Under the pieces are notes generated by a model. It ran no database searches and was not told the DNA's origin. It saw only the letters and a list, made by a program, of their open reading frames with translations. 64,000 nucleotides of DNA from positions 1-64,000 of the forward strand of contig NZ_PVEO01000004.1 of assembly GCF_002973595.1 (NCBI RefSeq). Reading direction: 5' to 3'. The translations under genes were made by a program, and so were the position numbers. This DNA is from Jejuia pallidilutea (GTDB lineage: Bacteria > Bacteroidota > Bacteroidia > Flavobacteriales > Flavobacteriaceae). Shown here one piece after another: positions 1-64,000 of the stretch. How positions within the stretch are numbered: the stretch's first letter is position 1; every line of letters begins with the position of its first letter.

Positions 1-867
1 GCTGCTCTTTTCAATACTATACCCCAGAACTTTTTTCGAAAAATGGTCCATTAAGATATGGATGTAATGTTTTGCACCGTCATCAGTTTTAAAAAAAGTT
101 ACATCGGCACACCAAACCTCATTAGGCATTGTAGTTTTTAAAGCGTTGTACCCTTTTTGTTTTGCATAGCTTTTTAACGTTTTAAACCCAAGTAATCTGC
201 AGTATTTGTAAAAAGTAGATAACCCACAACAAAGAGCCTCATCTCTCACTGCTTTTAAATATATTGATGATTTAGACCAGAACTTATAGTCTTCATGCTC
301 CATATAATGTTTTATAGTTAAAACTTCCTCTCGTAATAATTGGTTTGATATCCGCTTAGTACACCACTTAAAATATGAGGCTTCACATTTATGTATTACA
401 ATAGTTTTGTAGGTTTGATACGTAGTTCTAGAAATATTAAAAACCCTCAACGCATCATTAATCGCGATAATATCCCTTAAAGACTCAACAGTATTTACAA
501 TAAGTGCTTTTTGATCTTTATAAAGTGATTTTAAATTTTTTATTGGGGCAATCAGCTTATGTAGCGTATCACATAATGTAAAATACCCATTTACAATATT
601 TTTAATATTTGAAGATTGATTAAAGCGTTTTATAAGTTGCAACTCTTGGTTTATGTATTCAGCTACTTCACTACCCTTGTATTTATTTTTAGCTTCCCGT
701 TTCCACCTTGAGATATTTGAACTTGGAATGGATGATTTGAATCTTTTGGGCAACGCATTTTCAAGTCCTAATCTAAAATAGTGTTTTACGTTCGTATCCC
801 AAGACTGCCTCTTGGGTTTATAAATAAACGAGGAGTCTATATTGGTTAAACCATTCTCTATATACAT
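1..867 (-). CDS. Integrase-type transposase, 3' part cut by window edge
   Basis: An open frame runs from ATG at 867 to the left edge (289 codons, no stop). The visible protein has an N-terminal helix-turn-helix-like half (residues about 40-75, with SSNISRWKREAKNK) and the start of an rve/DDE integrase core: EVWCADVTFFKTDDG followed by HYIHILMDHFSKKVLGYS. The Asp in CADVTF is the expected first catalytic residue; the second Asp and the Glu would lie beyond the edge. It resembles IS3/IS481-like transposases, but the exact family cannot be fixed from this part. It points away from the secretion operon, and its upstream end lies about 160 bp before that operon, so the insertion may separate the operon from upstream secretion genes. 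Confidence 0.8.
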   Translation of the reverse strand, partial: MYIENGLTNIDSSFIYKPKRQSWDTNVKHYFRLGLENALPKRFKSSIPSSNISRWKREAKNKYKGSEVAEYINQELQLIKRFNQSSNIKNIVNGYFTLCDTLHKLIAPIKNLKSLYKDQKALIVNTVESLRDIIAINDALRVFNISRTTYQTYKTIVIHKCEASYFKWCTKRISNQLLREEVLTIKHYMEHEDYKFWSKSSIYLKAVRDEALCCGLSTFYKYCRLLGFKTLKSYAKQKGYNALKTTMPNEVWCADVTFFKTDDGAKHYIHILMDHFSKKVLGYSIEKSS

Positions 868-917
868 TTTTTGCCTGTAAAACTCTAAATAAAAATACAT
901 TTAAAACTGAGTAGAAA

Positions 918-967
918 CCTTATAAAATGTAAGGCGAAAAACTTTGAAAACCTTACTAAAAGTAAGG
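918..967. repeat. Two near-identical 17-nt hairpin repeats
   Basis: CCTTATAAAATGTAAGG (918-934) and CCTTACTAAAAGTAAGG (951-967) are each self-complementary and lie 33 bp apart. A partial third copy (CCTTATAAACC) follows near 979. They sit between the divergent transposase and secretion operon and could be transposase-binding sites at an IS end or operators. Their function is unknown. Confidence 0.5.
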
Positions 968-1027
968 TAAAACCTTTCCTTATAAACCTAAAAAGTACTT
1001 ACTTTTATGTATTATCCTAGTTTAAAC

Positions 1028-1762
1028 ATGAAATTAACAAACCTAATTATAACCTGCCTTTTAACTATTGTATTAGGCTGCAAAGGCATGAATATAACAG
1101 AAGCATCAAAAGCCCAGACCAAACAACAACTGGTTCTGGGCAGTATTGGTTCTGAAAAGCAGTACATACTTCAGCAACGTTTTAACGGTAGCGCAATACC
1201 TTCATACAAGCGTCCCATTAAGCTTGAAGTAAACCAAATTACTTTTAATAAACAGACATTTAAGCTATTTATAAAAGCGAATAGCTCGCAAGCTTCTAAT
1301 GTATCCATTCAATATGTAGATTCGTTGGCTAAAAAACCAAATTATGTACAATTACAGGTTGTAGATAAGTTAGCAGTGGTTGAAGCTATGAACAACAGAG
1401 AAAATCATGGTATCAAAAACTATTTAAGCCATAATAGATATGCAAATGTAGTAACCAGTATATCTATGGCTTTAAACCAAAAGGCATTTGAGGCTATTAC
1501 TACCGCCGATGCTGTATTCTTAATTGAAAAAAAACCTAAAATTTATGTGATGCAAACGTATCAAGATCATAAAAAATCAGATGTTATATCATTTAGCGAT
1601 GGTGTTGTGTTTCAATACCAAACCTCCAATTGTTGTTGGCAAGAAAACGAGAGGCACCAGCTTAACATAGTAGATTTAGTTGGCAGCTATTTTAATTGCC
1701 CTAAGAATACTTATAAATCCTCATCTAGAGCCAAAAAGAACATTAACTATTATAAATTATAG
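1028..1762 (+). CDS. Lipoprotein of unknown function at head of secretion operon
   Basis: A 244-residue protein starting at ATG 1028. An ATG seven codons earlier (1007) is open, but starting at 1028 puts the basic residue directly before a clean lipoprotein signal (MKLTNLIITCLLTIVLGC, Cys18). The rest is soluble, lysine- and asparagine-rich, with no motif I recognise; the C-terminus is basic (SSSRAKKNINYYK). Only 3 nt separate it from the next gene, and the following genes encode pseudopilus parts, so an accessory envelope role in that secretion apparatus is inferred from position only. It is the first gene after the insertion sequence; the true operon start may lie left of the window. Confidence 0.7.
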   Translation: MKLTNLIITCLLTIVLGCKGMNITEASKAQTKQQLVLGSIGSEKQYILQQRFNGSAIPSYKRPIKLEVNQITFNKQTFKLFIKANSSQASNVSIQYVDSLAKKPNYVQLQVVDKLAVVEAMNNRENHGIKNYLSHNRYANVVTSISMALNQKAFEAITTADAVFLIEKKPKIYVMQTYQDHKKSDVISFSDGVVFQYQTSNCCWQENERHQLNIVDLVGSYFNCPKNTYKSSSRAKKNINYYKL

Positions 1763-1765
1763 GAT

Positions 1766-2125
1766 GTGAAAAAACTAATTTCAATATTTATTCTTATTTT
1801 TTTTATGACTTCTTGTGATGATATTATTGAAGTTGTCGATATATCTGAAAGTACAGTTGGGGTCTTAGCACCAAAAAATGATGTGACTCTGAAAGAAGGA
1901 GAGATCAATTTCACATGGACTGCGGTAGATGATACTGAAACTTACAGGCTACAAATTGCAACTCCCAACTTTGAAAATGCACAACAAATAGTAACGGATT
2001 CTACCCTTACAGCAACTATGTTTACCAAGATGCTTAGCACAGGTAATTACCAATGGCGGGTGCGTGCAGAAAACTCCGATTATAACACGGTATTTGCAAC
2101 AAACACTTTTACAATAGAAGAATAA
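1766..2125 (+). CDS. Small lipoprotein with fibronectin-III-like domain
   Basis: A 119-residue protein starting with GTG at 1766; an overlapping ATG at 1764 is closed at once by TGA. The signal peptide ends in a lipobox (IFFMTSC, Cys17). Residues about 32-117 look like one FnIII/SusE-like beta-sandwich (FTWTAVDDTETYRLQIA ... GNYQWRVRAEN). Such domains often mediate binding at the cell surface. It lies 3 nt from both neighbours and is clearly in the operon. Its role in the secretion machine is not known. Confidence 0.7.
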   Translation: MKKLISIFILIFFMTSCDDIIEVVDISESTVGVLAPKNDVTLKEGEINFTWTAVDDTETYRLQIATPNFENAQQIVTDSTLTATMFTKMLSTGNYQWRVRAENSDYNTVFATNTFTIEE

Positions 2126-2128
2126 GTT

Positions 2129-2584
2129 TTGGAAAAGAAAACAAAAATATATTTGTTGCTGGGGGCTGTTTTAGTGATTTGGGGCATAATAGGTTATAAA
2201 ATTGTGAGTACGCTTAACCCAGACCCGATTACTCAAACAAAAGTTAATTTTGATATGGCGTTTAAACCAAAACAACATACTGAAACTGATACGTTTTCAA
2301 TTCAATTAGCCCATCGCGATCCGTTTTTAGGAACGTTGCACAAAGAGCGGCAATCTAAGCCAAAAATAAGGCAAAAGACTGAAACCACTTGGATTCCTGT
2401 ATTATATCATGGTATTATTACAGAAACATCTGGTAAAAACAAGGTCTTTATTGTTTCGATAAGCAACAAGCAGATTTTGATGAAACAAGGGCAAACTATT
2501 TCAGGTATATCGTTACTAAAAGGAAACGATACCAGCATTACACTGCGTTACAAAGGCACTACCAAAACTATAACTAAAACATGA
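2129..2584 (+). CDS. GspC/PilP-like inner-membrane protein
   Basis: A 151-residue protein starting with TTG at 2129, 3 nt after the previous stop. It has a short basic N-terminus, one membrane segment (residues about 7-27, IYLLLGAVLVIWGIIGYKI), a linker with the HRDPFLG element common in PilP/GspC-type proteins, and a C-terminal beta-rich domain (about 85-150, KVFIVSISNKQILMKQGQTI). In type II secretion and type IV pili such proteins connect the inner-membrane platform to the outer-membrane secretin. The family call rests on topology, the DPF element and the neighbours, so it is an inference. It overlaps the next gene by 4 bp (ATGA). Confidence 0.55.
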   Translation: MEKKTKIYLLLGAVLVIWGIIGYKIVSTLNPDPITQTKVNFDMAFKPKQHTETDTFSIQLAHRDPFLGTLHKERQSKPKIRQKTETTWIPVLYHGIITETSGKNKVFIVSISNKQILMKQGQTISGISLLKGNDTSITLRYKGTTKTITKT

Positions 2585-3849
2585 TTTGGCTTGGTAAAGT
2601 AAAAGCGGGTGCCTTACAATTTACTATGTTCATTACGGTAGTAATTGCCCTTTTATTACTAGCTTTTATTATATTAGTTCATACCCAAAAACAATTTAAA
2701 ATTAAGACGGCTTTTGTAAAAGAAACCGTTTTTAACGCTGAAAAAGGTATTGGGTACGCCATAGAGAATTCTATAATTGGTAACGATACAGTTACCCTTG
2801 ATTTAGATCAGGATTTTAAAACTCTAAAAATACATCGTGATTATTGGGGCGTTTTTGAAAAGGTATCATCCGATGCTAGAATAAAACATAATAGGTTTAG
2901 AAAAATTGCACTTGTTGGTGGTTCACAATCAAATCAAAATAGAACTGCCTTATATATTCAAGACCACAATAAACCTTTAGTATTGGTTGGTAATACCATG
3001 ATAAAAGGAAATGTTTATTTGCCCAAACAAGGTATAAGAACAGGGAATATCTCTGGATATTCCTATTATGGAAACCAACTTATTTATGGCAACACCAAAA
3101 CAAGCAAAAATGAATTGCCTGAACTCCAGAATACCATTATTGATACTATTAAAAGTTTACAAAACAAATTCAAAACGCTACACCAAGATCAGTTTATAGA
3201 TTTAAGTATCAAAAGAAAGTACGAAAACTCTTTTTTTAATGCTTTACAAATGGTGTACAGTTCGAATACTATTTATTTGTCTGGTATTTCACTTACAGGT
3301 CATATTCTAATCCAATCGAAAACAAAAATTATAGTTGATCCATCTTGTGCTTTAAAAGATGTGGTATTGATTGCTCCAGAAATTGAAATAAAACAAAACT
3401 CAAAAGGTACGTTCCAAGCAATTGCGACTAATAAAATTTTAGTAGGCAAAAACTGCGAATTTAAGTATCCTACGGCTTTAGTTTTAAATGAAAAGAAAAC
3501 AAATATTGACAATAAAAGCAATATAAAAACACCTCCTTTTTGTATTGGTAAGGGCTCCAATATAAGAGGGATTATTGCTTACTTTGGGAATACAAAAAAC
3601 TATAAGGCACAAGTTTTTATGGATAAGGGCACTAAACTTATAGGTGAAGTGTATTGCAACAAAAACTTAGAAGTCTTAGGAGCGGTATACGGCAGTGTAT
3701 ACACCTCAGGATTTGTTGCAAATCAGGCAGGTTCGTCGTACCAAAATCATTTATATAATGCTACTATAAATAGCGGTTTATTGCCACAGGCATATTCGGG
3801 GCTGTTGTTCAAAGATTCAGAAAAAAGTGTTGCAAAATGGTTGTATTGA
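2581..3849 (+). CDS. Large pseudopilin, GspK-like
   Basis: A 422-residue protein. It begins with a nine-residue basic leader (MIWLGKVKA), followed by a hydrophobic helix (GALQFTMFITVVIALLLLAF), as in class III prepilins. It lacks the Glu at mature position 5, a feature of the tip pseudopilin GspK, and it is large, as GspK is. The remaining ~380 residues form a beta-rich body with repeated short strands (residues about 120-400, with LVLVGNTMIKGNVYLPKQG and similar), possibly a beta-helix. It overlaps its neighbours by 4 bp upstream and 13 bp downstream. The tip assignment is inferred. Confidence 0.6.
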   Translation: MIWLGKVKAGALQFTMFITVVIALLLLAFIILVHTQKQFKIKTAFVKETVFNAEKGIGYAIENSIIGNDTVTLDLDQDFKTLKIHRDYWGVFEKVSSDARIKHNRFRKIALVGGSQSNQNRTALYIQDHNKPLVLVGNTMIKGNVYLPKQGIRTGNISGYSYYGNQLIYGNTKTSKNELPELQNTIIDTIKSLQNKFKTLHQDQFIDLSIKRKYENSFFNALQMVYSSNTIYLSGISLTGHILIQSKTKIIVDPSCALKDVVLIAPEIEIKQNSKGTFQAIATNKILVGKNCEFKYPTALVLNEKKTNIDNKSNIKTPPFCIGKGSNIRGIIAYFGNTKNYKAQVFMDKGTKLIGEVYCNKNLEVLGAVYGSVYTSGFVANQAGSSYQNHLYNATINSGLLPQAYSGLLFKDSEKSVAKWLY

Positions 3850-4175
3850 AGAAAATAAAAGCATCTACTCTAATGGAAACCTTGGTAGCGTCTGTATTAA
3901 CTGTTATCGTATTTATGATAGCGAGCATGATTTTAAATAATTTATTTTCAAATACCATTAAAAGCAATACAAGGCATATTGATGCGCACCTAAACGAATT
4001 AATATATATGTATAAAAACGGAAAGCTTTCAACACCTTACTATGATGATTTTAATGCTTGGGAAATAGAAATCGAACTATTAAAAGAACAGCAAGAACAG
4101 AAGGTGTTGTTTGAAGCTACCCAAAGAGAGACACATCAAACTATTTCAAAACAAATCAGTGCAAATAAATTCTAA
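3837..4175 (+). CDS. Minor pseudopilin (prepilin-type N-terminus)
   Basis: A 112-residue protein with leader MVVLKKIKA, then STLMETLVASVLTVIVFMIA. The mature Glu5 and hydrophobic helix are typical of class III pseudopilins, but Ala replaces the usual Gly at -1. The rest is a short amphipathic body, small for a major pseudopilin, which suggests a minor one (GspI/J class). It sits between the GspK-like gene and another pseudopilin and overlaps both. Confidence 0.7.
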   Translation: MVVLKKIKASTLMETLVASVLTVIVFMIASMILNNLFSNTIKSNTRHIDAHLNELIYMYKNGKLSTPYYDDFNAWEIEIELLKEQQEQKVLFEATQRETHQTISKQISANKF

Positions 4176-4632
4176 AATAAAGGCATTTACATTAAGTGAA
4201 ATGGTTGTGGTCATGATACTCACAAGTATTGTCATAGGATTAGCCTTTTCAGTATTGACACTTGTACAAAAACACATGTTGAGTGTTCAGTTGAATTTTA
4301 AACATCAAACAGAACTTAATAAACTTGAACAATCTCTATGGTTGGATATGAATCGGTTTTCAAGGGTTGAATTTAATACAATCGAAGATGTGATTACTTT
4401 TAAAAATGATATAGACTCCGTCATTTATTATTTCAACGAAAAACACATCATTAAAGATATAGATACGTTCAATATTAGATTAAAGCATAAAATACTGTTT
4501 TTTAATGGTAACAAAATTACAGAAGGTATGCTGGACGGGATAAAATTGGAAACCTCTGAGGAATTTCAAAACCAAATACTCTTTGTGTTTAAAGAGAACG
4601 ATGCAACTTATTTTGTAAATCATGGCATTTAA
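4159..4632 (+). CDS. Minor pseudopilin (prepilin-type N-terminus)
   Basis: A 157-residue protein starting with GTG at 4159. The first in-frame ATG (4111) would give a 25-residue leader. The GTG start gives MQINSKIKA, nine residues long and ending KIKA like the leaders of the two preceding pseudopilins, so it is preferred. The mature part begins FTLSEMVVVMILTSIVIGLA with Glu5 present. Residues about 45-157 form a small alpha/beta body, like GspH/GspJ-type minor pseudopilins. It overlaps the previous gene by 17 bp and gspF by 11 bp. Confidence 0.7.
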   Translation: MQINSKIKAFTLSEMVVVMILTSIVIGLAFSVLTLVQKHMLSVQLNFKHQTELNKLEQSLWLDMNRFSRVEFNTIEDVITFKNDIDSVIYYFNEKHIIKDIDTFNIRLKHKILFFNGNKITEGMLDGIKLETSEEFQNQILFVFKENDATYFVNHGI

Positions 4633-5755
4633 TTTAGATAACATTACGGTAAAGCAAATAGATGCCAAAGAAAAGGCTAGATCTACTTCATTTTTACAAA
4701 AGGAAATTACACTTTTTAACAAGAGATTTTCAAATAAGGTTAAAGAAGATTTTTATACAGAACTAAGTGTATTATTAAAGGCAGGAATTACGCTTAAGGA
4801 TGCATTAGAACTTATTGAAAACTCCCAAAAGAAGAAACAAAACAAAGACATATTAGCTGCAATATCTCAAGATATTATTTCTGGAGAAAGTCTTTCAGAA
4901 GCTTTAAGAGTCCAGAAACAGTTTACAGATTATGAGTATCATTCCATTAAGATTGGTGAAGAAACAGGAACATTATTTCAGGTTACAGAACAATTGGGTG
5001 CTTTTTTCAATAGAAAAAATGAACAGCGCAGAAACTTAATAAGTGCTTTAACTTATCCTATTATTATTTTAAGTACAGCGGTTTTGGTGGTTGCTTTTAT
5101 GTTGCGATATGTTGTGCCCATGTTTCAGGATATCTTTAAACAACAAAATGTAGAATTGCCTACTATTACTAAATTTATCATTAGTCTCTCTGATTTTATG
5201 GGAGATTACGGTTTAATTTTGTTCTTAGTTTTAATTGCATTAATAGTATTCCAGTCTTTATTAAACAAAAGAAAAAGCTTCAAAAAGATAAAAGATAAAT
5301 TAGTACTACGGTTGCCTTTTATTGGCCGTTTCGTTAAAGGAATATATCTATCACAGTTTACCCAAGCTGTATCATTACTTACAGCTTCAAAAGTCCCAGT
5401 AGTAAATAGTATCCAACTTGTAAAACAAATGATTAACTTTTATCCATTGCAACATGCCTTAGAAACTGTTGAGCAACATATTTTACAAGGAGAATCTCTT
5501 AGTAAAAGCTTAAGCCAGCATAAGTTATTTGATGATAAAATGATAGCCTTGGTTAAAGTGGCCGAAGAAACCAACCAGACCGAGTTTATTTTCGACAGAC
5601 TAAACCAACAGTATAATACGCAGGTACAGCAACAATCGAAAATGCTATCCACCATCATGGAACCTTTTATAATTCTTATCGTTGGTGTTCTAGTGGGTGT
5701 TATTTTAATAGCTATGTATTTACCGATGTTTAAGTTGAGTAGTGCTATAGGTTGA
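4622..5755 (+). CDS. gspF: Type II secretion / type IV pilus platform protein GspF
   Basis: A 377-residue inner-membrane platform protein. Two T2SSF domains are visible: residues about 38-160 (DFYTELSVLLKAGITLKDALELI ... IGEETGTL) and about 240-365 (FTQAVSLLTASKVPVVNSI ... LVKVAEETNQTE). Membrane segments lie near 140-162, 190-210 and 348-372. GspF/PilC proteins sit at the base of the pseudopilus and work with the GspE ATPase. Length fits the family (about 400). It is the last gene of the operon here; no GspD secretin, GspE ATPase or major pseudopilin GspG is in the window. Confidence 0.9.
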   Translation: MAFNLDNITVKQIDAKEKARSTSFLQKEITLFNKRFSNKVKEDFYTELSVLLKAGITLKDALELIENSQKKKQNKDILAAISQDIISGESLSEALRVQKQFTDYEYHSIKIGEETGTLFQVTEQLGAFFNRKNEQRRNLISALTYPIIILSTAVLVVAFMLRYVVPMFQDIFKQQNVELPTITKFIISLSDFMGDYGLILFLVLIALIVFQSLLNKRKSFKKIKDKLVLRLPFIGRFVKGIYLSQFTQAVSLLTASKVPVVNSIQLVKQMINFYPLQHALETVEQHILQGESLSKSLSQHKLFDDKMIALVKVAEETNQTEFIFDRLNQQYNTQVQQQSKMLSTIMEPFIILIVGVLVGVILIAMYLPMFKLSSAIG

Positions 5756-5873
5756 TTGTTTTCGTCCCTGAACTATGAAATATTATTTCAAATCTATTTT
5801 TTATAAGTCATTAACATAGTATTCTCCTGCAATCCATAGTGATTTATTTTGGGTAAATAACTTATAAAAACAT

Positions 5874-5906
5874 AGTGAACACGATTCCAAATATCTAATG
5901 TTCACT
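5874..5906. repeat. 8-bp inverted repeat with 17-nt spacer
   Basis: AGTGAACA at 5874-5881 and TGTTCACT at 5899-5906 are perfect complements. The site lies 119 bp after gspF, in the probable ICE boundary zone. It could be an operator or recombinase arm site. Function is unproven. Confidence 0.4.
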
Positions 5907-5921
5907 TTGCATTGCTCTTAA

Positions 5922-5944
5922 ATAATAAAGGAGCGCTTTATTAT
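5922..5944 (+). terminator. Hairpin downstream of gspF, possible terminator
   Basis: ATAATAAAG (5922-5930), loop GAGCG, CTTTATTAT (5936-5944): a perfect 9-bp stem. It is followed by A-rich rather than T-rich sequence on the plus strand, so intrinsic termination of the secretion operon is possible but weakly supported. Confidence 0.35.
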
Positions 5945-6151
5945 AAAAATAAAACTTAAAAATAACTTCTGCTTAAAATGGGATATCTATAACAATATTT
6001 CCGAAAGTTAAACTCGCAAAATATTTCTCGGAAAAGGGACGGCATAAAGCCACCGCTCCATCTACGCTCGTTTATTCCGTTTCCTTCCCTCTCCAAAATT
6101 TTGTCTTCCGTTTGGGTTGTGCATAAATATTGTTTAATCGTACCAGTCAGC

Positions 6152-6165
6152 TTTGACAGGTCAAA
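6152..6165. promoter_or_regulatory. Palindromic operator-like site before parB
   Basis: TTTGACAGGTCAAA has perfect 6-bp arms around AG and ends 12 bp before the parB start codon. Its place suits autoregulation or ParB-type binding. No second copy with the same sequence was noticed in the window. Confidence 0.45.
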
Positions 6166-6177
6166 ATCAAATTATTT

Positions 6178-7746
6178 ATGGAAACAATTACCGAACATTT
6201 AAAAGCGGTTAATCTGGTTGAAATTTCAATCGGCAAGACCAATCCGAGAAACGAATTCAACGAGCAATCCATCCAGGAGCTCGCAGAAAGCATTAAAGAA
6301 AAAGGGCTGCTCCAGCCGTTGCTTGTAAGGCCATCAGAAAAAGGGTATGAGCTCGTCTGCGGCGAAAGACGCTTAAGGGCCTGTAAGCTCATCAATTTGG
6401 AATCTGTACCGGTCCAGATCAAGGAGTTGAGCGATCAAGAGGCATTGGAGGCCCAAATTATCGAAAATCTAGAAAGGGAAGATGTGCACCCATTGCGTGA
6501 AGCTGAAACCTTTAAGATGATGATCGAAAAAGGGAATTATCACATCGGTGATATTGCAACCAAGATTGCCAAATCAGAAAAGTTCATTCTGCAACGGTTG
6601 AGCCTGAACAACCTAAATGCCCCATGGAAGAAACTGTTCTACAAAAATAAAATCAATCTTTCAAAAGCATTGATAATAGCGCGTCTCGATAAGAAATATC
6701 AGAAAGAGGTAGCGCAGAATGCCGGTGATTGGAGCGGTGGCATAAAATCCGCCAAACAACTACAAAGCTATATCGACTCAAATATAACGGCGCTATTATC
6801 CAAAGCGGTTTTTGACCCAAAAGACGAAAAGTTGTTTAAAAGAGCGGGAGCGTGCGTTAATTGTCCAAAGCGTTCAGGCGCAAATAGTTCCTTATTCCCA
6901 GATGTCAAGGAAGCCGATAGGTGTTTCGACAAAGTCTGTTTTGAGACCAAAACCCAAAAGTACATTGAAGATGAAATCGTGAAAATTTATAACAATGCCG
7001 AAAACGTACATCTAATCAAATCCAAACACCAGGATATTGATGAGGGGCTATCGGAAAATCTGAAGAAATTAGGTGTAGATGTTCTTGTGGAATATAATGA
7101 TTTTGAGACTGTTTATGGAAAGGACAAACGTAAAAACAAAATCCAAGGGTTTTGGATTGGCGGCTATAATCGAGGACAGTACGTGCCCATTAAACTAACC
7201 AAGAAGCAGAAGGTAAGGCCTTTAGACCCTAAAAGCAAGGAAAGTATTGAGGCCCAAATTGGGAAAATCAACATAAGGGCAAAACGAATGTTAGAGCTGG
7301 ATGCAGAAAAAGTACATAAGCGAATCGTTGAAGCGATGAGCGAAACTGAAGAGCTGACCGTACTTGGAAAGCACAAACACTGCAAATCTACGGAAGTCAT
7401 TAATAGGTTGATAGTGTGGAATGCATTGAGCTGGCCAAAAAAGGAACACTACGGGAAGCTGCTGGATATAGAAAAGTATGACAAAGAAGGTGCAAACGGA
7501 CTGCTCAAACGTCTAGAGGAACTAACAAAAAATGATATGGCAGTTATCATCAATAATGTAGGTTTTGATTCCTTTAAATCATCGTTGCCAAAATATAGCG
7601 AAGCCAAGGCATTAAGGAATTTAGCTGGAAGTTTTGGAACCATACCTATAGAGGATTATGAAAAAGCGCAAAAAGAGATTGCAGACAAAAGAAAAGGCCG
7701 ACAGAAGGAGCGGATAGCAAAACTCAAAAAATCGGTCAAATCTTAA
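6178..7746 (+). CDS. parB: ParB/RepB/Spo0J family partition protein
   Basis: A 522-residue protein. Residues about 8-105 are a ParB/sulfiredoxin-fold N-terminal domain with the family signatures NPRNEFNEQSIQELAESI, LLQPLLVRP, CGERRLRA and QIIENLEREDVHPLREA. A helix-turn-helix region follows (about 115-165, HIGDIATKIAKSEKFILQRLSL). Cys residues at about 223-255 (CVNCPKR ... CFDKVCF) may bind metal. The C-terminal half is long, basic and ends in a coiled-coil-like tail. ParB-like proteins of this size are common on Bacteroidota conjugative elements, where they serve maintenance or regulation. No parA is adjacent, which is unusual for a segregation pair. A palindrome lies just before the start, and a terminator follows. 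Confidence 0.88.
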   Translation: METITEHLKAVNLVEISIGKTNPRNEFNEQSIQELAESIKEKGLLQPLLVRPSEKGYELVCGERRLRACKLINLESVPVQIKELSDQEALEAQIIENLEREDVHPLREAETFKMMIEKGNYHIGDIATKIAKSEKFILQRLSLNNLNAPWKKLFYKNKINLSKALIIARLDKKYQKEVAQNAGDWSGGIKSAKQLQSYIDSNITALLSKAVFDPKDEKLFKRAGACVNCPKRSGANSSLFPDVKEADRCFDKVCFETKTQKYIEDEIVKIYNNAENVHLIKSKHQDIDEGLSENLKKLGVDVLVEYNDFETVYGKDKRKNKIQGFWIGGYNRGQYVPIKLTKKQKVRPLDPKSKESIEAQIGKINIRAKRMLELDAEKVHKRIVEAMSETEELTVLGKHKHCKSTEVINRLIVWNALSWPKKEHYGKLLDIEKYDKEGANGLLKRLEELTKNDMAVIINNVGFDSFKSSLPKYSEAKALRNLAGSFGTIPIEDYEKAQKEIADKRKGRQKERIAKLKKSVKS

Positions 7747-7754
7747 CGTTTAGG

Positions 7755-7789
7755 GCCACTAATTATCATTTGATGATTAGTGGCTTTTT
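7755..7789 (+). terminator. Rho-independent terminator after parB
   Basis: GCCACTAAT (7755-7763) pairs with ATTAGTGGC (7776-7784); T5 follows. The stem can be extended inside the loop by ATCAT/GATGA pairing. Clear intrinsic terminator. Confidence 0.85.
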
Positions 7790-7818
7790 AAATAACGTAC
7801 AATCTAAAATATATAATT

Positions 7819-8364
7819 ATGGAAAATTTAAAAGTAATTCAGTTCGATTTTGGTTTTGAATGCGAACCGATACCAGCAAAGGAAAAAGTTGTAAAACCAA
7901 CTAAAAAGGACAAAAGCGATTTCGTTTTCGATTTTATGGATTGCCTTGCAAGTCCAATAATCGTTTTTAAATCCACATGGCAAGATAGCATACCAAAAGA
8001 CATTCTTGGTAGAATAAAACTATCACGAATTATGTGCTCAATGACCAAAGAGAACATGGCATCACTTACAGAAACTTTGGCTTATATAATGCCAAGAACT
8101 TATGAAGCACCAATGCCAACGGAATGGGTAAATATTTACACATGGTTAGGTCTTCAATATGCAATTCAATTTAAAAAAGAAGAACAGTTAAAGGCCATGA
8201 CTGAAATAGCTCCAAAAGAACTTTCAGCTTATGAAAAAGAACCTTTAAAAAACTTACGAATATGGATTTATGAAAATCGAAGAAAGGCACTCAAGGATAT
8301 TTTGAAAAAGGATAGGGCTTCGGAATTTGACGGTGTTCTTGATATTCAAGGGAAGCTATTTTAA
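7819..8364 (+). CDS. ICE-associated protein of unknown function
   Basis: A 181-residue soluble protein, not recognised. It starts at ATG 7819 after an AT-rich leader. Visible traits: an acidic N-terminus with FDFGFECEPIPAKEK, a lysine-rich linker, a helical central part (DILGRIKLSRIMCSMTKENMASLTETLAYI) and a basic helical C-terminus (NLRIWIYENRRKALKDILKKDRA). No signal peptide or membrane segment. It stands alone between the parB terminator and a long non-coding stretch, so its operon context gives no function. Codon use is coding-like along the whole frame. Confidence 0.6.
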   Translation: MENLKVIQFDFGFECEPIPAKEKVVKPTKKDKSDFVFDFMDCLASPIIVFKSTWQDSIPKDILGRIKLSRIMCSMTKENMASLTETLAYIMPRTYEAPMPTEWVNIYTWLGLQYAIQFKKEEQLKAMTEIAPKELSAYEKEPLKNLRIWIYENRRKALKDILKKDRASEFDGVLDIQGKLF

Positions 8365-8400
8365 TTATCAATATTGAACTCATAAGAATAGAAATTTGTA

Positions 8401-8589
8401 ATAAGCCATTCAGCACATTCCCCTGCATTCCGCGAAAAGCTACATTTCGGGAAAAGCGCTTCATTACAAAAGTCTTGGACATAATCCAAACTTTTGACTT
8501 TTTCATTTCGTTATCCCTTTCCGTCCCGAAATTTCGGTACTGGAAAGGAACACTGCATTCTAAGTAAAAAGCATGAATCAAGTCCGCTT
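8401..8589. repeat. Imperfect repeat unit A
   Basis: It shares in the same order with unit B: TTCAGCA near the start, GCATT plus a GC-rich patch, AAAGTCTTGGAC with a nearby AATCC, and ATCAAGTCCGCTT at the end (8577-8589). Unit length is about 189 bp. Confidence 0.6.
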
Positions 8590-8621
8590 TAACCACTACT
8601 TAATGTTAATAATCCATTTTC

Positions 8622-8800
8622 ATAATCCGTTCAGCATATTGCCATTCCATTGCATTGCGGGCAAAACGCTTCCCTAAAAAGTCTTGGACCCAATCCCAAA
8701 GTTCTAATTTCTATATTTTTAGAGTGGCCTCGAACAAAGGAAACCCATAACTTTTAGGAAATTTTTCTTCTCTATAAAAAATTTGGTATCAAGTCCGCTT
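8622..8800. repeat. Imperfect repeat unit B
   Basis: Second copy of the unit at 8401, about 179 bp, with the same ordered blocks and ending in ATCAAGTCCGCTT (8788-8800). The first ~85 bp and the final 13 bp are the most alike; the middle has diverged. Confidence 0.6.
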
Positions 8801-8874
8801 AATAGGAGCAAAAATCAAAATGTTGGATTTTTCATCGGAGAGCCAAACCCTGAATTTTCTTAACCGGATTAGCG

Positions 8875-8897
8875 GCAAAACCTTCTTCGGGTTTTGC
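8875..8897 (+). repeat. Hairpin in ICE non-coding region
   Basis: GCAAAACC (8875-8882) and GGTTTTGC (8890-8897), a perfect 8-bp stem with a 7-nt loop. No T-run follows, so it is not a typical terminator. Confidence 0.45.
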
Positions 8898-9021
8898 TCG
8901 ACAATCCCTAAAAACCCAGACTTTGTCCCAGTCATTTTAAGGGGTTTATAATGGATGCCGCCTTTATTGTTTTTCGGGGCATCGAAAAACAGGCAGGACA
9001 AAAGCACTTCTAATTTCAACC

Positions 9022-9067
9022 CATCTGCTGCGCGGGCTTAACTTTCTGTACGCCCGCTCCGCAGATG
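9022..9067. repeat. Long GC-rich hairpin
   Basis: CATCTGC (9022-9028) pairs with GCAGATG (9061-9067), and GCGGGC (9032-9037) pairs with GCCCGC (9052-9057), with a 3-nt internal mismatch and a 14-nt loop. It is unusually GC-rich for this region and lies about 260 bp before ssb. An origin, replication-start or RNA structure are possibilities. Confidence 0.5.
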
Positions 9068-9329
9068 CGTTAAAAAGAATAGCTAATGTCCTTATGGAAC
9101 TTGTCAAGACCAAGCAAAGTTTTGAAAAAAAATAAGGTATCTACATCCTTGTTTTTAGCCCGTTGGTAAAAACTAAGTCGCACACACTCCTGATTTGTTT
9201 TCCAAAAGTCTTGACAAAACCCACGCCATCCATTGTGCGGGGCACGAAAGAAATAGAACAAAACACCCCTTAAAATTTAATCTGTTTTAAAATCCAATAG
9301 GGGAAATATTAATCTAATTTTTTTTAATC

Positions 9330-9668
9330 ATGAGTACATTAAGAAACAAAGTACAGTTAATCGGAAACGTTGGGCAAGAACCAACCATTACAGAATTGGA
9401 GAGTGGAAAGAAAATAGCCCGTTTATCATTGGCGACCAATGAACGTTACAAAGACGGCAAGGGCGAAAAACAGACCGATACCAATTGGCACAACCTTGTG
9501 GCTTGGGGCAAGACTGCGGATATCATTGAAAAATATGTAACTAAGGGCAAGGAAATTGCCATTGAGGGCAAATTGACCACACGTTCCTACGAGGACAAAG
9601 ACCAAGTGAAACGCTATGTAACCGAAGTAGTAGTTAGCGAACTATTACTATTGGGAAACAAGGAGTAA
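9330..9668 (+). CDS. ssb: Single-stranded DNA-binding protein
   Basis: A 112-residue protein covering one OB-fold: LRNKVQLIGNVGQEPTI, KIARLSLATNE, TNWHNLVAWGKTADIIEKYVTKGKEI and EGKLTTRSYEDK are standard SSB signatures. It lacks the acidic C-terminal tail (typically DDDIPF) of chromosomal SSB, ending instead at LLLLGNKE, which is common for element-encoded SSBs. It probably protects the transferred strand during conjugation. A strong terminator lies 9 bp downstream. Confidence 0.93.
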   Translation: MSTLRNKVQLIGNVGQEPTITELESGKKIARLSLATNERYKDGKGEKQTDTNWHNLVAWGKTADIIEKYVTKGKEIAIEGKLTTRSYEDKDQVKRYVTEVVVSELLLLGNKE

Positions 9669-9676
9669 CCTAAAAG

Positions 9677-9713
9677 AAAGAGGGTGTTACTTTCTACGGC
9701 TACACCCTCTTTT
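9677..9713 (+). terminator. Rho-independent terminator after ssb
   Basis: AAAGAGGGTGT (9677-9687) pairs with ACACCCTCTTTT (9702-9713). Clear stem and T-run between ssb and the next gene. Confidence 0.85.
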
Positions 9714-9740
9714 CATTATTCATCTTAAAACAGAAAAACA

Positions 9741-10121
9741 ATGACTACTAAAGTTAAGAAATTAAAGGCAGATTTACAACAATTTTATGGCACACAGCAA
9801 TTGTTTCAACTACCACTATTAAAGACACAATTCACGGACGGGGTATACTATCTAGCAAAGGAAGCGAAATGCTTTTGGCTGATAACGGACGCCTCGGTAT
9901 TTGCCAAAAGCCTTAAGGATAAAAGCCATTTCATTACCATAGATTTCAAACGTCTTTCAGAAAAGGAAAGCGCCGAAAAGGGATGTGAAGCCATTATCAG
10001 CTATGGCGATGGCAACGAGAACATTTTGGAAACGCACCGATACGGCATTACGGATTTTCCATTGGAAGAACTGCGCCTGTACTTTGTGAACAATACCCTG
10101 ATGTTACCGAGCGAATATTGA
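9741..10121 (+). CDS. DUF6876-like ICE protein
   Basis: A 126-residue soluble protein. The layout (KLKADLQQFYGTQQLFQ at the start, then GVYYLAKEAKCFWLITDAS, and FPLEELRLYFVNNTLMLPSEY at the end) resembles the DUF6876 family often found beside ssb on Bacteroidota mobile elements; this is from memory of the family, not a search. Biochemical role unknown. Its stop overlaps the possible TTG start of the next frame, so the two are probably co-translated. Confidence 0.65.
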   Translation: MTTKVKKLKADLQQFYGTQQLFQLPLLKTQFTDGVYYLAKEAKCFWLITDASVFAKSLKDKSHFITIDFKRLSEKESAEKGCEAIISYGDGNENILETHRYGITDFPLEELRLYFVNNTLMLPSEY

Positions 10122-10336
10122 ATTTAAATGATGCTATCATGATTTTTTTAAATTACAACAACCTCGATGCGGAAACCCAAAACCGATTGCTACAGGAATC
10201 CAAAAAGGACGTAGAGCAAAAATTTGGGAACGACCTTAAATCCTATGCTGAAATACACCATTTGGATTATGATACCGTACTGGAAGAGGAAGCCATTAAA
10301 AATCTCTACAGCTACCAGTACGTATTCAATATTTGA
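10118..10336 (+). CDS. Small ICE protein of unknown function
   Basis: A 72-residue acidic protein from TTG 10118, which overlaps the previous stop; ATG at 10139 is an alternative start (65 residues). It is mostly helical (LDAETQNRLLQESKKDVEQ, IHHLDYDTVLEEEAIKNLY), with no signal peptide and no known motif. Tight coupling to the DUF6876-like gene and a terminator 20 bp downstream make it the end of that small operon. Confidence 0.55.
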   Translation: MNLNDAIMIFLNYNNLDAETQNRLLQESKKDVEQKFGNDLKSYAEIHHLDYDTVLEEEAIKNLYSYQYVFNI

Positions 10337-10356
10337 CAAAACTAATACAAATAATG

Positions 10357-10394
10357 AACCTTTGGATGCTTAAGCCGATGTTCAAAGGTTTTTT
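10357..10394 (+). terminator. Rho-independent terminator
   Basis: AACCTTTG (10357-10364) pairs with CAAAGGTT (10383-10390), followed by T4 and a T-rich stretch. Ends the operon of the two small ICE genes. Confidence 0.8.
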
Positions 10395-10554
10395 AATTTT
10401 CCTTGGCACTTTAAAAAACTGACGTCCAAATTCAAGCATGTATCCAAAATCATATTTTTTACTATCAAAACTGTCCATTTGAAGCGAAGCTACGTTTTAG
10501 TTTCAAGCAGTAATCCAATATCTTTAAAATAGCTGGAACCCTCCGAAAAAGCAA

Positions 10555-10767
10555 CTGACTTTTTAGTCAGGTGTTTGGAATTTTTGATCCCTTCGGGACA
10601 AAATATGGAAAAGCAAGAGGGTAACACGCAGGGCGATGTTACATAGATTATATTGATTTTAATTAACTGATAATCAATCGAATAAAAAAAACTGTATTTA
10701 GGTTAAGAATAAGGATTTGACGCAAAACATCCGTAACCCCAATAAAAACATCATTTTTTGCGTCAAA
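10555..10767. other. Candidate origin of transfer (oriT)
   Basis: Contains CTGACT-TTTT-AGTCAG (10555-10570), a TCCC-TTC-GGGA hairpin near 10591, GTAACA/TGTTAC (10621-10642) and the 12-bp perfect inverted repeat TTTGACGCAAAA/TTTTGCGTCAAA (10716-10727 and 10756-10767). The last repeat ends 22 bp before the BfmA-like gene. Relaxase binding and nicking here are inferred from position and structure; no nic site is identified. Confidence 0.45.
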
Positions 10768-10789
10768 ACAGAGATAATTAAAAAAGAAT

Positions 10790-11347
10790 ATGGATACGTT
10801 TTCTACCATAAGATTTAAAATAAAAACAGCAAATAGATTTAGAAAGTTCTCTTTACAGGTTGCCCAAACACATACTGAAGCCCTTGAATCTATGCTCAAC
10901 TTTTTTGATTGGAACGACCTTTCACCAACAGATAATTTAGGGCTTAAAAGCGAAAGAATCAACAAACGTATCAATGCGGTGATTGCTATTTTAAAAAATA
11001 TTGAAAAGCACCAGACCAAACCTACTACTATTATGTTGCAGCGTCTGTTTGAGGAAACCACCACCATTGAAAAAGAAGAAATCTTTGAGTTCGAAACACC
11101 AAAACTTATTACTGAAAATGAAGAACTGGAACATTACAGGGAATCCTACTACATCGCCCAAGAACAATTCACTACACTAAAATATGATCTAGAAAGCTTA
11201 ATTGAAAAAGCGAAATATATAAAAGGAAGTTTCAGTCCTGGATATTTCAAATTGGAAATGACCAAAGCGGAATTTGAAGCCATTAAGGAGAGAGGTAAAA
11301 TGTTTAAAAATGTACATCACGATAACACCACAAAAACTAGGAGATAA
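10790..11347 (+). CDS. BfmA/BtgA-like mobilization accessory protein
   Basis: A 185-residue protein. The N-terminus (STIRFKIKTANRFRKFSLQVAQTHTEALESML) looks like the DNA-binding part of BfmA/BtgA relaxosome proteins of Bacteroidota elements; a long helical, coiled-coil-like C-terminal half follows. Such proteins bind oriT and recruit the relaxase. It lies 22 bp after a 12-bp inverted repeat, and its end overlaps the relaxase start by 38 bp, so the two are translationally coupled. Confidence 0.75.
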   Translation: MDTFSTIRFKIKTANRFRKFSLQVAQTHTEALESMLNFFDWNDLSPTDNLGLKSERINKRINAVIAILKNIEKHQTKPTTIMLQRLFEETTTIEKEEIFEFETPKLITENEELEHYRESYYIAQEQFTTLKYDLESLIEKAKYIKGSFSPGYFKLEMTKAEFEAIKERGKMFKNVHHDNTTKTRR

Positions 11348-12344
11348 CTATTCCCAATCGGTAGCCGATTTTGTGTCCTATTTAGAAAAGGAAAACGAGG
11401 GCAAACCCCTTGAGAAAATGGAATCGTTCTTCAACCAATATGGAGATAATATTTCTACAAAGGAGGTCATCCATGATATTGATAGTAATACGTCAAAACT
11501 CAAAAAAGCGGAACCAAAATTCTATTCCATAACGGTCAGCCCAAGCCAACATGAACTGAAACAATTGCAGAACCATTCGGAATCATTAAAAACCTATACT
11601 GGTGAAATCATGAAGGACTATACCAAGTCTTTTAATAGGGAGATAGAAGGCAGAGTAATAACTATAAATGATATAAAATATTATGCCAAAATAGAACACG
11701 AACGTACCTATAAGGGTAATGATAAAGCCATTAAGGAAAATGCTCCATATCATAGAAAAATTATAAAGCTAAAACGTGAAATCGCAGAAATAGAAAGTGG
11801 GAAACTTCAAGGAAACGTCAATGACAAGTTAAAACAAATCAAACAACTCAAAGGGGACGCACCGCATAAAATCAATGGACAAATGATAAAACAGGGGATG
11901 AAAAAAGAAGGGAAGCAAACCCATATCCATATTATAGTGAGCAGAAAAGATGTCTCGAATAGATATAGTCTGTCCCCAGGGAGCAAATACAAGGCTTCGG
12001 AAGTTGAGATGAATGGAAAGGTCGTTAAGCGTGGATTTGATAGGGACAAATTCTTTTCGGAATCAGAAAAAACATTTGATAAACTATTCGACTATAATCG
12101 TAATTATGTACAAACTTATAGGGCAAGAAAAGAGTTTATTAAGAATCCAAAAACGTATTATACCAGTATCATGGGGCTTCCTGCTAACGAAAGGGCCATT
12201 GCTTTTAAGTTGATAGGTAAAACAGGTATAAATACTTCATTAATGAACATTCCGACCAACAAGGTTCAGTTAGTGCTAAAGGCGATAAACAAGTTAAAGC
12301 GTGGTGTAGGAAAGGCCATCGAATCAGGATCCATAGGCATATGA
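11310..12344 (+). CDS. Relaxase, DUF5712/MobB-like
   Basis: A 344-residue protein from ATG 11310 (MYITITPQKLGDNYSQSVADF); an in-frame ATG 12 codons earlier gives a less typical start. THIHIIVSRKD (His205, His207) is the HxH metal-binding motif of HUH-type relaxases, and YNRNYVQTYRARKEF near residues 265-280 may supply a tyrosine. DUF5712 proteins occupy the relaxase position in flavobacterial conjugative elements. It would nick oriT and pilot the strand. It overlaps the upstream BfmA-like gene by 38 bp and the coupling-protein gene by 4 bp. Confidence 0.75.
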   Translation: MYITITPQKLGDNYSQSVADFVSYLEKENEGKPLEKMESFFNQYGDNISTKEVIHDIDSNTSKLKKAEPKFYSITVSPSQHELKQLQNHSESLKTYTGEIMKDYTKSFNREIEGRVITINDIKYYAKIEHERTYKGNDKAIKENAPYHRKIIKLKREIAEIESGKLQGNVNDKLKQIKQLKGDAPHKINGQMIKQGMKKEGKQTHIHIIVSRKDVSNRYSLSPGSKYKASEVEMNGKVVKRGFDRDKFFSESEKTFDKLFDYNRNYVQTYRARKEFIKNPKTYYTSIMGLPANERAIAFKLIGKTGINTSLMNIPTNKVQLVLKAINKLKRGVGKAIESGSIGI

Positions 12345-13777
12345 ACTTAGCGCTACCACATATCATCTTATATATTATAATTCCTGTTCTTTTTATGGGT
12401 ACAGTTTTATATGTGTTCTTACACAAAGAAAAAGGTCCCATAACTGATAAAAAATATCAAGTTCATTTTAAGTTAAAACGAGGCAAATTAAAAATTGACA
12501 ATGTAAAAAGGGGCATTTCTATAATAGGTTCTGCGGGAAGTGGAAAAACCGAGAGTGTTATTTATAACTTACTGCAACATTTCAGCAAGTACAGTTTTTG
12601 TGGTATCATCCATGATTACAAAGATTTCGAACTAACTGAAATAGCTTACTCATTGTTCAAGTCCAATCCCAACCTAAAATTCTATACGATTTCCTTTGAT
12701 ACCATCCATTATAAGGTAAACCCGATAGCCCCGAGATATCTGCCAAATGAGGAGAGCGTTAACGAAGTTTCAAAAGTACTAATACAAAATCTATTGGAGC
12801 AGGGGCAATCAACAAATGCCACGGCACAATTTTTTAATGATGCCGTTGAAGGACTTTTGGCAGGCTTGATCTGGAAATTAAGAACGGACTATCCAGAGTA
12901 TTGCACCCTACCACATGTCATTGCTTTATTTCAAACTATAAACACAAAAAAACTAGTGGCATTTTTGAGTTCAAATTTGACCTCTAGAAGTATGGCAAGT
13001 GCTTTTATAAATGGTATAGAATCAGAGAAACAAACCGCGGGTGTAAAAAGTACCTTGGCGAATGCCTTCAAAAAGATAAGTTCCCAAAAATTGTTCATGG
13101 TGCTATCAAAGGACGAAGTGCCATTAGATATTAATAATGAGGACAATTTAGGGGTGATTTCAATAGTCAATAATCCTAAATATGAATCCGCCTATGCGCC
13201 AATAATTGCAACGATTATGCATACGGTTGTAAAACAAATGAGTGTGAGAAACCGAGAGTCATCCTTTATACTAATGGAAGAGGCACCAACCATAAAATTA
13301 CTGAATATGCACCGTATTCCAGCAACATTAAGAAGCTATGATATTTGCACAATTTATGTGATGCAGGACAAAATCCAGAACGATATGCTATATGGCGATA
13401 AAGCGAGCAAAGCTATTTTAAGCAACCTATCCTATCAGTTTTTTGGAAAAGTGAATGATCCTGATACGGCAAAATATTATGAGCGCTTTTTTGAAATCGT
13501 TAAAATGAAAACTACTAGCGTGAACAAGGGAATCAATTTGAATTTTGATACACGTATCACAGAAGGAGAGAAAGAAGTGTCTAAACGTCGAGCAGATGTA
13601 TTTTTTAGGTTAAGGCAAGGTGAATTCGTTGTTTTTGCAGATGGGAATGATAGAAAAGTTGAGTTTGAACTACAGGTTATTGTAAAAAGCTTACCTAGAG
13701 TTCCTAGAGTATGTTCTAAGGAAGAAATTAAATTATTGGTTGATCAGATATATAGGTGTGTAGTGCTGAATATATAG
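12341..13777 (+). CDS. Type IV coupling protein (VirD4/TraD class)
   Basis: A 478-residue inner-membrane ATPase that links the relaxosome to the secretion channel. An N-terminal membrane segment (residues about 8-28) is followed by Walker A GSAGSGKT (63-70) and Walker B ILMEEAPT (about 305-312). KNQ-type C-terminal motifs and ADGNDRKVEF follow. It is shorter than the ~670-residue TraG/MobC proteins of Bacteroides elements, mainly through a short membrane domain. It ends the mobilization operon; 270 bp of AT-rich non-coding DNA separates it from cargo A. Confidence 0.85.
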   Translation: MNLALPHIILYIIIPVLFMGTVLYVFLHKEKGPITDKKYQVHFKLKRGKLKIDNVKRGISIIGSAGSGKTESVIYNLLQHFSKYSFCGIIHDYKDFELTEIAYSLFKSNPNLKFYTISFDTIHYKVNPIAPRYLPNEESVNEVSKVLIQNLLEQGQSTNATAQFFNDAVEGLLAGLIWKLRTDYPEYCTLPHVIALFQTINTKKLVAFLSSNLTSRSMASAFINGIESEKQTAGVKSTLANAFKKISSQKLFMVLSKDEVPLDINNEDNLGVISIVNNPKYESAYAPIIATIMHTVVKQMSVRNRESSFILMEEAPTIKLLNMHRIPATLRSYDICTIYVMQDKIQNDMLYGDKASKAILSNLSYQFFGKVNDPDTAKYYERFFEIVKMKTTSVNKGINLNFDTRITEGEKEVSKRRADVFFRLRQGEFVVFADGNDRKVEFELQVIVKSLPRVPRVCSKEEIKLLVDQIYRCVVLNI

Positions 13778-14046
13778 TTTACTGGATGTTTTCAAATACA
13801 ATGAAAAGGTGTATTAGAAAATGTATTTCTAGAATATAGTTTTTCGAATAAATTGCACCTCCTTTCCTATGGAGCTAAGTAATGTGTACGTCTCATAAAT
13901 TGATAAGTATTATATGCCACATAAGTTTTTTTAATTGAAAAATCAGTTTTGTTATTCTTTTTTCGCTAGTCAAATTTCTTTAAAAATCTGTTTTATTAAA
14001 AATTTGTTAATTTTATAATGTACAATCATCTGAAATACAATTTGTT

Positions 14047-15768
14047 GTGTTTTTTAAAAAATATCTTTGCTTGCTTTTTTTAAAGGTAGTTAATCTATCT
14101 ACCTTGCTTAATATTCTCTTTCTATTTCCTCTTTACGATGAAAGGCAAGAAGATAAGCTTGTAACGTATCAAGATTCATTACAAGGTAAAAGTTATAAAG
14201 AACTAATTGACTCAACAGATGAGGCCTTTTATAACAATGATACAACACTTCTAAATATATACAGAAACTACCATCTAAAAAAAGCTAGAGCCGAGAAAAA
14301 CAATTTAGAGATGGCTCGAGCTTATTATTCTTATATAGGTTGGGAAAATTTAAGTAGCGATTTGGCTTATAGCGATTCCTTAATTGAAATCACGAAAAAT
14401 GAAAAATACGACGCTTATCCTACCACTGGATACTTATTAAAAGCTAAGCTTTATTACAATCACCATAATTACAATAAAGCTTTAGATAACTATATAACTG
14501 CACTTAGGTTGTCTGAAACTAAAAAGGATAAAGTAGGAGAATTGGAAGCCGTTTTGGGTATCGCAGCCATTAAGAATGTTTGGGGTTTGCATGAAGAGGC
14601 TCTGGACATATACAGGAAGAATTATTTTGATATTATAAAATCACCCCACTATCTCCGGGACTATTATTATGAGTACGTACAGTTGACAAATAATTTTTCA
14701 CTATCACTTATTCGAAATAATAAGCTCGATTCTGCCCTCATGATAGCCAGAGATGGCATGAAGGCAACTAAAGATATAAATGATTTGCAAAATTACTACG
14801 ACCTAGGAAAAGTCCATGCTACAGCTAACTTTTATCTAAAAAAGTATCCGCAGGCTTTAGATTCTTTACTGAAATTCTCATCAAATTATTCGGATGGTAT
14901 CCTGATGGACAGCTACTTTATGATAGGGAAGATTTATCAATACCAGAATAAGGACTCATTAATGATCGAGTCTTTTAAGCGAATAGATTCCATTCATAAA
15001 ATTATAAAAGACCCCTATCCAGAGTTAAGGAAAGTATATAATGAACTTTTTAAATATGCTGGACAAAGTGAAGATAAAGAACAGCAATTATATTATATCA
15101 ACCAACTTTTGACCGTGGATAGTGTGTTAGATATAAACTATACCAATGTAAATGAGAAAATGCGTATGGATTATGATATTCCAAAGTTCAAAAAAGAAAA
15201 ACGAATATTGGAGAGAAAGTTATATTCTAGACAACAATTGCTCATAGCCAGTTCTATAATGGTTTTTATCTTAATGTTGTTTTTGGTTTTCTATTATAAA
15301 CGGCAGAAAAAGTTTAAAAAAAGACTCCAAAGGCTTTTAGATGGAGACTTGCCAATGGTCTCTGTACCTAAGGAAACATCTAAAATCAAACCCCTATCTG
15401 GAATTTCAGAACTTATTGTAGAAGATGTTTTAGAAAAGTTAAATGCCTTTGAAGCATCGAAAGCATATCTTTCTAAAAATATAACCCTGAATGACCTGGC
15501 CAAGGAATTTAATACAAATTCAACCTACTTATCTATGATTATAAATTATGTAAAGCAGGTAAACTTTTCAAGCTATTTAAAGGATTTGAGGATTACAAAT
15601 GCGGTAAATAGTATTAAAAAAGACCCTAGTTTTCTAAAGTATTCCATGAACGGTCTTGCAGACCAATTTGGATTTACAACCGCAGAATCTTTTTCAAAAG
15701 CATTTCGGGAGAAAACGGGTATTAAGCCATCATACTTTTTAAATGAATTAAGAAAAAACAAAATATAG
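14047..15768 (+). CDS. Membrane-anchored TPR / AraC-family regulator
   Basis: A 573-residue protein starting with GTG at 14047. The order is a hydrophobic N-terminal signal or anchor (about 5-28), TPR-like helical repeats (about 60-380: NYNKALDNYITALRLSETKK, KYPQALDSLLKF and others), a transmembrane helix (about 398-416, IASSIMVFILMLFLVFYY), a basic linker and a C-terminal AraC HTH domain (about 470-570, ITLNDLAKEFNTNSTYLSMI ... SFSKAFREKTGIKPSYFL). This topology senses something in the periplasm and acts on DNA in the cytoplasm. It heads the peptide-export cluster and is its likely regulator. A direct TATAAAT repeat spaced by 22 bp lies just after it, before the peptide gene. Confidence 0.85.
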   Translation: MFFKKYLCLLFLKVVNLSTLLNILFLFPLYDERQEDKLVTYQDSLQGKSYKELIDSTDEAFYNNDTTLLNIYRNYHLKKARAEKNNLEMARAYYSYIGWENLSSDLAYSDSLIEITKNEKYDAYPTTGYLLKAKLYYNHHNYNKALDNYITALRLSETKKDKVGELEAVLGIAAIKNVWGLHEEALDIYRKNYFDIIKSPHYLRDYYYEYVQLTNNFSLSLIRNNKLDSALMIARDGMKATKDINDLQNYYDLGKVHATANFYLKKYPQALDSLLKFSSNYSDGILMDSYFMIGKIYQYQNKDSLMIESFKRIDSIHKIIKDPYPELRKVYNELFKYAGQSEDKEQQLYYINQLLTVDSVLDINYTNVNEKMRMDYDIPKFKKEKRILERKLYSRQQLLIASSIMVFILMLFLVFYYKRQKKFKKRLQRLLDGDLPMVSVPKETSKIKPLSGISELIVEDVLEKLNAFEASKAYLSKNITLNDLAKEFNTNSTYLSMIINYVKQVNFSSYLKDLRITNAVNSIKKDPSFLKYSMNGLADQFGFTTAESFSKAFREKTGIKPSYFLNELRKNKI

Positions 15769-15783
15769 TTTAAATAAAGTACA

Positions 15784-15819
15784 CGTAATTTATAAATGGC
15801 GAGTGTAATGTCTATAAAT
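15784..15819. promoter_or_regulatory. Direct-repeat operator candidate before the peptide gene
   Basis: CGTAATTTATAAAT (15784-15797), then TATAAAT again at 15813-15819, a 22-bp period. AraC-type proteins bind such direct repeats two helical turns apart. The same 14-mer, with a second TATAAAT 21 bp on, recurs at 21765-21799 before rteC. Binding is inferred. Confidence 0.5.
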
Positions 15820-15874
15820 GAATAACACGCTTTTATACATTTATAAAAAATTATTAATCCAAAAATTGAAGATT

Positions 15875-16015
15875 ATGAAATCAACAAGACAAAAAAAAAC
15901 TAAAAACCAAGAAGGATTTGTCCCTAAGAGAATTAGTAAACCAGAAATGATTGTTGGAGGAGGTGGAGGACCTATAATAGATAAGGATAAAATAAGAACT
16001 CCAAAGCGAAGATAG
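15875..16015 (+). CDS. Candidate secreted-peptide precursor (46 residues, Gly5 run)
   Basis: The small frame is open from 15818, but ATG 15875 gives the natural peptide: a basic N-terminus (MKSTRQKKTKNQEGF), a mid part VPKRISKPEMIV, five consecutive glycines (residues 27-31), then PIIDKDKIRTPKRR. It has no Cys and few aromatics. The downstream exporter carries a C39 peptidase, an enzyme class that cuts precursors after a double Gly; cutting after the first GG would place Ile at -4 and leave a 17-residue basic, proline-containing product. It lies between the regulator and the S9 peptidase on the same strand. That it is the exported substrate is an inference; the match to the usual leader pattern is only partial. 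Confidence 0.55.
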   Translation: MKSTRQKKTKNQEGFVPKRISKPEMIVGGGGGPIIDKDKIRTPKRR

Positions 16016-16039
16016 ACCTACTGTCAAGTCTCAATTTTA

Positions 16040-18217
16040 ATGTATATGAAACATGTCTTTCTGGTTTTTTGTTTTACTATAGTTTTTAACTGCACAGGTA
16101 AAAAGGAGGTTAATGCTTATCAAAATTACCCATTCATAGAAAAGGTATCAGTAAGGGATACCTGTTTTGGAAACGTTATAGGCGATTCCTATCGGAATAT
16201 AGAAAACCTTCAGGATACTGTTGTAATAAATTGGTTTGAGGCTCAAGACGCCCATACAGAAAAGTTTTTGGGACAGTTTATAAATCAAGAAAGAATTTCC
16301 GACCAGATAAAATCCTATTATTTCAATAAGGAGCAAGCAGTTTCAAGTGTAAAATATACAAATTTTGGGTCTGTTTTTTTTCTGAAAGCAGATATTAAAA
16401 ACAGTATTGAAAAGCTTTACTACAGAAAAAATAAAAACGCTGAAGATGTTTTGTTATTTGATCCAAGAGTATTTAAAAAGAATCTAAATCGGGAATATAC
16501 CATTAATTATATCCAACCCTCATGGGATGGACAATATGTTGTGGTTTCCCTGAATTATGATGGGCTTAAAAGTTCGGATATTATCATAGTAAATGTAAAG
16601 AGCCAAGAAGTGCTTCCAGAGGTGATTTCAAACACTGCACCAGATATCTATCTGGGCATCTCATGGCTTCCAGACTCCAGTGGTTTTTTATATCTATATA
16701 TTCCTATTTTAGATTATAATGATGAAAACTACATGCTGAACTCTAGCACGGTACTACATAAGCTGGGGGACAATCCTAACAAGCGACGGATTGTTTTTTC
16801 ATCAAAATCCAAACCAGAAATTACTGAGGAAGATTTACCCATTGCAAAAATATTGTCACCCAAAGACAAATATCTTATAGGCTATAAAGCTTCAGTTGAA
16901 AACTATTGGTCAGCATTCTATGCTGATATAAATGATTTAGATAAGGAGGTCATTCATTGGAAACCATTATATTCATCAAATGAAAAAGTCTATGCGGATT
17001 ATGGCTATTTTATTAAGGACAAGTTTTTTTATATTTCTGGAAAAGAAGCGGATAATAGAAACATTTCCAGTTTTGATATTATAAAAGATGTATTACCGAG
17101 TCCAACCGTTCTGGTTCCTGAAAAAGAAGATGAAGTCATATCCTCATTGCAAATTACGAGCAATAGCCTTTATTACACTACCTCCAAATATGGGGTTGAG
17201 TCTTTTCTGTATGAGTATAAAGACAATCAAGTTTCAAAATTAAAATTACCACATGCTTCAGGAGCTATAAACATTTATAGCAGCTCTAATGAAAATTTTA
17301 ATTTATATTTGGGTATAGATGGATGGACTGTTGATTATAAACGGTATATTTTTGATGGTTCCCAGTTTCAATTAGACCCATTATCAAACCACCAAAGTTA
17401 TCCAGAATTTGAAGCATTGGAAGTGAAAGAAATTCAAATAATCTCACATGATGGTGCTGAAGTACCGGTCTCACTAATATATAGAAAGGACATAAAAATG
17501 GATGGGACAAGTCCTGTACTATTATATACATACGGTGCATATGGAGAATCCATTACGCCCTATTTTTCTCCTATATATCTTAATTGGGTTTTAAACGGTG
17601 GTGTGTTTGTTGTTCCACATATTAGGGGAGGTGGTGAAAAAGGAGATTCATGGCATAAAGCTGGAATGAAATCTAATAAGTCAAATTCATGGAAAGATAT
17701 TATTGCCTGTACGGAATACTTAATAGAGCAAAAATATACTTCCAAGGAAAAAACCGTGCTTTACAGCAGTAGTGCAGGAACTGTATCTACAGGTATGGCC
17801 ATGGTTGAAAGACCAGATCTGTTCAGTGTTTTTATTGCAGTTGTCCCCATGCTAAATCCTTTGCGTAGTGAAGCACGAGCCAATAACGCATCAAATTATT
17901 TGGAGTATGGTACAATAAAGGATTCCATCGAATGTATGTCACTAATCAAAATGGACCCGTATGTAAACCTTCAACCAAACACAACCTATCCTGCATCATT
18001 AATTATCGCAAGTTTTAATGATGCCCGTATTGATGCATGGATACCCGGAAAATTTGCAGCTAAGTTACAAGAAAGCTCAAATTCGGGCGCTCCTGTTTTT
18101 TTAGATATTATTTATGATGCGGGCCACGGTGGAGGTGATACCATGGAAGAACAAATAGAGGAATATGCCAGGGTATTTGCTTTTGCATATTGGCAAACCA
18201 ACCATAGTTTAAAATAA
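16040..18217 (+). CDS. Prolyl oligopeptidase-family (S9) lipoprotein
   Basis: A 725-residue protein with a lipoprotein signal ending FNC (start M1 or M3), so it is predicted in the cell envelope. Residues about 30-440 would form the beta-propeller, and about 470-720 the alpha/beta-hydrolase domain, with HIRGGGEKGDSWHKAGM typical of prolyl oligopeptidases. The catalytic triad is readable as Ser578 in YSSSAGT, Asp in FNDARIDAW and His in AGHGGG. The nucleophile elbow is unusual: the family normally has GGSxGG, but here both glycines before the Ser are serines and the last Gly is Thr. It lies 24 bp after the peptide gene and 15 bp before the exporter. A role in trimming, cyclising or degrading the exported peptide is inferred. 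Confidence 0.85.
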   Translation: MYMKHVFLVFCFTIVFNCTGKKEVNAYQNYPFIEKVSVRDTCFGNVIGDSYRNIENLQDTVVINWFEAQDAHTEKFLGQFINQERISDQIKSYYFNKEQAVSSVKYTNFGSVFFLKADIKNSIEKLYYRKNKNAEDVLLFDPRVFKKNLNREYTINYIQPSWDGQYVVVSLNYDGLKSSDIIIVNVKSQEVLPEVISNTAPDIYLGISWLPDSSGFLYLYIPILDYNDENYMLNSSTVLHKLGDNPNKRRIVFSSKSKPEITEEDLPIAKILSPKDKYLIGYKASVENYWSAFYADINDLDKEVIHWKPLYSSNEKVYADYGYFIKDKFFYISGKEADNRNISSFDIIKDVLPSPTVLVPEKEDEVISSLQITSNSLYYTTSKYGVESFLYEYKDNQVSKLKLPHASGAINIYSSSNENFNLYLGIDGWTVDYKRYIFDGSQFQLDPLSNHQSYPEFEALEVKEIQIISHDGAEVPVSLIYRKDIKMDGTSPVLLYTYGAYGESITPYFSPIYLNWVLNGGVFVVPHIRGGGEKGDSWHKAGMKSNKSNSWKDIIACTEYLIEQKYTSKEKTVLYSSSAGTVSTGMAMVERPDLFSVFIAVVPMLNPLRSEARANNASNYLEYGTIKDSIECMSLIKMDPYVNLQPNTTYPASLIIASFNDARIDAWIPGKFAAKLQESSNSGAPVFLDIIYDAGHGGGDTMEEQIEEYARVFAFAYWQTNHSLK

Positions 18218-18232
18218 ACGAATGATAATAAC

Positions 18233-20410
18233 GTGTTTCCAAATTTCAGGCAAATAGATACCAAAGATTGCGGAGCAACATGCTTGAAAATCATTGCGAA
18301 GCACTATGGAAAGATTGTTTCAATAGATGAATTGAGAATATACTCAGAAACATCCAGAACAGGAAGCAATCTTAAATTTTTGGCGAAGGCTGCTGAAACC
18401 ATAGGATTGAAATCACTCCCTGCAAAAATTGATTTTAAACAATTAAAAGAAGCTCCACTGCCTTGTATTTTGCACTGGAATAAAGACCACTTTGTGGTGC
18501 TCTACAAAATTAAAAAGAAAACCTGTTTTATTTCAGACCCAGCTGTAGGTCATGTAAGCTATAAGAACGATGAATTTATCAAACAATGGATTGGTAATAA
18601 TGCCAATGAACTTACAGAAGAGGGCGTAGTACTCTTATTAGAACCAACTTTGTACTTTCATTCTAAAACTTTCAATCTCGCCAGCCAATCACTGAGTTTT
18701 TCCTTTATTCTAAAGTATCTATCTAGATATAAATCTTTTTTGTGGCAGTTATTCTTTGGGCTGTTGGCAGGAAGCATTCTACAGCTCATTTTTCCATTTT
18801 TGACTCAAAGCATCGTCGATATTGGTATTAGAAACCAAGATATTCAATTTGTGTATTTGATTCTAATTGCACAATTATTTTTATTCGTGGGAAGAACAGC
18901 AGTTGAACTCATTAGGAATTGGATATTGTTGCATTTGAACACCCGTATCAACATATCCATGTTGTCCGACTTTTTTCTAAAATTGATGGGGTTGCCTATT
19001 GCTTTTTTTGACACACGAGTTACTGGAGATATTTTGCAACGCATAGGCGACCACGAGCGTATTGAAAAATTACTGACATCATCTTCATTACAAGTACTTT
19101 TTTCCTTGGTAAATTTTGTGATATTTGGACTGGTTTTAATGTATTACAGCATTTCCATATTTATAGTATTCCTCATTGGTAGTTTGGCATATCTAGGCTG
19201 GATACTATTATTTCTTAAAAAACGAAAGGTTCTGGATTACAGGGAATTCAAGGAAACAGCCAATGAGCAGAGTAAAGTTATAGAACTTATAAATGGCATG
19301 CAGGATATTAAACTACACAATGCGGAGCAAGAGTTTCGTTGGGATTGGGAATATATTCAGGCCAGATTATTTAAGATAGCTGTAAATCGTATGGCTTGGG
19401 ACCAATATCAAGATATTGGTTCAGGATTTATCAACGAGCTGAAGAATATATTGGTTACCGTTTTGGCAGCCAAATTGGTTATTGATGGCGAGATTACCTT
19501 AGGTATGATGTTAGCGGTAAGTTACATTGTGGGGCAATTAAACGCACCAATAATACAATGCGTTGACTTTATTAGAGATTGGCAAGATGCCAAAATATCA
19601 TTAGAACGGCTTTCTGAAATTCATGGAAAAGAAGACGAACATATTCTGGATAATGGTCTTGTACAGTTTTCTGAAACCTCAGATTTAGAATTGGTTAATG
19701 TCTCTTTTAGATATTCAGGAGTAGAAGTTCCAACTTTAAGAAACCTTAACTTGCTTATTCCCCAAAATAAGGTAACGGCAATTGTTGGAAGCAGTGGGAG
19801 TGGTAAAACAACTTTAATGAAACTTCTGTTGCAATTTTATCAACCACAAGAAGGGCTGATAAAGGTTGGAAACGTATCGCTGAAACACATTGCCTATCAA
19901 TGCTGGAGAGAATGTTGCGGAACAGTAATGCAAGAGGGCTATATCTTTAGTAACACCATTGCCAGAAATATTACCATGGGAGATAACCCAGTAAATCAAA
20001 AAAAGCTTCAAAAATCTGCACAATTGGCCAACATCAGTAGTTTTATCGAGACGTTGCCTTTAGCCTATAATACGGTTATAGGAGCCGAGGGCATAGGACT
20101 TAGCTCGGGACAAAAACAACGTATTCTGATCGCGAGGGCTATTTATAAAAACCCAAAATATTTGTTTTTTGACGAAGCCACATCTGCTTTGGATGCCAAT
20201 ATCGAAAAAGAGATCATGAAAAATATGGAAACGTTCTTTTTGGGCAAAACGGTAGTTATTATAGCCCATCGCTTAAGTACAGTGAGAAACGCAGATCAAA
20301 TAGTGGTATTGGAAAATGGCCAGATCAAAGAAACCGGTAACCACAAATCACTAACTGCTTTAAAAGGAAGCTACTATAGTTTGGTGAAAAACCAATTGGA
20401 ATTAGGTTAA
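18233..20410 (+). CDS. Peptidase-containing ABC exporter (C39, PCAT type)
   Basis: A 725-residue protein starting with GTG 18233 (no usable ATG). Residues 1-135 are a C39 peptidase with catalytic Cys13 in DTKDCGATC, His in HWNKDHFVVLY and Asp in SDPAVGH. A six-helix ABC membrane domain follows (about 160-440), then the nucleotide-binding domain with Walker A GSSGSGKTT, signature LSSGQKQR, Walker B YLFFDEATSALD and H-loop IIAHRLS. All catalytic residues are present. PCAT proteins cut Gly-Gly leaders and export the mature peptide. Sits between the S9 peptidase and the adaptor, 3 nt from the latter. Confidence 0.93.
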   Translation: MFPNFRQIDTKDCGATCLKIIAKHYGKIVSIDELRIYSETSRTGSNLKFLAKAAETIGLKSLPAKIDFKQLKEAPLPCILHWNKDHFVVLYKIKKKTCFISDPAVGHVSYKNDEFIKQWIGNNANELTEEGVVLLLEPTLYFHSKTFNLASQSLSFSFILKYLSRYKSFLWQLFFGLLAGSILQLIFPFLTQSIVDIGIRNQDIQFVYLILIAQLFLFVGRTAVELIRNWILLHLNTRINISMLSDFFLKLMGLPIAFFDTRVTGDILQRIGDHERIEKLLTSSSLQVLFSLVNFVIFGLVLMYYSISIFIVFLIGSLAYLGWILLFLKKRKVLDYREFKETANEQSKVIELINGMQDIKLHNAEQEFRWDWEYIQARLFKIAVNRMAWDQYQDIGSGFINELKNILVTVLAAKLVIDGEITLGMMLAVSYIVGQLNAPIIQCVDFIRDWQDAKISLERLSEIHGKEDEHILDNGLVQFSETSDLELVNVSFRYSGVEVPTLRNLNLLIPQNKVTAIVGSSGSGKTTLMKLLLQFYQPQEGLIKVGNVSLKHIAYQCWRECCGTVMQEGYIFSNTIARNITMGDNPVNQKKLQKSAQLANISSFIETLPLAYNTVIGAEGIGLSSGQKQRILIARAIYKNPKYLFFDEATSALDANIEKEIMKNMETFFLGKTVVIIAHRLSTVRNADQIVVLENGQIKETGNHKSLTALKGSYYSLVKNQLELG

Positions 20411-20413
20411 TGC

Positions 20414-21706
20414 ATGGAAAGGTCTGAAAAGGAAATAACCATACGAAGTGAGGAAGTCCAAGACATCCTAAATAAGGTACCATCAAAACTCATACGTTGG
20501 GGCAGTATTATTTTTCTTGGACTTATTGTGTTGATGATTTGTCTTTTATGGCTGGTAAAATATCCCGATGTTATAACAGCAGAAGCTTATCTGACCACTG
20601 ATCCGCCTCCCCAAAAAATCTATGCTAGGGTAGATGCCAAAATCGATACGATTCTGTTATTTGATAAAGATTATGTTAGTAAAAATACGGTTATTGCTAT
20701 TCTGGAAAATTCATCTGATAATAAAGATGTACTTTTTTTGAAGTCAATATTGGATACAATTACCTTGACCCCAGGGCAAGTGTTTTTTCCATTTAAGGAA
20801 TTACCATTACTGTTTTTAGGAGAGGTTGAACTTCAGTTCTCAGAATTTGAAAATGCTTATTTTGAATATAGCATGAATCGAGACTTAAAACCTTTTGATG
20901 GTAAAATAAGAGCCAATAACACCTCTTTGGCAGAGTTGAAAAACCGTCTCAAAAACTTGATAAGCCAAAAGGAAATCAGTCGCAGAGAACTTGGTATTAT
21001 AAAAAAAGATTTAGACCGTTATAAAGCTTTATTGAAAAAGGGTATTGTTTCACAACAGATGTATGAGAACAAGCAGGTCGTTTTTTACACAGCTTCCAGA
21101 GAATACGAGAACGCTATTTTTTTGATTTCCCAGATAAAAGAATCAATAGGCAATTCCCGAAGAGATTCCCAAAACATAGATTTTACCAAATATCGGGATG
21201 AGAACCAACTGTTAAAAAAAGTACTTCACTCATATAAAGAATTGAAAAGGACAATAAGTGATTGGGAGTTAAAGTATGTTCTGAAATCAAGGGATAGTGG
21301 TATTTTATCATTTGTAGAATATTTGGATAAAAATTACAACGTTTCCAAAGGAGACTTGTTGTTTACCGTATCACCAAGTCACACACCTTTTTATATTGCA
21401 AAAGTTAAAACTCCAAAGGTAAATGCGGGAAAATTAAAGATAGGGCAACACGTAAATCTAGAGCTTAATGATTATCCAGATTATGAATTTGGAGTCTTAA
21501 AAGGAAGCGTGTCCAACATATCAAATGTATCCGATGAAAATGGCGCCTATATAGTTGATGTTAAAATTACTAAGGATTTAAAAACAACTTTCGGTAATAC
21601 AATTGCCTTTAAGCAGGAAATGAAAGGAACAGCAGATATCATAACTGAGGATCTGCGATTATTGGAACGTTTGTTCTACCAATTCAAAGACCTATATTCC
21701 AAATAA
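20414..21706 (+). CDS. HlyD-family membrane fusion / adaptor protein
   Basis: A 430-residue periplasmic adaptor: short cytoplasmic N-terminus, one membrane helix (about 31-50, IIFLGLIVLMICLLWLV), a split lipoyl/barrel-sandwich domain, a long coiled coil (about 165-285, LAELKNRLKNLISQKEISRREL and on) and a beta-barrel domain. It links the ABC exporter to an outer-membrane channel. No TolC-like gene is in the cluster, so a channel from elsewhere is implied. It is 3 nt from the exporter, clearly co-transcribed. Confidence 0.9.
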   Translation: MERSEKEITIRSEEVQDILNKVPSKLIRWGSIIFLGLIVLMICLLWLVKYPDVITAEAYLTTDPPPQKIYARVDAKIDTILLFDKDYVSKNTVIAILENSSDNKDVLFLKSILDTITLTPGQVFFPFKELPLLFLGEVELQFSEFENAYFEYSMNRDLKPFDGKIRANNTSLAELKNRLKNLISQKEISRRELGIIKKDLDRYKALLKKGIVSQQMYENKQVVFYTASREYENAIFLISQIKESIGNSRRDSQNIDFTKYRDENQLLKKVLHSYKELKRTISDWELKYVLKSRDSGILSFVEYLDKNYNVSKGDLLFTVSPSHTPFYIAKVKTPKVNAGKLKIGQHVNLELNDYPDYEFGVLKGSVSNISNVSDENGAYIVDVKITKDLKTTFGNTIAFKQEMKGTADIITEDLRLLERLFYQFKDLYSK

Positions 21707-21764
21707 ATGTCTCATTTTATTTCTTAGTGATAGCCCTTCAAAAAATTATTGCATTTAAACATAT

Positions 21765-21799
21765 CGTAATTTATAAATACTTAGATAATATTTATAAAT
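21765..21799. promoter_or_regulatory. Second copy of the TATAAAT direct-repeat element
   Basis: CGTAATTTATAAAT (21765-21778), identical over 14 bp to the element before the peptide gene, with another TATAAAT at 21793-21799 (21-bp period). It lies 133 bp before rteC, after the export operon. Confidence 0.5.
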
Positions 21800-21931
21800 C
21801 AAGGTTTATTACATTTTCAAAAGTATGGTTTACTATCGATATTTAGAAAAGCATTTAAACAGCAGCAATTAGTATTAATATACCTTGTGGCTATTCTGCT
21901 TTCTATGTAAATACTCATTAAAGCTAGACCA

Positions 21932-22744
21932 ATGGACTTCCCCTCCCGTCTTTACATATTTCAAAATGCATTGAAACAGATTCAAAAATCAGATTTGAAT
22001 ATTTTCATGAAGTGCAACGAGGCTATAGTATTAAGTCGAAAGTTGCTTTCGGAATTCAGAAAAGAAATTAGTACAAACGGTTTTAAATCCATTACTGAGG
22101 AAATCACTTTTTTTAAGAACTATAAACAAATACCTTTTAGTTATCTCATTTACTATTCCAAAATATATGCTTTTGAAAGTGAATTTTCTAAAGTGCCAAA
22201 AGTACAAAGGCAATCTTCCATAGATAAATTTAGAAATAAGGCTTATCAATTTTTAATGCGCCATATAGATTTTGTGAATTATATTGAACAGGGACAAACA
22301 CATTTGGATATACCATATTTTACGCGAGGTCAGTCAGTTCAAATTATGATGATGCATACGGATGATAATTTCTACGACTTAGATTTCAATACTTCACACG
22401 ACCATTTATTGGCAAAAGTTTTAGCCAGCAAAAGATTTATTGACTACTTAGAAAATCGTTTGCATGTATATCCAACGCTTTGCCAGAAATCTACGCTACA
22501 ATGGACTTCCAGCAAGGTGGCACTGACCGAATTGATTTATGCTCTATATCATAGTAATACTATCAATTATGGGAATACCGACATCAAGGAGATTGCAGAT
22601 GTAATGCAAAAATTGTTCAATTGTGAATTGGGAGATTTCTACAAAGTGTATTCAGAAATAAGAAATCGTAAAAAAAGCAAGACTAAGTTTTTAGATGAAC
22701 TTTCTATGCAACTAATCCATGCGATGGACAAAATCGATTCTTAA
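21932..22744 (+). CDS. rteC: RteC-like regulator
   Basis: A 270-residue protein matching RteC of CTnDOT-type elements in its central part: FTRGQSVQIMMM, FYDLDFNTSHDHLLAKVLASKRFIDYLENRL, and the C-terminal WTSSKVALTELIYALYHSNTINYG ... IADVMQKLFNCELGDFYKVYSEI. In CTnDOT, RteC activates excision genes by binding upstream of xis2c. Here the next gene downstream is a small excisionase-like protein, fitting that logic. RteA/RteB sensor and regulator genes are absent. Confidence 0.85.
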   Translation: MDFPSRLYIFQNALKQIQKSDLNIFMKCNEAIVLSRKLLSEFRKEISTNGFKSITEEITFFKNYKQIPFSYLIYYSKIYAFESEFSKVPKVQRQSSIDKFRNKAYQFLMRHIDFVNYIEQGQTHLDIPYFTRGQSVQIMMMHTDDNFYDLDFNTSHDHLLAKVLASKRFIDYLENRLHVYPTLCQKSTLQWTSSKVALTELIYALYHSNTINYGNTDIKEIADVMQKLFNCELGDFYKVYSEIRNRKKSKTKFLDELSMQLIHAMDKIDS

Positions 22745-22869
22745 GATTGTAGTAATTGTAATATTAAAAAAAACCGTATCAGGTTGACCTCCTGTCTTTT
22801 GTTTTTATAACGCTATATCATTTTATTTAGTGTATTTTTAATCTATCACCTTGTTAGACAGCCACCAAA

Positions 22870-22888
22870 TTACACTAAAATAGTGTAA
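22870..22888. promoter_or_regulatory. 8-bp inverted repeat before the excisionase-like gene
   Basis: TTACACTA (22870-22877), AAA, TAGTGTAA (22881-22888): a perfect 8-bp palindrome 155 bp before the excisionase-like gene. In CTnDOT, RteC binds an inverted repeat before xis2c, so this is a candidate RteC operator. Binding is inferred. Confidence 0.5.
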
Positions 22889-23043
22889 AACGGAAAATGT
22901 TAAAATTTCACCGTAGTCGGGTCAACTGGTGAATAAAACTAATTAAAACGCTTCAACTTTGTCAAACGAAAGTCAAATCAAAGCAAAGTCGCTGTCAAAT
23001 TAATTAACGTATAGCGGCTTTGTTTATAAAATGAAGTAAACAA

Positions 23044-23322
23044 ATGGCAGCAACAATTATTACCACAGATGATCTTCGAGAGTTTAAAATGGAACTACTC
23101 GAAGAAATCAAAGAATTGCTTAGTAACAATTCTGGACATCCTAACAAGAGATGGTTGAAATCTCCAGAGGTGAGGAAACTTCTGGGAATCTCTCCAGGAA
23201 CTTTACAAAACCTTCGCATTAATGGCATATTGCCTTACACAAAAGTTGGCGGTGTGCTATACTATGATTATCAAGACATCATACAGGTGCTTGAAAAGAA
23301 CAGGATTCACAATAAATTCTAA
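23044..23322 (+). CDS. Excisionase-like helix-turn-helix protein
   Basis: A 92-residue protein. Residues about 38-85 form a MerR/excisionase winged helix (LKSPEVRKLLGISPGTLQNLRINGILPYTKVGGVLYYDYQDI), with an acidic helical N-terminus. It resembles Xis2d/HTH_17 proteins of Bacteroidota elements, which control excision and start of transfer. It lies after rteC, with an inverted repeat between the two, and 9 bp before the replication-initiator-like gene. Confidence 0.85.
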   Translation: MAATIITTDDLREFKMELLEEIKELLSNNSGHPNKRWLKSPEVRKLLGISPGTLQNLRINGILPYTKVGGVLYYDYQDIIQVLEKNRIHNKF

Positions 23323-23331
23323 GGCCTCATT

Positions 23332-23895
23332 TTGGAAGATGTCAATTATATCAAACACCTGAATGCCGTGTTTTTGCAGTTCTCTTTGGATAGCCGGCTC
23401 AATCCCACACACATAAGTCTTTATGTGGCCTTGTTCCAGTTCTGGAACTCAAATTATTTTAAGGATGAATTTTACATCAATAGGGAAGAAGTGATGTCGT
23501 TTTCCAAGATTGGATCCAAGAGCACCTACCACCGCTGTATCAAGGAACTGAGCCATTGGAGCTATATTTTGTACACGCCATCCCATAACCCGTTCAAAGG
23601 GAGCAAAATCAAGATGTTCAATTTTGGTACAAGCTCTGGACAAGTGCTGTACTCAAGCCGCACCAATATCGGGACAAGCAGTGGACAAGCACTGGTACCT
23701 ATAAACAAACATATACAAACTACAGAAAACAATAAAAACATAAACAAACGCGAAAATTTAAAAAATTTAAGTTCTGAAAAAACTGAAACACATAACAAAC
23801 AAAATCCAGAAACTTCCACCGAGCAAGGTCGAGGTGTCCCATATCGGGACAACCTAAAGACAAGCACCGATAAGAATTACAATGAGCCATTATGA
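23332..23895 (+). CDS. Replication-initiator-like winged-helix protein
   Basis: A 187-residue protein starting with TTG 23332. The N-terminal ~100 residues (LSLYVALFQFWN-type segment, REEVMSFSKIGSKSTYHRCIKELSHWSYILY) look like the winged helix of replication/transcription proteins found beside DnaC-like ATPases on mobile elements. The C-terminal 80 residues are polar and low in complexity (many N, K, E, T), probably disordered. It overlaps the ATPase gene by 4 bp. A role in autonomous replication of the excised element is inferred. Confidence 0.6.
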   Translation: MEDVNYIKHLNAVFLQFSLDSRLNPTHISLYVALFQFWNSNYFKDEFYINREEVMSFSKIGSKSTYHRCIKELSHWSYILYTPSHNPFKGSKIKMFNFGTSSGQVLYSSRTNIGTSSGQALVPINKHIQTTENNKNINKRENLKNLSSEKTETHNKQNPETSTEQGRGVPYRDNLKTSTDKNYNEPL

Positions 23896-24554
23896 CGAAG
23901 ATAACGCCACATATCATCATTGAGGGCAGTGTGAAATATGAACTAGGAAAGATTCAGGGAAACCAAATTATGTATGATTTTGATAAAATGCTAATTTACC
24001 TCAATGCAAAAGGAAAACTCTTGTTTGGCCAGAAATTTAAACTTTATGACGATGATCGGGACATCCTTTTCAAGCTCTGTAATTATTTTATAAAGGATGA
24101 AGCCAATTGTAGAAAATTGGATATAGACATCTATAAGGGCATCTTGCTAACTGGGCCCGTGGGATGTGGTAAAACTACCTTGATGAAATTACTTAGGCAT
24201 ATCGTTCCACATCAAAGACCCTACAAAATGATCCCTACCAGAAATATTGTTTTTGGTTTTAACCACATTGGCTATAAAGTGATTGAAGATTATGGCAACG
24301 ACCAGTTTTTTTGTTTTGATGATTTAGGTGTGGAGCCCTTGGGAAGGCACTATGGAAAGGATTGTAATGTGATGGGGGAGGTATTGCTCTCCCGCCATGA
24401 TTTGTTCCTGAATAGTAAGGAAAAAACACATGCTACAACCAACCTAAATGCACAAGAACTTGAGGAAAGGTATGGAAATCGAGTTCGGAGCAGAATGCGG
24501 GAACTGTTTAATTTGGTGGCTTTTGCGAAGGGGAGTGTGGATAAGAGAGTTTAA
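23892..24554 (+). CDS. DnaC/IstB-like ATPase
   Basis: A 220-residue AAA+ protein. Walker A GPVGCGKT (residues 88-95), Walker B FFCFDDLG (139-145), sensor-like ATTNLNAQELEERYGNRVRSRMRELF with an arginine-rich end. This matches DnaC-type helicase loaders of Bacteroidota mobile elements. Overlap with the preceding winged-helix gene supports a shared replication role. Cargo B begins 145 bp downstream. Confidence 0.75.
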   Translation: MTKITPHIIIEGSVKYELGKIQGNQIMYDFDKMLIYLNAKGKLLFGQKFKLYDDDRDILFKLCNYFIKDEANCRKLDIDIYKGILLTGPVGCGKTTLMKLLRHIVPHQRPYKMIPTRNIVFGFNHIGYKVIEDYGNDQFFCFDDLGVEPLGRHYGKDCNVMGEVLLSRHDLFLNSKEKTHATTNLNAQELEERYGNRVRSRMRELFNLVAFAKGSVDKRV

Positions 24555-24698
24555 TCTGGTATTAGTTGTAATAATTTTTGGAAATCCGTAAGAAATTGTA
24601 TTAAAATATTAATATATTTATAAACGATTACCGTAGAATGAAGTTTGACCGAGCTAATGGGAAATCATTGGCTTTTTTATTGTTTCAAAATAATTATT

Positions 24699-26813
24699 AT
24701 GCATATAAGCTCACTATCCATAAGGAATTTCCGAAATTTCTGTAGGTCAAAATTCATCTTCAAAAAAGGCATAAATACTATTTTAGGCGAAAACGGTTCT
24801 GGTAAAACAAATCTTTTTTTTGCATTACGAGTTCTAATTGACGACAAACTTCCAAGATATATTAGATTTAATGAGTCTGATTTTAATAGAGGTTTAGGTA
24901 AATGGGCTGGCCATTGGATGATTCTGTCGGTCACTTTTGAAGATTTAGATGCAAGTGAAGAAGCCCAAGTACTGGCAGTACAATCTTCTGGAGATATGGA
25001 TGGAAACAAAAAAACCGGAAGTTATTCGGTCTATTTTAGACCCAAATATCAGTTCAGAAAAGAGCTTTACGATTACTCACAAACAACAGGTAAAACTGTG
25101 GAAGGACTTCAACTTTATCTTGATAAGCTTACAATCGATGATTATGAAACATCTTACCTGTGTAGAGGTACTGGAGATTTCAGCGATGATAATACTTATA
25201 AAAAATATATTGGGGATTTTGATAATGTTGAATTTCCTAACCCCGATGATAAGGAAGAACTAATTTTCGGAACATTTCTGCCAAGAGAAATTAGTGTACA
25301 TAATGAAGTTTCTTGTACGTTTATCAAAGCTCTACGTGACGTCGAAAGCGACTTACGTTCCTATTCCACTAATCCTTTAATAAACTTACTAAGAGGAAAA
25401 GAAAAAACTGTTGAAGTTTCTAAACAAACCGATATAATTGAAAGCATCGATAAACTCAACGACCAGATTAGTTCTCTTAAAGAAGTGAAAGAGGTCAAAG
25501 ACGGAATTGATAAAAGTATTAAGGAGGCTGTGGGTACAACTTATGGGCCAAATATAGATGTAAAATCCGAGCTTCCGAATGATATGGAAAAGCTATTGCA
25601 ATCGCTCAAATTATGGGTTGGAGACCCAGATGAAGAGGGCTATATGGGCAAAATCTGGGAGCTTAGTCTAGGTGGTGCAAATATGATTTACCTATCACTT
25701 AAGTTATTGGAATATGAGAAAATAAGGACAGATAGAATTGCAAATTTTCTTCTTATAGAAGAACCAGAAGCACATATTCACACACATATCCAAAAAACAC
25801 TATTTGATAACGTACAAACAAATAGAACCCAAGTTATCATTTCAACCCACTCTACTCATATTTCATCCGTTAGCCGTATAAGTTCAGTAAATATCTTAAG
25901 TCGAACAAATAAACAAACATTGGTATATCAACCAGCAAACAATCTCGATGATGAATATATAACAAGAGCCGAAAGGTATTTGGATGCCATAAGAAGTAAC
26001 TTGCTTTTTGCAAAAGGTGTTGTCTTGGTTGAAGGGGATGCAGAACAAATCCTCATTCCTCAAATGTTCAAAAAGGTCTTTGGAATTTCGCTCGATGAAA
26101 TTGGGGTCAGTCTTGTAAACATTGGAAGCACAGGTTTTAAAAATGTTGCAAGGCTTTTTCATGGAGATAGAATTCAAAAAAACTGTGCGATATTAACCGA
26201 TTTAGATGCCAGTATAGTTGATTTACCTGCAAATGCAGATGATGATTCTACTTATGAAAAGCATTGCAGAGCTTCGGAAGTTAGTGGTGCTGAAAGAAAG
26301 ATAAAACTTGATAAATTTTGCAACAAAAACAGCTTTTTATCCCCTTTTTACTCTAGCTATACTTTTGAGGTAGATGTACTCATGAACGGTAATAGTCATG
26401 AATTCATTGAATCACTTGATGAAATTTTTAAACAACAAGCAGCTATTGAAACTTCAAAGAAAAAATTAGAGGACAAATCAGTTTCAATAGCCGGTGTAGA
26501 AGTTTTGCGATTGGCAGATAAAAAAGGTAAAGGTTGGCTTGCTTTGGTTGTTGCAGATAATTTAGTTTACAACACATATATTCCTGAGTACATTTTGAAA
26601 GCTGTTGCTTTTGCATCTTCCCATCTAAATAATGCATCTAAAGTTAAAACTGCTAAATACAGGTTACGAAAAATTAGCCGCAGTAAAAATGATAGTTATT
26701 TTGAAGTAGCATCAAAAGTCAGCTTTAAGGGGAAAGAAGACCAACAGGTTATCGATGAGTATATTGCCAGTTTTCCTAATGACCAATTTGCCAAATTCTT
26801 GTCGTATTTATGA
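24699..26813 (+). CDS. OLD-family ATPase-nuclease, GajA-like
   Basis: A 704-residue protein from ATG 24699 (MHISSLSIRNFRNFCRSKF), preferred over an upstream in-frame start because OLD proteins begin at this strand. Walker A GENGSGKT (30-37), a long insertion with the ABC-like dimer part, Walker B FLLIEEPEAHIH (about 350), then a TOPRIM domain (about 440-535) with VVLVEGDAEQ and ILTDLDAS, the Glu and DxD expected for metal-dependent cleavage. Class 2 OLD nucleases next to UvrD helicases define Gabija anti-phage systems; GajA is usually about 580 residues, so this one is long. The helicase start overlaps its stop by 4 bp. Confidence 0.88.
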   Translation: MHISSLSIRNFRNFCRSKFIFKKGINTILGENGSGKTNLFFALRVLIDDKLPRYIRFNESDFNRGLGKWAGHWMILSVTFEDLDASEEAQVLAVQSSGDMDGNKKTGSYSVYFRPKYQFRKELYDYSQTTGKTVEGLQLYLDKLTIDDYETSYLCRGTGDFSDDNTYKKYIGDFDNVEFPNPDDKEELIFGTFLPREISVHNEVSCTFIKALRDVESDLRSYSTNPLINLLRGKEKTVEVSKQTDIIESIDKLNDQISSLKEVKEVKDGIDKSIKEAVGTTYGPNIDVKSELPNDMEKLLQSLKLWVGDPDEEGYMGKIWELSLGGANMIYLSLKLLEYEKIRTDRIANFLLIEEPEAHIHTHIQKTLFDNVQTNRTQVIISTHSTHISSVSRISSVNILSRTNKQTLVYQPANNLDDEYITRAERYLDAIRSNLLFAKGVVLVEGDAEQILIPQMFKKVFGISLDEIGVSLVNIGSTGFKNVARLFHGDRIQKNCAILTDLDASIVDLPANADDDSTYEKHCRASEVSGAERKIKLDKFCNKNSFLSPFYSSYTFEVDVLMNGNSHEFIESLDEIFKQQAAIETSKKKLEDKSVSIAGVEVLRLADKKGKGWLALVVADNLVYNTYIPEYILKAVAFASSHLNNASKVKTAKYRLRKISRSKNDSYFEVASKVSFKGKEDQQVIDEYIASFPNDQFAKFLSYL

Positions 26814-28585
26814 TTTTAGATACTCTAAGCGACCAACAGAAAGATGCCGTTATTAAAGTCGGTAATGTACTTCTTACTGCTTGCCCAGGAAGTGGAAAAA
26901 CTCGGGTAATCATCCATAAACTTGCTCATGCTTTAGAAAACGTTGATGAAGACAGTAAACAAAGAGTAGTGGCACTTACCTTTACCGTAAGAGCTTCTGA
27001 AGAAATATATCGCAGATTAAATGCGATGGGTATAAACAGTAAACGTGTTTGGTCTGGCACTTTGCATTCGTTTTGTCTTGAATGGATTATTAAACCTTAT
27101 TCCTGTTATTTGCCTGAACTTGAAAATGGATTTTTAATTGCAGACGAAACTTATGCTTCGGGTATTATAAGTGAACTAAAGGAAAAACATAAACTGAAAC
27201 CCATTGATCCGATTAATTTCAGATTTAATAGGGACGGAACATTTGCTGAAGCAAAAACTATTCAGAAAAGGATACTTAAAGAATATCACGAAAGACTGCA
27301 ATCAGAAAAGTTAATTGATTTTGAACTTCTACTTTATTACTCATACAAACTTTTAACCAAGCATCCGAAAATAAAAAAAACGCTATCAAACATTTTCAGC
27401 CTTATATGTGTTGACGAATACCAAGATACACAGGATTTGCTTTATGCAATTATTTCCTCCATTATTATAACAGGGGAGGGTAGCTCAAATCTTTTTCTAG
27501 TTGGAGATACTGACCAAGCAATTTATGCTTCTTTAGGAGGTGTAGCCAAAAGTCTGGAGGAAATACAAAATGAATTGAACACTTTACCCATTGAACAACT
27601 TACGCTTTCAGGGAATTACAGGTCAACACAAAGAATTATTGATTTTTATTCAATATTCCAGACAAATCCAATTAAAATCGAAGCAATTGGCAAAAATAAA
27701 GACGATGATAGCATAATAACCTACAACAATACAATTGAAAAAGGATATTTGGTTGATGAAATCGCACGACTTATAGAGTATAGTTTAGATAACGGAATTC
27801 CAGAAGGCGAAATTTGCGTATTGGTGCCACAATGGTGGTTAATTACTACAATAACGAAACGGTTAAGGGCTAAATTGCCAGATGTGAATTTTGATGCTTC
27901 CGGTCTAGCACCAATGTCGAAAAACCGAAATAACATTTGGTATAAATTATCTAGATTGTTCTTGACACAGCCAAAGCCAAGAATATACTCGTTACGATAC
28001 AAATGGTGTACTGATGTAATTGAAAATTTCAAAGAACACACGAATACAGAATTCAATGAAAAGTATCAAACTGAAAGAAACGTCTTAAAACTAATTAATT
28101 CAATATCATCCGATGAGACTGAAGGCATCGATTATTTAAATGACTGTTTTGACCAATTTTTGGATGCTGTTGGTATTGACCAAACCATTTACGAGCAACT
28201 TCTTATAAACAGAAAGACTTTCTTTGATGTTATAAAGAGCCGCCTTGAAGACCCAGATTTTCAAGTTCCAAGTGATATAATGTCTTTTATGAGTTTTTAT
28301 AGAGAAATGTCAGGTGTTGTCATCAATACTTGCGTAGGTGTTAAAGGAGAAGAATTTGAAACGGTTATTGCCTATGGTTTGTTAAATGGATTTGTACCAC
28401 ATTGGAATGACATTTTCAATGCAGACCCTGTTGCCGCTTCAAAAAAATTACTTTACGTGATTTGTTCAAGGGCAAAGACCAATTTACACTTGATTTCAGA
28501 AACGGGAAGAAAAACCAAAAGAGGAAACCCGTTAGAGATTACCCCAGAATTGCAAAATCTTGATTTTGAATTTGATGAGATTTAA
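26810..28585 (+). CDS. UvrD/Rep-type helicase, GajB-like
   Basis: A 591-residue SF1 helicase. Motif Q LSDQQKDAV, Walker A TACPGSGKT (23-31), Ia VVALTFTVRASEEIYRRL, Walker B ICVDEYQDTQ, motif III LVGDTDQAIYASLGG, motif IV LSGNYRST, and C-terminal motifs VGVKGEEFETVIAYGL and YVICSRAKTNLHL are present, so the enzyme looks intact. Overlap with the OLD nuclease gene shows translational coupling. In Gabija, GajB senses DNA ends and nucleotides released during infection and activates GajA. Here a third gene follows 34 bp downstream. Confidence 0.9.
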   Translation: MILDTLSDQQKDAVIKVGNVLLTACPGSGKTRVIIHKLAHALENVDEDSKQRVVALTFTVRASEEIYRRLNAMGINSKRVWSGTLHSFCLEWIIKPYSCYLPELENGFLIADETYASGIISELKEKHKLKPIDPINFRFNRDGTFAEAKTIQKRILKEYHERLQSEKLIDFELLLYYSYKLLTKHPKIKKTLSNIFSLICVDEYQDTQDLLYAIISSIIITGEGSSNLFLVGDTDQAIYASLGGVAKSLEEIQNELNTLPIEQLTLSGNYRSTQRIIDFYSIFQTNPIKIEAIGKNKDDDSIITYNNTIEKGYLVDEIARLIEYSLDNGIPEGEICVLVPQWWLITTITKRLRAKLPDVNFDASGLAPMSKNRNNIWYKLSRLFLTQPKPRIYSLRYKWCTDVIENFKEHTNTEFNEKYQTERNVLKLINSISSDETEGIDYLNDCFDQFLDAVGIDQTIYEQLLINRKTFFDVIKSRLEDPDFQVPSDIMSFMSFYREMSGVVINTCVGVKGEEFETVIAYGLLNGFVPHWNDIFNADPVAASKKLLYVICSRAKTNLHLISETGRKTKRGNPLEITPELQNLDFEFDEI

Positions 28586-28619
28586 ATGTTACAATCCGTT
28601 TGTAAGGATTTAAAATAAA

Positions 28620-30320
28620 ATGAAGAAAATAAATTTAGAGCAAAAATCATTAGAAATTCAAAATATAATTTCTAGGTACACAAAGGAAAGCTTTGTTTGC
28701 TTTTTTGCTGATTTCATAAGGCACCATCCGGAAAGAAGAAATACAGGGTTTTCAGAGAAATTCAAGTCAAAACTAAAAGACTCTTTATATTTAATAATGT
28801 TAAGGCTTTCAACACCATTGGAAGGTAAAGAAGAGCTTCGTTATTCAAAAGAAAGCGATTTAGTACTTCAGCAAGTTGCCGATATTCTGTTGGAGATAGT
28901 TAGTTTTTATTTATCAGAGAATTATGATGAATTTGATGAGATTACTGATAAAAGGCAAAGGCTACTTGTTCACGAATTAGCGTTTAAAAATTACTTCCAA
29001 AATGGAATATTGAATTACAGAGAGCAAGAGATAAATAAGGTCATTAGGATGTTTAAACCCTACCAAGATAAAACTCAGAAAAGATTGGGAATCGATTTAA
29101 AAACCTTGATTGATTTATGTACTCATTCTGAATTAATATATCGAGCAAAATCAATAAATTCAAAGTCATTTATCTTGGACAAAAAATTTGACAAATTGGC
29201 TCGGCAATCTGCAAATGGATTATTAGCTGAGAATGAGTTTGCTGATAAGCTTTTGGAACTTTCCGATGAAACCCAAGAAAGTTTTTTGAATTTTTTTGAG
29301 AATCCCCATCAATGTTTACTTTTTACCAAACAAGACTTTCTTCCTTCTATTGAAGAAAAGTATATTGATATTTTCTGTGATTTGTTTTCGATTGACATTA
29401 AGGATACCCACAGTAATTTGTTCTATTCCCAACAAAATCCTTTAGAAAATAAACCGATTATAAAAATTAGTAATAATAAGTATCTAAACATCTATCAAAA
29501 ACAATTGCCTTCAGCTTTGTATGACTTACTCTATACCACTCTAACCCAGACCAAGAAAGAAAAAGAACAACTAAACTTTCGTAAAGGAAAAGTTGTTTTG
29601 GAAAACCACACTTTAGAATTATTCAAGAAGTTCTTCAAAAAATCAAAGAGGGTTAGTTTTTTCACTAACTATTACATAAACAATCATCCAGAAGAAAAAG
29701 ACATCTTAATAATTGCAGATAAAAATGCCTATATCATTGAATGTAAAGCATCAAGATATAGAGAACCGAGAAGAGATACAGAACAAGCCTATCAAAGAAT
29801 TAAATCAGACTTTGCCGACTGTATTCAAAAAGGGTATGACCAATGTTATCAGGTGGAACAAGAATTAATAAACAATGAAAAAGTTGTTATTGCTTTTAAA
29901 GGTAAATCGGAAGTAATTCTCAGAAATGATATTCACGAAATTTTTTCCATTGTAGTTACTTCAGAAAGATTTGCTTCCATACAAACGGATTTAGGCTTAT
30001 TACTTAAAAAAGATAATGCTGACCCCTATCCTTGGTCAATTTATGTTGATGATTTAGAAACTTTTTTGAAAGCAATTTATAATAGATTTAGTAATCCTTC
30101 TAGAAAGATTTTTGAGTTTTTGGAACACAGGGAATTGCTACATAAAAGACTTATAACAAATGACGAATTGGATGTTTGTGCTATGTTTTTACAAAATCCA
30201 AAACATTTTAAAGAATTATGTGAAAGTGAATATGTTGTCTTTACCGACCCTACGTTGCAAAATTATTTTGACAAATTATATTTTGACAAAAAACTAAAGT
30301 TTAAAATTGAGGATTATTAA
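28620..30320 (+). CDS. PD-(D/E)XK nuclease-like protein, third gene of the defence operon
   Basis: A 566-residue soluble protein. Residues about 1-320 are helical with no motif I know. Residues about 325-450 have the pattern of a PD-(D/E)XK nuclease: Glu in KVVLENHTLELFKKFF, Asp361 in EKDILIIADK, Glu374-Cys-Lys376 in YIIECKAS, and a following helix with TEQAYQRIKSDF. The C-terminal ~120 residues are again helical. It lies 34 bp after the helicase on the same strand, so it is probably part of that operon. The two-gene Gabija systems I know lack such a gene; it could be an extra effector or a separate unit. Confidence 0.65.
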   Translation: MKKINLEQKSLEIQNIISRYTKESFVCFFADFIRHHPERRNTGFSEKFKSKLKDSLYLIMLRLSTPLEGKEELRYSKESDLVLQQVADILLEIVSFYLSENYDEFDEITDKRQRLLVHELAFKNYFQNGILNYREQEINKVIRMFKPYQDKTQKRLGIDLKTLIDLCTHSELIYRAKSINSKSFILDKKFDKLARQSANGLLAENEFADKLLELSDETQESFLNFFENPHQCLLFTKQDFLPSIEEKYIDIFCDLFSIDIKDTHSNLFYSQQNPLENKPIIKISNNKYLNIYQKQLPSALYDLLYTTLTQTKKEKEQLNFRKGKVVLENHTLELFKKFFKKSKRVSFFTNYYINNHPEEKDILIIADKNAYIIECKASRYREPRRDTEQAYQRIKSDFADCIQKGYDQCYQVEQELINNEKVVIAFKGKSEVILRNDIHEIFSIVVTSERFASIQTDLGLLLKKDNADPYPWSIYVDDLETFLKAIYNRFSNPSRKIFEFLEHRELLHKRLITNDELDVCAMFLQNPKHFKELCESEYVVFTDPTLQNYFDKLYFDKKLKFKIEDY

Positions 30321-30392
30321 TTTTAGTTATTGCCTTAAACACTACAATAATAATTTCTCTCAGAATCTTCACAATCTCAATAAATAATTCCT

Positions 30393-31070
30393 TCATAATC
30401 CAATATTTAAACAGTTAAACAATCCCATTAGAATGGCTAATGCAGTTGCTCTAATATTTTTTGGTTTTAAAAAATAATCCGCTTCATCTGTGTTCGTAAC
30501 AAAGCCCATTTCAATGAGAATTGAAGGGCAAAACGGAATGTCATCACGTAATACTTGAAAATTTGCAAATTGAATACCTCTCTTTTTAAAGCCTAATTTA
30601 AGGCTACTTTCTTCCAGAACCGATAGTCCTACCGCAATCGATTCTTTTATACGTGTTTCGGATTCCTTTGCATTATGCACGTAAACTTCCATTCCTCTAG
30701 AGTCGCTTTGAGAGGCATTACAATGCAAGGATACAAACACATCAGCCTGAATACTTTTAGCCAATCGACTTCTATCTGATAAGGAAATTAAAGTGTCCTT
30801 ATATCTGGTTAGATAAATATCAAACTCGTTATTCAAGATTGTTTTATTGAGCCTTAAAATCTCTTTGGCGACATTCAAAACAACGTCCTTTTCTTGGACG
30901 CCATTTATTCCAATTACACCTGAGTCTTTTCCACCATGTCCAGGGTCTATTACAATCACTTTTTGTTGCCCGAAAATAACACAGAATTGTAGCATCAAAA
31001 TCATAAAACTGAGGTTTTTGAGCTCTAACCATTTCCAAAATTTTAGAGTTATCAACATAGCTCTTTCCAA
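30393..31070 (-). CDS. N-acetylmuramoyl-L-alanine amidase (Amidase_3)
   Basis: A 225-residue exported zinc amidase. N-terminal hydrophobic signal (about 19-34, LSFMILMLQFCVIFGQQ), then VIVIDPGHGGKDSG (zinc His), NGVQEKDVVL (zinc Glu), FVSLHCNAS (zinc His) and SILIEMGFVTN (catalytic Glu). It cuts the amide bond between muramic acid and the peptide. Amidases of this kind are commonly encoded at the edge of the tra region of Bacteroidota elements and may open peptidoglycan for the channel. Transcribed away from the tra operon. ATG at 31070 or 31058 is possible. Confidence 0.9.
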   Translation of the reverse strand: MERAMLITLKFWKWLELKNLSFMILMLQFCVIFGQQKVIVIDPGHGGKDSGVIGINGVQEKDVVLNVAKEILRLNKTILNNEFDIYLTRYKDTLISLSDRSRLAKSIQADVFVSLHCNASQSDSRGMEVYVHNAKESETRIKESIAVGLSVLEESSLKLGFKKRGIQFANFQVLRDDIPFCPSILIEMGFVTNTDEADYFLKPKNIRATALAILMGLFNCLNIGL

Positions 31071-31224
31071 TTTTCATAAGATTTGATACCAGTTCTCATC
31101 AAATAAAAACAATTTTTATCAATATTTATTTTATTCACAATTTGCTGAATATCAGTTGTTTGAATTGCAATATATACTATTTTTAAAATATCAAAATTGA
31201 AGTAAAATCTAAATCACTTTGAGT

Positions 31225-31512
31225 ATGAAAAAATTACATTATGTAACTATCCTAACATTGCTTATTTCAAGTACGACTTTCGCACAAATTGGAGGCATCG
31301 AAGATTCAGTAAACGATGTTTCCGATACTATCAGAACCATTTTTCCTATTATTCTGGGCGTTATATTCTTAATTGGCTTCCTATTTAATGCCGGACATTT
31401 CTTTGGCGAGAATGCCGATTTAAAAAAAGGCATTACCCGCGTATTGGTTTTTGTATTGATTGCGGGAGCAGTAGTAGGCATCTTTACTTATCTCATTAGC
31501 ATCGTAGTCTAA
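31225..31512 (+). CDS. traE: Conjugation protein TraE (DUF4134)
   Basis: A 95-residue protein from ATG 31225 (MKKLHYVTILTLLIS); an in-frame TTG six bases earlier is less likely. Signal peptide cut after FAQ, then two membrane helices (about 35-55 and 68-92). Size, topology and position match TraE/DUF4134, the VirB2-like small membrane subunit of the CTnDOT-type channel. First gene of the tra operon, overlapping traF by 1 bp. Confidence 0.85.
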   Translation: MKKLHYVTILTLLISSTTFAQIGGIEDSVNDVSDTIRTIFPIILGVIFLIGFLFNAGHFFGENADLKKGITRVLVFVLIAGAVVGIFTYLISIVV

Positions 31513-31796
31513 TGAAAAGGTTCGAAGTCTATAAAAACATACGCAAGCGAGCCGTGATAATGGGTCTGCCCATATCATTGTTCGCTTTAATGATGACGGT
31601 TGTTATAGGTTCATTGCTGTTCATCATCTTTTCCTTCAGCTTTACTGTTATCATTTCGGTATTTCTTCTGAACGGTGTATTGTATATCGCTTTGACCCAC
31701 ATAACCAAGAATCCTGCTTTGATGTATATCAAAAAAGTATTCCCACAAACAATCAGCAATAAAAAAGGAAGTCGTTTACACTATGAAAAAAATTAA
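31512..31796 (+). CDS. traF: Conjugation protein TraF (DUF4133)
   Basis: A 94-residue protein with a basic N-terminus (MKRFEVYKNIRKRA), two membrane helices (about 20-40 and 44-62) and a basic tail. This is the VirB3-like TraF layout. It begins on the last base of traE and overlaps traG by 14 bp. Confidence 0.85.
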   Translation: MKRFEVYKNIRKRAVIMGLPISLFALMMTVVIGSLLFIIFSFSFTVIISVFLLNGVLYIALTHITKNPALMYIKKVFPQTISNKKGSRLHYEKN

Positions 31797-34185
31797 CCTA
31801 TCGGCATATCATCCTATTCTGGACATTCAAGACCATATCGTTTTTGCCAATAACGGCAATGTGGTGTTGGGCTACCAAGTGGACAATCCCGAAATCTATT
31901 CCCTTGCGGAAAAAGATTTTGAGGACATTCACGGTTCGTGGTTTCAGGCATTTAAATCATTGCCTGTGGCCACGGTTATCAATAAACAAGACATTTATCA
32001 AAAATCGGCATATTTGGCCGAAGAACTGCCAAATAAAACTTTTCTGCAAAAGGCGACCCACGATTATTTTAAAGATCGGGAATTCATTAAGCATTCGTCT
32101 TACTTATTCTTCATACTTCCGTATAATAAAGCGTTGAACGCCTCAAAATTCACCAATCCGTTCCGGAAGGTCGAAAAGGGAATCCATAAACAAATAGACC
32201 ATAATCTTCAGGAATTTATCGCTTCGGTAAACGATGCCGTTTCCTTTGTAAACAATAGCCGAAAGGTATCATTGATGCCAATGGCACCTTCTGATATTCT
32301 CACTCTTACGGACAAATACTTTAATGGGTTCAACAAGGGTTTTGATACTGATATTCAATTGAAAAAATCGAATATTGAAATTGGGGATTATCATTTTGAT
32401 GTATTGGCTCTTAATAGTGAACTGTGTTTTGGCGATGTGGTTCAGAGCAGCAAGACCAATGATAAATTTACTTCGGACGATTTTGTGTTCCACCAAGGAT
32501 TTATTGACGGATTGGGTCTGAATTTGAACGAAAACCACATTGTCAACCAAATCATTTATTTGGATGACAAGCACAAATGGCGAAAGCTGTTGGATAAGAA
32601 AATTGAGGAACTCAATAAGAGTTCTAATTTTGGAACACAGAACAAAGTCATTTTAAAGAAGATTGAGGATATTGTTGCAAAAATCAATACCGATGATAGT
32701 TCTAGAATAATTCGAGGACATCTGAACATTATATTTTGGGATAAGGATGAAGCACATTTAGAAAGGATTGCCTCAAAGATAAAGACCGAGTTTAAAGAAC
32801 TGGATATTGTGCCTTATTATCCTAAAGGCGAAGAACGCAAACAGTATTTCTTAAACTCATATTGCTGCTTTACTTCCAACTTTTCAAATGAAGACTTATT
32901 TGTAACCGATTTAAAACACGCTCTTTGTCTATATATCAACAATACCAATTATCAGACAGATGCCACAGGTGTTATCTTTAATGACAGGCAACATAATATT
33001 CCGGTCTTGAAGGATGTTTGGGATGAAAAAAAGAAACGCATCAAGGCAAGAAACTTTGCCATTTTCGCACCTACGGGAGAGGGAAAATCCTTTTTAGCAA
33101 ACAATATACTACGCCAATATTTTGAGCAAAATGTTAGACTGGTCATTATAGATTTGGGTGGCTCGTATGCCAAATTCGCCAAACTCTATCCCAATGACCA
33201 TATCATCCTTCGCTATGAGCAGGGAAAAAACTTAGGTATCAATCCATTTTATATCTCTGATGTCAATGATTTGACACCAGAGCGGTTAGAGGATTTGGCA
33301 ATCTTTATTTTGGAACTGTTAGCTTCAGGTAAGGCAACGACCAAAGCCGAAGAAGTTGCCGTAAAAAAAGTACTTCGCTACTACTATCTACAGAATAGTG
33401 ATAGTACCCATTCGCTTGAAAATCTGTATCAGTTTGTGGATGCCAAAAAGGACACCCTTTTAAAAGAACTGCATATTCAAGACCAGCATTTCAGCATCTA
33501 TGATTTTTTGCACATCCTTTCAGAATATGTGGATGATGGTTTGTACAGCTTTTTGTTCAACGTAAGTGAGGACCAGACCTATAAAATTGAAGATAAACGA
33601 TTAATCGTTTTTGAACTTGATGAAGTCAAGGACAACAAGGAAATCCTTTCGGTAATGTTGAAGTTGATTAAGTCGGCCATTCAAAGGACCATTTGGCGAA
33701 ACAAAGCTGAAAGGGGTATTATCTTATTTGATGAGTTTGCAAAACAGCTCAAATTTGGGAATGTACTGGAAAGTGTGGAATTCTACTATCAGGCCATTAG
33801 GAAACAAAATGGAGCTATTGGGATTATTCTGCAATCCATCAACCAATTGCCCGATAATTCCACATCAGCAAGTATTCTTGAAAACACACAGATTATTTAC
33901 AGTTTGCGGAATGAAAAAGGTTATGCAGAATTGAAGAACAGGCTCAACCTTTCCAGTCACGATTTAAACCAGTTAAAATCCATTCGCAACAACCTAACCG
34001 GAATACGGAAATATACCGAAATGTTCATCAAGATCGGAAAGGAAAGCAACATTTTTCGATTGGAAGTACCACCAGAAGTATTCGCTGCTTACCTAACCGA
34101 CGGACAAGAAAGTGACCGCATAATGCGGATTTATGAAGAAACAAAAAATATGGAAAAGGCTATAAAGCAATTTATTAACTCTTAA
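31783..34185 (+). CDS. traG: Conjugative transposon ATPase TraG (VirB4 class)
   Basis: An 800-residue cytoplasmic ATPase that powers channel assembly. Walker A APTGEGKSF lies at about residue 428 and Walker B GIILFDEFAKQL at about 645; SINQLPDNSTSASILENTQ is the conserved sensor region. The N-terminal half (LSAYHPILDIQDHIVFANNGNVVLGY) is typical of the Bacteroidota TraG family. Length fits (about 800-830). Overlaps traF by 14 bp. Confidence 0.95.
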   Translation: MKKINLSAYHPILDIQDHIVFANNGNVVLGYQVDNPEIYSLAEKDFEDIHGSWFQAFKSLPVATVINKQDIYQKSAYLAEELPNKTFLQKATHDYFKDREFIKHSSYLFFILPYNKALNASKFTNPFRKVEKGIHKQIDHNLQEFIASVNDAVSFVNNSRKVSLMPMAPSDILTLTDKYFNGFNKGFDTDIQLKKSNIEIGDYHFDVLALNSELCFGDVVQSSKTNDKFTSDDFVFHQGFIDGLGLNLNENHIVNQIIYLDDKHKWRKLLDKKIEELNKSSNFGTQNKVILKKIEDIVAKINTDDSSRIIRGHLNIIFWDKDEAHLERIASKIKTEFKELDIVPYYPKGEERKQYFLNSYCCFTSNFSNEDLFVTDLKHALCLYINNTNYQTDATGVIFNDRQHNIPVLKDVWDEKKKRIKARNFAIFAPTGEGKSFLANNILRQYFEQNVRLVIIDLGGSYAKFAKLYPNDHIILRYEQGKNLGINPFYISDVNDLTPERLEDLAIFILELLASGKATTKAEEVAVKKVLRYYYLQNSDSTHSLENLYQFVDAKKDTLLKELHIQDQHFSIYDFLHILSEYVDDGLYSFLFNVSEDQTYKIEDKRLIVFELDEVKDNKEILSVMLKLIKSAIQRTIWRNKAERGIILFDEFAKQLKFGNVLESVEFYYQAIRKQNGAIGIILQSINQLPDNSTSASILENTQIIYSLRNEKGYAELKNRLNLSSHDLNQLKSIRNNLTGIRKYTEMFIKIGKESNIFRLEVPPEVFAAYLTDGQESDRIMRIYEETKNMEKAIKQFINS

Positions 34186-34195
34186 AACTAAAATT

Positions 34196-34777
34196 ATGAA
34201 GAACACTATCAGGAAATTATTGTTTTCTGCACTATTTGTAGTGCTAATCGGAAGCAACGTTTCAGCCCAGGGAATGCCTGTGTATGACAACACAAATTTT
34301 ATAGGTCTCGCCAAATCCTTGGTGGAGTCTGCGAAACAAACATCGGAGCTTTTAAAAACGGTTCGATTTCTAAAAGAGCAAAAAGAACGCATCGAACAGG
34401 TGAGCAATGTAATCAAGCAGCTTAAAGCAGTTAAGGAACTATACCGAAACAACCAAAAACTCTACAATATGGTCCAAAATGATTTAAGGCAGATTCTTAA
34501 CTCGCCATATATAAAGGGAGATGAAGTCCATCGCATATCGGAATCTTTCAATACCATTATAGAACGCTCTGTGGAGGACTTAGATTTTGTATCTGAAATA
34601 TTGTCCAGTAACAATCTCAAAATGACAGATGCCGAACGTGCCGTATTTCTAAAGCAAAAGGAATTACAGTCCAAGGAAATGGTCGCTGAAATTACACAAA
34701 AAACAAAACGCTACAGAGAGATTATTTCGTTTAGGGAAATGCAAAATAAAATCAATAACCGAGAAACCAATTATTGA
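34196..34777 (+). CDS. traI: Conjugation protein TraI (DUF4141)
   Basis: A 193-residue secreted protein: signal peptide cut after VSA, then a mostly helical body with coiled-coil segments (QTSELLKTVRFLKEQKERIEQ and others). It corresponds to the DUF4141/TraI position, VirB5-like in role. It overlaps traJ by 4 bp. Confidence 0.8.
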   Translation: MKNTIRKLLFSALFVVLIGSNVSAQGMPVYDNTNFIGLAKSLVESAKQTSELLKTVRFLKEQKERIEQVSNVIKQLKAVKELYRNNQKLYNMVQNDLRQILNSPYIKGDEVHRISESFNTIIERSVEDLDFVSEILSSNNLKMTDAERAVFLKQKELQSKEMVAEITQKTKRYREIISFREMQNKINNRETNY

Positions 34778-35622
34778 TGATATCAGGAATAGCTTTAAGT
34801 ATTGGACTCGAATATGTGGATGCGGTATTCACTACCATTAAGAACAGTGATTTTGCGCAATATACTATTACAGGTATGAAAACCTTGGCGGTGCTTTTTT
34901 TTCTCATCAACGTACTGAAGAAGTATAATGAGGGTGTTGCAAATAAAGACGGTTATACATGGGGACTAAGTCCAGGGGAACTAGCCAAGAACTTTGCTGT
35001 GGTCATTCTCGTAATATTCTCAACCCAGGTCTTGGGCGTATTCGATACCGTATTGGTCGCCATAGAATCACAGTATAGGGACACGGCTCCGGCACTCCTC
35101 CCGCTTCAAATGCAGGATATTGATATCGAGCAGGATGTGAGTGCTTTGGAAGCCGCCACAAAAGCAATGTCATTGCTTTATGAGGCACTTGTAACACCTT
35201 TGTTCGGACTTAAAATCATAGCGTTTATTCTTGGGTTATTCCTTTGGCTATTGGATCTGTTTATTTATCCCCTGTTTCTGGCTGAGCGCTACTTTTTATT
35301 GGGTATCATGCAGGCTTTTTTTCCGTTGGTCATCAGTTTAGCGGTATTTGAGAAGTTCCGGAATTTGGCCTATAACTTTTTTAAGCTTTATGCCGGTGTG
35401 TATATGTTAGTTCCCGCTTTCTTTCTGGTCAATGTATTTGTGAACAATCTCTATACCGAGGTCAATACCAATTTTTGGTCAACATTATTTGGGACAGACT
35501 GGGGCAGTCAGTTTTTTGCCCCGGTCATCCAATTGGGCTCTATCGGATTTGTGGTACTGCTTAAATTCAAGCTTTACAAAAAAGCTACCTCATTTGTATT
35601 CAAGCTCTTTAGTGGTGGATAA
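34774..35622 (+). CDS. traJ: Conjugation protein TraJ (VirB6-like)
   Basis: A 282-residue polytopic membrane protein with about six hydrophobic segments (e.g. TLAVLFFLINVL, VVILVIFSTQVLGVF, IIAFILGLFLWLLDLFIYPL, MLVPAFFLVNVFV). Size and position match TraJ, the VirB6-like inner-membrane channel part. It starts on the traI stop. Confidence 0.85.
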   Translation: MMISGIALSIGLEYVDAVFTTIKNSDFAQYTITGMKTLAVLFFLINVLKKYNEGVANKDGYTWGLSPGELAKNFAVVILVIFSTQVLGVFDTVLVAIESQYRDTAPALLPLQMQDIDIEQDVSALEAATKAMSLLYEALVTPLFGLKIIAFILGLFLWLLDLFIYPLFLAERYFLLGIMQAFFPLVISLAVFEKFRNLAYNFFKLYAGVYMLVPAFFLVNVFVNNLYTEVNTNFWSTLFGTDWGSQFFAPVIQLGSIGFVVLLKFKLYKKATSFVFKLFSGG

Positions 35623-35672
35623 TGTATTTTCATAAAAGATACATTCAGAAATAAAAAAATGAAAAATATATA

Positions 35673-36287
35673 ATGAAAACTCCTTATAAAAATATTTACA
35701 GCGTTTTGAAAACAAACCGCTTCATTGTACTTACGGTAGTTATCGGAGCGATGCTCACCAGTATGTTTTCGGTTTTCCTCGTGGTGAAACTTCACGGAGA
35801 AACGATCAATAGTGCTTTTGCAATTTCTAGCGAAGGTGATGTTATCCCTTTAAAATTGGTTTCACAACACGAAAATTTAGAAGTGGAGGCCTTGGCACAT
35901 TTGGAGCGTTTCCATACTTATTTCTATAACATAAACGCGAGTAATTTTGAAAAGAACTTGGAAAAGGCCTTATGGCTAGGCAATAGTTCAGTGGACGCCC
36001 TGTACAGACAGAAAAAAGCAGATGGGGTCTATAATAGATTGCTTCAGTATTCGCTGGTGCAAAAAGTGTTGGACATAGAATCAAAAGTTGCTATTGAAAA
36101 AGTGCCCTACAGGTTTGAGACGAAAACTGTATTTGAGATCAATAGGGGCACAATTACAGATACCTACGAATTGATTACCACGGGAAATATGGTTCATGTT
36201 GACAGGAACTTCCCAAACAATACTCATGGATTGTTAATCACTAATTTTTTTGAAAACACCTTAAAGAAGATCGATTATGAAAATTGA
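35673..36287 (+). CDS. traK: Conjugation protein TraK (VirB8-like)
   Basis: A 204-residue bitopic protein: cytoplasmic N-terminus, one membrane helix (about 16-38), and a VirB8-like periplasmic domain (NASNFEKNLEKALWLGN ... YRFETKTVFEINRG). An ATG 22 bases earlier closes after four codons. It overlaps traM by 11 bp; no traL lies between them. Confidence 0.85.
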   Translation: MKTPYKNIYSVLKTNRFIVLTVVIGAMLTSMFSVFLVVKLHGETINSAFAISSEGDVIPLKLVSQHENLEVEALAHLERFHTYFYNINASNFEKNLEKALWLGNSSVDALYRQKKADGVYNRLLQYSLVQKVLDIESKVAIEKVPYRFETKTVFEINRGTITDTYELITTGNMVHVDRNFPNNTHGLLITNFFENTLKKIDYEN

Positions 36288-37212
36288 AAAGAACAAAATT
36301 GTCTTTAGTGCTGTATTAGCATGCATCCTGCTTTTTCTAGCAGGATATACCATGCTGATATTGAGTGAGGATGAAGCACCGACCATACAGAACAACCAAA
36401 TTCCATTACCGAAGCTGGAGGAGGGCCAAAAGGAGTACAATTCCAAATTGGATGCCCTGAACGATTTAAAGGAGGTTAGAGAGACCAATGCCCCAAGTAT
36501 TTATAACGAGCGGCTGTTGGATTCCACAGGTGTTTATGACCCTGATTTGTTGGACAAGGAGAAGATGCGCTTAGTGGATAGTATATACAATGAGGGACGT
36601 ATTAGCTATTCTTATGGCAACTCTAGTGATTCGATATTTCAAACTGAACCCGTTCAGATTAAAAGGGATTCAATTGTGGAAATATTTAAAGAGGATATAG
36701 AAATTGTGGTCAAGGAACTGGAGTTGGCGCATCAATTGTTTTTTGCTTCAAATCCATTAAATAACGATGACCCTAAACAAGAACAAACCGATTCCATAAT
36801 ATATGTCCAGGTTGATGGTACGCAGACTGTCCAAACCAATTACCGTTTACGGATGCGGTTAACCGAGCCAGCAAAAATAGATAATAAAATGTTCCCCATA
36901 AATACTTCTGTCTACGGTTTTGTCACTTTTAAACCCAATCGAACCATTATCAATATCGAAAATATTAATCACCTCCCCGTCCAATTAAAGGCTTTTGACC
37001 TTCAGGATGGAAGTGAAGGTGTTTACATTGAGAATAGTTTTCGAGATGAAGCCAGACAAGAAGTTATTGGTGATGTTGTAGATGATATCAACATAGCTGG
37101 AGTACCTCAGGTAAATGGTGTGAAAAGAATATTCCAACGAAACAATAAAAATGTCAAGGTTACCATCACCGACAATTATAAACTTGTATTGAAACCCAAT
37201 AACCACAAATAA
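36277..37212 (+). CDS. traM: Conjugation protein TraM
   Basis: A 311-residue protein with one N-terminal membrane helix (about 7-27), a polar, proline-containing linker and a conserved C-terminal domain (about 190-310: FPINTSVYGFVTFKPNRTII, VQLKAFDLQDGSEGVYIEN, VNGVKRIFQR). This is the TraM family of CTnDOT-type elements, VirB10-like in architecture. Between traK and traN, as in the known order. Confidence 0.88.
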   Translation: MKIEKNKIVFSAVLACILLFLAGYTMLILSEDEAPTIQNNQIPLPKLEEGQKEYNSKLDALNDLKEVRETNAPSIYNERLLDSTGVYDPDLLDKEKMRLVDSIYNEGRISYSYGNSSDSIFQTEPVQIKRDSIVEIFKEDIEIVVKELELAHQLFFASNPLNNDDPKQEQTDSIIYVQVDGTQTVQTNYRLRMRLTEPAKIDNKMFPINTSVYGFVTFKPNRTIINIENINHLPVQLKAFDLQDGSEGVYIENSFRDEARQEVIGDVVDDINIAGVPQVNGVKRIFQRNNKNVKVTITDNYKLVLKPNNHK

Positions 37213-37229
37213 TCCTATAAATAGAAAAA

Positions 37230-38024
37230 ATGAAAACATATATAGTAATTATACTGTCAATATATTCAAGCTGTGCATTAGCACAAAAAACTCTAGATAC
37301 AATTTATGCCAATGAAAATAAAAATGTAGCCTTGTTTTTTCCAGAACCCATACGACAAGGTATTACGGGCTCTCAACATTTTGTGTTCACTTATAATCGA
37401 GAAAAAGAGCAGTATTTTGGTTTGCTACAAGCACAACCTGGAATGGAAAGTAATCTACTGGCCATTACAAGTAAAGGTAGTATTTATTCTTATATTCTGA
37501 AATATTCTGATAAACTACCAAAACTGAATTATTTTATTAATCAAAGCGAAAGTATCGGTAGCGAATTTTTGAATAAAAGACAGCAAAAGCCAGAAATTCA
37601 GGCGATAGACAAAAAAATCAAAAGGATAAATTATTTTCAGAAATTCAGTGAATATTTGTTGGGTTCAAAATCGGACAAGTTGGCGATTGAACGTAAAAAG
37701 GGGATAAAACTAAAATTACATAAAATGGTTTATAAAGCTTCTGAAGTCTATTTGGTAATGGAAATTGAGAACTATTCTGGTATAGATTTCGAGATTGACT
37801 ACTTGAATATCTATAGAGTCAATGGAAATAGAAAGCGGAAGGCCTCATATCAAAAATTACAGCAAGAAGCAGTTTATAGATACAAAATGCCCAATTTTGT
37901 CTCAGATAAGAAAAAACAGCGTTTTGTGTATGTGCTTCCCAAATTTGTTTTAGGGGAGGATGAGAAACTACTGATTGAGCTGAAGGAGTTGAATGGGAGT
38001 AGAAAAGTTATTATGATAGATTGA
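37230..38024 (+). CDS. traN: Conjugation protein TraN (DUF4138)
   Basis: A 264-residue exported protein: signal peptide cut after ALA, then an all-beta domain (NKNVALFFPEPIRQGITGSQHFVFTYN ... YFGLLQAQPGMESNLLAI) and a second beta domain (about 165-260). Matches TraN/DUF4138, VirB9-like, which with TraM forms the outer part of the channel. It is the last tra gene: no traO, traP or traQ follows, and a strong terminator lies 25 bp downstream. Confidence 0.85.
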   Translation: MKTYIVIILSIYSSCALAQKTLDTIYANENKNVALFFPEPIRQGITGSQHFVFTYNREKEQYFGLLQAQPGMESNLLAITSKGSIYSYILKYSDKLPKLNYFINQSESIGSEFLNKRQQKPEIQAIDKKIKRINYFQKFSEYLLGSKSDKLAIERKKGIKLKLHKMVYKASEVYLVMEIENYSGIDFEIDYLNIYRVNGNRKRKASYQKLQQEAVYRYKMPNFVSDKKKQRFVYVLPKFVLGEDEKLLIELKELNGSRKVIMID

Positions 38025-38048
38025 AACGTTGCTCACAAAAATTATTTG

Positions 38049-38072
38049 GCATCTCAAAGAGATGCTTTTTTT
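38049..38072 (+). terminator. Rho-independent terminator of the tra operon
   Basis: GCATCTC (38049-38055), AAA, GAGATGC (38059-38065), then T7. Textbook intrinsic terminator directly after traN. Confidence 0.9.
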
Positions 38073-38130
38073 GTTTACACTCATTTGAATTCAATAAAAT
38101 TGAGATTGATTTAATAAAGATTAATTGATG

Positions 38131-38155
38131 ATTTTGTAGTATCTTAGTACAAAAT
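38131..38155. repeat. Recombination-core-like or operator inverted repeat
   Basis: ATTTTGTA (38131-38138), GTATCTTAG, TACAAAAT (38148-38155): perfect 8-bp arms around 9 bp. The size resembles core sites of tyrosine recombinases, and the location at the tra/PUL seam fits, but no second copy was found in the window. Confidence 0.35.
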
Positions 38156-38296
38156 AAATTAAGTTATCTCAAAGCAAAAGTTACCTATTCGGTTACCTGT
38201 TTTGGAAAAACAAAGTAACTTACTCATAATGAGCGGTGTGAAAAACTATTGTTAGTTCTGTCATCCCGACAAAAGATATATTTTAATTTACCTAAA

Positions 38297-38321
38297 AAGT
38301 ATACTTCAAGTGTGCTTTTTT
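38297..38321 (+). terminator. Hairpin with T-run near the 3' end of the PUL
   Basis: AAGTATAC (38297-38304) and GTGTGCTT (38310-38317) pair fully in plus-strand RNA if G-U pairs count, followed by T4. AAGTATACTT is itself palindromic. It lies 11 bp beyond the end of the GH16 gene, so it may also slow minus-strand transcripts. Confidence 0.5.
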
Positions 38322-38331
38322 ATTCAGTTTA

Positions 38332-39231
38332 TTATACTCTACTTTTTTTCTTGTATACTCTTACCCAATCTACATACATGTACTGTGGAAATATTGTTGT
38401 ATCATTTGGTCGACCTGCATGAGTGCCACCTACGGCAATATTAAATAAAATAAAAAAGTTATTATGAAACTCGGACAATGTATCATCTGTAATTGGTACT
38501 GATGCAAACTGCACTCCATCAACAAACCATGAGATTTTGTCTGCATCCCATTCTAAAGTAAATATGTGGAACGCATCAGCGAATTTGCCTTTTTCTAATT
38601 TAAATATAAAATCTTTTCCAATACCTTTGTGCAAACCAAATTCATCAGCATAGTGTAGGTGTGCTTCCACCGCGGAGTCATCTTTATAGCCAAACAATTC
38701 TATAATATCAATCTCTCCGCATTGTGGCCAGGGGGTGTCGCCGCCATTTTCATTTATATTGGCACCAAGCATCCAAAATGCAGGCCAGATACCTTCTCCA
38801 TAAGGAAGTTTTATTCGAGCAGATATTTTTCCGTATTTCCAAGTTTGTTTATTTGCGGTATGCAATCTTGCAGATGTGTACTGGTCTTTACCATGTACAT
38901 CACTCTCGTGGATGGTCTTAATAACCAAAGCGCCATTATCAATATAAGCATTCTTTGGACTATTTGTATAACGTTGCCATTCATCATTAAAACGACCAGC
39001 TTCCACCACTTGCAAACTCCAGTTTGTAGTATCAATGTTTGGTTTTTCAAACTCATCTGCCCAAACTAGTTCCCAATTTTCATCAGGATTATATTTAAGG
39101 CTTTCTTTAATCAAGGCAATACTGTCAGTTTTTTTATTCTTGTCTAGACTTGTTTTCTTATCTTTATTAAAGCAAGAATTTAAGGTTAATAAAACTATTA
39201 ATAGAACCGTATTTATCATTTTTTTTCTCAT
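38332..39231 (-). CDS. GH16 endo-glycanase lipoprotein
   Basis: A 299-residue lipoprotein (lipobox LNSC, Cys20). The GH16 catalytic motif EIDIIE gives nucleophile Glu173, assisting Asp175 and acid/base Glu178; FWMLGANINENGG, WQRYTNSPKNAYIDNGALVI and the C-terminal YMYVDWVRVYKK are also typical. The extra residue in ExDxxE marks the beta-bulge type (laminarinases, agarases, beta-1,3-galactanases). Given galactosidases nearby, an endo-acting beta-1,3 enzyme is plausible, but the subfamily cannot be read by eye. It is the last gene of the minus-strand PUL operon, 12 bp after the GH2 gene. Confidence 0.88.
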   Translation of the reverse strand: MRKKMINTVLLIVLLTLNSCFNKDKKTSLDKNKKTDSIALIKESLKYNPDENWELVWADEFEKPNIDTTNWSLQVVEAGRFNDEWQRYTNSPKNAYIDNGALVIKTIHESDVHGKDQYTSARLHTANKQTWKYGKISARIKLPYGEGIWPAFWMLGANINENGGDTPWPQCGEIDIIELFGYKDDSAVEAHLHYADEFGLHKGIGKDFIFKLEKGKFADAFHIFTLEWDADKISWFVDGVQFASVPITDDTLSEFHNNFFILFNIAVGGTHAGRPNDTTIFPQYMYVDWVRVYKKKSRV

Positions 39232-39243
39232 TAGGCAGTAGTT

Positions 39244-42456
<3,213 letters not shown>

Positions 42457-42503
42457 TTATATAATGAGATATGTTTGGTTATAAATATCTCTAACCAAAA
42501 CAA

Positions 42504-43988
42504 TTAAGGAGTGTTAAATGTTATCTTAATGGTATTTATCGAGAGAGGCTCTGTAGTTAAAGTAATATTATCTTCTGGTGTTTGGTATGTTTTTGTATCT
42601 ACTAAAGCTCCATTGTTGATTTCGCTTGTGCTTGTTAGGTTATATTCACTTATTTTAAGAATATTGTTATTAGCTCCCTTTACTGTAATTGATATATCTT
42701 GAGCTTTGGTACTATAGTTTGAATAGTGAGCATATACTATATTCTGGTCCTTTTTTATAAAGGCAATAAGTTCAGACTTAGAAGGGTTGTCCATACTATA
42801 ACCAATAATATTTGAATTTGCTGGTTGAGCAGAGGTTAATGCTTTAAATACATAATAATGCTTGTAAGGTATTGGTTTTTCGGCTTGCCAAGGAATACTT
42901 AGCAGCCCACCTGGATGTACTTCTACGTTGGGGTAGTTGTTTTCAAAATAAAACCAAGAGCTAACACCATTATTTACAGCGGTAGAAAATAAGTTAGATA
43001 ACGACAAAGCTGCCTTAAGATCCCTGGAAGCAAAAACGGCATCTAGGTTTAGGCCATCTCCTTTAAGGGCATGCGTTTCAGATTGATAAAACATTTTACC
43101 TTCTGCTTGGTTAACAATATTTTTGAACAATTGTACATTAGCGCCATTTTCGTATTGATGTGTAGCTATAATATCAATATTATTCCATACATCAGGGTGG
43201 TTGTTTTTAAAATATTCCATATAAGTAAGGCATCCATTTGGTGAAATGGTACTGGGCCCCATAATTAAAGGCACCTTCATATTTAAAGTGTTTATTTCTG
43301 GATCATCCAACATTTCTTTAAACTTTGGTACTGCATATTTAAATACGCGAGATACAGCTTCTTTGGTATCTCCATTAAGGCCATAATGTTGTTTCCTAAA
43401 AGGTCTGTCTAAATCTGGCTCATTTACTACGTTTAATATTTCTACAGATACACCACGTTCATAAAACCCTTTAAATAATTCAAACCACCAATTAGCCAAA
43501 CGGTTATATATCTCAGGATCATCAGTGTTCAAGGCTTGAAATTTTTCGCCGTTAACTGTAATTTCGTGCATTAAATCTACAGGAAATTTATTACCTACTA
43601 ACGAAAACTCTAATTCTGGCCTATAAACTTTGGCTGCTTTCACATAATTGGCTCGTCTGTCAAAATACTCAGGATCATCGGATGGATAAATTTCTATGTA
43701 ATCTTGAAAATATTTCATATTACAATCTTGTGCCAATAGCCTAATTGCTTCATCTTGTGATGTCTGGTTCATGCTGTAATGGTGTCCGAGAAATAAACCT
43801 ATAGACACCCCGCCACCAACGAATTCGTGTTTGTAGTCTGTAACGCTTAAAACTATTTTTTTTGCAGTGTTTTCAGTAGTTTCCTCTGGGGTTTCTTCGT
43901 TTTGTTCCACAGTATCGCTACTACATCCTGATATACATATTATTAAGTAGAGTAATAATAATTTAACGGTATTATGTTTTGTTTTCAT
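42504..43988 (-). CDS. Clan GH-A glycosidase, GH30-like lipoprotein
   Basis: A 494-residue lipoprotein (lipobox SGC, Cys22) with a low-complexity Glu/Thr linker (about 27-42). The barrel has acid/base Glu190 in LNVVNEPDLD and nucleophile Glu304 in FYQSETHAL. A beta-sandwich-like domain (about 400-494) follows, as in GH30. GH30 includes beta-1,6-galactanases and xylanases; the neighbours favour a galactan, but GH39/GH5-type relatives cannot be excluded. It sits after an intergenic hairpin that separates it from the GH43 gene. Confidence 0.65.
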   Translation of the reverse strand: MKTKHNTVKLLLLYLIICISGCSSDTVEQNEETPEETTENTAKKIVLSVTDYKHEFVGGGVSIGLFLGHHYSMNQTSQDEAIRLLAQDCNMKYFQDYIEIYPSDDPEYFDRRANYVKAAKVYRPELEFSLVGNKFPVDLMHEITVNGEKFQALNTDDPEIYNRLANWWFELFKGFYERGVSVEILNVVNEPDLDRPFRKQHYGLNGDTKEAVSRVFKYAVPKFKEMLDDPEINTLNMKVPLIMGPSTISPNGCLTYMEYFKNNHPDVWNNIDIIATHQYENGANVQLFKNIVNQAEGKMFYQSETHALKGDGLNLDAVFASRDLKAALSLSNLFSTAVNNGVSSWFYFENNYPNVEVHPGGLLSIPWQAEKPIPYKHYYVFKALTSAQPANSNIIGYSMDNPSKSELIAFIKKDQNIVYAHYSNYSTKAQDISITVKGANNNILKISEYNLTSTSEINNGALVDTKTYQTPEDNITLTTEPLSINTIKITFNTP

Positions 43989-44124
43989 AAGAATGTTGTA
44001 AATATTTAATTAGGTTTAACATAAAAAGTTATGCTTAAAACAGTACTAGTTATATAAGCTGCATTTTTTTAAACTTAATTGAAAATGAAATTGTTGTTTA
44101 TTCAAATTTACAAGTATGAAACAA

Positions 44125-44165
44125 ATCAGACATCCTGCTCTGTCCTGAGTTTTTGGATGTCTGAT
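44125..44165 (-). terminator. Long hairpin between GH43 and GH30-like genes
   Basis: ATCAGACATCC (44125-44135) and GGATGTCTGAT (44155-44165), perfect 11-bp arms, 55 bp after the GH43 stop. On the minus strand it is followed by TTTGTTTC, so partial termination or mRNA processing inside the PUL operon is likely. Confidence 0.6.
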
Positions 44166-44219
44166 CAAAAAAATTAATAGCTTTATTTGTAATTGAAGTC
44201 TATGGCCAAGGGGTTTTGT

Positions 44220-45698
44220 TTAAAGTTTCCATGAACCTACCCATGTTAACGGTTTTATGGTGCCATCCTTGTTAAATTGTAACGGACTGCTCCAATATTG
44301 GTAATCGTGTCCTTTTACATTATCAGACGCCGAGCCCCATAAATCTCCTACCCAAAAGTATTCATCGCCTTTTACCGTTTGTATTTTAGTTACATAACTT
44401 TGTTGTGCGGGTATAATTTGTTTTTGTGGGATATCTTGCCCCGTAATATAAAAATTAGCGGCACTATTAGGTATTTCTATAGCACCGTTAAAAAGGTTGA
44501 TTTCATTTATATAAAATTCATTAAATGTATAATTATCTTTAATAGGCACTATTTTAAAACGTGTGCCATTAGTAGTGCTAAAACTTAGGGTGGTTTTTTG
44601 TTTTAATGCTGATTTTTCAATAGTTGTTTCATTTATATCCAAGGTTTCCCATTGGTTGTAATTCCATCTGTATAAATTAAAGGTTGGTTCTACTATTTTA
44701 GGGTGTACTCTAGGGTTATCTACATTTCCACAGTTTTCAGGCCTATTTCCAGTAAACTGGTGGATTTGTATTTTGCTTAATGTTTTGTTTTCTGAAAATT
44801 GAACCACTACAGCATCAAAAACGCCTTCTTTAGATGATAAAGTTTCGTAAATAGTACCTGTGGTATTGTTATTATTTAATAAATATGAAGGCCTGCCAGG
44901 ATACCTATTAATGTTTGTGGTAAGCTCGTAACCCGATAGTGGATTGTTAGAGATGTATACCCTAGCACCAGAACCATAATTACAGAAACAACAGGTATAA
45001 TCGGTTAACAAATAATATTTTCCGTCTTTTTTGAATTGAGTACCTGCTTCCATATGTTCGGCAATAATCCCACCATTTTTCATAGTAGATGCTGTATAGT
45101 CTTCGTTTAACTTTTCTACAGAAACCTGATGATTTTGTATGGTATTATAGCTTAAATAGCAAGTTTCGTCATCATCAACGAAAAGTCCAAAATCACCTAG
45201 CCCTACATCAGATCTGTACATTTTTACATTGCTATTTACTATTTTAAAGGGACCAGTAGGCGATTTGCTTATGGCAACACCAAATTGGCCATTCCATAAT
45301 TTAGGATACCAATTATACCATAAAACATAATTTTTATTTTTTTTATTGTAAACCACATGTGGACGATAATAAACACCTTCAGGTTGGTTAGGTAATAATC
45401 GTCCTTCTTTTTTCCAAACCTTCAAATCTTTAGAGCTGTAGCATACATAATGGTTTTTTGTTGTAAAACCATTAGTATTACCATAACTAGTGCCATACCA
45501 GTAAAAGGTGTCTTTAAATTGAATAAGTCTTCCGTCGTGGGCATCTACAATGTTACCCTCTTTGTCTAACCTTGGTAACTCGTTGTTAACAGTTATGTTT
45601 TGCGCAACAACTAATTGTATTGTAAATATTATAAGAAAGTGTAAAAATAATTGCTTTTGAAGCCAATTTTTTACAGGTTTATTATTCTCTTGATTCAT
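44220..45698 (-). CDS. GH43-family glycosidase with C-terminal discoidin-like domain
   Basis: A 492-residue exported protein (signal cut after VVAQ). Five-bladed propeller at about 45-280 with catalytic residues readable as Asp52 (or 55) in VDAHDGR, Asp169 in GDFGLFVDD and Glu217 in EHMEAGTQF. A discoidin/CBM32-like module follows at about 285-390. The DAHDGR/MEAG pattern resembles exo-beta-1,3-galactanase-type subfamilies more than arabinofuranosidases, but subfamily assignment needs a search. It overlaps the esterase gene by 17 bp. Confidence 0.75.
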   Translation of the reverse strand: MNQENNKPVKNWLQKQLFLHFLIIFTIQLVVAQNITVNNELPRLDKEGNIVDAHDGRLIQFKDTFYWYGTSYGNTNGFTTKNHYVCYSSKDLKVWKKEGRLLPNQPEGVYYRPHVVYNKKNKNYVLWYNWYPKLWNGQFGVAISKSPTGPFKIVNSNVKMYRSDVGLGDFGLFVDDDETCYLSYNTIQNHQVSVEKLNEDYTASTMKNGGIIAEHMEAGTQFKKDGKYYLLTDYTCCFCNYGSGARVYISNNPLSGYELTTNINRYPGRPSYLLNNNNTTGTIYETLSSKEGVFDAVVVQFSENKTLSKIQIHQFTGNRPENCGNVDNPRVHPKIVEPTFNLYRWNYNQWETLDINETTIEKSALKQKTTLSFSTTNGTRFKIVPIKDNYTFNEFYINEINLFNGAIEIPNSAANFYITGQDIPQKQIIPAQQSYVTKIQTVKGDEYFWVGDLWGSASDNVKGHDYQYWSSPLQFNKDGTIKPLTWVGSWKL

Positions 45699-46533
45699 AA
45701 TTTACTTTATTTATAAAATTGATTAATAATTGAAAAGCAGGTTGGGCCATACCTCCGTGATCGTATCCGTTTAGTTCAAAAAGTACAGTGTTTTTGTGCC
45801 CCACAACTTGCATCATCCGCATTAGGTAGGCGTTCTCCTCATAACGTCCAAGCATTTCTTTTTCTCTATCTCCTGTAATGAGCAAAAACGGTGGTGCATC
45901 TTTTCGTACATGATATAGTGGTGCAAATTCGTCTATAATTGGTTGTGTGCCATCAATCCCTTGCTCTTTTCTAATGGTAAAATGTGTTATAGTATGCCCG
46001 CTAAAAGGAGCTACTCCGGCAATAGTATTTGCATCAATATTATGCTTTTTAAGCCATTTTTTGTCTAATGCTATCATGCTTGCTAGATAGCCGCCTGCGG
46101 AATGGCCAGAAATAAAAATGCTTTTTTTGTTGCCATTGTATGTTTCAATATGCTTAAAAGCCCACGCAACTGCAGCTGCAGCATCTTGTATATAAGTTGG
46201 GTTTTTAACTCTAGGATGCAACCTGTAATTAACCGAAATAATTATTAAGCCTTTTTCTTTTAATGCATTGGGAATGAACTTGTCTCCACCCGACAATCCT
46301 CCACCATGAAACCAAATTACGGCAGGTGCATTGGTTTTTTTTAAAGGATAATAGATATCTAATACACACATTTTATTGGCATAGACATCTTGTGACAAAA
46401 CGGTATCCTGATAATATTTAATGCCTTTAATTTCTGTATAATCCTTGTTTTGGGCATAGCCAAAATAGGTTATAATAAAACAAAGGTATATGGTGAATTT
46501 AGTTTTCAATATCTTTTGGCTTTTCCCCAACAT
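45682..46533 (-). CDS. Alpha/beta-hydrolase esterase
   Basis: A 283-residue exported protein from ATG 46533; TTG at 46509 gives a tighter signal peptide (KTKFTIYLCFIITYFGYAQ) and is a good alternative. Oxyanion motif WFHGGGLSGG, nucleophile GHSAGGYLAS, Asp in ITGDREKEM and His in GYDHGGM form a complete HSL/BD-FAE-type esterase triad. In PULs such enzymes remove acetyl or other acyl groups. It overlaps the sulfatase gene upstream and the GH43 gene downstream, so the three are translationally linked. Confidence 0.8.
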   Translation of the reverse strand: MLGKSQKILKTKFTIYLCFIITYFGYAQNKDYTEIKGIKYYQDTVLSQDVYANKMCVLDIYYPLKKTNAPAVIWFHGGGLSGGDKFIPNALKEKGLIIISVNYRLHPRVKNPTYIQDAAAAVAWAFKHIETYNGNKKSIFISGHSAGGYLASMIALDKKWLKKHNIDANTIAGVAPFSGHTITHFTIRKEQGIDGTQPIIDEFAPLYHVRKDAPPFLLITGDREKEMLGRYEENAYLMRMMQVVGHKNTVLFELNGYDHGGMAQPAFQLLINFINKVNYESRE

Positions 46534-47962
46534 AATTAGGGTTTGGTTCTGGGAAATTTGCTCCCATTGTTTGTAAAGCACTATTTAATTTATCTTTCAT
46601 TTCAATAAATTTTTTAGTTTTTATATTTGCTAAATTTTTAGACTCAGAAACGTCTTCCTCTAAATCATAAAGTTCGTATCTTTCATCTTCATAAAAACGA
46701 ATAATTTTCCATTTGCCTTCGCGATAGGCAGATGATGGTTTACCGTGTTGTGGGCTATAATGAGGTAAGTGCCACAATAAACCCCGTTCAGCTAAAGATT
46801 CTCCTTTAAAAATAGGTACAAGGCTTACTCCGTCCTTAGTTTTTCCTTCCGATCCAGTAACATCAATAAAGGTGTTGAATAAATCTTGTGCTATAACAGG
46901 TGTTTTATTGGTTTGATTTGGTTTAATTACTAATGGCCATTTCATTATAAAAGGTTCACGAATACCCCCTTCATAAAGATAGCCTTTACCTTTTCTAAGA
47001 TAACCGTTATCGGTAGGCGGTGTGTGTTTTGCAAAAGCTGGTACTTCTTTAACAGATAAACCTCCGTTATCTGAGGTAAATACAACTAGCGTATTTTTTT
47101 CCAATCCTAATGTTTCTAGAGTATTTAAAATGCGACCTACATTTTGGTCTATAGACTCTATCATTGCTGCGTAATAAATATTGGGCATAATAGATTCATC
47201 ATCATTACCTCTTTTTTTTCTGTATTTTTCAACTAATTTTTCTTTTGCTTCAATTGGCACATGCGGAGAATAATAGTTAAGACTCAAGAAAAATGTAGTG
47301 TCTTTTTGTTGGGTAATAAAATCTATAGCTTTATTGGTTAACACGTCGGTAAGATAATCGCCTTCATTGGCATCATTTTGTATTTCTGGTTTTTCACCCA
47401 TAGGGAAGAATGGGTAAAAAAAACTGTTAGGTAAACCGTTCCAAGCACCTGCAATATTTAAATCGTAACCTTGATACTGTGGTGAAAAATTACCGCCGCC
47501 TAAGTGCCATTTTCCAATATGGGCTGTACGATATTGTTTTGCTTTCAATACCTCTGGAATAGTAGTATATTCTAAATCTAAATGTTGGCTTATAGCTGGG
47601 GTTTGTAATTTTTGATGTGGGCCTGCTGGTCTATTACCATGTATGTGCTCTGTGATATTTACCGAAATAGGGTGCAAACCTGTAACTAAACTTGCTCTTG
47701 AAGGACTACATAGAGGTGCTGCAGCATACCCATCGGTAAATCGTATACCATCATTGGCCATAGCATCTAAATTTGGGGTTTCTATAAAATCGTTTCCATA
47801 ACATGCTAAATCGAACCACCCCATATCATCAGCAACAATTAAGACAATGTTTGGTTTTGAATTTTCAATGGATATAGTAGTCTCTTTTTTAGCTTCTTTA
47901 CAACCAATGAAGAAGATAGTTGCAGTAATTAAAGACAACATTTTTTTTAAGTGATAATACAT
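46499..47962 (-). CDS. S1-type polysaccharide sulfatase lipoprotein
   Basis: A 487-residue lipoprotein (lipobox FIGC, Cys21). Formylglycine motif CSPSR begins at Cys85; metal residues are seen in VADDMGW and FTSDNGG; GKWHLGG carries further active-site residues. Length is normal for an S1 sulfatase. It needs a formylglycine-generating or anaerobic maturase encoded elsewhere. Its substrate is a sulfated glycan fragment; which sugar is unknown. Overlap with the esterase gene shows tight coupling. Confidence 0.9.
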   Translation of the reverse strand: MYYHLKKMLSLITATIFFIGCKEAKKETTISIENSKPNIVLIVADDMGWFDLACYGNDFIETPNLDAMANDGIRFTDGYAAAPLCSPSRASLVTGLHPISVNITEHIHGNRPAGPHQKLQTPAISQHLDLEYTTIPEVLKAKQYRTAHIGKWHLGGGNFSPQYQGYDLNIAGAWNGLPNSFFYPFFPMGEKPEIQNDANEGDYLTDVLTNKAIDFITQQKDTTFFLSLNYYSPHVPIEAKEKLVEKYRKKRGNDDESIMPNIYYAAMIESIDQNVGRILNTLETLGLEKNTLVVFTSDNGGLSVKEVPAFAKHTPPTDNGYLRKGKGYLYEGGIREPFIMKWPLVIKPNQTNKTPVIAQDLFNTFIDVTGSEGKTKDGVSLVPIFKGESLAERGLLWHLPHYSPQHGKPSSAYREGKWKIIRFYEDERYELYDLEEDVSESKNLANIKTKKFIEMKDKLNSALQTMGANFPEPNPNYVGEKPKDIEN

Positions 47963-47978
47963 GTTTTATTTGTTTAAA

Positions 47979-49019
47979 TTAATGTTCAACTAATTGATTT
48001 CCAACACCAATAAGGATGGTGGCTGCTACTAGTACAAGTAATCCTGTACTTAAGGTTATTATAGTTTTTTTGCTAGCACCTTTCCATTCTTTGGTAACAA
48101 TACCCCATAGGGTACTGAAAAATATAATAAAAGCCATATGGAGTGTCCAACTGGCAAAATCATGCTCGCCCATTTGGGTACTTCCCATACCGTAGAACAT
48201 AAATTGGCAATACCATGTAATTCCAGCAATGGCTGCAAAAAAATAATTTGTTTTTAAAGGTGTTGCAGTATTTGTATAATCCTTATAGGTTTTGTTTTTA
48301 ATGTTTAAACCAATACACCATAAAAAATTAGAGGTGAGGCCACCTAAAAGTATGATAATAAACACAGGGCCATTTTGCCATAAAACAGGTGCATCGTGTT
48401 GTAATGCTAAGTCTGCAATGGGTTTGCCTGCTGCCATTCCAAAGGCAAAACATGCACTCATTATGCCAGCAAACAGTGCTACAATAACCCCTTTTTTAAG
48501 ATTAAATTCTTTAATACCCACCTTTTTTTGTTCTGGAGATAATTCTTTGTCTTTTAAAATGCCTGCTCTCCCGCATATTGCAATACCAATTAAACATACC
48601 AAAATACCTAGCAATACTATTTTTCCAGAACTACTTTGTGTTAATTCTGAGAACTGACCGTTATAAATAGGAGGTATTAAAGTACCAAAAGCTGCTGTTA
48701 GTCCTAAAGCCAAAGCCATACCTAAAGACATACCCAAATAACGCATGGTCATTCCAAAGGTAAGACCTCCTATGCCCCAGAGCACACCAAAAAAGTAAGT
48801 CCAAAAAATACTATTGCCATCAATAGCGCTTAAAATATTAAAAGTTTCTGGTACAGTAATCATCGAAATGAATATAGGCGCAATTAACCAAGCAAAAAAA
48901 CCGTTAATAATCCAACCGCTTTCCCAGGACCATTCCTTTATTTTTTTTATGGGTAAATAAAAAGAACCAGCAGCAAAACCTCCAACAGCATGAAAAAATA
49001 TACCTAAAAAGGGATTCAT
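47979..49019 (-). CDS. rhaT: L-rhamnose/proton symporter RhaT
   Basis: A 346-residue inner-membrane protein with about ten hydrophobic helices. GIFFHAVGGFAAGSFYLPIKKIKEWSWE, LWGIGGLTFGMTMRYLGMSLGMALALG and WYCQFMFYGMGSTQMG match RhaT throughout. It imports L-rhamnose or a similar 6-deoxy sugar from the periplasm. Its place in the PUL between sulfatase and isomerase genes ties the locus to a rhamnose-containing glycan. Confidence 0.92.
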   Translation of the reverse strand: MNPFLGIFFHAVGGFAAGSFYLPIKKIKEWSWESGWIINGFFAWLIAPIFISMITVPETFNILSAIDGNSIFWTYFFGVLWGIGGLTFGMTMRYLGMSLGMALALGLTAAFGTLIPPIYNGQFSELTQSSSGKIVLLGILVCLIGIAICGRAGILKDKELSPEQKKVGIKEFNLKKGVIVALFAGIMSACFAFGMAAGKPIADLALQHDAPVLWQNGPVFIIILLGGLTSNFLWCIGLNIKNKTYKDYTNTATPLKTNYFFAAIAGITWYCQFMFYGMGSTQMGEHDFASWTLHMAFIIFFSTLWGIVTKEWKGASKKTIITLSTGLLVLVAATILIGVGNQLVEH

Positions 49020-49047
49020 AGTTTTTAAAATTTGCGGTTAGTATTGT

Positions 49048-50484
49048 TTAGCATACTTTTATACATTTTATATTAAAAAAGTCTGCAATTTTTTTTAGTT
49101 GAGAACCTTGGTGACCTATGCCAATAGCGCAATGATGTGAAGGACCAGCTAAAGACCATTGGTTTATAAAATCTCGAATAGGCATTTTAAATTTATACCT
49201 AGAATTAGTATTACCTATTTGAAGTGTTGGACCAGATACGGATTTGCCTTCTGCTACTAGAAAAAATACTTCTCCTTGTCCATTTTGGCAAACAGAAAGT
49301 AATGTTACTGGTCCATTAGCTACTTTCATTTGTATAGACAGCCCTTTTCCTGGTTTACCATGGTATACAGGTAAAGGTACAAGTCCTACTTTGCCTTCAG
49401 CTATTTTAAAATGTGCAGGTCCGTCATGTCCTAACAGGATTACCTCATCCTCAAAATCCATGGCATAGTATTCAGAAAAAGAACCACCACAGCCCAAAAT
49501 GTCCATAATTTTCATGGCTTGAACATTTTTTATTTCACACTCTCCAGCAACGGGTACATTACTTCCTGTAAGCAATGTAAACCCTGGAATTAAAGAAGTT
49601 ACTACATTTTCATAACTGGTATCTCCATTACCTTCGTAATAATAAGCCATAGAGCCCAACTTGTGTTTTTCTACCAACTTATCTAATGCCACCGAAGTTT
49701 TAGCTGCCCTATGAAGTTCCTCTTTACTACACTCTGGGGAAACGTTAAATACCTTGTTGAATTCCTCTATTTTTTCATTGACTTCATTATCAGAAACTTT
49801 GTCCCTAATAGCCTTTAATGTGCCAAATTCCATAATTTCAAAATGGTTACCAAAAGTGGCTGCCTGTTGTGTTAGATCGCTGTATACGTCAAGCATACCA
49901 TTGTAGTAATGCCCTAAGACACCAACACGATTGTGCCGCATGGTTTTTACAACTTGTATGGCTTTAATATATTCTCTAACCTCTTGCCATACGTAATCTT
50001 CTTTGAGATAGCCAGAAATAAGTGTAAATTTTATTTTAGCTCTATTAAATACACTGGCCAGCTCTGGTGCAACACAACTTTGGCAATGAGCAAGCCACTC
50101 TCCCGTCATTTTGCCACGGTCTTCCATGGCGTTTATTTTATCGTAATCAATAGCTTTTACTGGCTGAAGATTTAATACTATTAGAGGAACATGGGTTTTT
50201 TGTGCTATGGGAAGTACATTGTGAGATAGCGCATAGGTTGATATAAATAGAAAGATGCAGTCTACATTTTCTTTATTGAATATAGAAGCCACGTTATTTG
50301 CTTTGGCTGGAGAGTCTACCATTCCGGTATTTATAACGTTTACGCCGTTATTCTCAATATTTTTTGCTATTTCATTTTGATAGCTAATGAGTCTGTCTAA
50401 TAAACCATCAAATTGCCCCCAATAGGTATCTAAACCAATGCCAAAGAGCCCTATTTTTAAATTATTCTTTATTTGATTCTTCAT
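49048..50484 (-). CDS. L-fucose/L-arabinose isomerase-family protein
   Basis: A 478-residue cytoplasmic protein without signal peptide. KIGLFGIGLDTYWGQFDGL, LLTGSNVPVAGECEIKNVQAM, EYYAMDFEDEVILLGHDGP and SHHCAIGIGHQG match the AraA/FucI-like isomerase family, with Glu and His residues for metal binding present. The usual rhamnose isomerase (RhaA) is a different family, so the substrate is uncertain; next to rhaT it may act on rhamnose, fucose or another deoxysugar. It lies 28 bp before rhaT. Confidence 0.8.
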   Translation of the reverse strand: MKNQIKNNLKIGLFGIGLDTYWGQFDGLLDRLISYQNEIAKNIENNGVNVINTGMVDSPAKANNVASIFNKENVDCIFLFISTYALSHNVLPIAQKTHVPLIVLNLQPVKAIDYDKINAMEDRGKMTGEWLAHCQSCVAPELASVFNRAKIKFTLISGYLKEDYVWQEVREYIKAIQVVKTMRHNRVGVLGHYYNGMLDVYSDLTQQAATFGNHFEIMEFGTLKAIRDKVSDNEVNEKIEEFNKVFNVSPECSKEELHRAAKTSVALDKLVEKHKLGSMAYYYEGNGDTSYENVVTSLIPGFTLLTGSNVPVAGECEIKNVQAMKIMDILGCGGSFSEYYAMDFEDEVILLGHDGPAHFKIAEGKVGLVPLPVYHGKPGKGLSIQMKVANGPVTLLSVCQNGQGEVFFLVAEGKSVSGPTLQIGNTNSRYKFKMPIRDFINQWSLAGPSHHCAIGIGHQGSQLKKIADFFNIKCIKVC

Positions 50485-50492
50485 CTTGAAGT

Positions 50493-52814
50493 TTAGTTTG
50501 CTTTAATATGATTGTTTTTTGATGTAACTGTAACTATATGATGTTTATCTTCAGTATTGTAAGAGGCTTTTTTCCCATCTAAAACGATAGATTGATAGGT
50601 TGAAGGTATATAAACTTTGGCCTTTGTGTTTTCGGGAATTTTTAAGTTTATTACAAATTCGTTTTCAGCACGTATATCTACTTTAATAATGCCTTTAACA
50701 GAATGCACAGTAGCTTTTACATGTTTTAAAAACCCAATATTTGGTTTAATCTCGAAAGTTTCATAACCAGCGGATGTTGGGTAAATTCCTGCTACGTATT
50801 GCGAAAGTAAAGTAAGTCCGCCACCACTCCACGCGTGGTTTGTAGTACCACCGCCAAAGCCTTCTTTACCAATACCCCAACCTTCCCATAATGTTGTGTA
50901 TTTTGTACTGTTTACCATTGTAGAAAAGCGTTCTTGCATGCGTTGTAGGGCTTCTTCAGCATATCCCATTTGGAACATGGCTTCTAGTACATATTTTTCC
51001 ATATAAGGGCTAGCATGTTTTTCTTGTTTTAAAATTTTTAAAATAGATTGAAATTTAGCTTTGTCGGCCAATTTTGAAACTACTGCTAGACCTTGAGAGC
51101 GGTCATCTGTTTTTCCCTTATATTCAGGAGATCGATAAGCTTTACCATTCCAAAATTCAGTATTAAAAACTATTTTAAACTGTTCCATTTTGGCTTTAAT
51201 AGCATTTGCCTTATCGGTATAGCCTAATAATTTAGACATGCGATGGAAACTATCTAGAGCCATATAGTATTGTGTGTTGAAAAGTAGGGGCATGTCTTTA
51301 TTTTCACCCCAATCTCCCCATGTCCAGCCGCCTTTTCTAAGTACAACGGTACCTTTATCGTTTAATTTCCAAAGTGCGAGGTATTGTTCAACTCTATCAT
51401 ATACTTTTTCAAGAGTGGTTTTGTCTCCCGTATGCCAATAGTAGTTCCAAAAGCCATAAGTACTTATGCTAGAAAGCATTTGTGTAGGTAGTTCTTGGTG
51501 CCAGTTACCTGCAGGTATGGGCGAGTAAATGGTGCTATCGGCACGTTGCCAGTTCATAAGTTCTAATATGCCTTTTTTTGCTAGTTTGTGAGAACTTGGG
51601 GAAAGTGCATAAAATGCTTCACCGCTTTCTAAAACTTCATCACCCCACCATTGGGCTCTTTCTCTGTCTGGACAATCCATGTAATTGTCGCGCATGGTAA
51701 CATACAAGGTTCTTAGTGATTTTTGCCACAACAGATTGTAAAAATCGTTATCACAATAAAAACTTCCAGTAAAATCAGTATCATAACCTGTTTCCCTGTA
51801 TTTAAGGTCTAGTACTTTTATGCCTTTAGGAATATGGTATTGTACCGTGTCGCCATTCATCCAACCAAAACTTTCATAAGATTGTATGCCCTGTTTTGTA
51901 ATATATTCTGCCCTTACGTTTGGAGTGCCACCGCCACGATAATTATCGGTTCGTATGTCTATGAGGGCTCCGTTTTCAGCATCTACACTGAAATAAGGTG
52001 TTATTTGGGCATTGTAGGGGAGTTTAACTTTTATGGTATCTCCAGTTGATGTAAATGGAAATTTTGGAGTATTTTCATAAGCTTTTAGTCCAGAATTTTT
52101 CCATTGAGGAATATTACGTTCTATTAACTTGCCCCAAGGAGAGCTACCAGCCTCACCTAATATTTTTGCTTTAGGTGTTTTTGTGTCGTTAAATTCCGTA
52201 CTTATAAAACTAAAATCACCTTTTTGGGCATTAAATTTAACATTAGATTCAGGAAGTCTGTAATTTGGAAAAGGTGGTTTGGTTTCTTCAAAAGCAGAAT
52301 TTATCCAAGCTTTCCAAGAAGCGTCAGAGAGAATCTCAAATTCGTTGTTTTGAACATCGAAAAGCAGTCCTGCTTGTTTACTGCTATTATGCGAGAAACC
52401 TTGTTTTCCAAAATACCATACTAGAATGGCAATGGTGTTTTTACCTTTTTTTAAATGTGCACTTATATCAATTTTATCATAATAAGTGTCATCTGGTGTT
52501 GGGCCACGTTTTAAGCCGCCTTCAAAAACTACCATATCGCCGTTAATCCATAGCCAGTATTTTGAGTCTACAGCAATTCTTGCTACAGTAGGCATTTCTG
52601 GTAGCGTGGTTATATAAACTTCTTTTCTAAAGTTAATCCATGTATTAACAGTGTCTTCTGCAACGTCACAACTAATCCATTTGGCTTTCCAATTAAAGTT
52701 TATATCATCTTGTTGTTCTAACTTATTTTCGTAAACAGTGTTATTTGAAGATTCGTGCTTACATGATGTGAAAAGCATTCCTGCTATGGTTAATATAAAA
52801 AAAAGATATTTCAT
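50493..52814 (-). CDS. GH78 alpha-L-rhamnosidase-like lipoprotein
   Basis: A 773-residue protein from ATG 52814, which gives a clean lipobox (LFTSC); an ATG seven codons upstream is less suitable. N-terminal beta-sandwich domains (about 45-340), then the (alpha/alpha)6 barrel with the GH78 acid motif MDCPDRERAQWWGDE (about 380-395) and a Glu in TTLWEGWG (about 640); a C-terminal beta domain ends the protein. It would release rhamnose for RhaT. It overlaps nothing and lies 8 bp before the isomerase gene. Confidence 0.87.
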   Translation of the reverse strand: MKYLFFILTIAGMLFTSCKHESSNNTVYENKLEQQDDINFNWKAKWISCDVAEDTVNTWINFRKEVYITTLPEMPTVARIAVDSKYWLWINGDMVVFEGGLKRGPTPDDTYYDKIDISAHLKKGKNTIAILVWYFGKQGFSHNSSKQAGLLFDVQNNEFEILSDASWKAWINSAFEETKPPFPNYRLPESNVKFNAQKGDFSFISTEFNDTKTPKAKILGEAGSSPWGKLIERNIPQWKNSGLKAYENTPKFPFTSTGDTIKVKLPYNAQITPYFSVDAENGALIDIRTDNYRGGGTPNVRAEYITKQGIQSYESFGWMNGDTVQYHIPKGIKVLDLKYRETGYDTDFTGSFYCDNDFYNLLWQKSLRTLYVTMRDNYMDCPDRERAQWWGDEVLESGEAFYALSPSSHKLAKKGILELMNWQRADSTIYSPIPAGNWHQELPTQMLSSISTYGFWNYYWHTGDKTTLEKVYDRVEQYLALWKLNDKGTVVLRKGGWTWGDWGENKDMPLLFNTQYYMALDSFHRMSKLLGYTDKANAIKAKMEQFKIVFNTEFWNGKAYRSPEYKGKTDDRSQGLAVVSKLADKAKFQSILKILKQEKHASPYMEKYVLEAMFQMGYAEEALQRMQERFSTMVNSTKYTTLWEGWGIGKEGFGGGTTNHAWSGGGLTLLSQYVAGIYPTSAGYETFEIKPNIGFLKHVKATVHSVKGIIKVDIRAENEFVINLKIPENTKAKVYIPSTYQSIVLDGKKASYNTEDKHHIVTVTSKNNHIKAN

Positions 52815-52838
52815 TGCTACGTGCGATTGATACATATA

Positions 52839-56063
<3,225 letters not shown>

Positions 56064-56084
56064 CTTTAAAAGAATAGATTTTGC

Positions 56085-56102
56085 ATCCTGTGCTATACTG
56101 TT
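56085..56102 (-). promoter_or_regulatory. 18-bp regulator motif, minus orientation
   Basis: Read on the minus strand: AACAGTATAGCACAGGAT. It matches the plus-strand copy at 56328-56345 in 17 of 18 positions and lies exactly 21 nt before a -7 box, as the other copy does. Confidence 0.7.
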
Positions 56103-56327
56103 TAAAAGAAGTATAATGTTTTTTTATTGTCGCTATGTAATAGAAATTAATAATTCACATACTTTAATATTTAATGAGGTTTTTAGACAGCTCCCAGATT
56201 GTTTTTTATACTTAATTAGATGATTTTGAATAATAAAAAAAGACAGAAACATCATTAAGGTTAAAATATGGAAGCGTAATAAGATTAGGTGCTGTAGTGG
56301 AATATGACGCAATACTAATAATGTGTT

Positions 56328-56345
56328 AACAGTATAGTACAGGAT
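56328..56345 (+). promoter_or_regulatory. 18-bp regulator motif, plus orientation
   Basis: AACAGTATAGTACAGGAT, 17/18 identical to the minus copy, 21 nt before the SusC -7 box. The -33 region is covered by the gap rather than a good TTTG, as expected for an activator-dependent promoter. Confidence 0.7.
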
Positions 56346-56366
56346 AGTTTTTGTTTAATGCTGCTT

Positions 56367-56374
56367 TAAATTTG
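56367..56374 (+). promoter_or_regulatory. -7 box for susC
   Basis: TAAATTTG, a full match to the Bacteroidota TAnnTTTG -7 element, 82 bp before the SusC start. Confidence 0.65.
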
Positions 56375-56456
56375 TAATACTAACTAAAATAAGTGTTCGG
56401 TTATTTTAGGTCGAACTCTTTTTCTAATAAGACAACAATTTAAAACAAAATTTCTT

Positions 56457-59400
56457 ATGATTAAACAATTCTACAAATCACTTAAAACAATTGGCTCTAT
56501 TGGCTTTTTGTGGTGTATGCTGTTAGGTTACAGCCCTAGTCTTTTAGCAGAAAACCAACAGCGTTTAGTGAGCGGAACGGTTACAGATGAATCCGGAATG
56601 CCAATGGCGGGGGTTAACATTTTAATTGAAGGTACTAATAGAGGTACTCAAACTGATTTTGATGGAAAATACTCTATTGAAACAGTAAATGATACAAGCA
56701 CATTGGTGTTTTCGTATGTTGGGTTTGTAACTCAAAAAATAGTTGTGAATAACCAAGACACAATTAACGTTTCATTGAAAGAAGATTTAGCAGCTTTGGA
56801 TGAGGTAGTGGTAATTGGTTATGGTACCAGTAATAAAAGAGATCTCATAGGTTCGGTAACGCAGTTAAATTCCGAAGACATTGAAGATTTACCTGTTGCC
56901 TCTGTAGACCAAGCTTTAGTTGGGCAAACAGCAGGTATTCAATTCCGTCAAACAGGTAATCCTGCAGGTGGACCCCAAGTATTAATTAGAGGTATTAGCT
57001 CGTTGGGAAATAATGCGCCACTTTATGTTGTTGATGGTATTCCACTAACTAGTGTTTCTAATAGTGGCGATAACTTTTTGCTTAATAACATTAATCCTGC
57101 CGACATAGAAAGTATCTCTGTACTTAAAGATGCGGCCTCCAAAGCTATCTATGGTAATAGAGCTTCTAATGGTGTAATTATTATAAAAACAAAGCAAGGT
57201 AAAAAAGGTAAAACCCAGTTTAACGCCAATGTGTATTCGTCTATAGGATGGACACAAGACTTTGATAGACCGAATAATTTAAATGCTGTTGAAATGGCTA
57301 TATTTCAAAAAGAACGTTTAGAAGATCGCTATCTTTTTAATGGAGCGTGGGGAGGTTTAGAGCAAGCACATTACACAAGAATTCAAGACTACATTGCTGC
57401 TGCTGAAAATGATCCTGCGTTAGCTAAAGGTACGGATTGGTTTGATGAAATTACAAGAACCTCAGTAACTACCGATTATTTTCTATCTGCCAGTGGCGGG
57501 TCAGACAATATTGTATTCAATATTTCAGGTGGCTTTAGAGATCAAGAAGGTGTAGTAATAGGGACAGATGTAAAAAGGTTAACCCTAAGGGCCAATGTTG
57601 AAGCAAACTTAACAGATTGGTTGCGTGCGGGAGTAAACATCGCACCGAGTTTTGTAACTAATAATAGTGCTGCTACAGAGCCAAATTCTGGAGGTTACAG
57701 TGCATACAATGCTGTGAATGCTAGTTATTGGGTAGACCCTACAGCTCCTGTGTATGATGAGTTTGGTAATCTAACACAGTCCACACACGGCGTATTGTCT
57801 AGGGTTAATTTTGCAGGAAATCCTGTTCCTTTTGGTTCTGGAATGTTCTGGACTGCTAACCCTGTGTTCAAAATTTTAGAGCGTGTACAGCAAAGTAAAA
57901 CCAATACGTTTAACATGTCGGCCTTTTTAGAAGTGAGTCCGCTTAAAAACTTAAGTTTTAGGACTACTGCAAATGTAAATTACAGAAACAGAAGTACGTT
58001 TAACTACACGCCTAAAACTTTACCTTTAGACGGTTTAACGCCAGATATTACAGGTAGGCCAAATAGTGGGTCTAGTGCTAGTTCTGGAAATACTACTAAT
58101 TTTATATTAGATAACCAGTTAACGTATATAAACACATTTAACGATGTGCATAATGTAGAGGCTACTTTTGTTGCATCATTAGAGCGACGAAAAGGAGATG
58201 GCTTAAACATTAGTGCGTCTAATTTTGTTGATGAAGATTTTATTTTCCCTTCGTTTGGTAACACAAGTACTGATAATATAAATAACTTTCAAGGTGCTTA
58301 CAGTCTTGACGAAATAAACCGTTTAAGTTATTTGGGTAGAGCATCCTATAATTACGATTCTAAGTATTACCTATCTACTTCATACAGAAGAGATGCTTCA
58401 TCTAAATTTAGTTCGCAATCACGTTGGGGCGATTTTTACGCTGTCTCAGCAGCTTGGAGAGTTTCAGAAGAAAAATTTTGGGAACCCCTAAAAAATGTGA
58501 TATCTGATTTTAAAATTGAGAGTGGATATGGTATTACAGGTAACGATGCTGGTATAGGTAATTTTGCTTCCCAAGGTAATATTAACAGTACAAACTATAT
58601 ATTGGGTGGAGCCCAGGTACGTGGTTATGCTTTAGTTGCACTGCCTAATAATAATTTAACATGGGAAGAAAGTGAGGAATTAAACTTTGGGTTAGATATT
58701 GGTTTATTTAATATGTTTAATCTAGAAGTTGATTATTATGATATTACCTCAAAAGGTTTTTTAGGAAACACAACCATACCAACAGCAACAGGTTTAGGGG
58801 GTATTATAGATAATGTGGGAAGTATTCAAAATAAAGGTTGGGAATTTAACTTAACAACCAGAGATTTAATACCATCACAAGACTTTAGTTATAGTTTTAA
58901 TGCCAATGCAACTATAAACAAGAATGAAGTCTTGGAATTATCTGGTGATGATGAGTTCTTTATAGGTCAAGCGGGTAACGGAACACGGTTTGCAGTTGTT
59001 AGGGAAGGCGATCCAGTAGGGCTTTTTAGAGGCTTTAAAATATTAGGGTTTTATTCTCAAGAAGATTTAGACAATCCTGATGTAGCCAAGTACCCTCAGG
59101 CAGTAGTAGGCTCTCCAAAGGTTTTTGATGGCAACGGCGATGGCGTAATTGAATTCAGTCAAGAAGATTATGTTGATTTGGGAGACCCTAACCAAGATTT
59201 AATATTTGGTATGAGACATAATTTTGCATACAAGAATTTTGATTTAAGTGTGCTGCTTAACGGTGCAATTGGCTTTGATATTTACGATCAACGTAGCCAG
59301 CAAATGCATAATTTGGACGGACAATTTAATGTAGATAGAGCTGTATTTGAAAACCGCTACCGCCCGGGTGTTCCAACAGATATTATAATTCCGGCAACAG

Positions 59401-59774
59401 GTAATTTACCTAATGGGGCAATAATAGAAGCACGAGAGGAAACACCATTAAATTCCATATCTGTTCCTACTACAAAACAAAATACTACTAGGTATTGGAG
59501 ATCACCTAACTCTTACCACATAAAGGCAGCAGATTACCTCTGGATTAAGAACATTACTTTAGGTTATAATTTTGATAAAAATATTTTAGGAGAGAATGCC
59601 ATGGTATCTAGAATGCGTTTGTATGCTAGTGCCCAAAACCCTTTTGTTTTCTCTAAATATAAACTGGGAAGTCCCGAAGTACAGAAAAACTCAGATAATT
59701 TAGTAAGAGGTGTTAACGAGGGCAGTTATCCTAATGCTGCTACATTTACTTTAGGTTTAAACATTACATTTTAA
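56457..59774 (+). CDS. susC: SusC/RagA-family TonB-dependent transporter
   Basis: A 1105-residue outer-membrane transporter. Signal peptide cut after LLA; CarboxypepD_reg-like domain (about 36-110, SGTVTDESGMPMAGVNILIEGT); SusC signature with the TonB box and plug start (DEVVVIGYG, 115-123; NPAGGPQVLIRGISSLGNNAPLYVVDGIPL); then the beta-barrel ending in NAATFTLGLNITF with a terminal Phe. It forms a lidded import complex with SusD for oligosaccharides. The motif and -7 box upstream suggest regulated expression together with the minus-strand enzymes. Confidence 0.96.
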   Translation: MIKQFYKSLKTIGSIGFLWCMLLGYSPSLLAENQQRLVSGTVTDESGMPMAGVNILIEGTNRGTQTDFDGKYSIETVNDTSTLVFSYVGFVTQKIVVNNQDTINVSLKEDLAALDEVVVIGYGTSNKRDLIGSVTQLNSEDIEDLPVASVDQALVGQTAGIQFRQTGNPAGGPQVLIRGISSLGNNAPLYVVDGIPLTSVSNSGDNFLLNNINPADIESISVLKDAASKAIYGNRASNGVIIIKTKQGKKGKTQFNANVYSSIGWTQDFDRPNNLNAVEMAIFQKERLEDRYLFNGAWGGLEQAHYTRIQDYIAAAENDPALAKGTDWFDEITRTSVTTDYFLSASGGSDNIVFNISGGFRDQEGVVIGTDVKRLTLRANVEANLTDWLRAGVNIAPSFVTNNSAATEPNSGGYSAYNAVNASYWVDPTAPVYDEFGNLTQSTHGVLSRVNFAGNPVPFGSGMFWTANPVFKILERVQQSKTNTFNMSAFLEVSPLKNLSFRTTANVNYRNRSTFNYTPKTLPLDGLTPDITGRPNSGSSASSGNTTNFILDNQLTYINTFNDVHNVEATFVASLERRKGDGLNISASNFVDEDFIFPSFGNTSTDNINNFQGAYSLDEINRLSYLGRASYNYDSKYYLSTSYRRDASSKFSSQSRWGDFYAVSAAWRVSEEKFWEPLKNVISDFKIESGYGITGNDAGIGNFASQGNINSTNYILGGAQVRGYALVALPNNNLTWEESEELNFGLDIGLFNMFNLEVDYYDITSKGFLGNTTIPTATGLGGIIDNVGSIQNKGWEFNLTTRDLIPSQDFSYSFNANATINKNEVLELSGDDEFFIGQAGNGTRFAVVREGDPVGLFRGFKILGFYSQEDLDNPDVAKYPQAVVGSPKVFDGNGDGVIEFSQEDYVDLGDPNQDLIFGMRHNFAYKNFDLSVLLNGAIGFDIYDQRSQQMHNLDGQFNVDRAVFENRYRPGVPTDIIIPATGNLPNGAIIEAREETPLNSISVPTTKQNTTRYWRSPNSYHIKAADYLWIKNITLGYNFDKNILGENAMVSRMRLYASAQNPFVFSKYKLGSPEVQKNSDNLVRGVNEGSYPNAATFTLGLNITF

Positions 59775-59785
59775 AAATAAATACT

Positions 59786-61243
59786 ATGAAAATATTACAT
59801 AAAATAAAATTTGTTGTTGTGGCACTCATTATCGTGAGTTGCGATGCTAATGAATTTCTGGATATACAGCCGGCTAATAGCAACACACCGCTTTCTTTTT
59901 ACACTAGTGAAAAACAAATTACCGAGGGTGTAAATGCTATTTATAGCACAAATAGAACCATAAATAATGGTCAATGGAGGTTTGGAGAGTTTAGGTCAGA
60001 TAATACTTCTTACCAACGTAATGAAGCAGATAGAGGTGGAACCCCTACCGAAGAGATCGATGAATTTACTATGAATTCTGATAATGGCAACATTTCAAGT
60101 TATTGGAACGCATGGTATGGCGGTATTTTAGACTGTAACCTTGTGTTGAATAACATTGATAATGTAGATTTTGATGATGAAGAGCTTATGAATTCTAGAA
60201 AGGGAGAAGCTTTATTTTTCAGATCTTATTTCTATCTTAATTTAGCACGTTCGTTTGGAGATATTCCCTTTCATAGATTGGTGGCTTCTAGTGTAGACGA
60301 TGCATTTAGTGAGGTGTTTACATCAAGAATTCCAGTAAGTGAGGTATATGAAGAAATACTGGAAGACAACCAAGAGGCAATTAACTACCTACCTGCATCA
60401 TGGCCAAACTCTGAAGTAGGTCGTGCTACTAAAGGTGCAGCACTTATGCTACAGGCAAAAATTTTGATGACTATACAGCGTTATGATGAAGCTATTCCTT
60501 ACTTACGCCAAATGGAAGGCCTTGGGTACAGTATTCTAGGTAATTACGAAATGGTGTTTAACCCAAGCAACAAAAACCACGCAGAATCAGTATTCGAAAT
60601 ACAATTTGATTATGCGAGTGGACAAGCATCTAATTTCCTTGGTCAATTTGTGCCATTCACTAGCGGAAGAGATATTTTAATATTTAACCCTGCAAGTGGT
60701 AGAGCTGGTTTAAACCAACCCACGCAAGATATTATAGATCTTTACCCAGCAGACGATGCGCGTGCCGCAGTAAACATTGCATATAATAGAGGAGAGGCTT
60801 TTGTAAATAAATACAATTATGCGCCTTTGGCTCCAGGACAACAGGATGTTAATTTTCCTATGTTTAGATATGCCGATGCTAGATTAATGCTAGCAGAGTG
60901 TTTAGCGCAAACAGGCAGTTATCAAGCAGGTATAGATATTATAAACAATGAAATACGTCCTAGAACAGGGGTAGCAGCACCAGTTACAGCTACCAGTCAA
61001 GAAGATGCTTTAGAAAAAATTGCTGTAGAACGCAGATTAGAGTTGGCCTTTGAAAACCACCGTTGGTTCGATTTGTTAAGAACAGGTAAAGCTGTAGAAA
61101 CCATGAAAGCACATGGTGAAGATCAAATGGCATTAAAACCACATCTTACAGATGGTTTAGAATACGAAAATATACGAACCCTGTTAGCTATACCTTTTAA
61201 TCAAGTAGATCAATATGGGTATGCGCAAAATCCAGGTTGGTAA
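59786..61243 (+). CDS. susD: SusD/RagB-family glycan-binding lipoprotein
   Basis: A 485-residue surface lipoprotein (lipobox IIVSC, Cys19). The SusD layout is clear: NEFLDIQPANSNTPLSFYTSE at the start, TPR-like helices (EALFFRSYFYLNLARSFGDIPFH; TKGAALMLQAKILMTIQRYDEAI), and the RPRTGV ... VERRLELAFENHRWFDLLRTG block near the C-terminus. It forms the lid over SusC and binds the target glycan. It lies 11 bp after susC; a long hairpin follows before the GH78 gene. Confidence 0.95.
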   Translation: MKILHKIKFVVVALIIVSCDANEFLDIQPANSNTPLSFYTSEKQITEGVNAIYSTNRTINNGQWRFGEFRSDNTSYQRNEADRGGTPTEEIDEFTMNSDNGNISSYWNAWYGGILDCNLVLNNIDNVDFDDEELMNSRKGEALFFRSYFYLNLARSFGDIPFHRLVASSVDDAFSEVFTSRIPVSEVYEEILEDNQEAINYLPASWPNSEVGRATKGAALMLQAKILMTIQRYDEAIPYLRQMEGLGYSILGNYEMVFNPSNKNHAESVFEIQFDYASGQASNFLGQFVPFTSGRDILIFNPASGRAGLNQPTQDIIDLYPADDARAAVNIAYNRGEAFVNKYNYAPLAPGQQDVNFPMFRYADARLMLAECLAQTGSYQAGIDIINNEIRPRTGVAAPVTATSQEDALEKIAVERRLELAFENHRWFDLLRTGKAVETMKAHGEDQMALKPHLTDGLEYENIRTLLAIPFNQVDQYGYAQNPGW

Positions 61244-61271
61244 ACTAATTGTTTGAGTTTTAGTTTTTGTT

Positions 61272-61306
61272 AAAGGTGTTTTTAAATATTATTTAAGAAC
61301 ACCTTT
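61272..61306 (+). terminator. Hairpin between susD and GH78
   Basis: AAAGGTGTT (61272-61280) pairs with AACACCTTT (61298-61306), extended by TTAAAT/ATTTAA after one mismatch. Only a short T-run follows, so it may act as an attenuator or mRNA stabiliser rather than a full terminator. Confidence 0.6.
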
Positions 61307-61364
61307 CTTATACTCAAGAATATTTAGGGTTGCAAATTATAAAAAATCAAAAAAAATCTTTAGA

Positions 61365-64000
61365 ATGAATTACAGAATTATTCCCCTACTATTGATAACA
61401 TGTGCAATAAGCTGCAAAACAGAATCATCAATAAAGATAAAAGATTTAACTGTAGAATATTTAAATAATCCTTTGGGTATAAATAGAACACATCCTTTAC
61501 TGAGCTGGAAACTTTTTTCAGAAGAGAATGGGAAATCTCAGTCTGCTTATCGAGTTTTAATAGCTAGCAGTGAAGCACTTTTAGAAAAAAACGAAGGAGA
61601 TATTTTTGATACTGGAAAAATTATAAGTACTAAAAGTGTTGGTAATAAGTTGCATTTTGAGGCAAATGAATCAAATACAATGTATTATTGGAAAGTGAAA
61701 GTTTGGGACGAAAACAATAATCCCTCATCATTCAGTAATACGCACTTTTGGAAAACAGGATTTTTAAAAGAAAGTGATTGGAAGGCTAAATGGATTTCAA
61801 ATAAGTACAAGACAGTTACTGATAAGCGAGAACCGTTTACACGTTATGATAACTCAAGAGTTTTTGTTGCCGAAGATTCATCAGCTGTATATCTAAGAAA
61901 GGTATTTAAAACAAATGATTCTATAAAAACTGCTACGGTATATGTGTCTGGCTTAGGGTATTACGAGCTCTACCTTAACGGCAGAAAAGTTGGAGATCAC
62001 GTTTTGGATCCTGTTTTCACAGATTATCAAAAAAACGTAAAATATTTGGCGTATAATGTTACCGAACTATTAAAACAAAATAACTTCAATACAGTATCAG
62101 CCATATTAGGTAATGGTTTTTACAATCATACTGAGCGCGACCTTTTTCAGATGGAAAAAGCGAATTGGAAAACACCTCCTAAATTACTTTGTGAAATTAT
62201 TGTGGAATATGAAAGCGGAACAAAAGCGCATATTATCTCAGATGCTACTTGGAAATGGTCTTATGGCCCAATAATTTACAACAGTATTAGAGGTGGTGAA
62301 ACTATAGATGCGCGTATTGATATTAATGGCTGGAACACCTCTAATTTTAAAGATAACGGTTGGCAAAGTGTTACAGAAGTGCCAGCACCTGTAGGTAAAC
62401 TAACTTACCAGTATATGCCGCCTATGCGCGAAACAAAGTCTTTAAAGCCAGATAGTGTGTGGAATCCTAAAAAGGACATTACGGTGTTTGATTTTGGTGA
62501 AAATATAACGGGTTATGCAGATATAAGTGTAAAGGGTGAAGCAGGAAAAGTTGTTAATATTTATTTTAACGAGGTGTTGAATAAAGATGGTTCTTTAAAT
62601 ATAAAGCATAGTTCTGGCCATACTTTTGGACGTTTTCAACACGGTAAATTAATTTTAAGTGAAAAAGAAGTAGATGAATTTGCACCAAGGTTTACATATC
62701 ATGGCTTTAGATATGTGCAAGTAGAGGGGGTTCCAAAAGATGCAATATTAAGTATTGAGGCAAAGTCTGTTCATACAGATTTAAAGGAAGTTGCCTCTTT
62801 TGAAAGTTCTAATCTGCGCCTTAATCAGTTGCATCAAGCTGTAAAACGAACATTACTCAACTCTATTCATAGTATGCCTGGTGAGGAGGCCACAAGAGAA
62901 AAAATGGGATGGACTTTTGACGGTGGTATGAATACTATGGAAACGTATTTTTACAACTTTAATGTTATTAATACTTATAAAAAATATCTTTCAGATTTAA
63001 TAGAGGCTCAAGAATACAATGGCCATATTCCACCAATAGTACCCACTAACGGATGGGGATTTTTAGAAAAAGGTATAACTCAAAAAGATACTATTGTTCA
63101 GTATGACGACCCATGGTGGGGAGGTACTATTGCTTTTGTAGCAAAAGAGCTTTACGAGAATACTGGCGATACTGTAATTGTTAAAAATTCCTATATACCT
63201 ATAAGAGAATATACTGATTTTGTTCTAGATACGGCAATTGATGATATTGTATACTGGTCTTTGGGCGATTGGCTAGATTTAGAGCATAATAAAGATGGAT
63301 GGGGTCCTGGTCTAACATCTGTGGCACTTACCTCAACTGCTGGTCTTTATTACTTGTGTAATATTACATCGCAATTTGCAACTCTTTTAGGAAAAAATGA
63401 GGATGCAAGATTATATGCCGACCATTGTAGGAGAATAAAAAAAGTGTTCAACGAAAAGTTTCTTAATGAAAAAACGGGTTGGTATGATAAGAAGTCTCAA
63501 ACAGGACAGGCTGTAGCTTTGTATTATAACCTTGCGACCAATGATATAAAAGAAAAGGTAGCCCAAAAGCTATTGGAGTCAATACAAAACAATAATTACC
63601 ATACTTCGGTTGGATTTATTGGTGTACGTCCTTTAATTCAGTTTTTATCTAAAAACGGATACAAAGATGTTATGTTTAGGTTATTGATGCAAGAGAAAAG
63701 CCCTGGTTGGTTACATTTTGTTGAAGATGAAAGAAGCACCATGGGAGAAAACCTAAATGCCGAGGGGTATGGTACAAATCATCATCCTTTTGCTGCAAAT
63801 ATTGGTTATTGGTTATTTGAACATCTTAGCGGTTTTAAAACAGATTTTTCTAAAACTCCAACTATTATTTTAAAACCAGGTTTAGAAGTAGATGTTAAAT
63901 GGGTAAAAACATCACATGAAACGCTTTATGGAACAGTAACGAATCATTGGGAAAAAAAAGCAGATAACGTGTCCTATAAAATTGAATTACCTACTAATGT
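61365..64000 (+). CDS. GH78 alpha-L-rhamnosidase-like lipoprotein, cut by right edge
   Basis: An open frame from ATG 61365 to the window end (878 codons, no stop). Lipobox ITCAISC (Cys17). Ig-like N-domain (about 22-130, LTVEYLNNPLGINRTHPLLSWKL), rhamnosidase N-domain (about 175-330, VYVSGLGYYELYLNGRKVGDHVLDP), concanavalin-like domain (about 365-470) and the (alpha/alpha)6 barrel with acid motif EEATREKMGWTFDGG (about 505-520). It differs strongly from the other GH78 (PDRERAQWWGD), so the two probably have different linkage or position preferences. It follows susD on the same strand. Confidence 0.88.
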   Translation, partial: MNYRIIPLLLITCAISCKTESSIKIKDLTVEYLNNPLGINRTHPLLSWKLFSEENGKSQSAYRVLIASSEALLEKNEGDIFDTGKIISTKSVGNKLHFEANESNTMYYWKVKVWDENNNPSSFSNTHFWKTGFLKESDWKAKWISNKYKTVTDKREPFTRYDNSRVFVAEDSSAVYLRKVFKTNDSIKTATVYVSGLGYYELYLNGRKVGDHVLDPVFTDYQKNVKYLAYNVTELLKQNNFNTVSAILGNGFYNHTERDLFQMEKANWKTPPKLLCEIIVEYESGTKAHIISDATWKWSYGPIIYNSIRGGETIDARIDINGWNTSNFKDNGWQSVTEVPAPVGKLTYQYMPPMRETKSLKPDSVWNPKKDITVFDFGENITGYADISVKGEAGKVVNIYFNEVLNKDGSLNIKHSSGHTFGRFQHGKLILSEKEVDEFAPRFTYHGFRYVQVEGVPKDAILSIEAKSVHTDLKEVASFESSNLRLNQLHQAVKRTLLNSIHSMPGEEATREKMGWTFDGGMNTMETYFYNFNVINTYKKYLSDLIEAQEYNGHIPPIVPTNGWGFLEKGITQKDTIVQYDDPWWGGTIAFVAKELYENTGDTVIVKNSYIPIREYTDFVLDTAIDDIVYWSLGDWLDLEHNKDGWGPGLTSVALTSTAGLYYLCNITSQFATLLGKNEDARLYADHCRRIKKVFNEKFLNEKTGWYDKKSQTGQAVALYYNLATNDIKEKVAQKLLESIQNNNYHTSVGFIGVRPLIQFLSKNGYKDVMFRLLMQEKSPGWLHFVEDERSTMGENLNAEGYGTNHHPFAANIGYWLFEHLSGFKTDFSKTPTIILKPGLEVDVKWVKTSHETLYGTVTNHWEKKADNVSYKIELPTN

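Follow-up and report, generated by a model that had tools for sequence, protein, structure and literature searches.

The 64-kb stretch of DNA analyzed here (hereafter, the window) carries a five-gene cassette that we consider, with a probability of roughly 0.6, to provide an rteC-type ICE with an exchangeable signal input: its peptide would be sensed by the TPR domain of the regulator REG, and REG would control both the cassette and rteC, and hence excision and transfer. The regulatory link between cassette and rteC is well supported by comparison of intergenic sequences; the peptide as the ligand of REG, and the S9 peptidase as its processor, are what we infer. Five co-directional genes had been described in an earlier note (a TPR-membrane-AraC regulator, a 46-residue peptide, an S9 peptidase, a C39-ABC exporter, and an HlyD adaptor), and the open reading frames of the window bear out both their place and their order, together with Pfam and NCBIfam matches for the four large proteins. 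The features of the region are as follows.

11274–12344, + strand: DUF5712 relaxase-like gene, 5′ of the cassette (ICE context)
12341–13777, + strand: T4SS coupling protein, 5′ of the cassette (ICE context)
14047–15768, + strand: regulator REG, GTG start, 573 aa (Pfam, hydropathy, AlphaFold, Foldseek)
15788–15797, no strand: ATTTATAAAT operator-like site, 78–87 bp 5′ of the peptide ATG
15875–16015, + strand: peptide precursor, 46 aa
16040–18217, + strand: S9A (prolyl-oligopeptidase-like) peptidase with export signal (Pfam Peptidase_S9 and S9_N propeller)
18233–20410, + strand: C39 peptidase-ABC exporter (Pfam C39, ABC_membrane, and ABC_tran)
20414–21706, + strand: HlyD-type adaptor (Pfam HlyD_3)
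21769–21799, no strand: tandem ATTTATAAAT pair, 21 bp apart, 133–163 bp 5′ of rteC
21932–22744, + strand: rteC, homologue of the CTnDOT excision/transfer activator (PF09357, E 2.7e-57)
23044–23322, + strand: HTH_17 excisionase-like gene directly 3′ of rteC, its role as a target suggested by CTnDOT

The gene that follows the HlyD adaptor, rteC, was absent from the finding of the earlier note and proves central. That the locus lies inside an ICE, as the note had it, is borne out by the relaxase-like gene, the coupling protein, a TraG-like gene, and rteC; the idea that it merely spreads as cargo does not sit with the operator-like sites common to the cassette and rteC. In CTnDOT, RteB activates rteC, and RteC controls the excision and transfer genes (PMC1976400; PMC10865816). 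The window resembles that RteA-RteB-RteC arrangement in having rteC between a sensor/regulator and excision genes (PMC1976400, PMC10865816). The sensor of CTnDOT, however, is a two-component pair that reacts to exposure to tetracycline, whereas no rteA/rteB pair lies 5′ of rteC in the window and the cassette, with its peptide-linked TPR-AraC regulator, stands in that place. The HTH_17 gene next after rteC, in the setting of an RteC homologue before an excision-type operon, is by analogy the probable RteC target. No tyrosine integrase was found on the 389-kb contig that holds the window, so the element may not excise by itself, and exact matching found no att-type repeat.

Relatives of the window S9 protein form a clade (32–69% identity) distinct from the other, ordinary S9 proteins in the same genomes (~28%). 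Among 67 clade loci from named genomes with sufficient flanking sequence, a REG homologue adjoins the S9 gene in 53, and a peptide of 40 to 63 aa with a basic leader and GG lies in front of the S9 gene in 50. Three classes are apparent. Class a is chromosomal and accompanied by split LanB (a class I dehydratase plus a TIGR03891 elimination domain), and occurs in Chryseobacterium, Flavobacterium, Aquimarina, and others. Class b consists of regulator, peptide, and S9 alone or with an S8 subtilisin. Class c is ICE-borne, lacks LanB, mostly includes the C39-ABC exporter and HlyD, and is accompanied by rteC; the window belongs here with members from Seonamhaeicola, Flavivirga, Christiangramia, Gillisia, Arenibacter, and other relatives. 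At two loci (L047 and L159) the stretch examined contains no exporter. Across the classes the regulator is nearly always the neighbor of the peptide, while the exporter and LanB come and go. Within 397 genomes of the family, which hold more than 150 rteC places, S9-clade genes fall within 6 kb of rteC at 8 of 48 places, compared with ~0.07 expected from the density of rteC by our own arithmetic; ~4% of the sampled rteC loci carry the cassette. A search of plasmids returned only S9 proteins of 26–27% identity and no relative of the window S9 clade.

The evidence for a link between cassette and rteC comes from the intergenic sequences of class c, which share the palindrome ATTTATAAAT. In 16 of the 17 class c loci the exact sequence TTTATAAAT lies ~86–97 bp 5′ of the peptide ATG, and the 17th has it with one mismatch. 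It also precedes rteC in 16 of 17, mostly as two copies 20–21 bp or 31 bp apart; one locus (L060) has two one-mismatch copies before rteC. Where the exporter operon is transcribed separately, exact copies occur at about −70 to −80 in four of nine cases and one-mismatch copies in two more. Within the window, ATTTATAAAT occurs at three places only (15788, 21769, and 21790), all at the peptide and rteC promoters, and 22 bp 3′ of the 15788–15797 site there is a second, degenerate copy, CTATAAATG. The tandem pair before rteC is the only intergenic pair of its kind in the 4.1-Mb genome. A third tandem match in the genome (C17) falls within coding sequence.

The site is absent from the 260-bp stretches upstream of rteC at all 59 rteC loci without a class c cassette, 40 of which were fetched after the motif had been defined (16/17 cassette ICEs versus 0/59 others; Fisher p 1.6e-15). 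A related signal precedes held-out chromosomal peptide genes that have no rteC: TTTATAAA is present in 23 of 40 of these promoters, versus 2.5 in shuffles, and ATTCATGAAT in 9 of 40, versus 0.15. In Croceitalea (L212/L110), where a LanB/S8-type cassette lies beside rteC, the variant pair ATTCATGAAT/ATTAATGAAT is found before rteC. Since the site also precedes the peptide gene in chromosomal relatives, REG most likely uses it as its operator, and in the ICEs this REG-linked site has come to stand before rteC as well. We rejected the motif as a binding site of RteC itself, since chromosomal peptide promoters have it where rteC is lacking, and the promoter of the xis-like gene in the window does not.

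Alternatively, ATTTATAAAT could be a promoter element of general use or could persist from common ancestry. The genomes are AT-rich, and the rteC genes of the cassette ICEs might form a single clade: in a tree of RteC proteins, the cassette-bearing ICEs fall into more than one group, with a single origin not rejected (AU p 0.48), and the 17 loci are therefore not wholly independent, even though identity between their RteC proteins falls as low as ~32%. Given these caveats on INDEPENDENCE, our argument is the conservation of a 9–10-bp site together with its absence from other ICEs, and does not depend on a count of independent gains. We regard this explanation as very improbable, because all 59 other rteC promoters lack the site, the three copies in 64 kb are confined to the peptide and rteC promoters, and the site recurs before chromosomal peptide genes with no rteC anywhere near.

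The class c cassette is immediately 5′ of rteC and a conserved block (w23332–w23892), or divergent from them. In one relative, L155, the core is ICE-like, but the site is missing and rteC is not in the vicinity. When 18 other rteC loci were inspected gene by gene, the corresponding slot, often between a tyrosine integrase and rteC, proved to be either empty or occupied by a membrane protein of ~305 aa with a LuxR-type HTH (GerE, E 1e-10 to 1e-12), whose partner is an enzyme of the PALP fold, an asparaginase-N-like protein, or a GNAT. Two LuxR subtypes, with 16 loci altogether, have a CCGTA..TACG site before rteC without exception, and none of the other loci has it; the pattern was defined once the first seven loci had been seen, and the nine further loci were new. 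The comparison of slots suggests that ICEs swap regulator and operator together.

REG matches HTH_18/AraC in Pfam (E 1.6e-9) and, weakly, TPR. It consists of an N-terminal hydrophobic segment, a TPR superhelix (38–340), one TM helix at ~395–418, and an AraC-type HTH (455–572). In the AlphaFold model (with 28 relatives; pLDDT 86.9) a long helix passes through the membrane, and the hydropathy peak begins at 395–400. Since relatives of REG have clear signal peptides, the TPR is expected on the periplasmic side, in the path of a peptide exported by C39/HlyD, and the HTH in the cytoplasm. A Foldseek search with the model returned LGN complexes first, and then NprR (5dbk), RapJ-CSF (4gyo), and Rap Phi3T (8rtc). 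The superhelix is thus modeled in a shape resembling peptide-binding TPRs, including those of NprR and Rap, a likeness that is only suggestive because TPR folds resemble one another; the superhelix of REG is N-terminal, and TPRs other than NprR and Rap score better. Across 59 loci, core similarity of the peptides follows divergence of the REG TPR (partial Mantel r 0.21, p 0.003, on distances) and does not follow S9 (r −0.04), whereas leader similarity follows S9 (0.45, p 0.003). The covariation of core and TPR is weak and its effects small, and in some subsets the HTH tracks the core as well as the TPR does.

The open reading frame of the peptide could begin at 15818, and its homologues begin at 15875. 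Its leader ends ...EMIVGG, and the core predicted from the GG rule is GGGPIIDKDKIRTPKRR, with one Thr and no Cys. The peptide matches no Pfam or NCBIfam family. A profile built from 11 peptides and searched alone in the 397 genomes found new copies, and, among the strongest matches, all with an inspected neighborhood are flanked by a regulator and an S9 gene, apart from L160, which has a regulator beside it at the end of a short contig. Because such a profile finds new copies in cassette settings, the gene is more than chance; its homologues and the sites before its ATG likewise led us to reject a chance open reading frame. A conserved small gene between regulator and S9 gene, on which the earlier note's proposal turned, is indeed found as a small GG gene in dozens of Flavobacteriales loci. 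Class c cores share G-P-I-[DE]-[RK]-D-K-[IL]-[KR]-x-P (also written GxxGPIDRDKIKxPK; GGGPIIDKDKIRTPKRR in the window) and are short, very hydrophilic (GRAVY −0.8 to −2.6), and of net positive charge. Substitutions in the peptide gene were too sparse for dN/dS to be informative. No immunity-like gene was seen at the locus.

C39-ABC proteins cut GG leaders during export. The features expected of such a transporter (PCAT) are present in the window: a complete C39 triad (Cys13/His86/Asp102), an ABC exporter, and a nearby GG peptide with a predicted cleavage site. The 4.1-Mb genome encodes no other C39 peptidase, which makes the adjacent GG peptide the likely substrate of the exporter, as proposed earlier. 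The cassette resembles the class I lanthipeptide clusters of Bacteroidota in leader type (LxLxK..GG) and C39 export, and its chromosomal relatives have split LanB (PMC7268733). Unlike those clusters, the window has no LanB dehydratase or LanC cyclase, no Cys in the peptide, and almost no Ser/Thr in the core. The remark that no modifying enzyme is present holds for this locus, but the system as a whole does not fall outside known classes, as its chromosomal relatives often have split class I LanB (TIGR03891). Modification of the window peptide by a LanB acting in trans is unlikely with no Cys and one Thr in the core.

The S9 protein shares fold and triad with the prolyl oligopeptidases (S9A), including LanPB-type RiPP proteases and the PCY1/POPB cyclases: both the Ser-Asp-His triad and the beta-propeller are present, and Ser578/Asp661/His696 are invariant in 67 of 67 relatives. 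It differs in being exported and in its S1 pocket. A Trp in this pocket gives prolyl oligopeptidases their Pro specificity at P1; in the window protein it is replaced by Asn619, and it occurs in none of the 67 relatives, most of which have Asn or Ser. With the Trp missing throughout the clade, neither proline specificity nor cyclization is to be assumed, and we set aside a role as cyclase, which the earlier note had raised, for want of specific support. Its suggestion that the enzyme acts outside the cytoplasm fares better, since S9 relatives carry export signals. These are lipoboxes or plain signal peptides, and the VFNC of the window protein is a poor lipobox, which leaves the lipoprotein call uncertain. 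The S9 protein presumably processes or turns over the exported peptide.

In the mechanism we favor, the precursor would be exported and cut after GG by the C39-ABC/HlyD exporter, and the exported S9 peptidase would trim or turn over the core outside the cytoplasm. The periplasmic TPR of REG would sense the mature peptide, and its cytoplasmic HTH would bind ATTTATAAAT before the peptide-S9-exporter genes and the tandem pair before rteC. The peptide level would thereby set the expression of the cassette itself and of rteC and, if RteC drives excision in this element, its excision and transfer. Given the control sites common to cassette and rteC, the element probably uses the peptide signal to decide on moving. 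The peptide could turn transfer on (density sensing) or off (neighbors already carry the element, as with PhrI for ICEBs1).

A variant compatible with this mechanism has S9 destroying the signal, as a timer or self-deafening enzyme of the kind proposed for PrgY of pCF10 (PMC6540685). The intact triad with an altered S1 pocket and the covariation of S9 with the leader, not the core, are in keeping with destruction; S9 adjoins the peptide in nearly all loci, however, and processing fits at least as well, so we think destruction somewhat unlikely. We give less credence still to the peptide being a bacteriocin or other effector cargo that REG merely switches on together with conjugation. Bacteriocins typically come with GG leaders and C39 exporters, and the chromosomal split-LanB relatives look like class I lanthipeptide clusters (PMC7268733), but the short, very hydrophilic core has a motif conserved across genera and no immunity gene beside it, and it is the regulator that is the near-constant neighbor of the peptide while exporter and LanB vary. 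Slightly less probable again is that REG senses another envelope signal, with the peptide as an output (for example, an inhibitor of redundant transfer) or as an S9 substrate reporting the periplasmic state. TPR folds bind many partners, and the sequence data support the REG-to-DNA half of the circuit only; against this stand the close adjacency of REG and peptide in all classes and the covariation of core and TPR.

Peptide control of conjugation is already known in Firmicutes, where the pheromone cCF10 induces pCF10, and PhrI and Phr*LS20 restrain ICEBs1 and pLS20 (PMC6540685, PMC9765709). RapI-PhrI of ICEBs1 and Rap-Phr of pLS20, which are RRNPPA systems, resemble the cassette in coupling an element-encoded exported peptide to a TPR receptor-like regulator of excision or transfer (PMC6540685, PMC9765709). 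As in RRNPPA systems, the putative receptor and a short exported propeptide are adjacent (REG and peptide in 50 of 67 loci), here by a GG/C39 route instead of Sec. RRNPPA receptors, however, are cytoplasmic, with an N-terminal HTH or effector domain and a C-terminal TPR, and need the peptide to be re-imported, whereas REG has an N-terminal TPR, predicted to be periplasmic, a single TM helix (395–418), and a C-terminal AraC HTH. The cassette further differs in its dedicated C39/HlyD exporter, its S9 peptidase, and its phylum, Bacteroidota. In open-access papers we found no report of peptide-controlled conjugation in Bacteroidota, nor a precedent for TPR-AraC/GG-peptide/S9 or for RteC with a peptide; in the papers found, the rteC switch of Bacteroidota is known only from drug-responsive CTnDOT-type elements.

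We hold it about evenly balanced whether this is the first peptide-pheromone circuit for conjugation in Bacteroidota, in which one-component TPR-TM-AraC receptors read an exported peptide in the periplasm, and in which a widespread Flavobacteriales family was captured by ICEs and wired to rteC as an input cassette that can be exchanged for several others in one slot (TPR-AraC with its peptide; membrane LuxR with PALP, asparaginase-like protein, or GNAT). If so, rteC ICEs without a drug-type sensor would have a testable trigger, a synthetic peptide of 17–20 residues, and there would be a class of receptor that senses peptide in the periplasm without re-import and has an assigned DNA site. The large family of GG-peptide/S9/LanB clusters would then be readable as self-sensing systems.

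Across 59 loci, the S9 peptidase covaries with the leader of the GG peptide encoded next to it, and not with the peptide's core. The Croceitalea version of the cassette (L110/L212) reads LanB-S8-S9-S8 and adjoins rteC, upstream of which lies a variant pair of putative operators, ATTCATGAAT/ATTAATGAAT. At L038:2795-7775, the S9 gene is adjoined by three tandem genes of the TPR-AraC regulator family, with no GG peptide between, and in Flavivirga a class c cassette, that is, one of the ICE-borne cassettes with rteC and without LanB, has as neighbours an HlyD and four small peptides whose GG leaders precede hydrophobic cores (L047:1925-4060).

The window also holds an anti-phage gene pair and a further gene behind it:
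24645-28585, GajA and GajB of the Gabija anti-phage system, within the ICE (PADLOC, E-values 1e-286 and 3e-227)
28620-30320, 566-aa gene after the GajA/GajB pair

Conjugation genes are present on the 389-kb window contig, and no tyrosine integrase (PF00589) was found on it; the element may use another recombinase, receive help in trans, or be stuck.

In other rteC ICEs, the regulatory slot beside rteC is occupied by a membrane protein of ~305 aa with a LuxR-type HTH (loci L203, L206-L210, L213-L215, L217-L219, L222, L248-L251, L255, L261, L262, L271, and L275), partnered with a PALP-fold enzyme, an asparaginase-N-like protein, or a GNAT. In two LuxR subtypes, rteC is preceded by a CCGTA..TACG site, in many cases present twice. 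The LuxR genes and their partners may form input cassettes linked to small molecules. The window's own genome holds a second rteC ICE (L207, G000:C1:413362-414177) with a LuxR/PALP cassette in its slot, and thus two elements with different regulatory inputs reside in one cell.

Follow-up and report, generated by a model that had tools for sequence, protein, structure and literature searches.

A short double-glycine peptide encoded between a TPR-transmembrane-AraC regulator and an S9 protease on a conjugative element of Jejuia pallidilutea: a candidate autoregulated exported signal

The peptide unit and its genomic setting

We identified a compact five-gene unit in the window, the whole 64,000-nucleotide stretch of the Jejuia pallidilutea genome analysed here. 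The genes follow one another in the order regulator, peptide, S9 protease, C39 exporter and HlyD-type adaptor, and all five are open. The features of the unit and its immediate neighbour are:

14047..15768, plus strand: regulator of 573 amino acids with a TPR array, a transmembrane segment and an AraC domain (Pfam, AlphaFold model, hydropathy)
15781..15806, no strand assigned: palindromic operator-like element, ACACGTAATTTATAAATGGCGAGTGT, with its centre 82 bp before the peptide ATG; conserved in the two closest loci (L021 and L022, introduced below)
15822..15846, plus strand: second conserved block, ATAACACGCTTTTATACATTTATAA, conserved in three loci (window, L021 and L022)
15875-16015, plus strand: peptide precursor gene of 46 codons, MKSTRQKKTKNQEGFVPKRISKPEMIVGGGGGPIIDKDKIRTPKRR
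15875-15961, leader (29 codons, ending in GG); 15962-16012, product (17 codons); 16013-16015, stop codon; all three placed from the alignment of homologues
16040..18217, plus strand: S9 (prolyl oligopeptidase family) protease with a lipoprotein-like N-terminus (Pfam Peptidase_S9 3.9e-39, S9_N 8.3e-27)
18233..20410, plus strand: C39 peptidase/ABC exporter (Pfam Peptidase_C39 1.3e-34, ABC_membrane, ABC_tran)
20414..21706, plus strand: HlyD-type adaptor (Pfam HlyD_3 2.4e-9; TIGR01843 4.7e-17)
21932..22744, plus strand: RteC, a conjugative-element regulator, treated as a neighbour and not counted in the unit (Pfam RteC 2.7e-57)

The C39 domain of the exporter keeps the active-site Gln, Cys, His and Asp, as judged by eye against known C39 motifs, and the Cys13, His and Asp motifs are present in the window and seven relatives.

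The unit lies inside a conjugative element, whose genes (window 11274-38024, encoding DUF5712, a T4SS coupling protein, the TraG P-loop ATPase, TraM, DUF4138 and RteC) surround the peptide operon and a Gabija pair. RteC adjoins the unit in eight of 13 core loci, an adjacency that could mean either that the site accepts cargo or that the unit is linked to transfer. The Gabija defence pair of the same element, GajA and GajB (24645-28585; PADLOC PDLC00072, E 1.3e-286, and PDLC00127, E 3.4e-227), is followed at 28620-30320 by the gene for a 566-amino-acid protein in which a nuclease-related domain (NERD) is weakly matched (4e-5). The list of open reading frames, the sole source for this assignment, places a probable polysaccharide-use locus with glycoside hydrolases, a sulfatase-like protein and a SusC/SusD-like pair at 38332-61243.

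A family of short double-glycine precursors

The closest homologues of the exporter among 84,980 species genomes are those of Confluentibacter lentus (L021) and Yeosuana marina (L022). Both loci carry a short frame at the same position (MKSKTEKKAKSLSKFSNKKIKNPEAIIGGGDGPIDRDKIRTSERR and MKTTSKPTPNALSKFLKKKITNSESITGGTNGPIDRDKIKIPIRR, respectively), intact, with no frameshift or stop, and 58% and 44% identical to the window peptide. Both frames begin with MK at the matching position, and the start was therefore placed at 15875; an alternative in-frame ATG upstream, at 15818, would encode 65 amino acids. A profile built from these three sequences and run against 397 genomes of Flavobacteriaceae gave weak matches (best at E 3e-6 to 6e-4, ~25-40% identity), and the peptides found in this way are flanked by a homologue of the same regulator and, nearly always, by an S9 protease homologue. 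The exceptions among ten fetched loci are L099, where an S8 protease lies in between, and L102, which ends at a contig end. Because intact homologues occupy the same position and the profile recovers further members between the same genes, the frame is not a product of chance, and its sequence relatives indicate that it is almost certainly a real peptide precursor. This bears out the initial annotation, which had described the 46-codon frame and its sequence and had seen in it a precursor sitting where one is expected. That annotation had looked to homologous short frames for a conserved GG and had named broken homologues as evidence against a precursor; the GG is invariant in all 13 aligned members, and none of the 13 frames is broken.

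Other routes to the family were less productive. The single 46-amino-acid query gave, apart from itself, chance-level matches in most relatives and none in plasmids; one of its weak matches (G006) turned out to be a true relative. A scan for Gly-rich short frames at the other exporter homologues yielded no peptide relative, and since the exporters beyond L021 and L022 have no S9 gene and no adjacent regulator, the exporter is of little help in locating the peptide. Neither NCBIfam nor Pfam contains a family that covers the peptide, and a search of viral contigs returned no relatives of the regulator.

In the alignment, homologue leaders end in a single GG (residues 28-29 in the window), followed by at least two variable residues and then, in most members, by Gly-Pro. 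The glycine run of the window thus comprises the leader GG, two Gly at the variable positions and Gly32 of the conserved Gly-Pro, and it is five residues long because both variable residues happen to be Gly here. The initial annotation had regarded any of the GG pairs as a cleavage option, leaving a product of 14-17 residues; the alignment instead ends the leader after Gly29 and assigns Gly32 to the Gly-Pro of the product. Nor does Ile at -4, previously considered only a partial fit, depart from the double-glycine pattern: positions -4, -7 and -12 are those at which the groove of the C39 protease LahT accepts hydrophobic residues (PMC6363468). The family departs from the classical (ComA/LahT) pattern at other positions, having no hydrophobic residues at -7 and -12; the positions mostly kept in its leader are -15 (Phe/Tyr), -10 (Ile/Leu) and -4 (hydrophobic). 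In our own alignment with L103 and L104, position -10 aligns with the final Leu of the LxLxKx5L motif, which is found in leaders of Bacteroidetes class I lanthipeptides, many of them ending in GG (PMC7268733). No Sec-type signal sequence is visible in the 46-amino-acid frame. With its GG leader and conserved hydrophobic positions, the frame fits the double-glycine (C39) precursor class, and we predict that the precursor is very probably cut at the GG and exported.

The predicted product, GGGPIIDKDKIRTPKRR, has 17 residues and a pI of about 11. It contains one Thr and no Cys, and the sister products of its clade also lack Cys. The expectation of a variable tail behind a conserved GG fails in this clade, where the part after the GG is more conserved than the leader: mean pairwise identity among the eight members is 48% for the product and 36% for the leader, and reaches 71% for the GPIDRDKI motif.

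Regulator, operator-like palindrome and protease

The regulator has a TPR array at about residues 50-340, a transmembrane segment at about 398-416 and an AraC helix-turn-helix at 484-566. Pfam matches are clear for the AraC part (HTH_18 1.6e-9, HTH_AraC 1.2e-6) and weak for the TPRs; the AlphaFold model (pLDDT 87) has a paired-helix array as in TPR proteins, a long helix with the transmembrane segment, and the AraC domain. By hydropathy, the segment, with basic residues after it, occurs at the same place in 13 of 13 regulators. This position and the basic residues that follow predict a periplasmic TPR array and a cytoplasmic AraC domain. The regulator is single-copy in the host genome at E 1e-5. 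It belongs to a large family, many members of which have no adjacent peptide gene. The product type of the window's clade is confined to a single clade of the regulator tree (support 96/90), requiring one change on a tree in which several branches are long, and GPIDRDKI is kept while regulator identity drops to about 30%. Three genomes (G088, C1:1056317-1066648; G172, C1:1587373-1603292; G264, C3:122613-126007) carry up to five or six TPR-TM-AraC homologues in tandem, with gaps too short for much to lie between neighbours.

The regulator and peptide genes are separated by 106 bp. A 100 bp stretch between them is 75-78% identical among the window, L021 and L022; at fourfold-degenerate sites of the regulator, protease and exporter genes of the same three loci, identity is 27-40%. 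This stretch contains a palindrome centred on ATTTATAAAT, near-perfect in L021 and L022 and imperfect in the window (8 of 11 pairs; p 0.72 against shuffles when taken alone, not significant), where its weight comes from conservation and family-wide occurrence and not from its own pairing score. Of the 23 regulator-peptide pairs with enough upstream DNA, 14 have a palindrome that lies 70-95 bp ahead of the peptide ATG and pairs at 9 or more of 11 positions; the corresponding number in 300 shuffled sets averaged 0.68 and never exceeded 4. Once reach into the regulator gene is allowed, 11 of the 13 core loci have the element, though its centre differs in L102 and its arms are imperfect in the window, L097, L098 and L101; it was not found at L095 and L099. 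Its single match in the host genome is the peptide site. The second block (15822..15846), which likewise has no further match in that genome at up to 3 mismatches, is probably a half-site and, we infer, the promoter.

Since the palindrome lies just 3' of the regulator gene in many loci, we considered whether it could be the terminator of that gene and irrelevant to control of the peptide. It has no loop, and its centre is AT-rich and conserved. Its distance to the peptide ATG is nearly constant (73-93 bp), whereas that to the regulator stop ranges from -3 to +54, with the element straddling the stop codon in L096, L097, L098 and L101; this spacing argues that the palindrome goes with the peptide promoter. 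Among regulator homologues fetched regardless of peptides, those without a peptide are also without the palindrome, some having ordinary hairpins. On the spacing and on this absence beside peptide-less regulators we rejected the terminator as highly improbable. The element is probably an operator under the control of the neighbouring TPR-TM-AraC regulator, which would bind it. As a DNA signature for finding more members, one could use a ATTTATAAAT palindrome followed about 85 bp later by a short GG frame.

The best PDB match of the protease is 2bkl (4.7e-74). The protein has the Ser-Asp-His triad of S9A prolyl oligopeptidases, Ser578-Asp661-His696, invariant in 13 of 13 sequences, and their N-terminal propeller, and the N-terminus is lipobox-like in most of the 13. 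In prolyl oligopeptidases a Trp of the S1 pocket stacks on proline; the 2bkl alignment places Asn619 at this position in the window, and none of the 13 has Trp. The third place of the unit, after the peptide, is taken by an S9 or a subtilase (S8) protease in most relatives, L120 and L131 being the exceptions among loci where the next large gene is readable. The S8 assignment comes from Pfam matches to two full-length proteins (1e-35 or better) and to six fragments, of which three score below the curated cut-off. That unrelated peptidases of two families share this slot suggests a common task, the simplest being cleavage of the exported peptide, and it is reasonably likely that the secreted protease acts on the peptide. 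By its topology, the regulator would expose its TPR domain on the side of the inner membrane where the protease also lies. In L104 (8853-13269), two S9 protease genes stand in tandem behind one peptide gene.

Possible functions and comparison with known systems

The overall explanation that we favour, with modest confidence, is an autoregulated exported peptide, a signal probably read by the TPR domain. The steps with good sequence support are that the C39 domain encoded downstream would cut after Gly29; that the exporter, HlyD and an outer-membrane channel of the host would release the 17-residue product; that the peptide gene would be driven by its own promoter with the palindromic operator; and that the TPR-TM-AraC protein encoded upstream would act on this operator. 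The secreted S9 protease may then trim or destroy the exported peptide. In the weakest step, the product would be the ligand of the periplasmic TPR domain, making the unit a self-inducing peptide signal with a one-component membrane receptor in place of a kinase pair.

We propose the product as the TPR ligand only tentatively. The higher conservation of the product than of the leader points to a fixed target, for example a receptor, rather than a fast-changing toxin, and favours such a fixed partner. The agreement between product type and regulator clade could be explained by plain co-inheritance, and the many TPR-TM-AraC regulators without a peptide beside them mean that the peptide need not be the ligand. 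Reading of the signal would require the exported product to remain in or return to the periplasm, which we count against it; the missing proline-pocket Trp and the palindrome missing at L095 and L099 likewise count against the favoured explanation. More doubtful is the specific possibility of a Gram-negative peptide-pheromone system carried on a conjugative element, in which a membrane-spanning AraC regulator would use its periplasmic TPR domain to read the GG peptide, perhaps with a bearing on transfer of the element.

The main rival, which we consider rather unlikely, is that the product is an unmodified antimicrobial peptide (a microcin- or class II-like bacteriocin), with the regulator answering another cue and the S9 protease either maturing the peptide or protecting the producer by destroying it. 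Bacteriocin export usually relies on a GG leader, a C39 exporter and HlyD, the product is small and basic, and some relatives adjoin a lanthipeptide-type split LanB, lanthipeptides often being antimicrobial (PMC7268733). Such a toxin accords poorly with a product more conserved than its leader and a GPIDRDKI motif that persists beside such divergent regulators, and no immunity-like gene is common to the window, L021 and L022.

The split LanB genes lie directly before the regulator in L099 (3837-6734), L103 (3509-6585) and L104 (3757-6859), in company with the regulator, GG peptide and S9 protease. They tie the leader to Bacteroidetes class I lanthipeptides. Clustering recognised no LanC in the fetched stretches of these three loci, and two of their products are very Asp-rich. 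Weak matches to the class I lanthipeptide leader, below its cut-off, occur in several more distant relatives. We found neither LanB nor LanC among the open reading frames of the window operon or its neighbourhood. The window's branch is best seen, on its gene content, as an enzyme-free branch of a wider group that includes Bacteroidetes class I lanthipeptides. The presence of split LanB in some relatives and in none of the window's branch might also indicate decaying cargo of the conjugative element, a LanB-type cluster remnant that has lost its modification enzymes and its function. This is the least probable of the readings considered, given five open genes, intact catalytic residues and strong cross-species constraint on the upstream DNA.

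To our knowledge, Bacteroidota offer hardly any known cases of peptide quorum sensing, which is well established in Firmicutes. In the accessible literature we found no described TPR-AraC/GG-peptide pair in Bacteroidota, and the unit looks like a peptide-signalling system of a kind that we did not find described in Gram-negative bacteria. Should the peptide prove to be read by the regulator, then sensor, operator, signal, protease and exporter would form a complete circuit within a single small operon. Whether or not it signals, the unit of regulator, operator, peptide and protease identifies a family of small precursors that escaped the profiles tried and that comprises LanB-associated and enzyme-free branches.

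Among known systems, class I lanthipeptides (NF038153 lant_leader_L1a; Walker et al. 2020, PMC7268733) share with the window the GG leader, the C39 exporter and Ile/Leu at -10, and relatives with the same regulator and S9 gene (L099, L103 and L104) adjoin split LanB. The window peptide differs in having no LanB or LanC, no Cys and no NF038153 match, and in its conserved product. As class I lanthipeptides are defined by LanB and LanC and by Ser/Thr and Cys in the core, the window peptide, judged by its genes and residues, does not qualify as one. Another family of GG-leader peptides, some side by side (L134, L136, L139, L140, L143, L147, L148 and L149), belongs to a different family of the order; their leaders resemble KKPFFASFLEKQLKDPETVKGG and they have a KYPSDGDDD-like tail in common, and no related regulator was found within 1.5 kb of these peptides.

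ComC/ComA and other Gram-positive exporters of GG pheromones resemble the unit in combining a short unmodified GG peptide with a C39 exporter in one operon. They differ in leader pattern, and the window unit has a one-component membrane regulator and no two-component system; ComC profile matches are very weak in three members of the peptide family (best E 0.026). FlaP, a prolyl oligopeptidase of class III lanthipeptide clusters, is of the same type as LanPB. Prolyl oligopeptidases of the LanPB type in class III lanthipeptide clusters (PMC7268733) likewise pair a POP-family protease with a small precursor. Unlike LanPB and FlaP, the window protease is predicted to be secreted or a lipoprotein in a Gram-negative cell, is replaced by S8 in sister loci, and does not conserve the proline-pocket Trp.

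RRNPP pairs (Rap-Phr, PlcR-PapR and AimR-AimP) have a propeptide gene beside that of a TPR regulator, often on mobile elements (PMC10075063), and in the window, too, a small propeptide gene adjoins a TPR regulator gene. RRNPP propeptides are exported by Sec, whereas the window peptide would leave by GG/C39 export from a Gram-negative host. The RRNPP receptor is cytosolic and of 250-500 amino acids, whereas that of the window has 573 amino acids and is predicted to cross the membrane, joining a periplasmic TPR array to AraC. On the pheromone reading, the window system would be the one-component, membrane-crossing counterpart of RRNPP.
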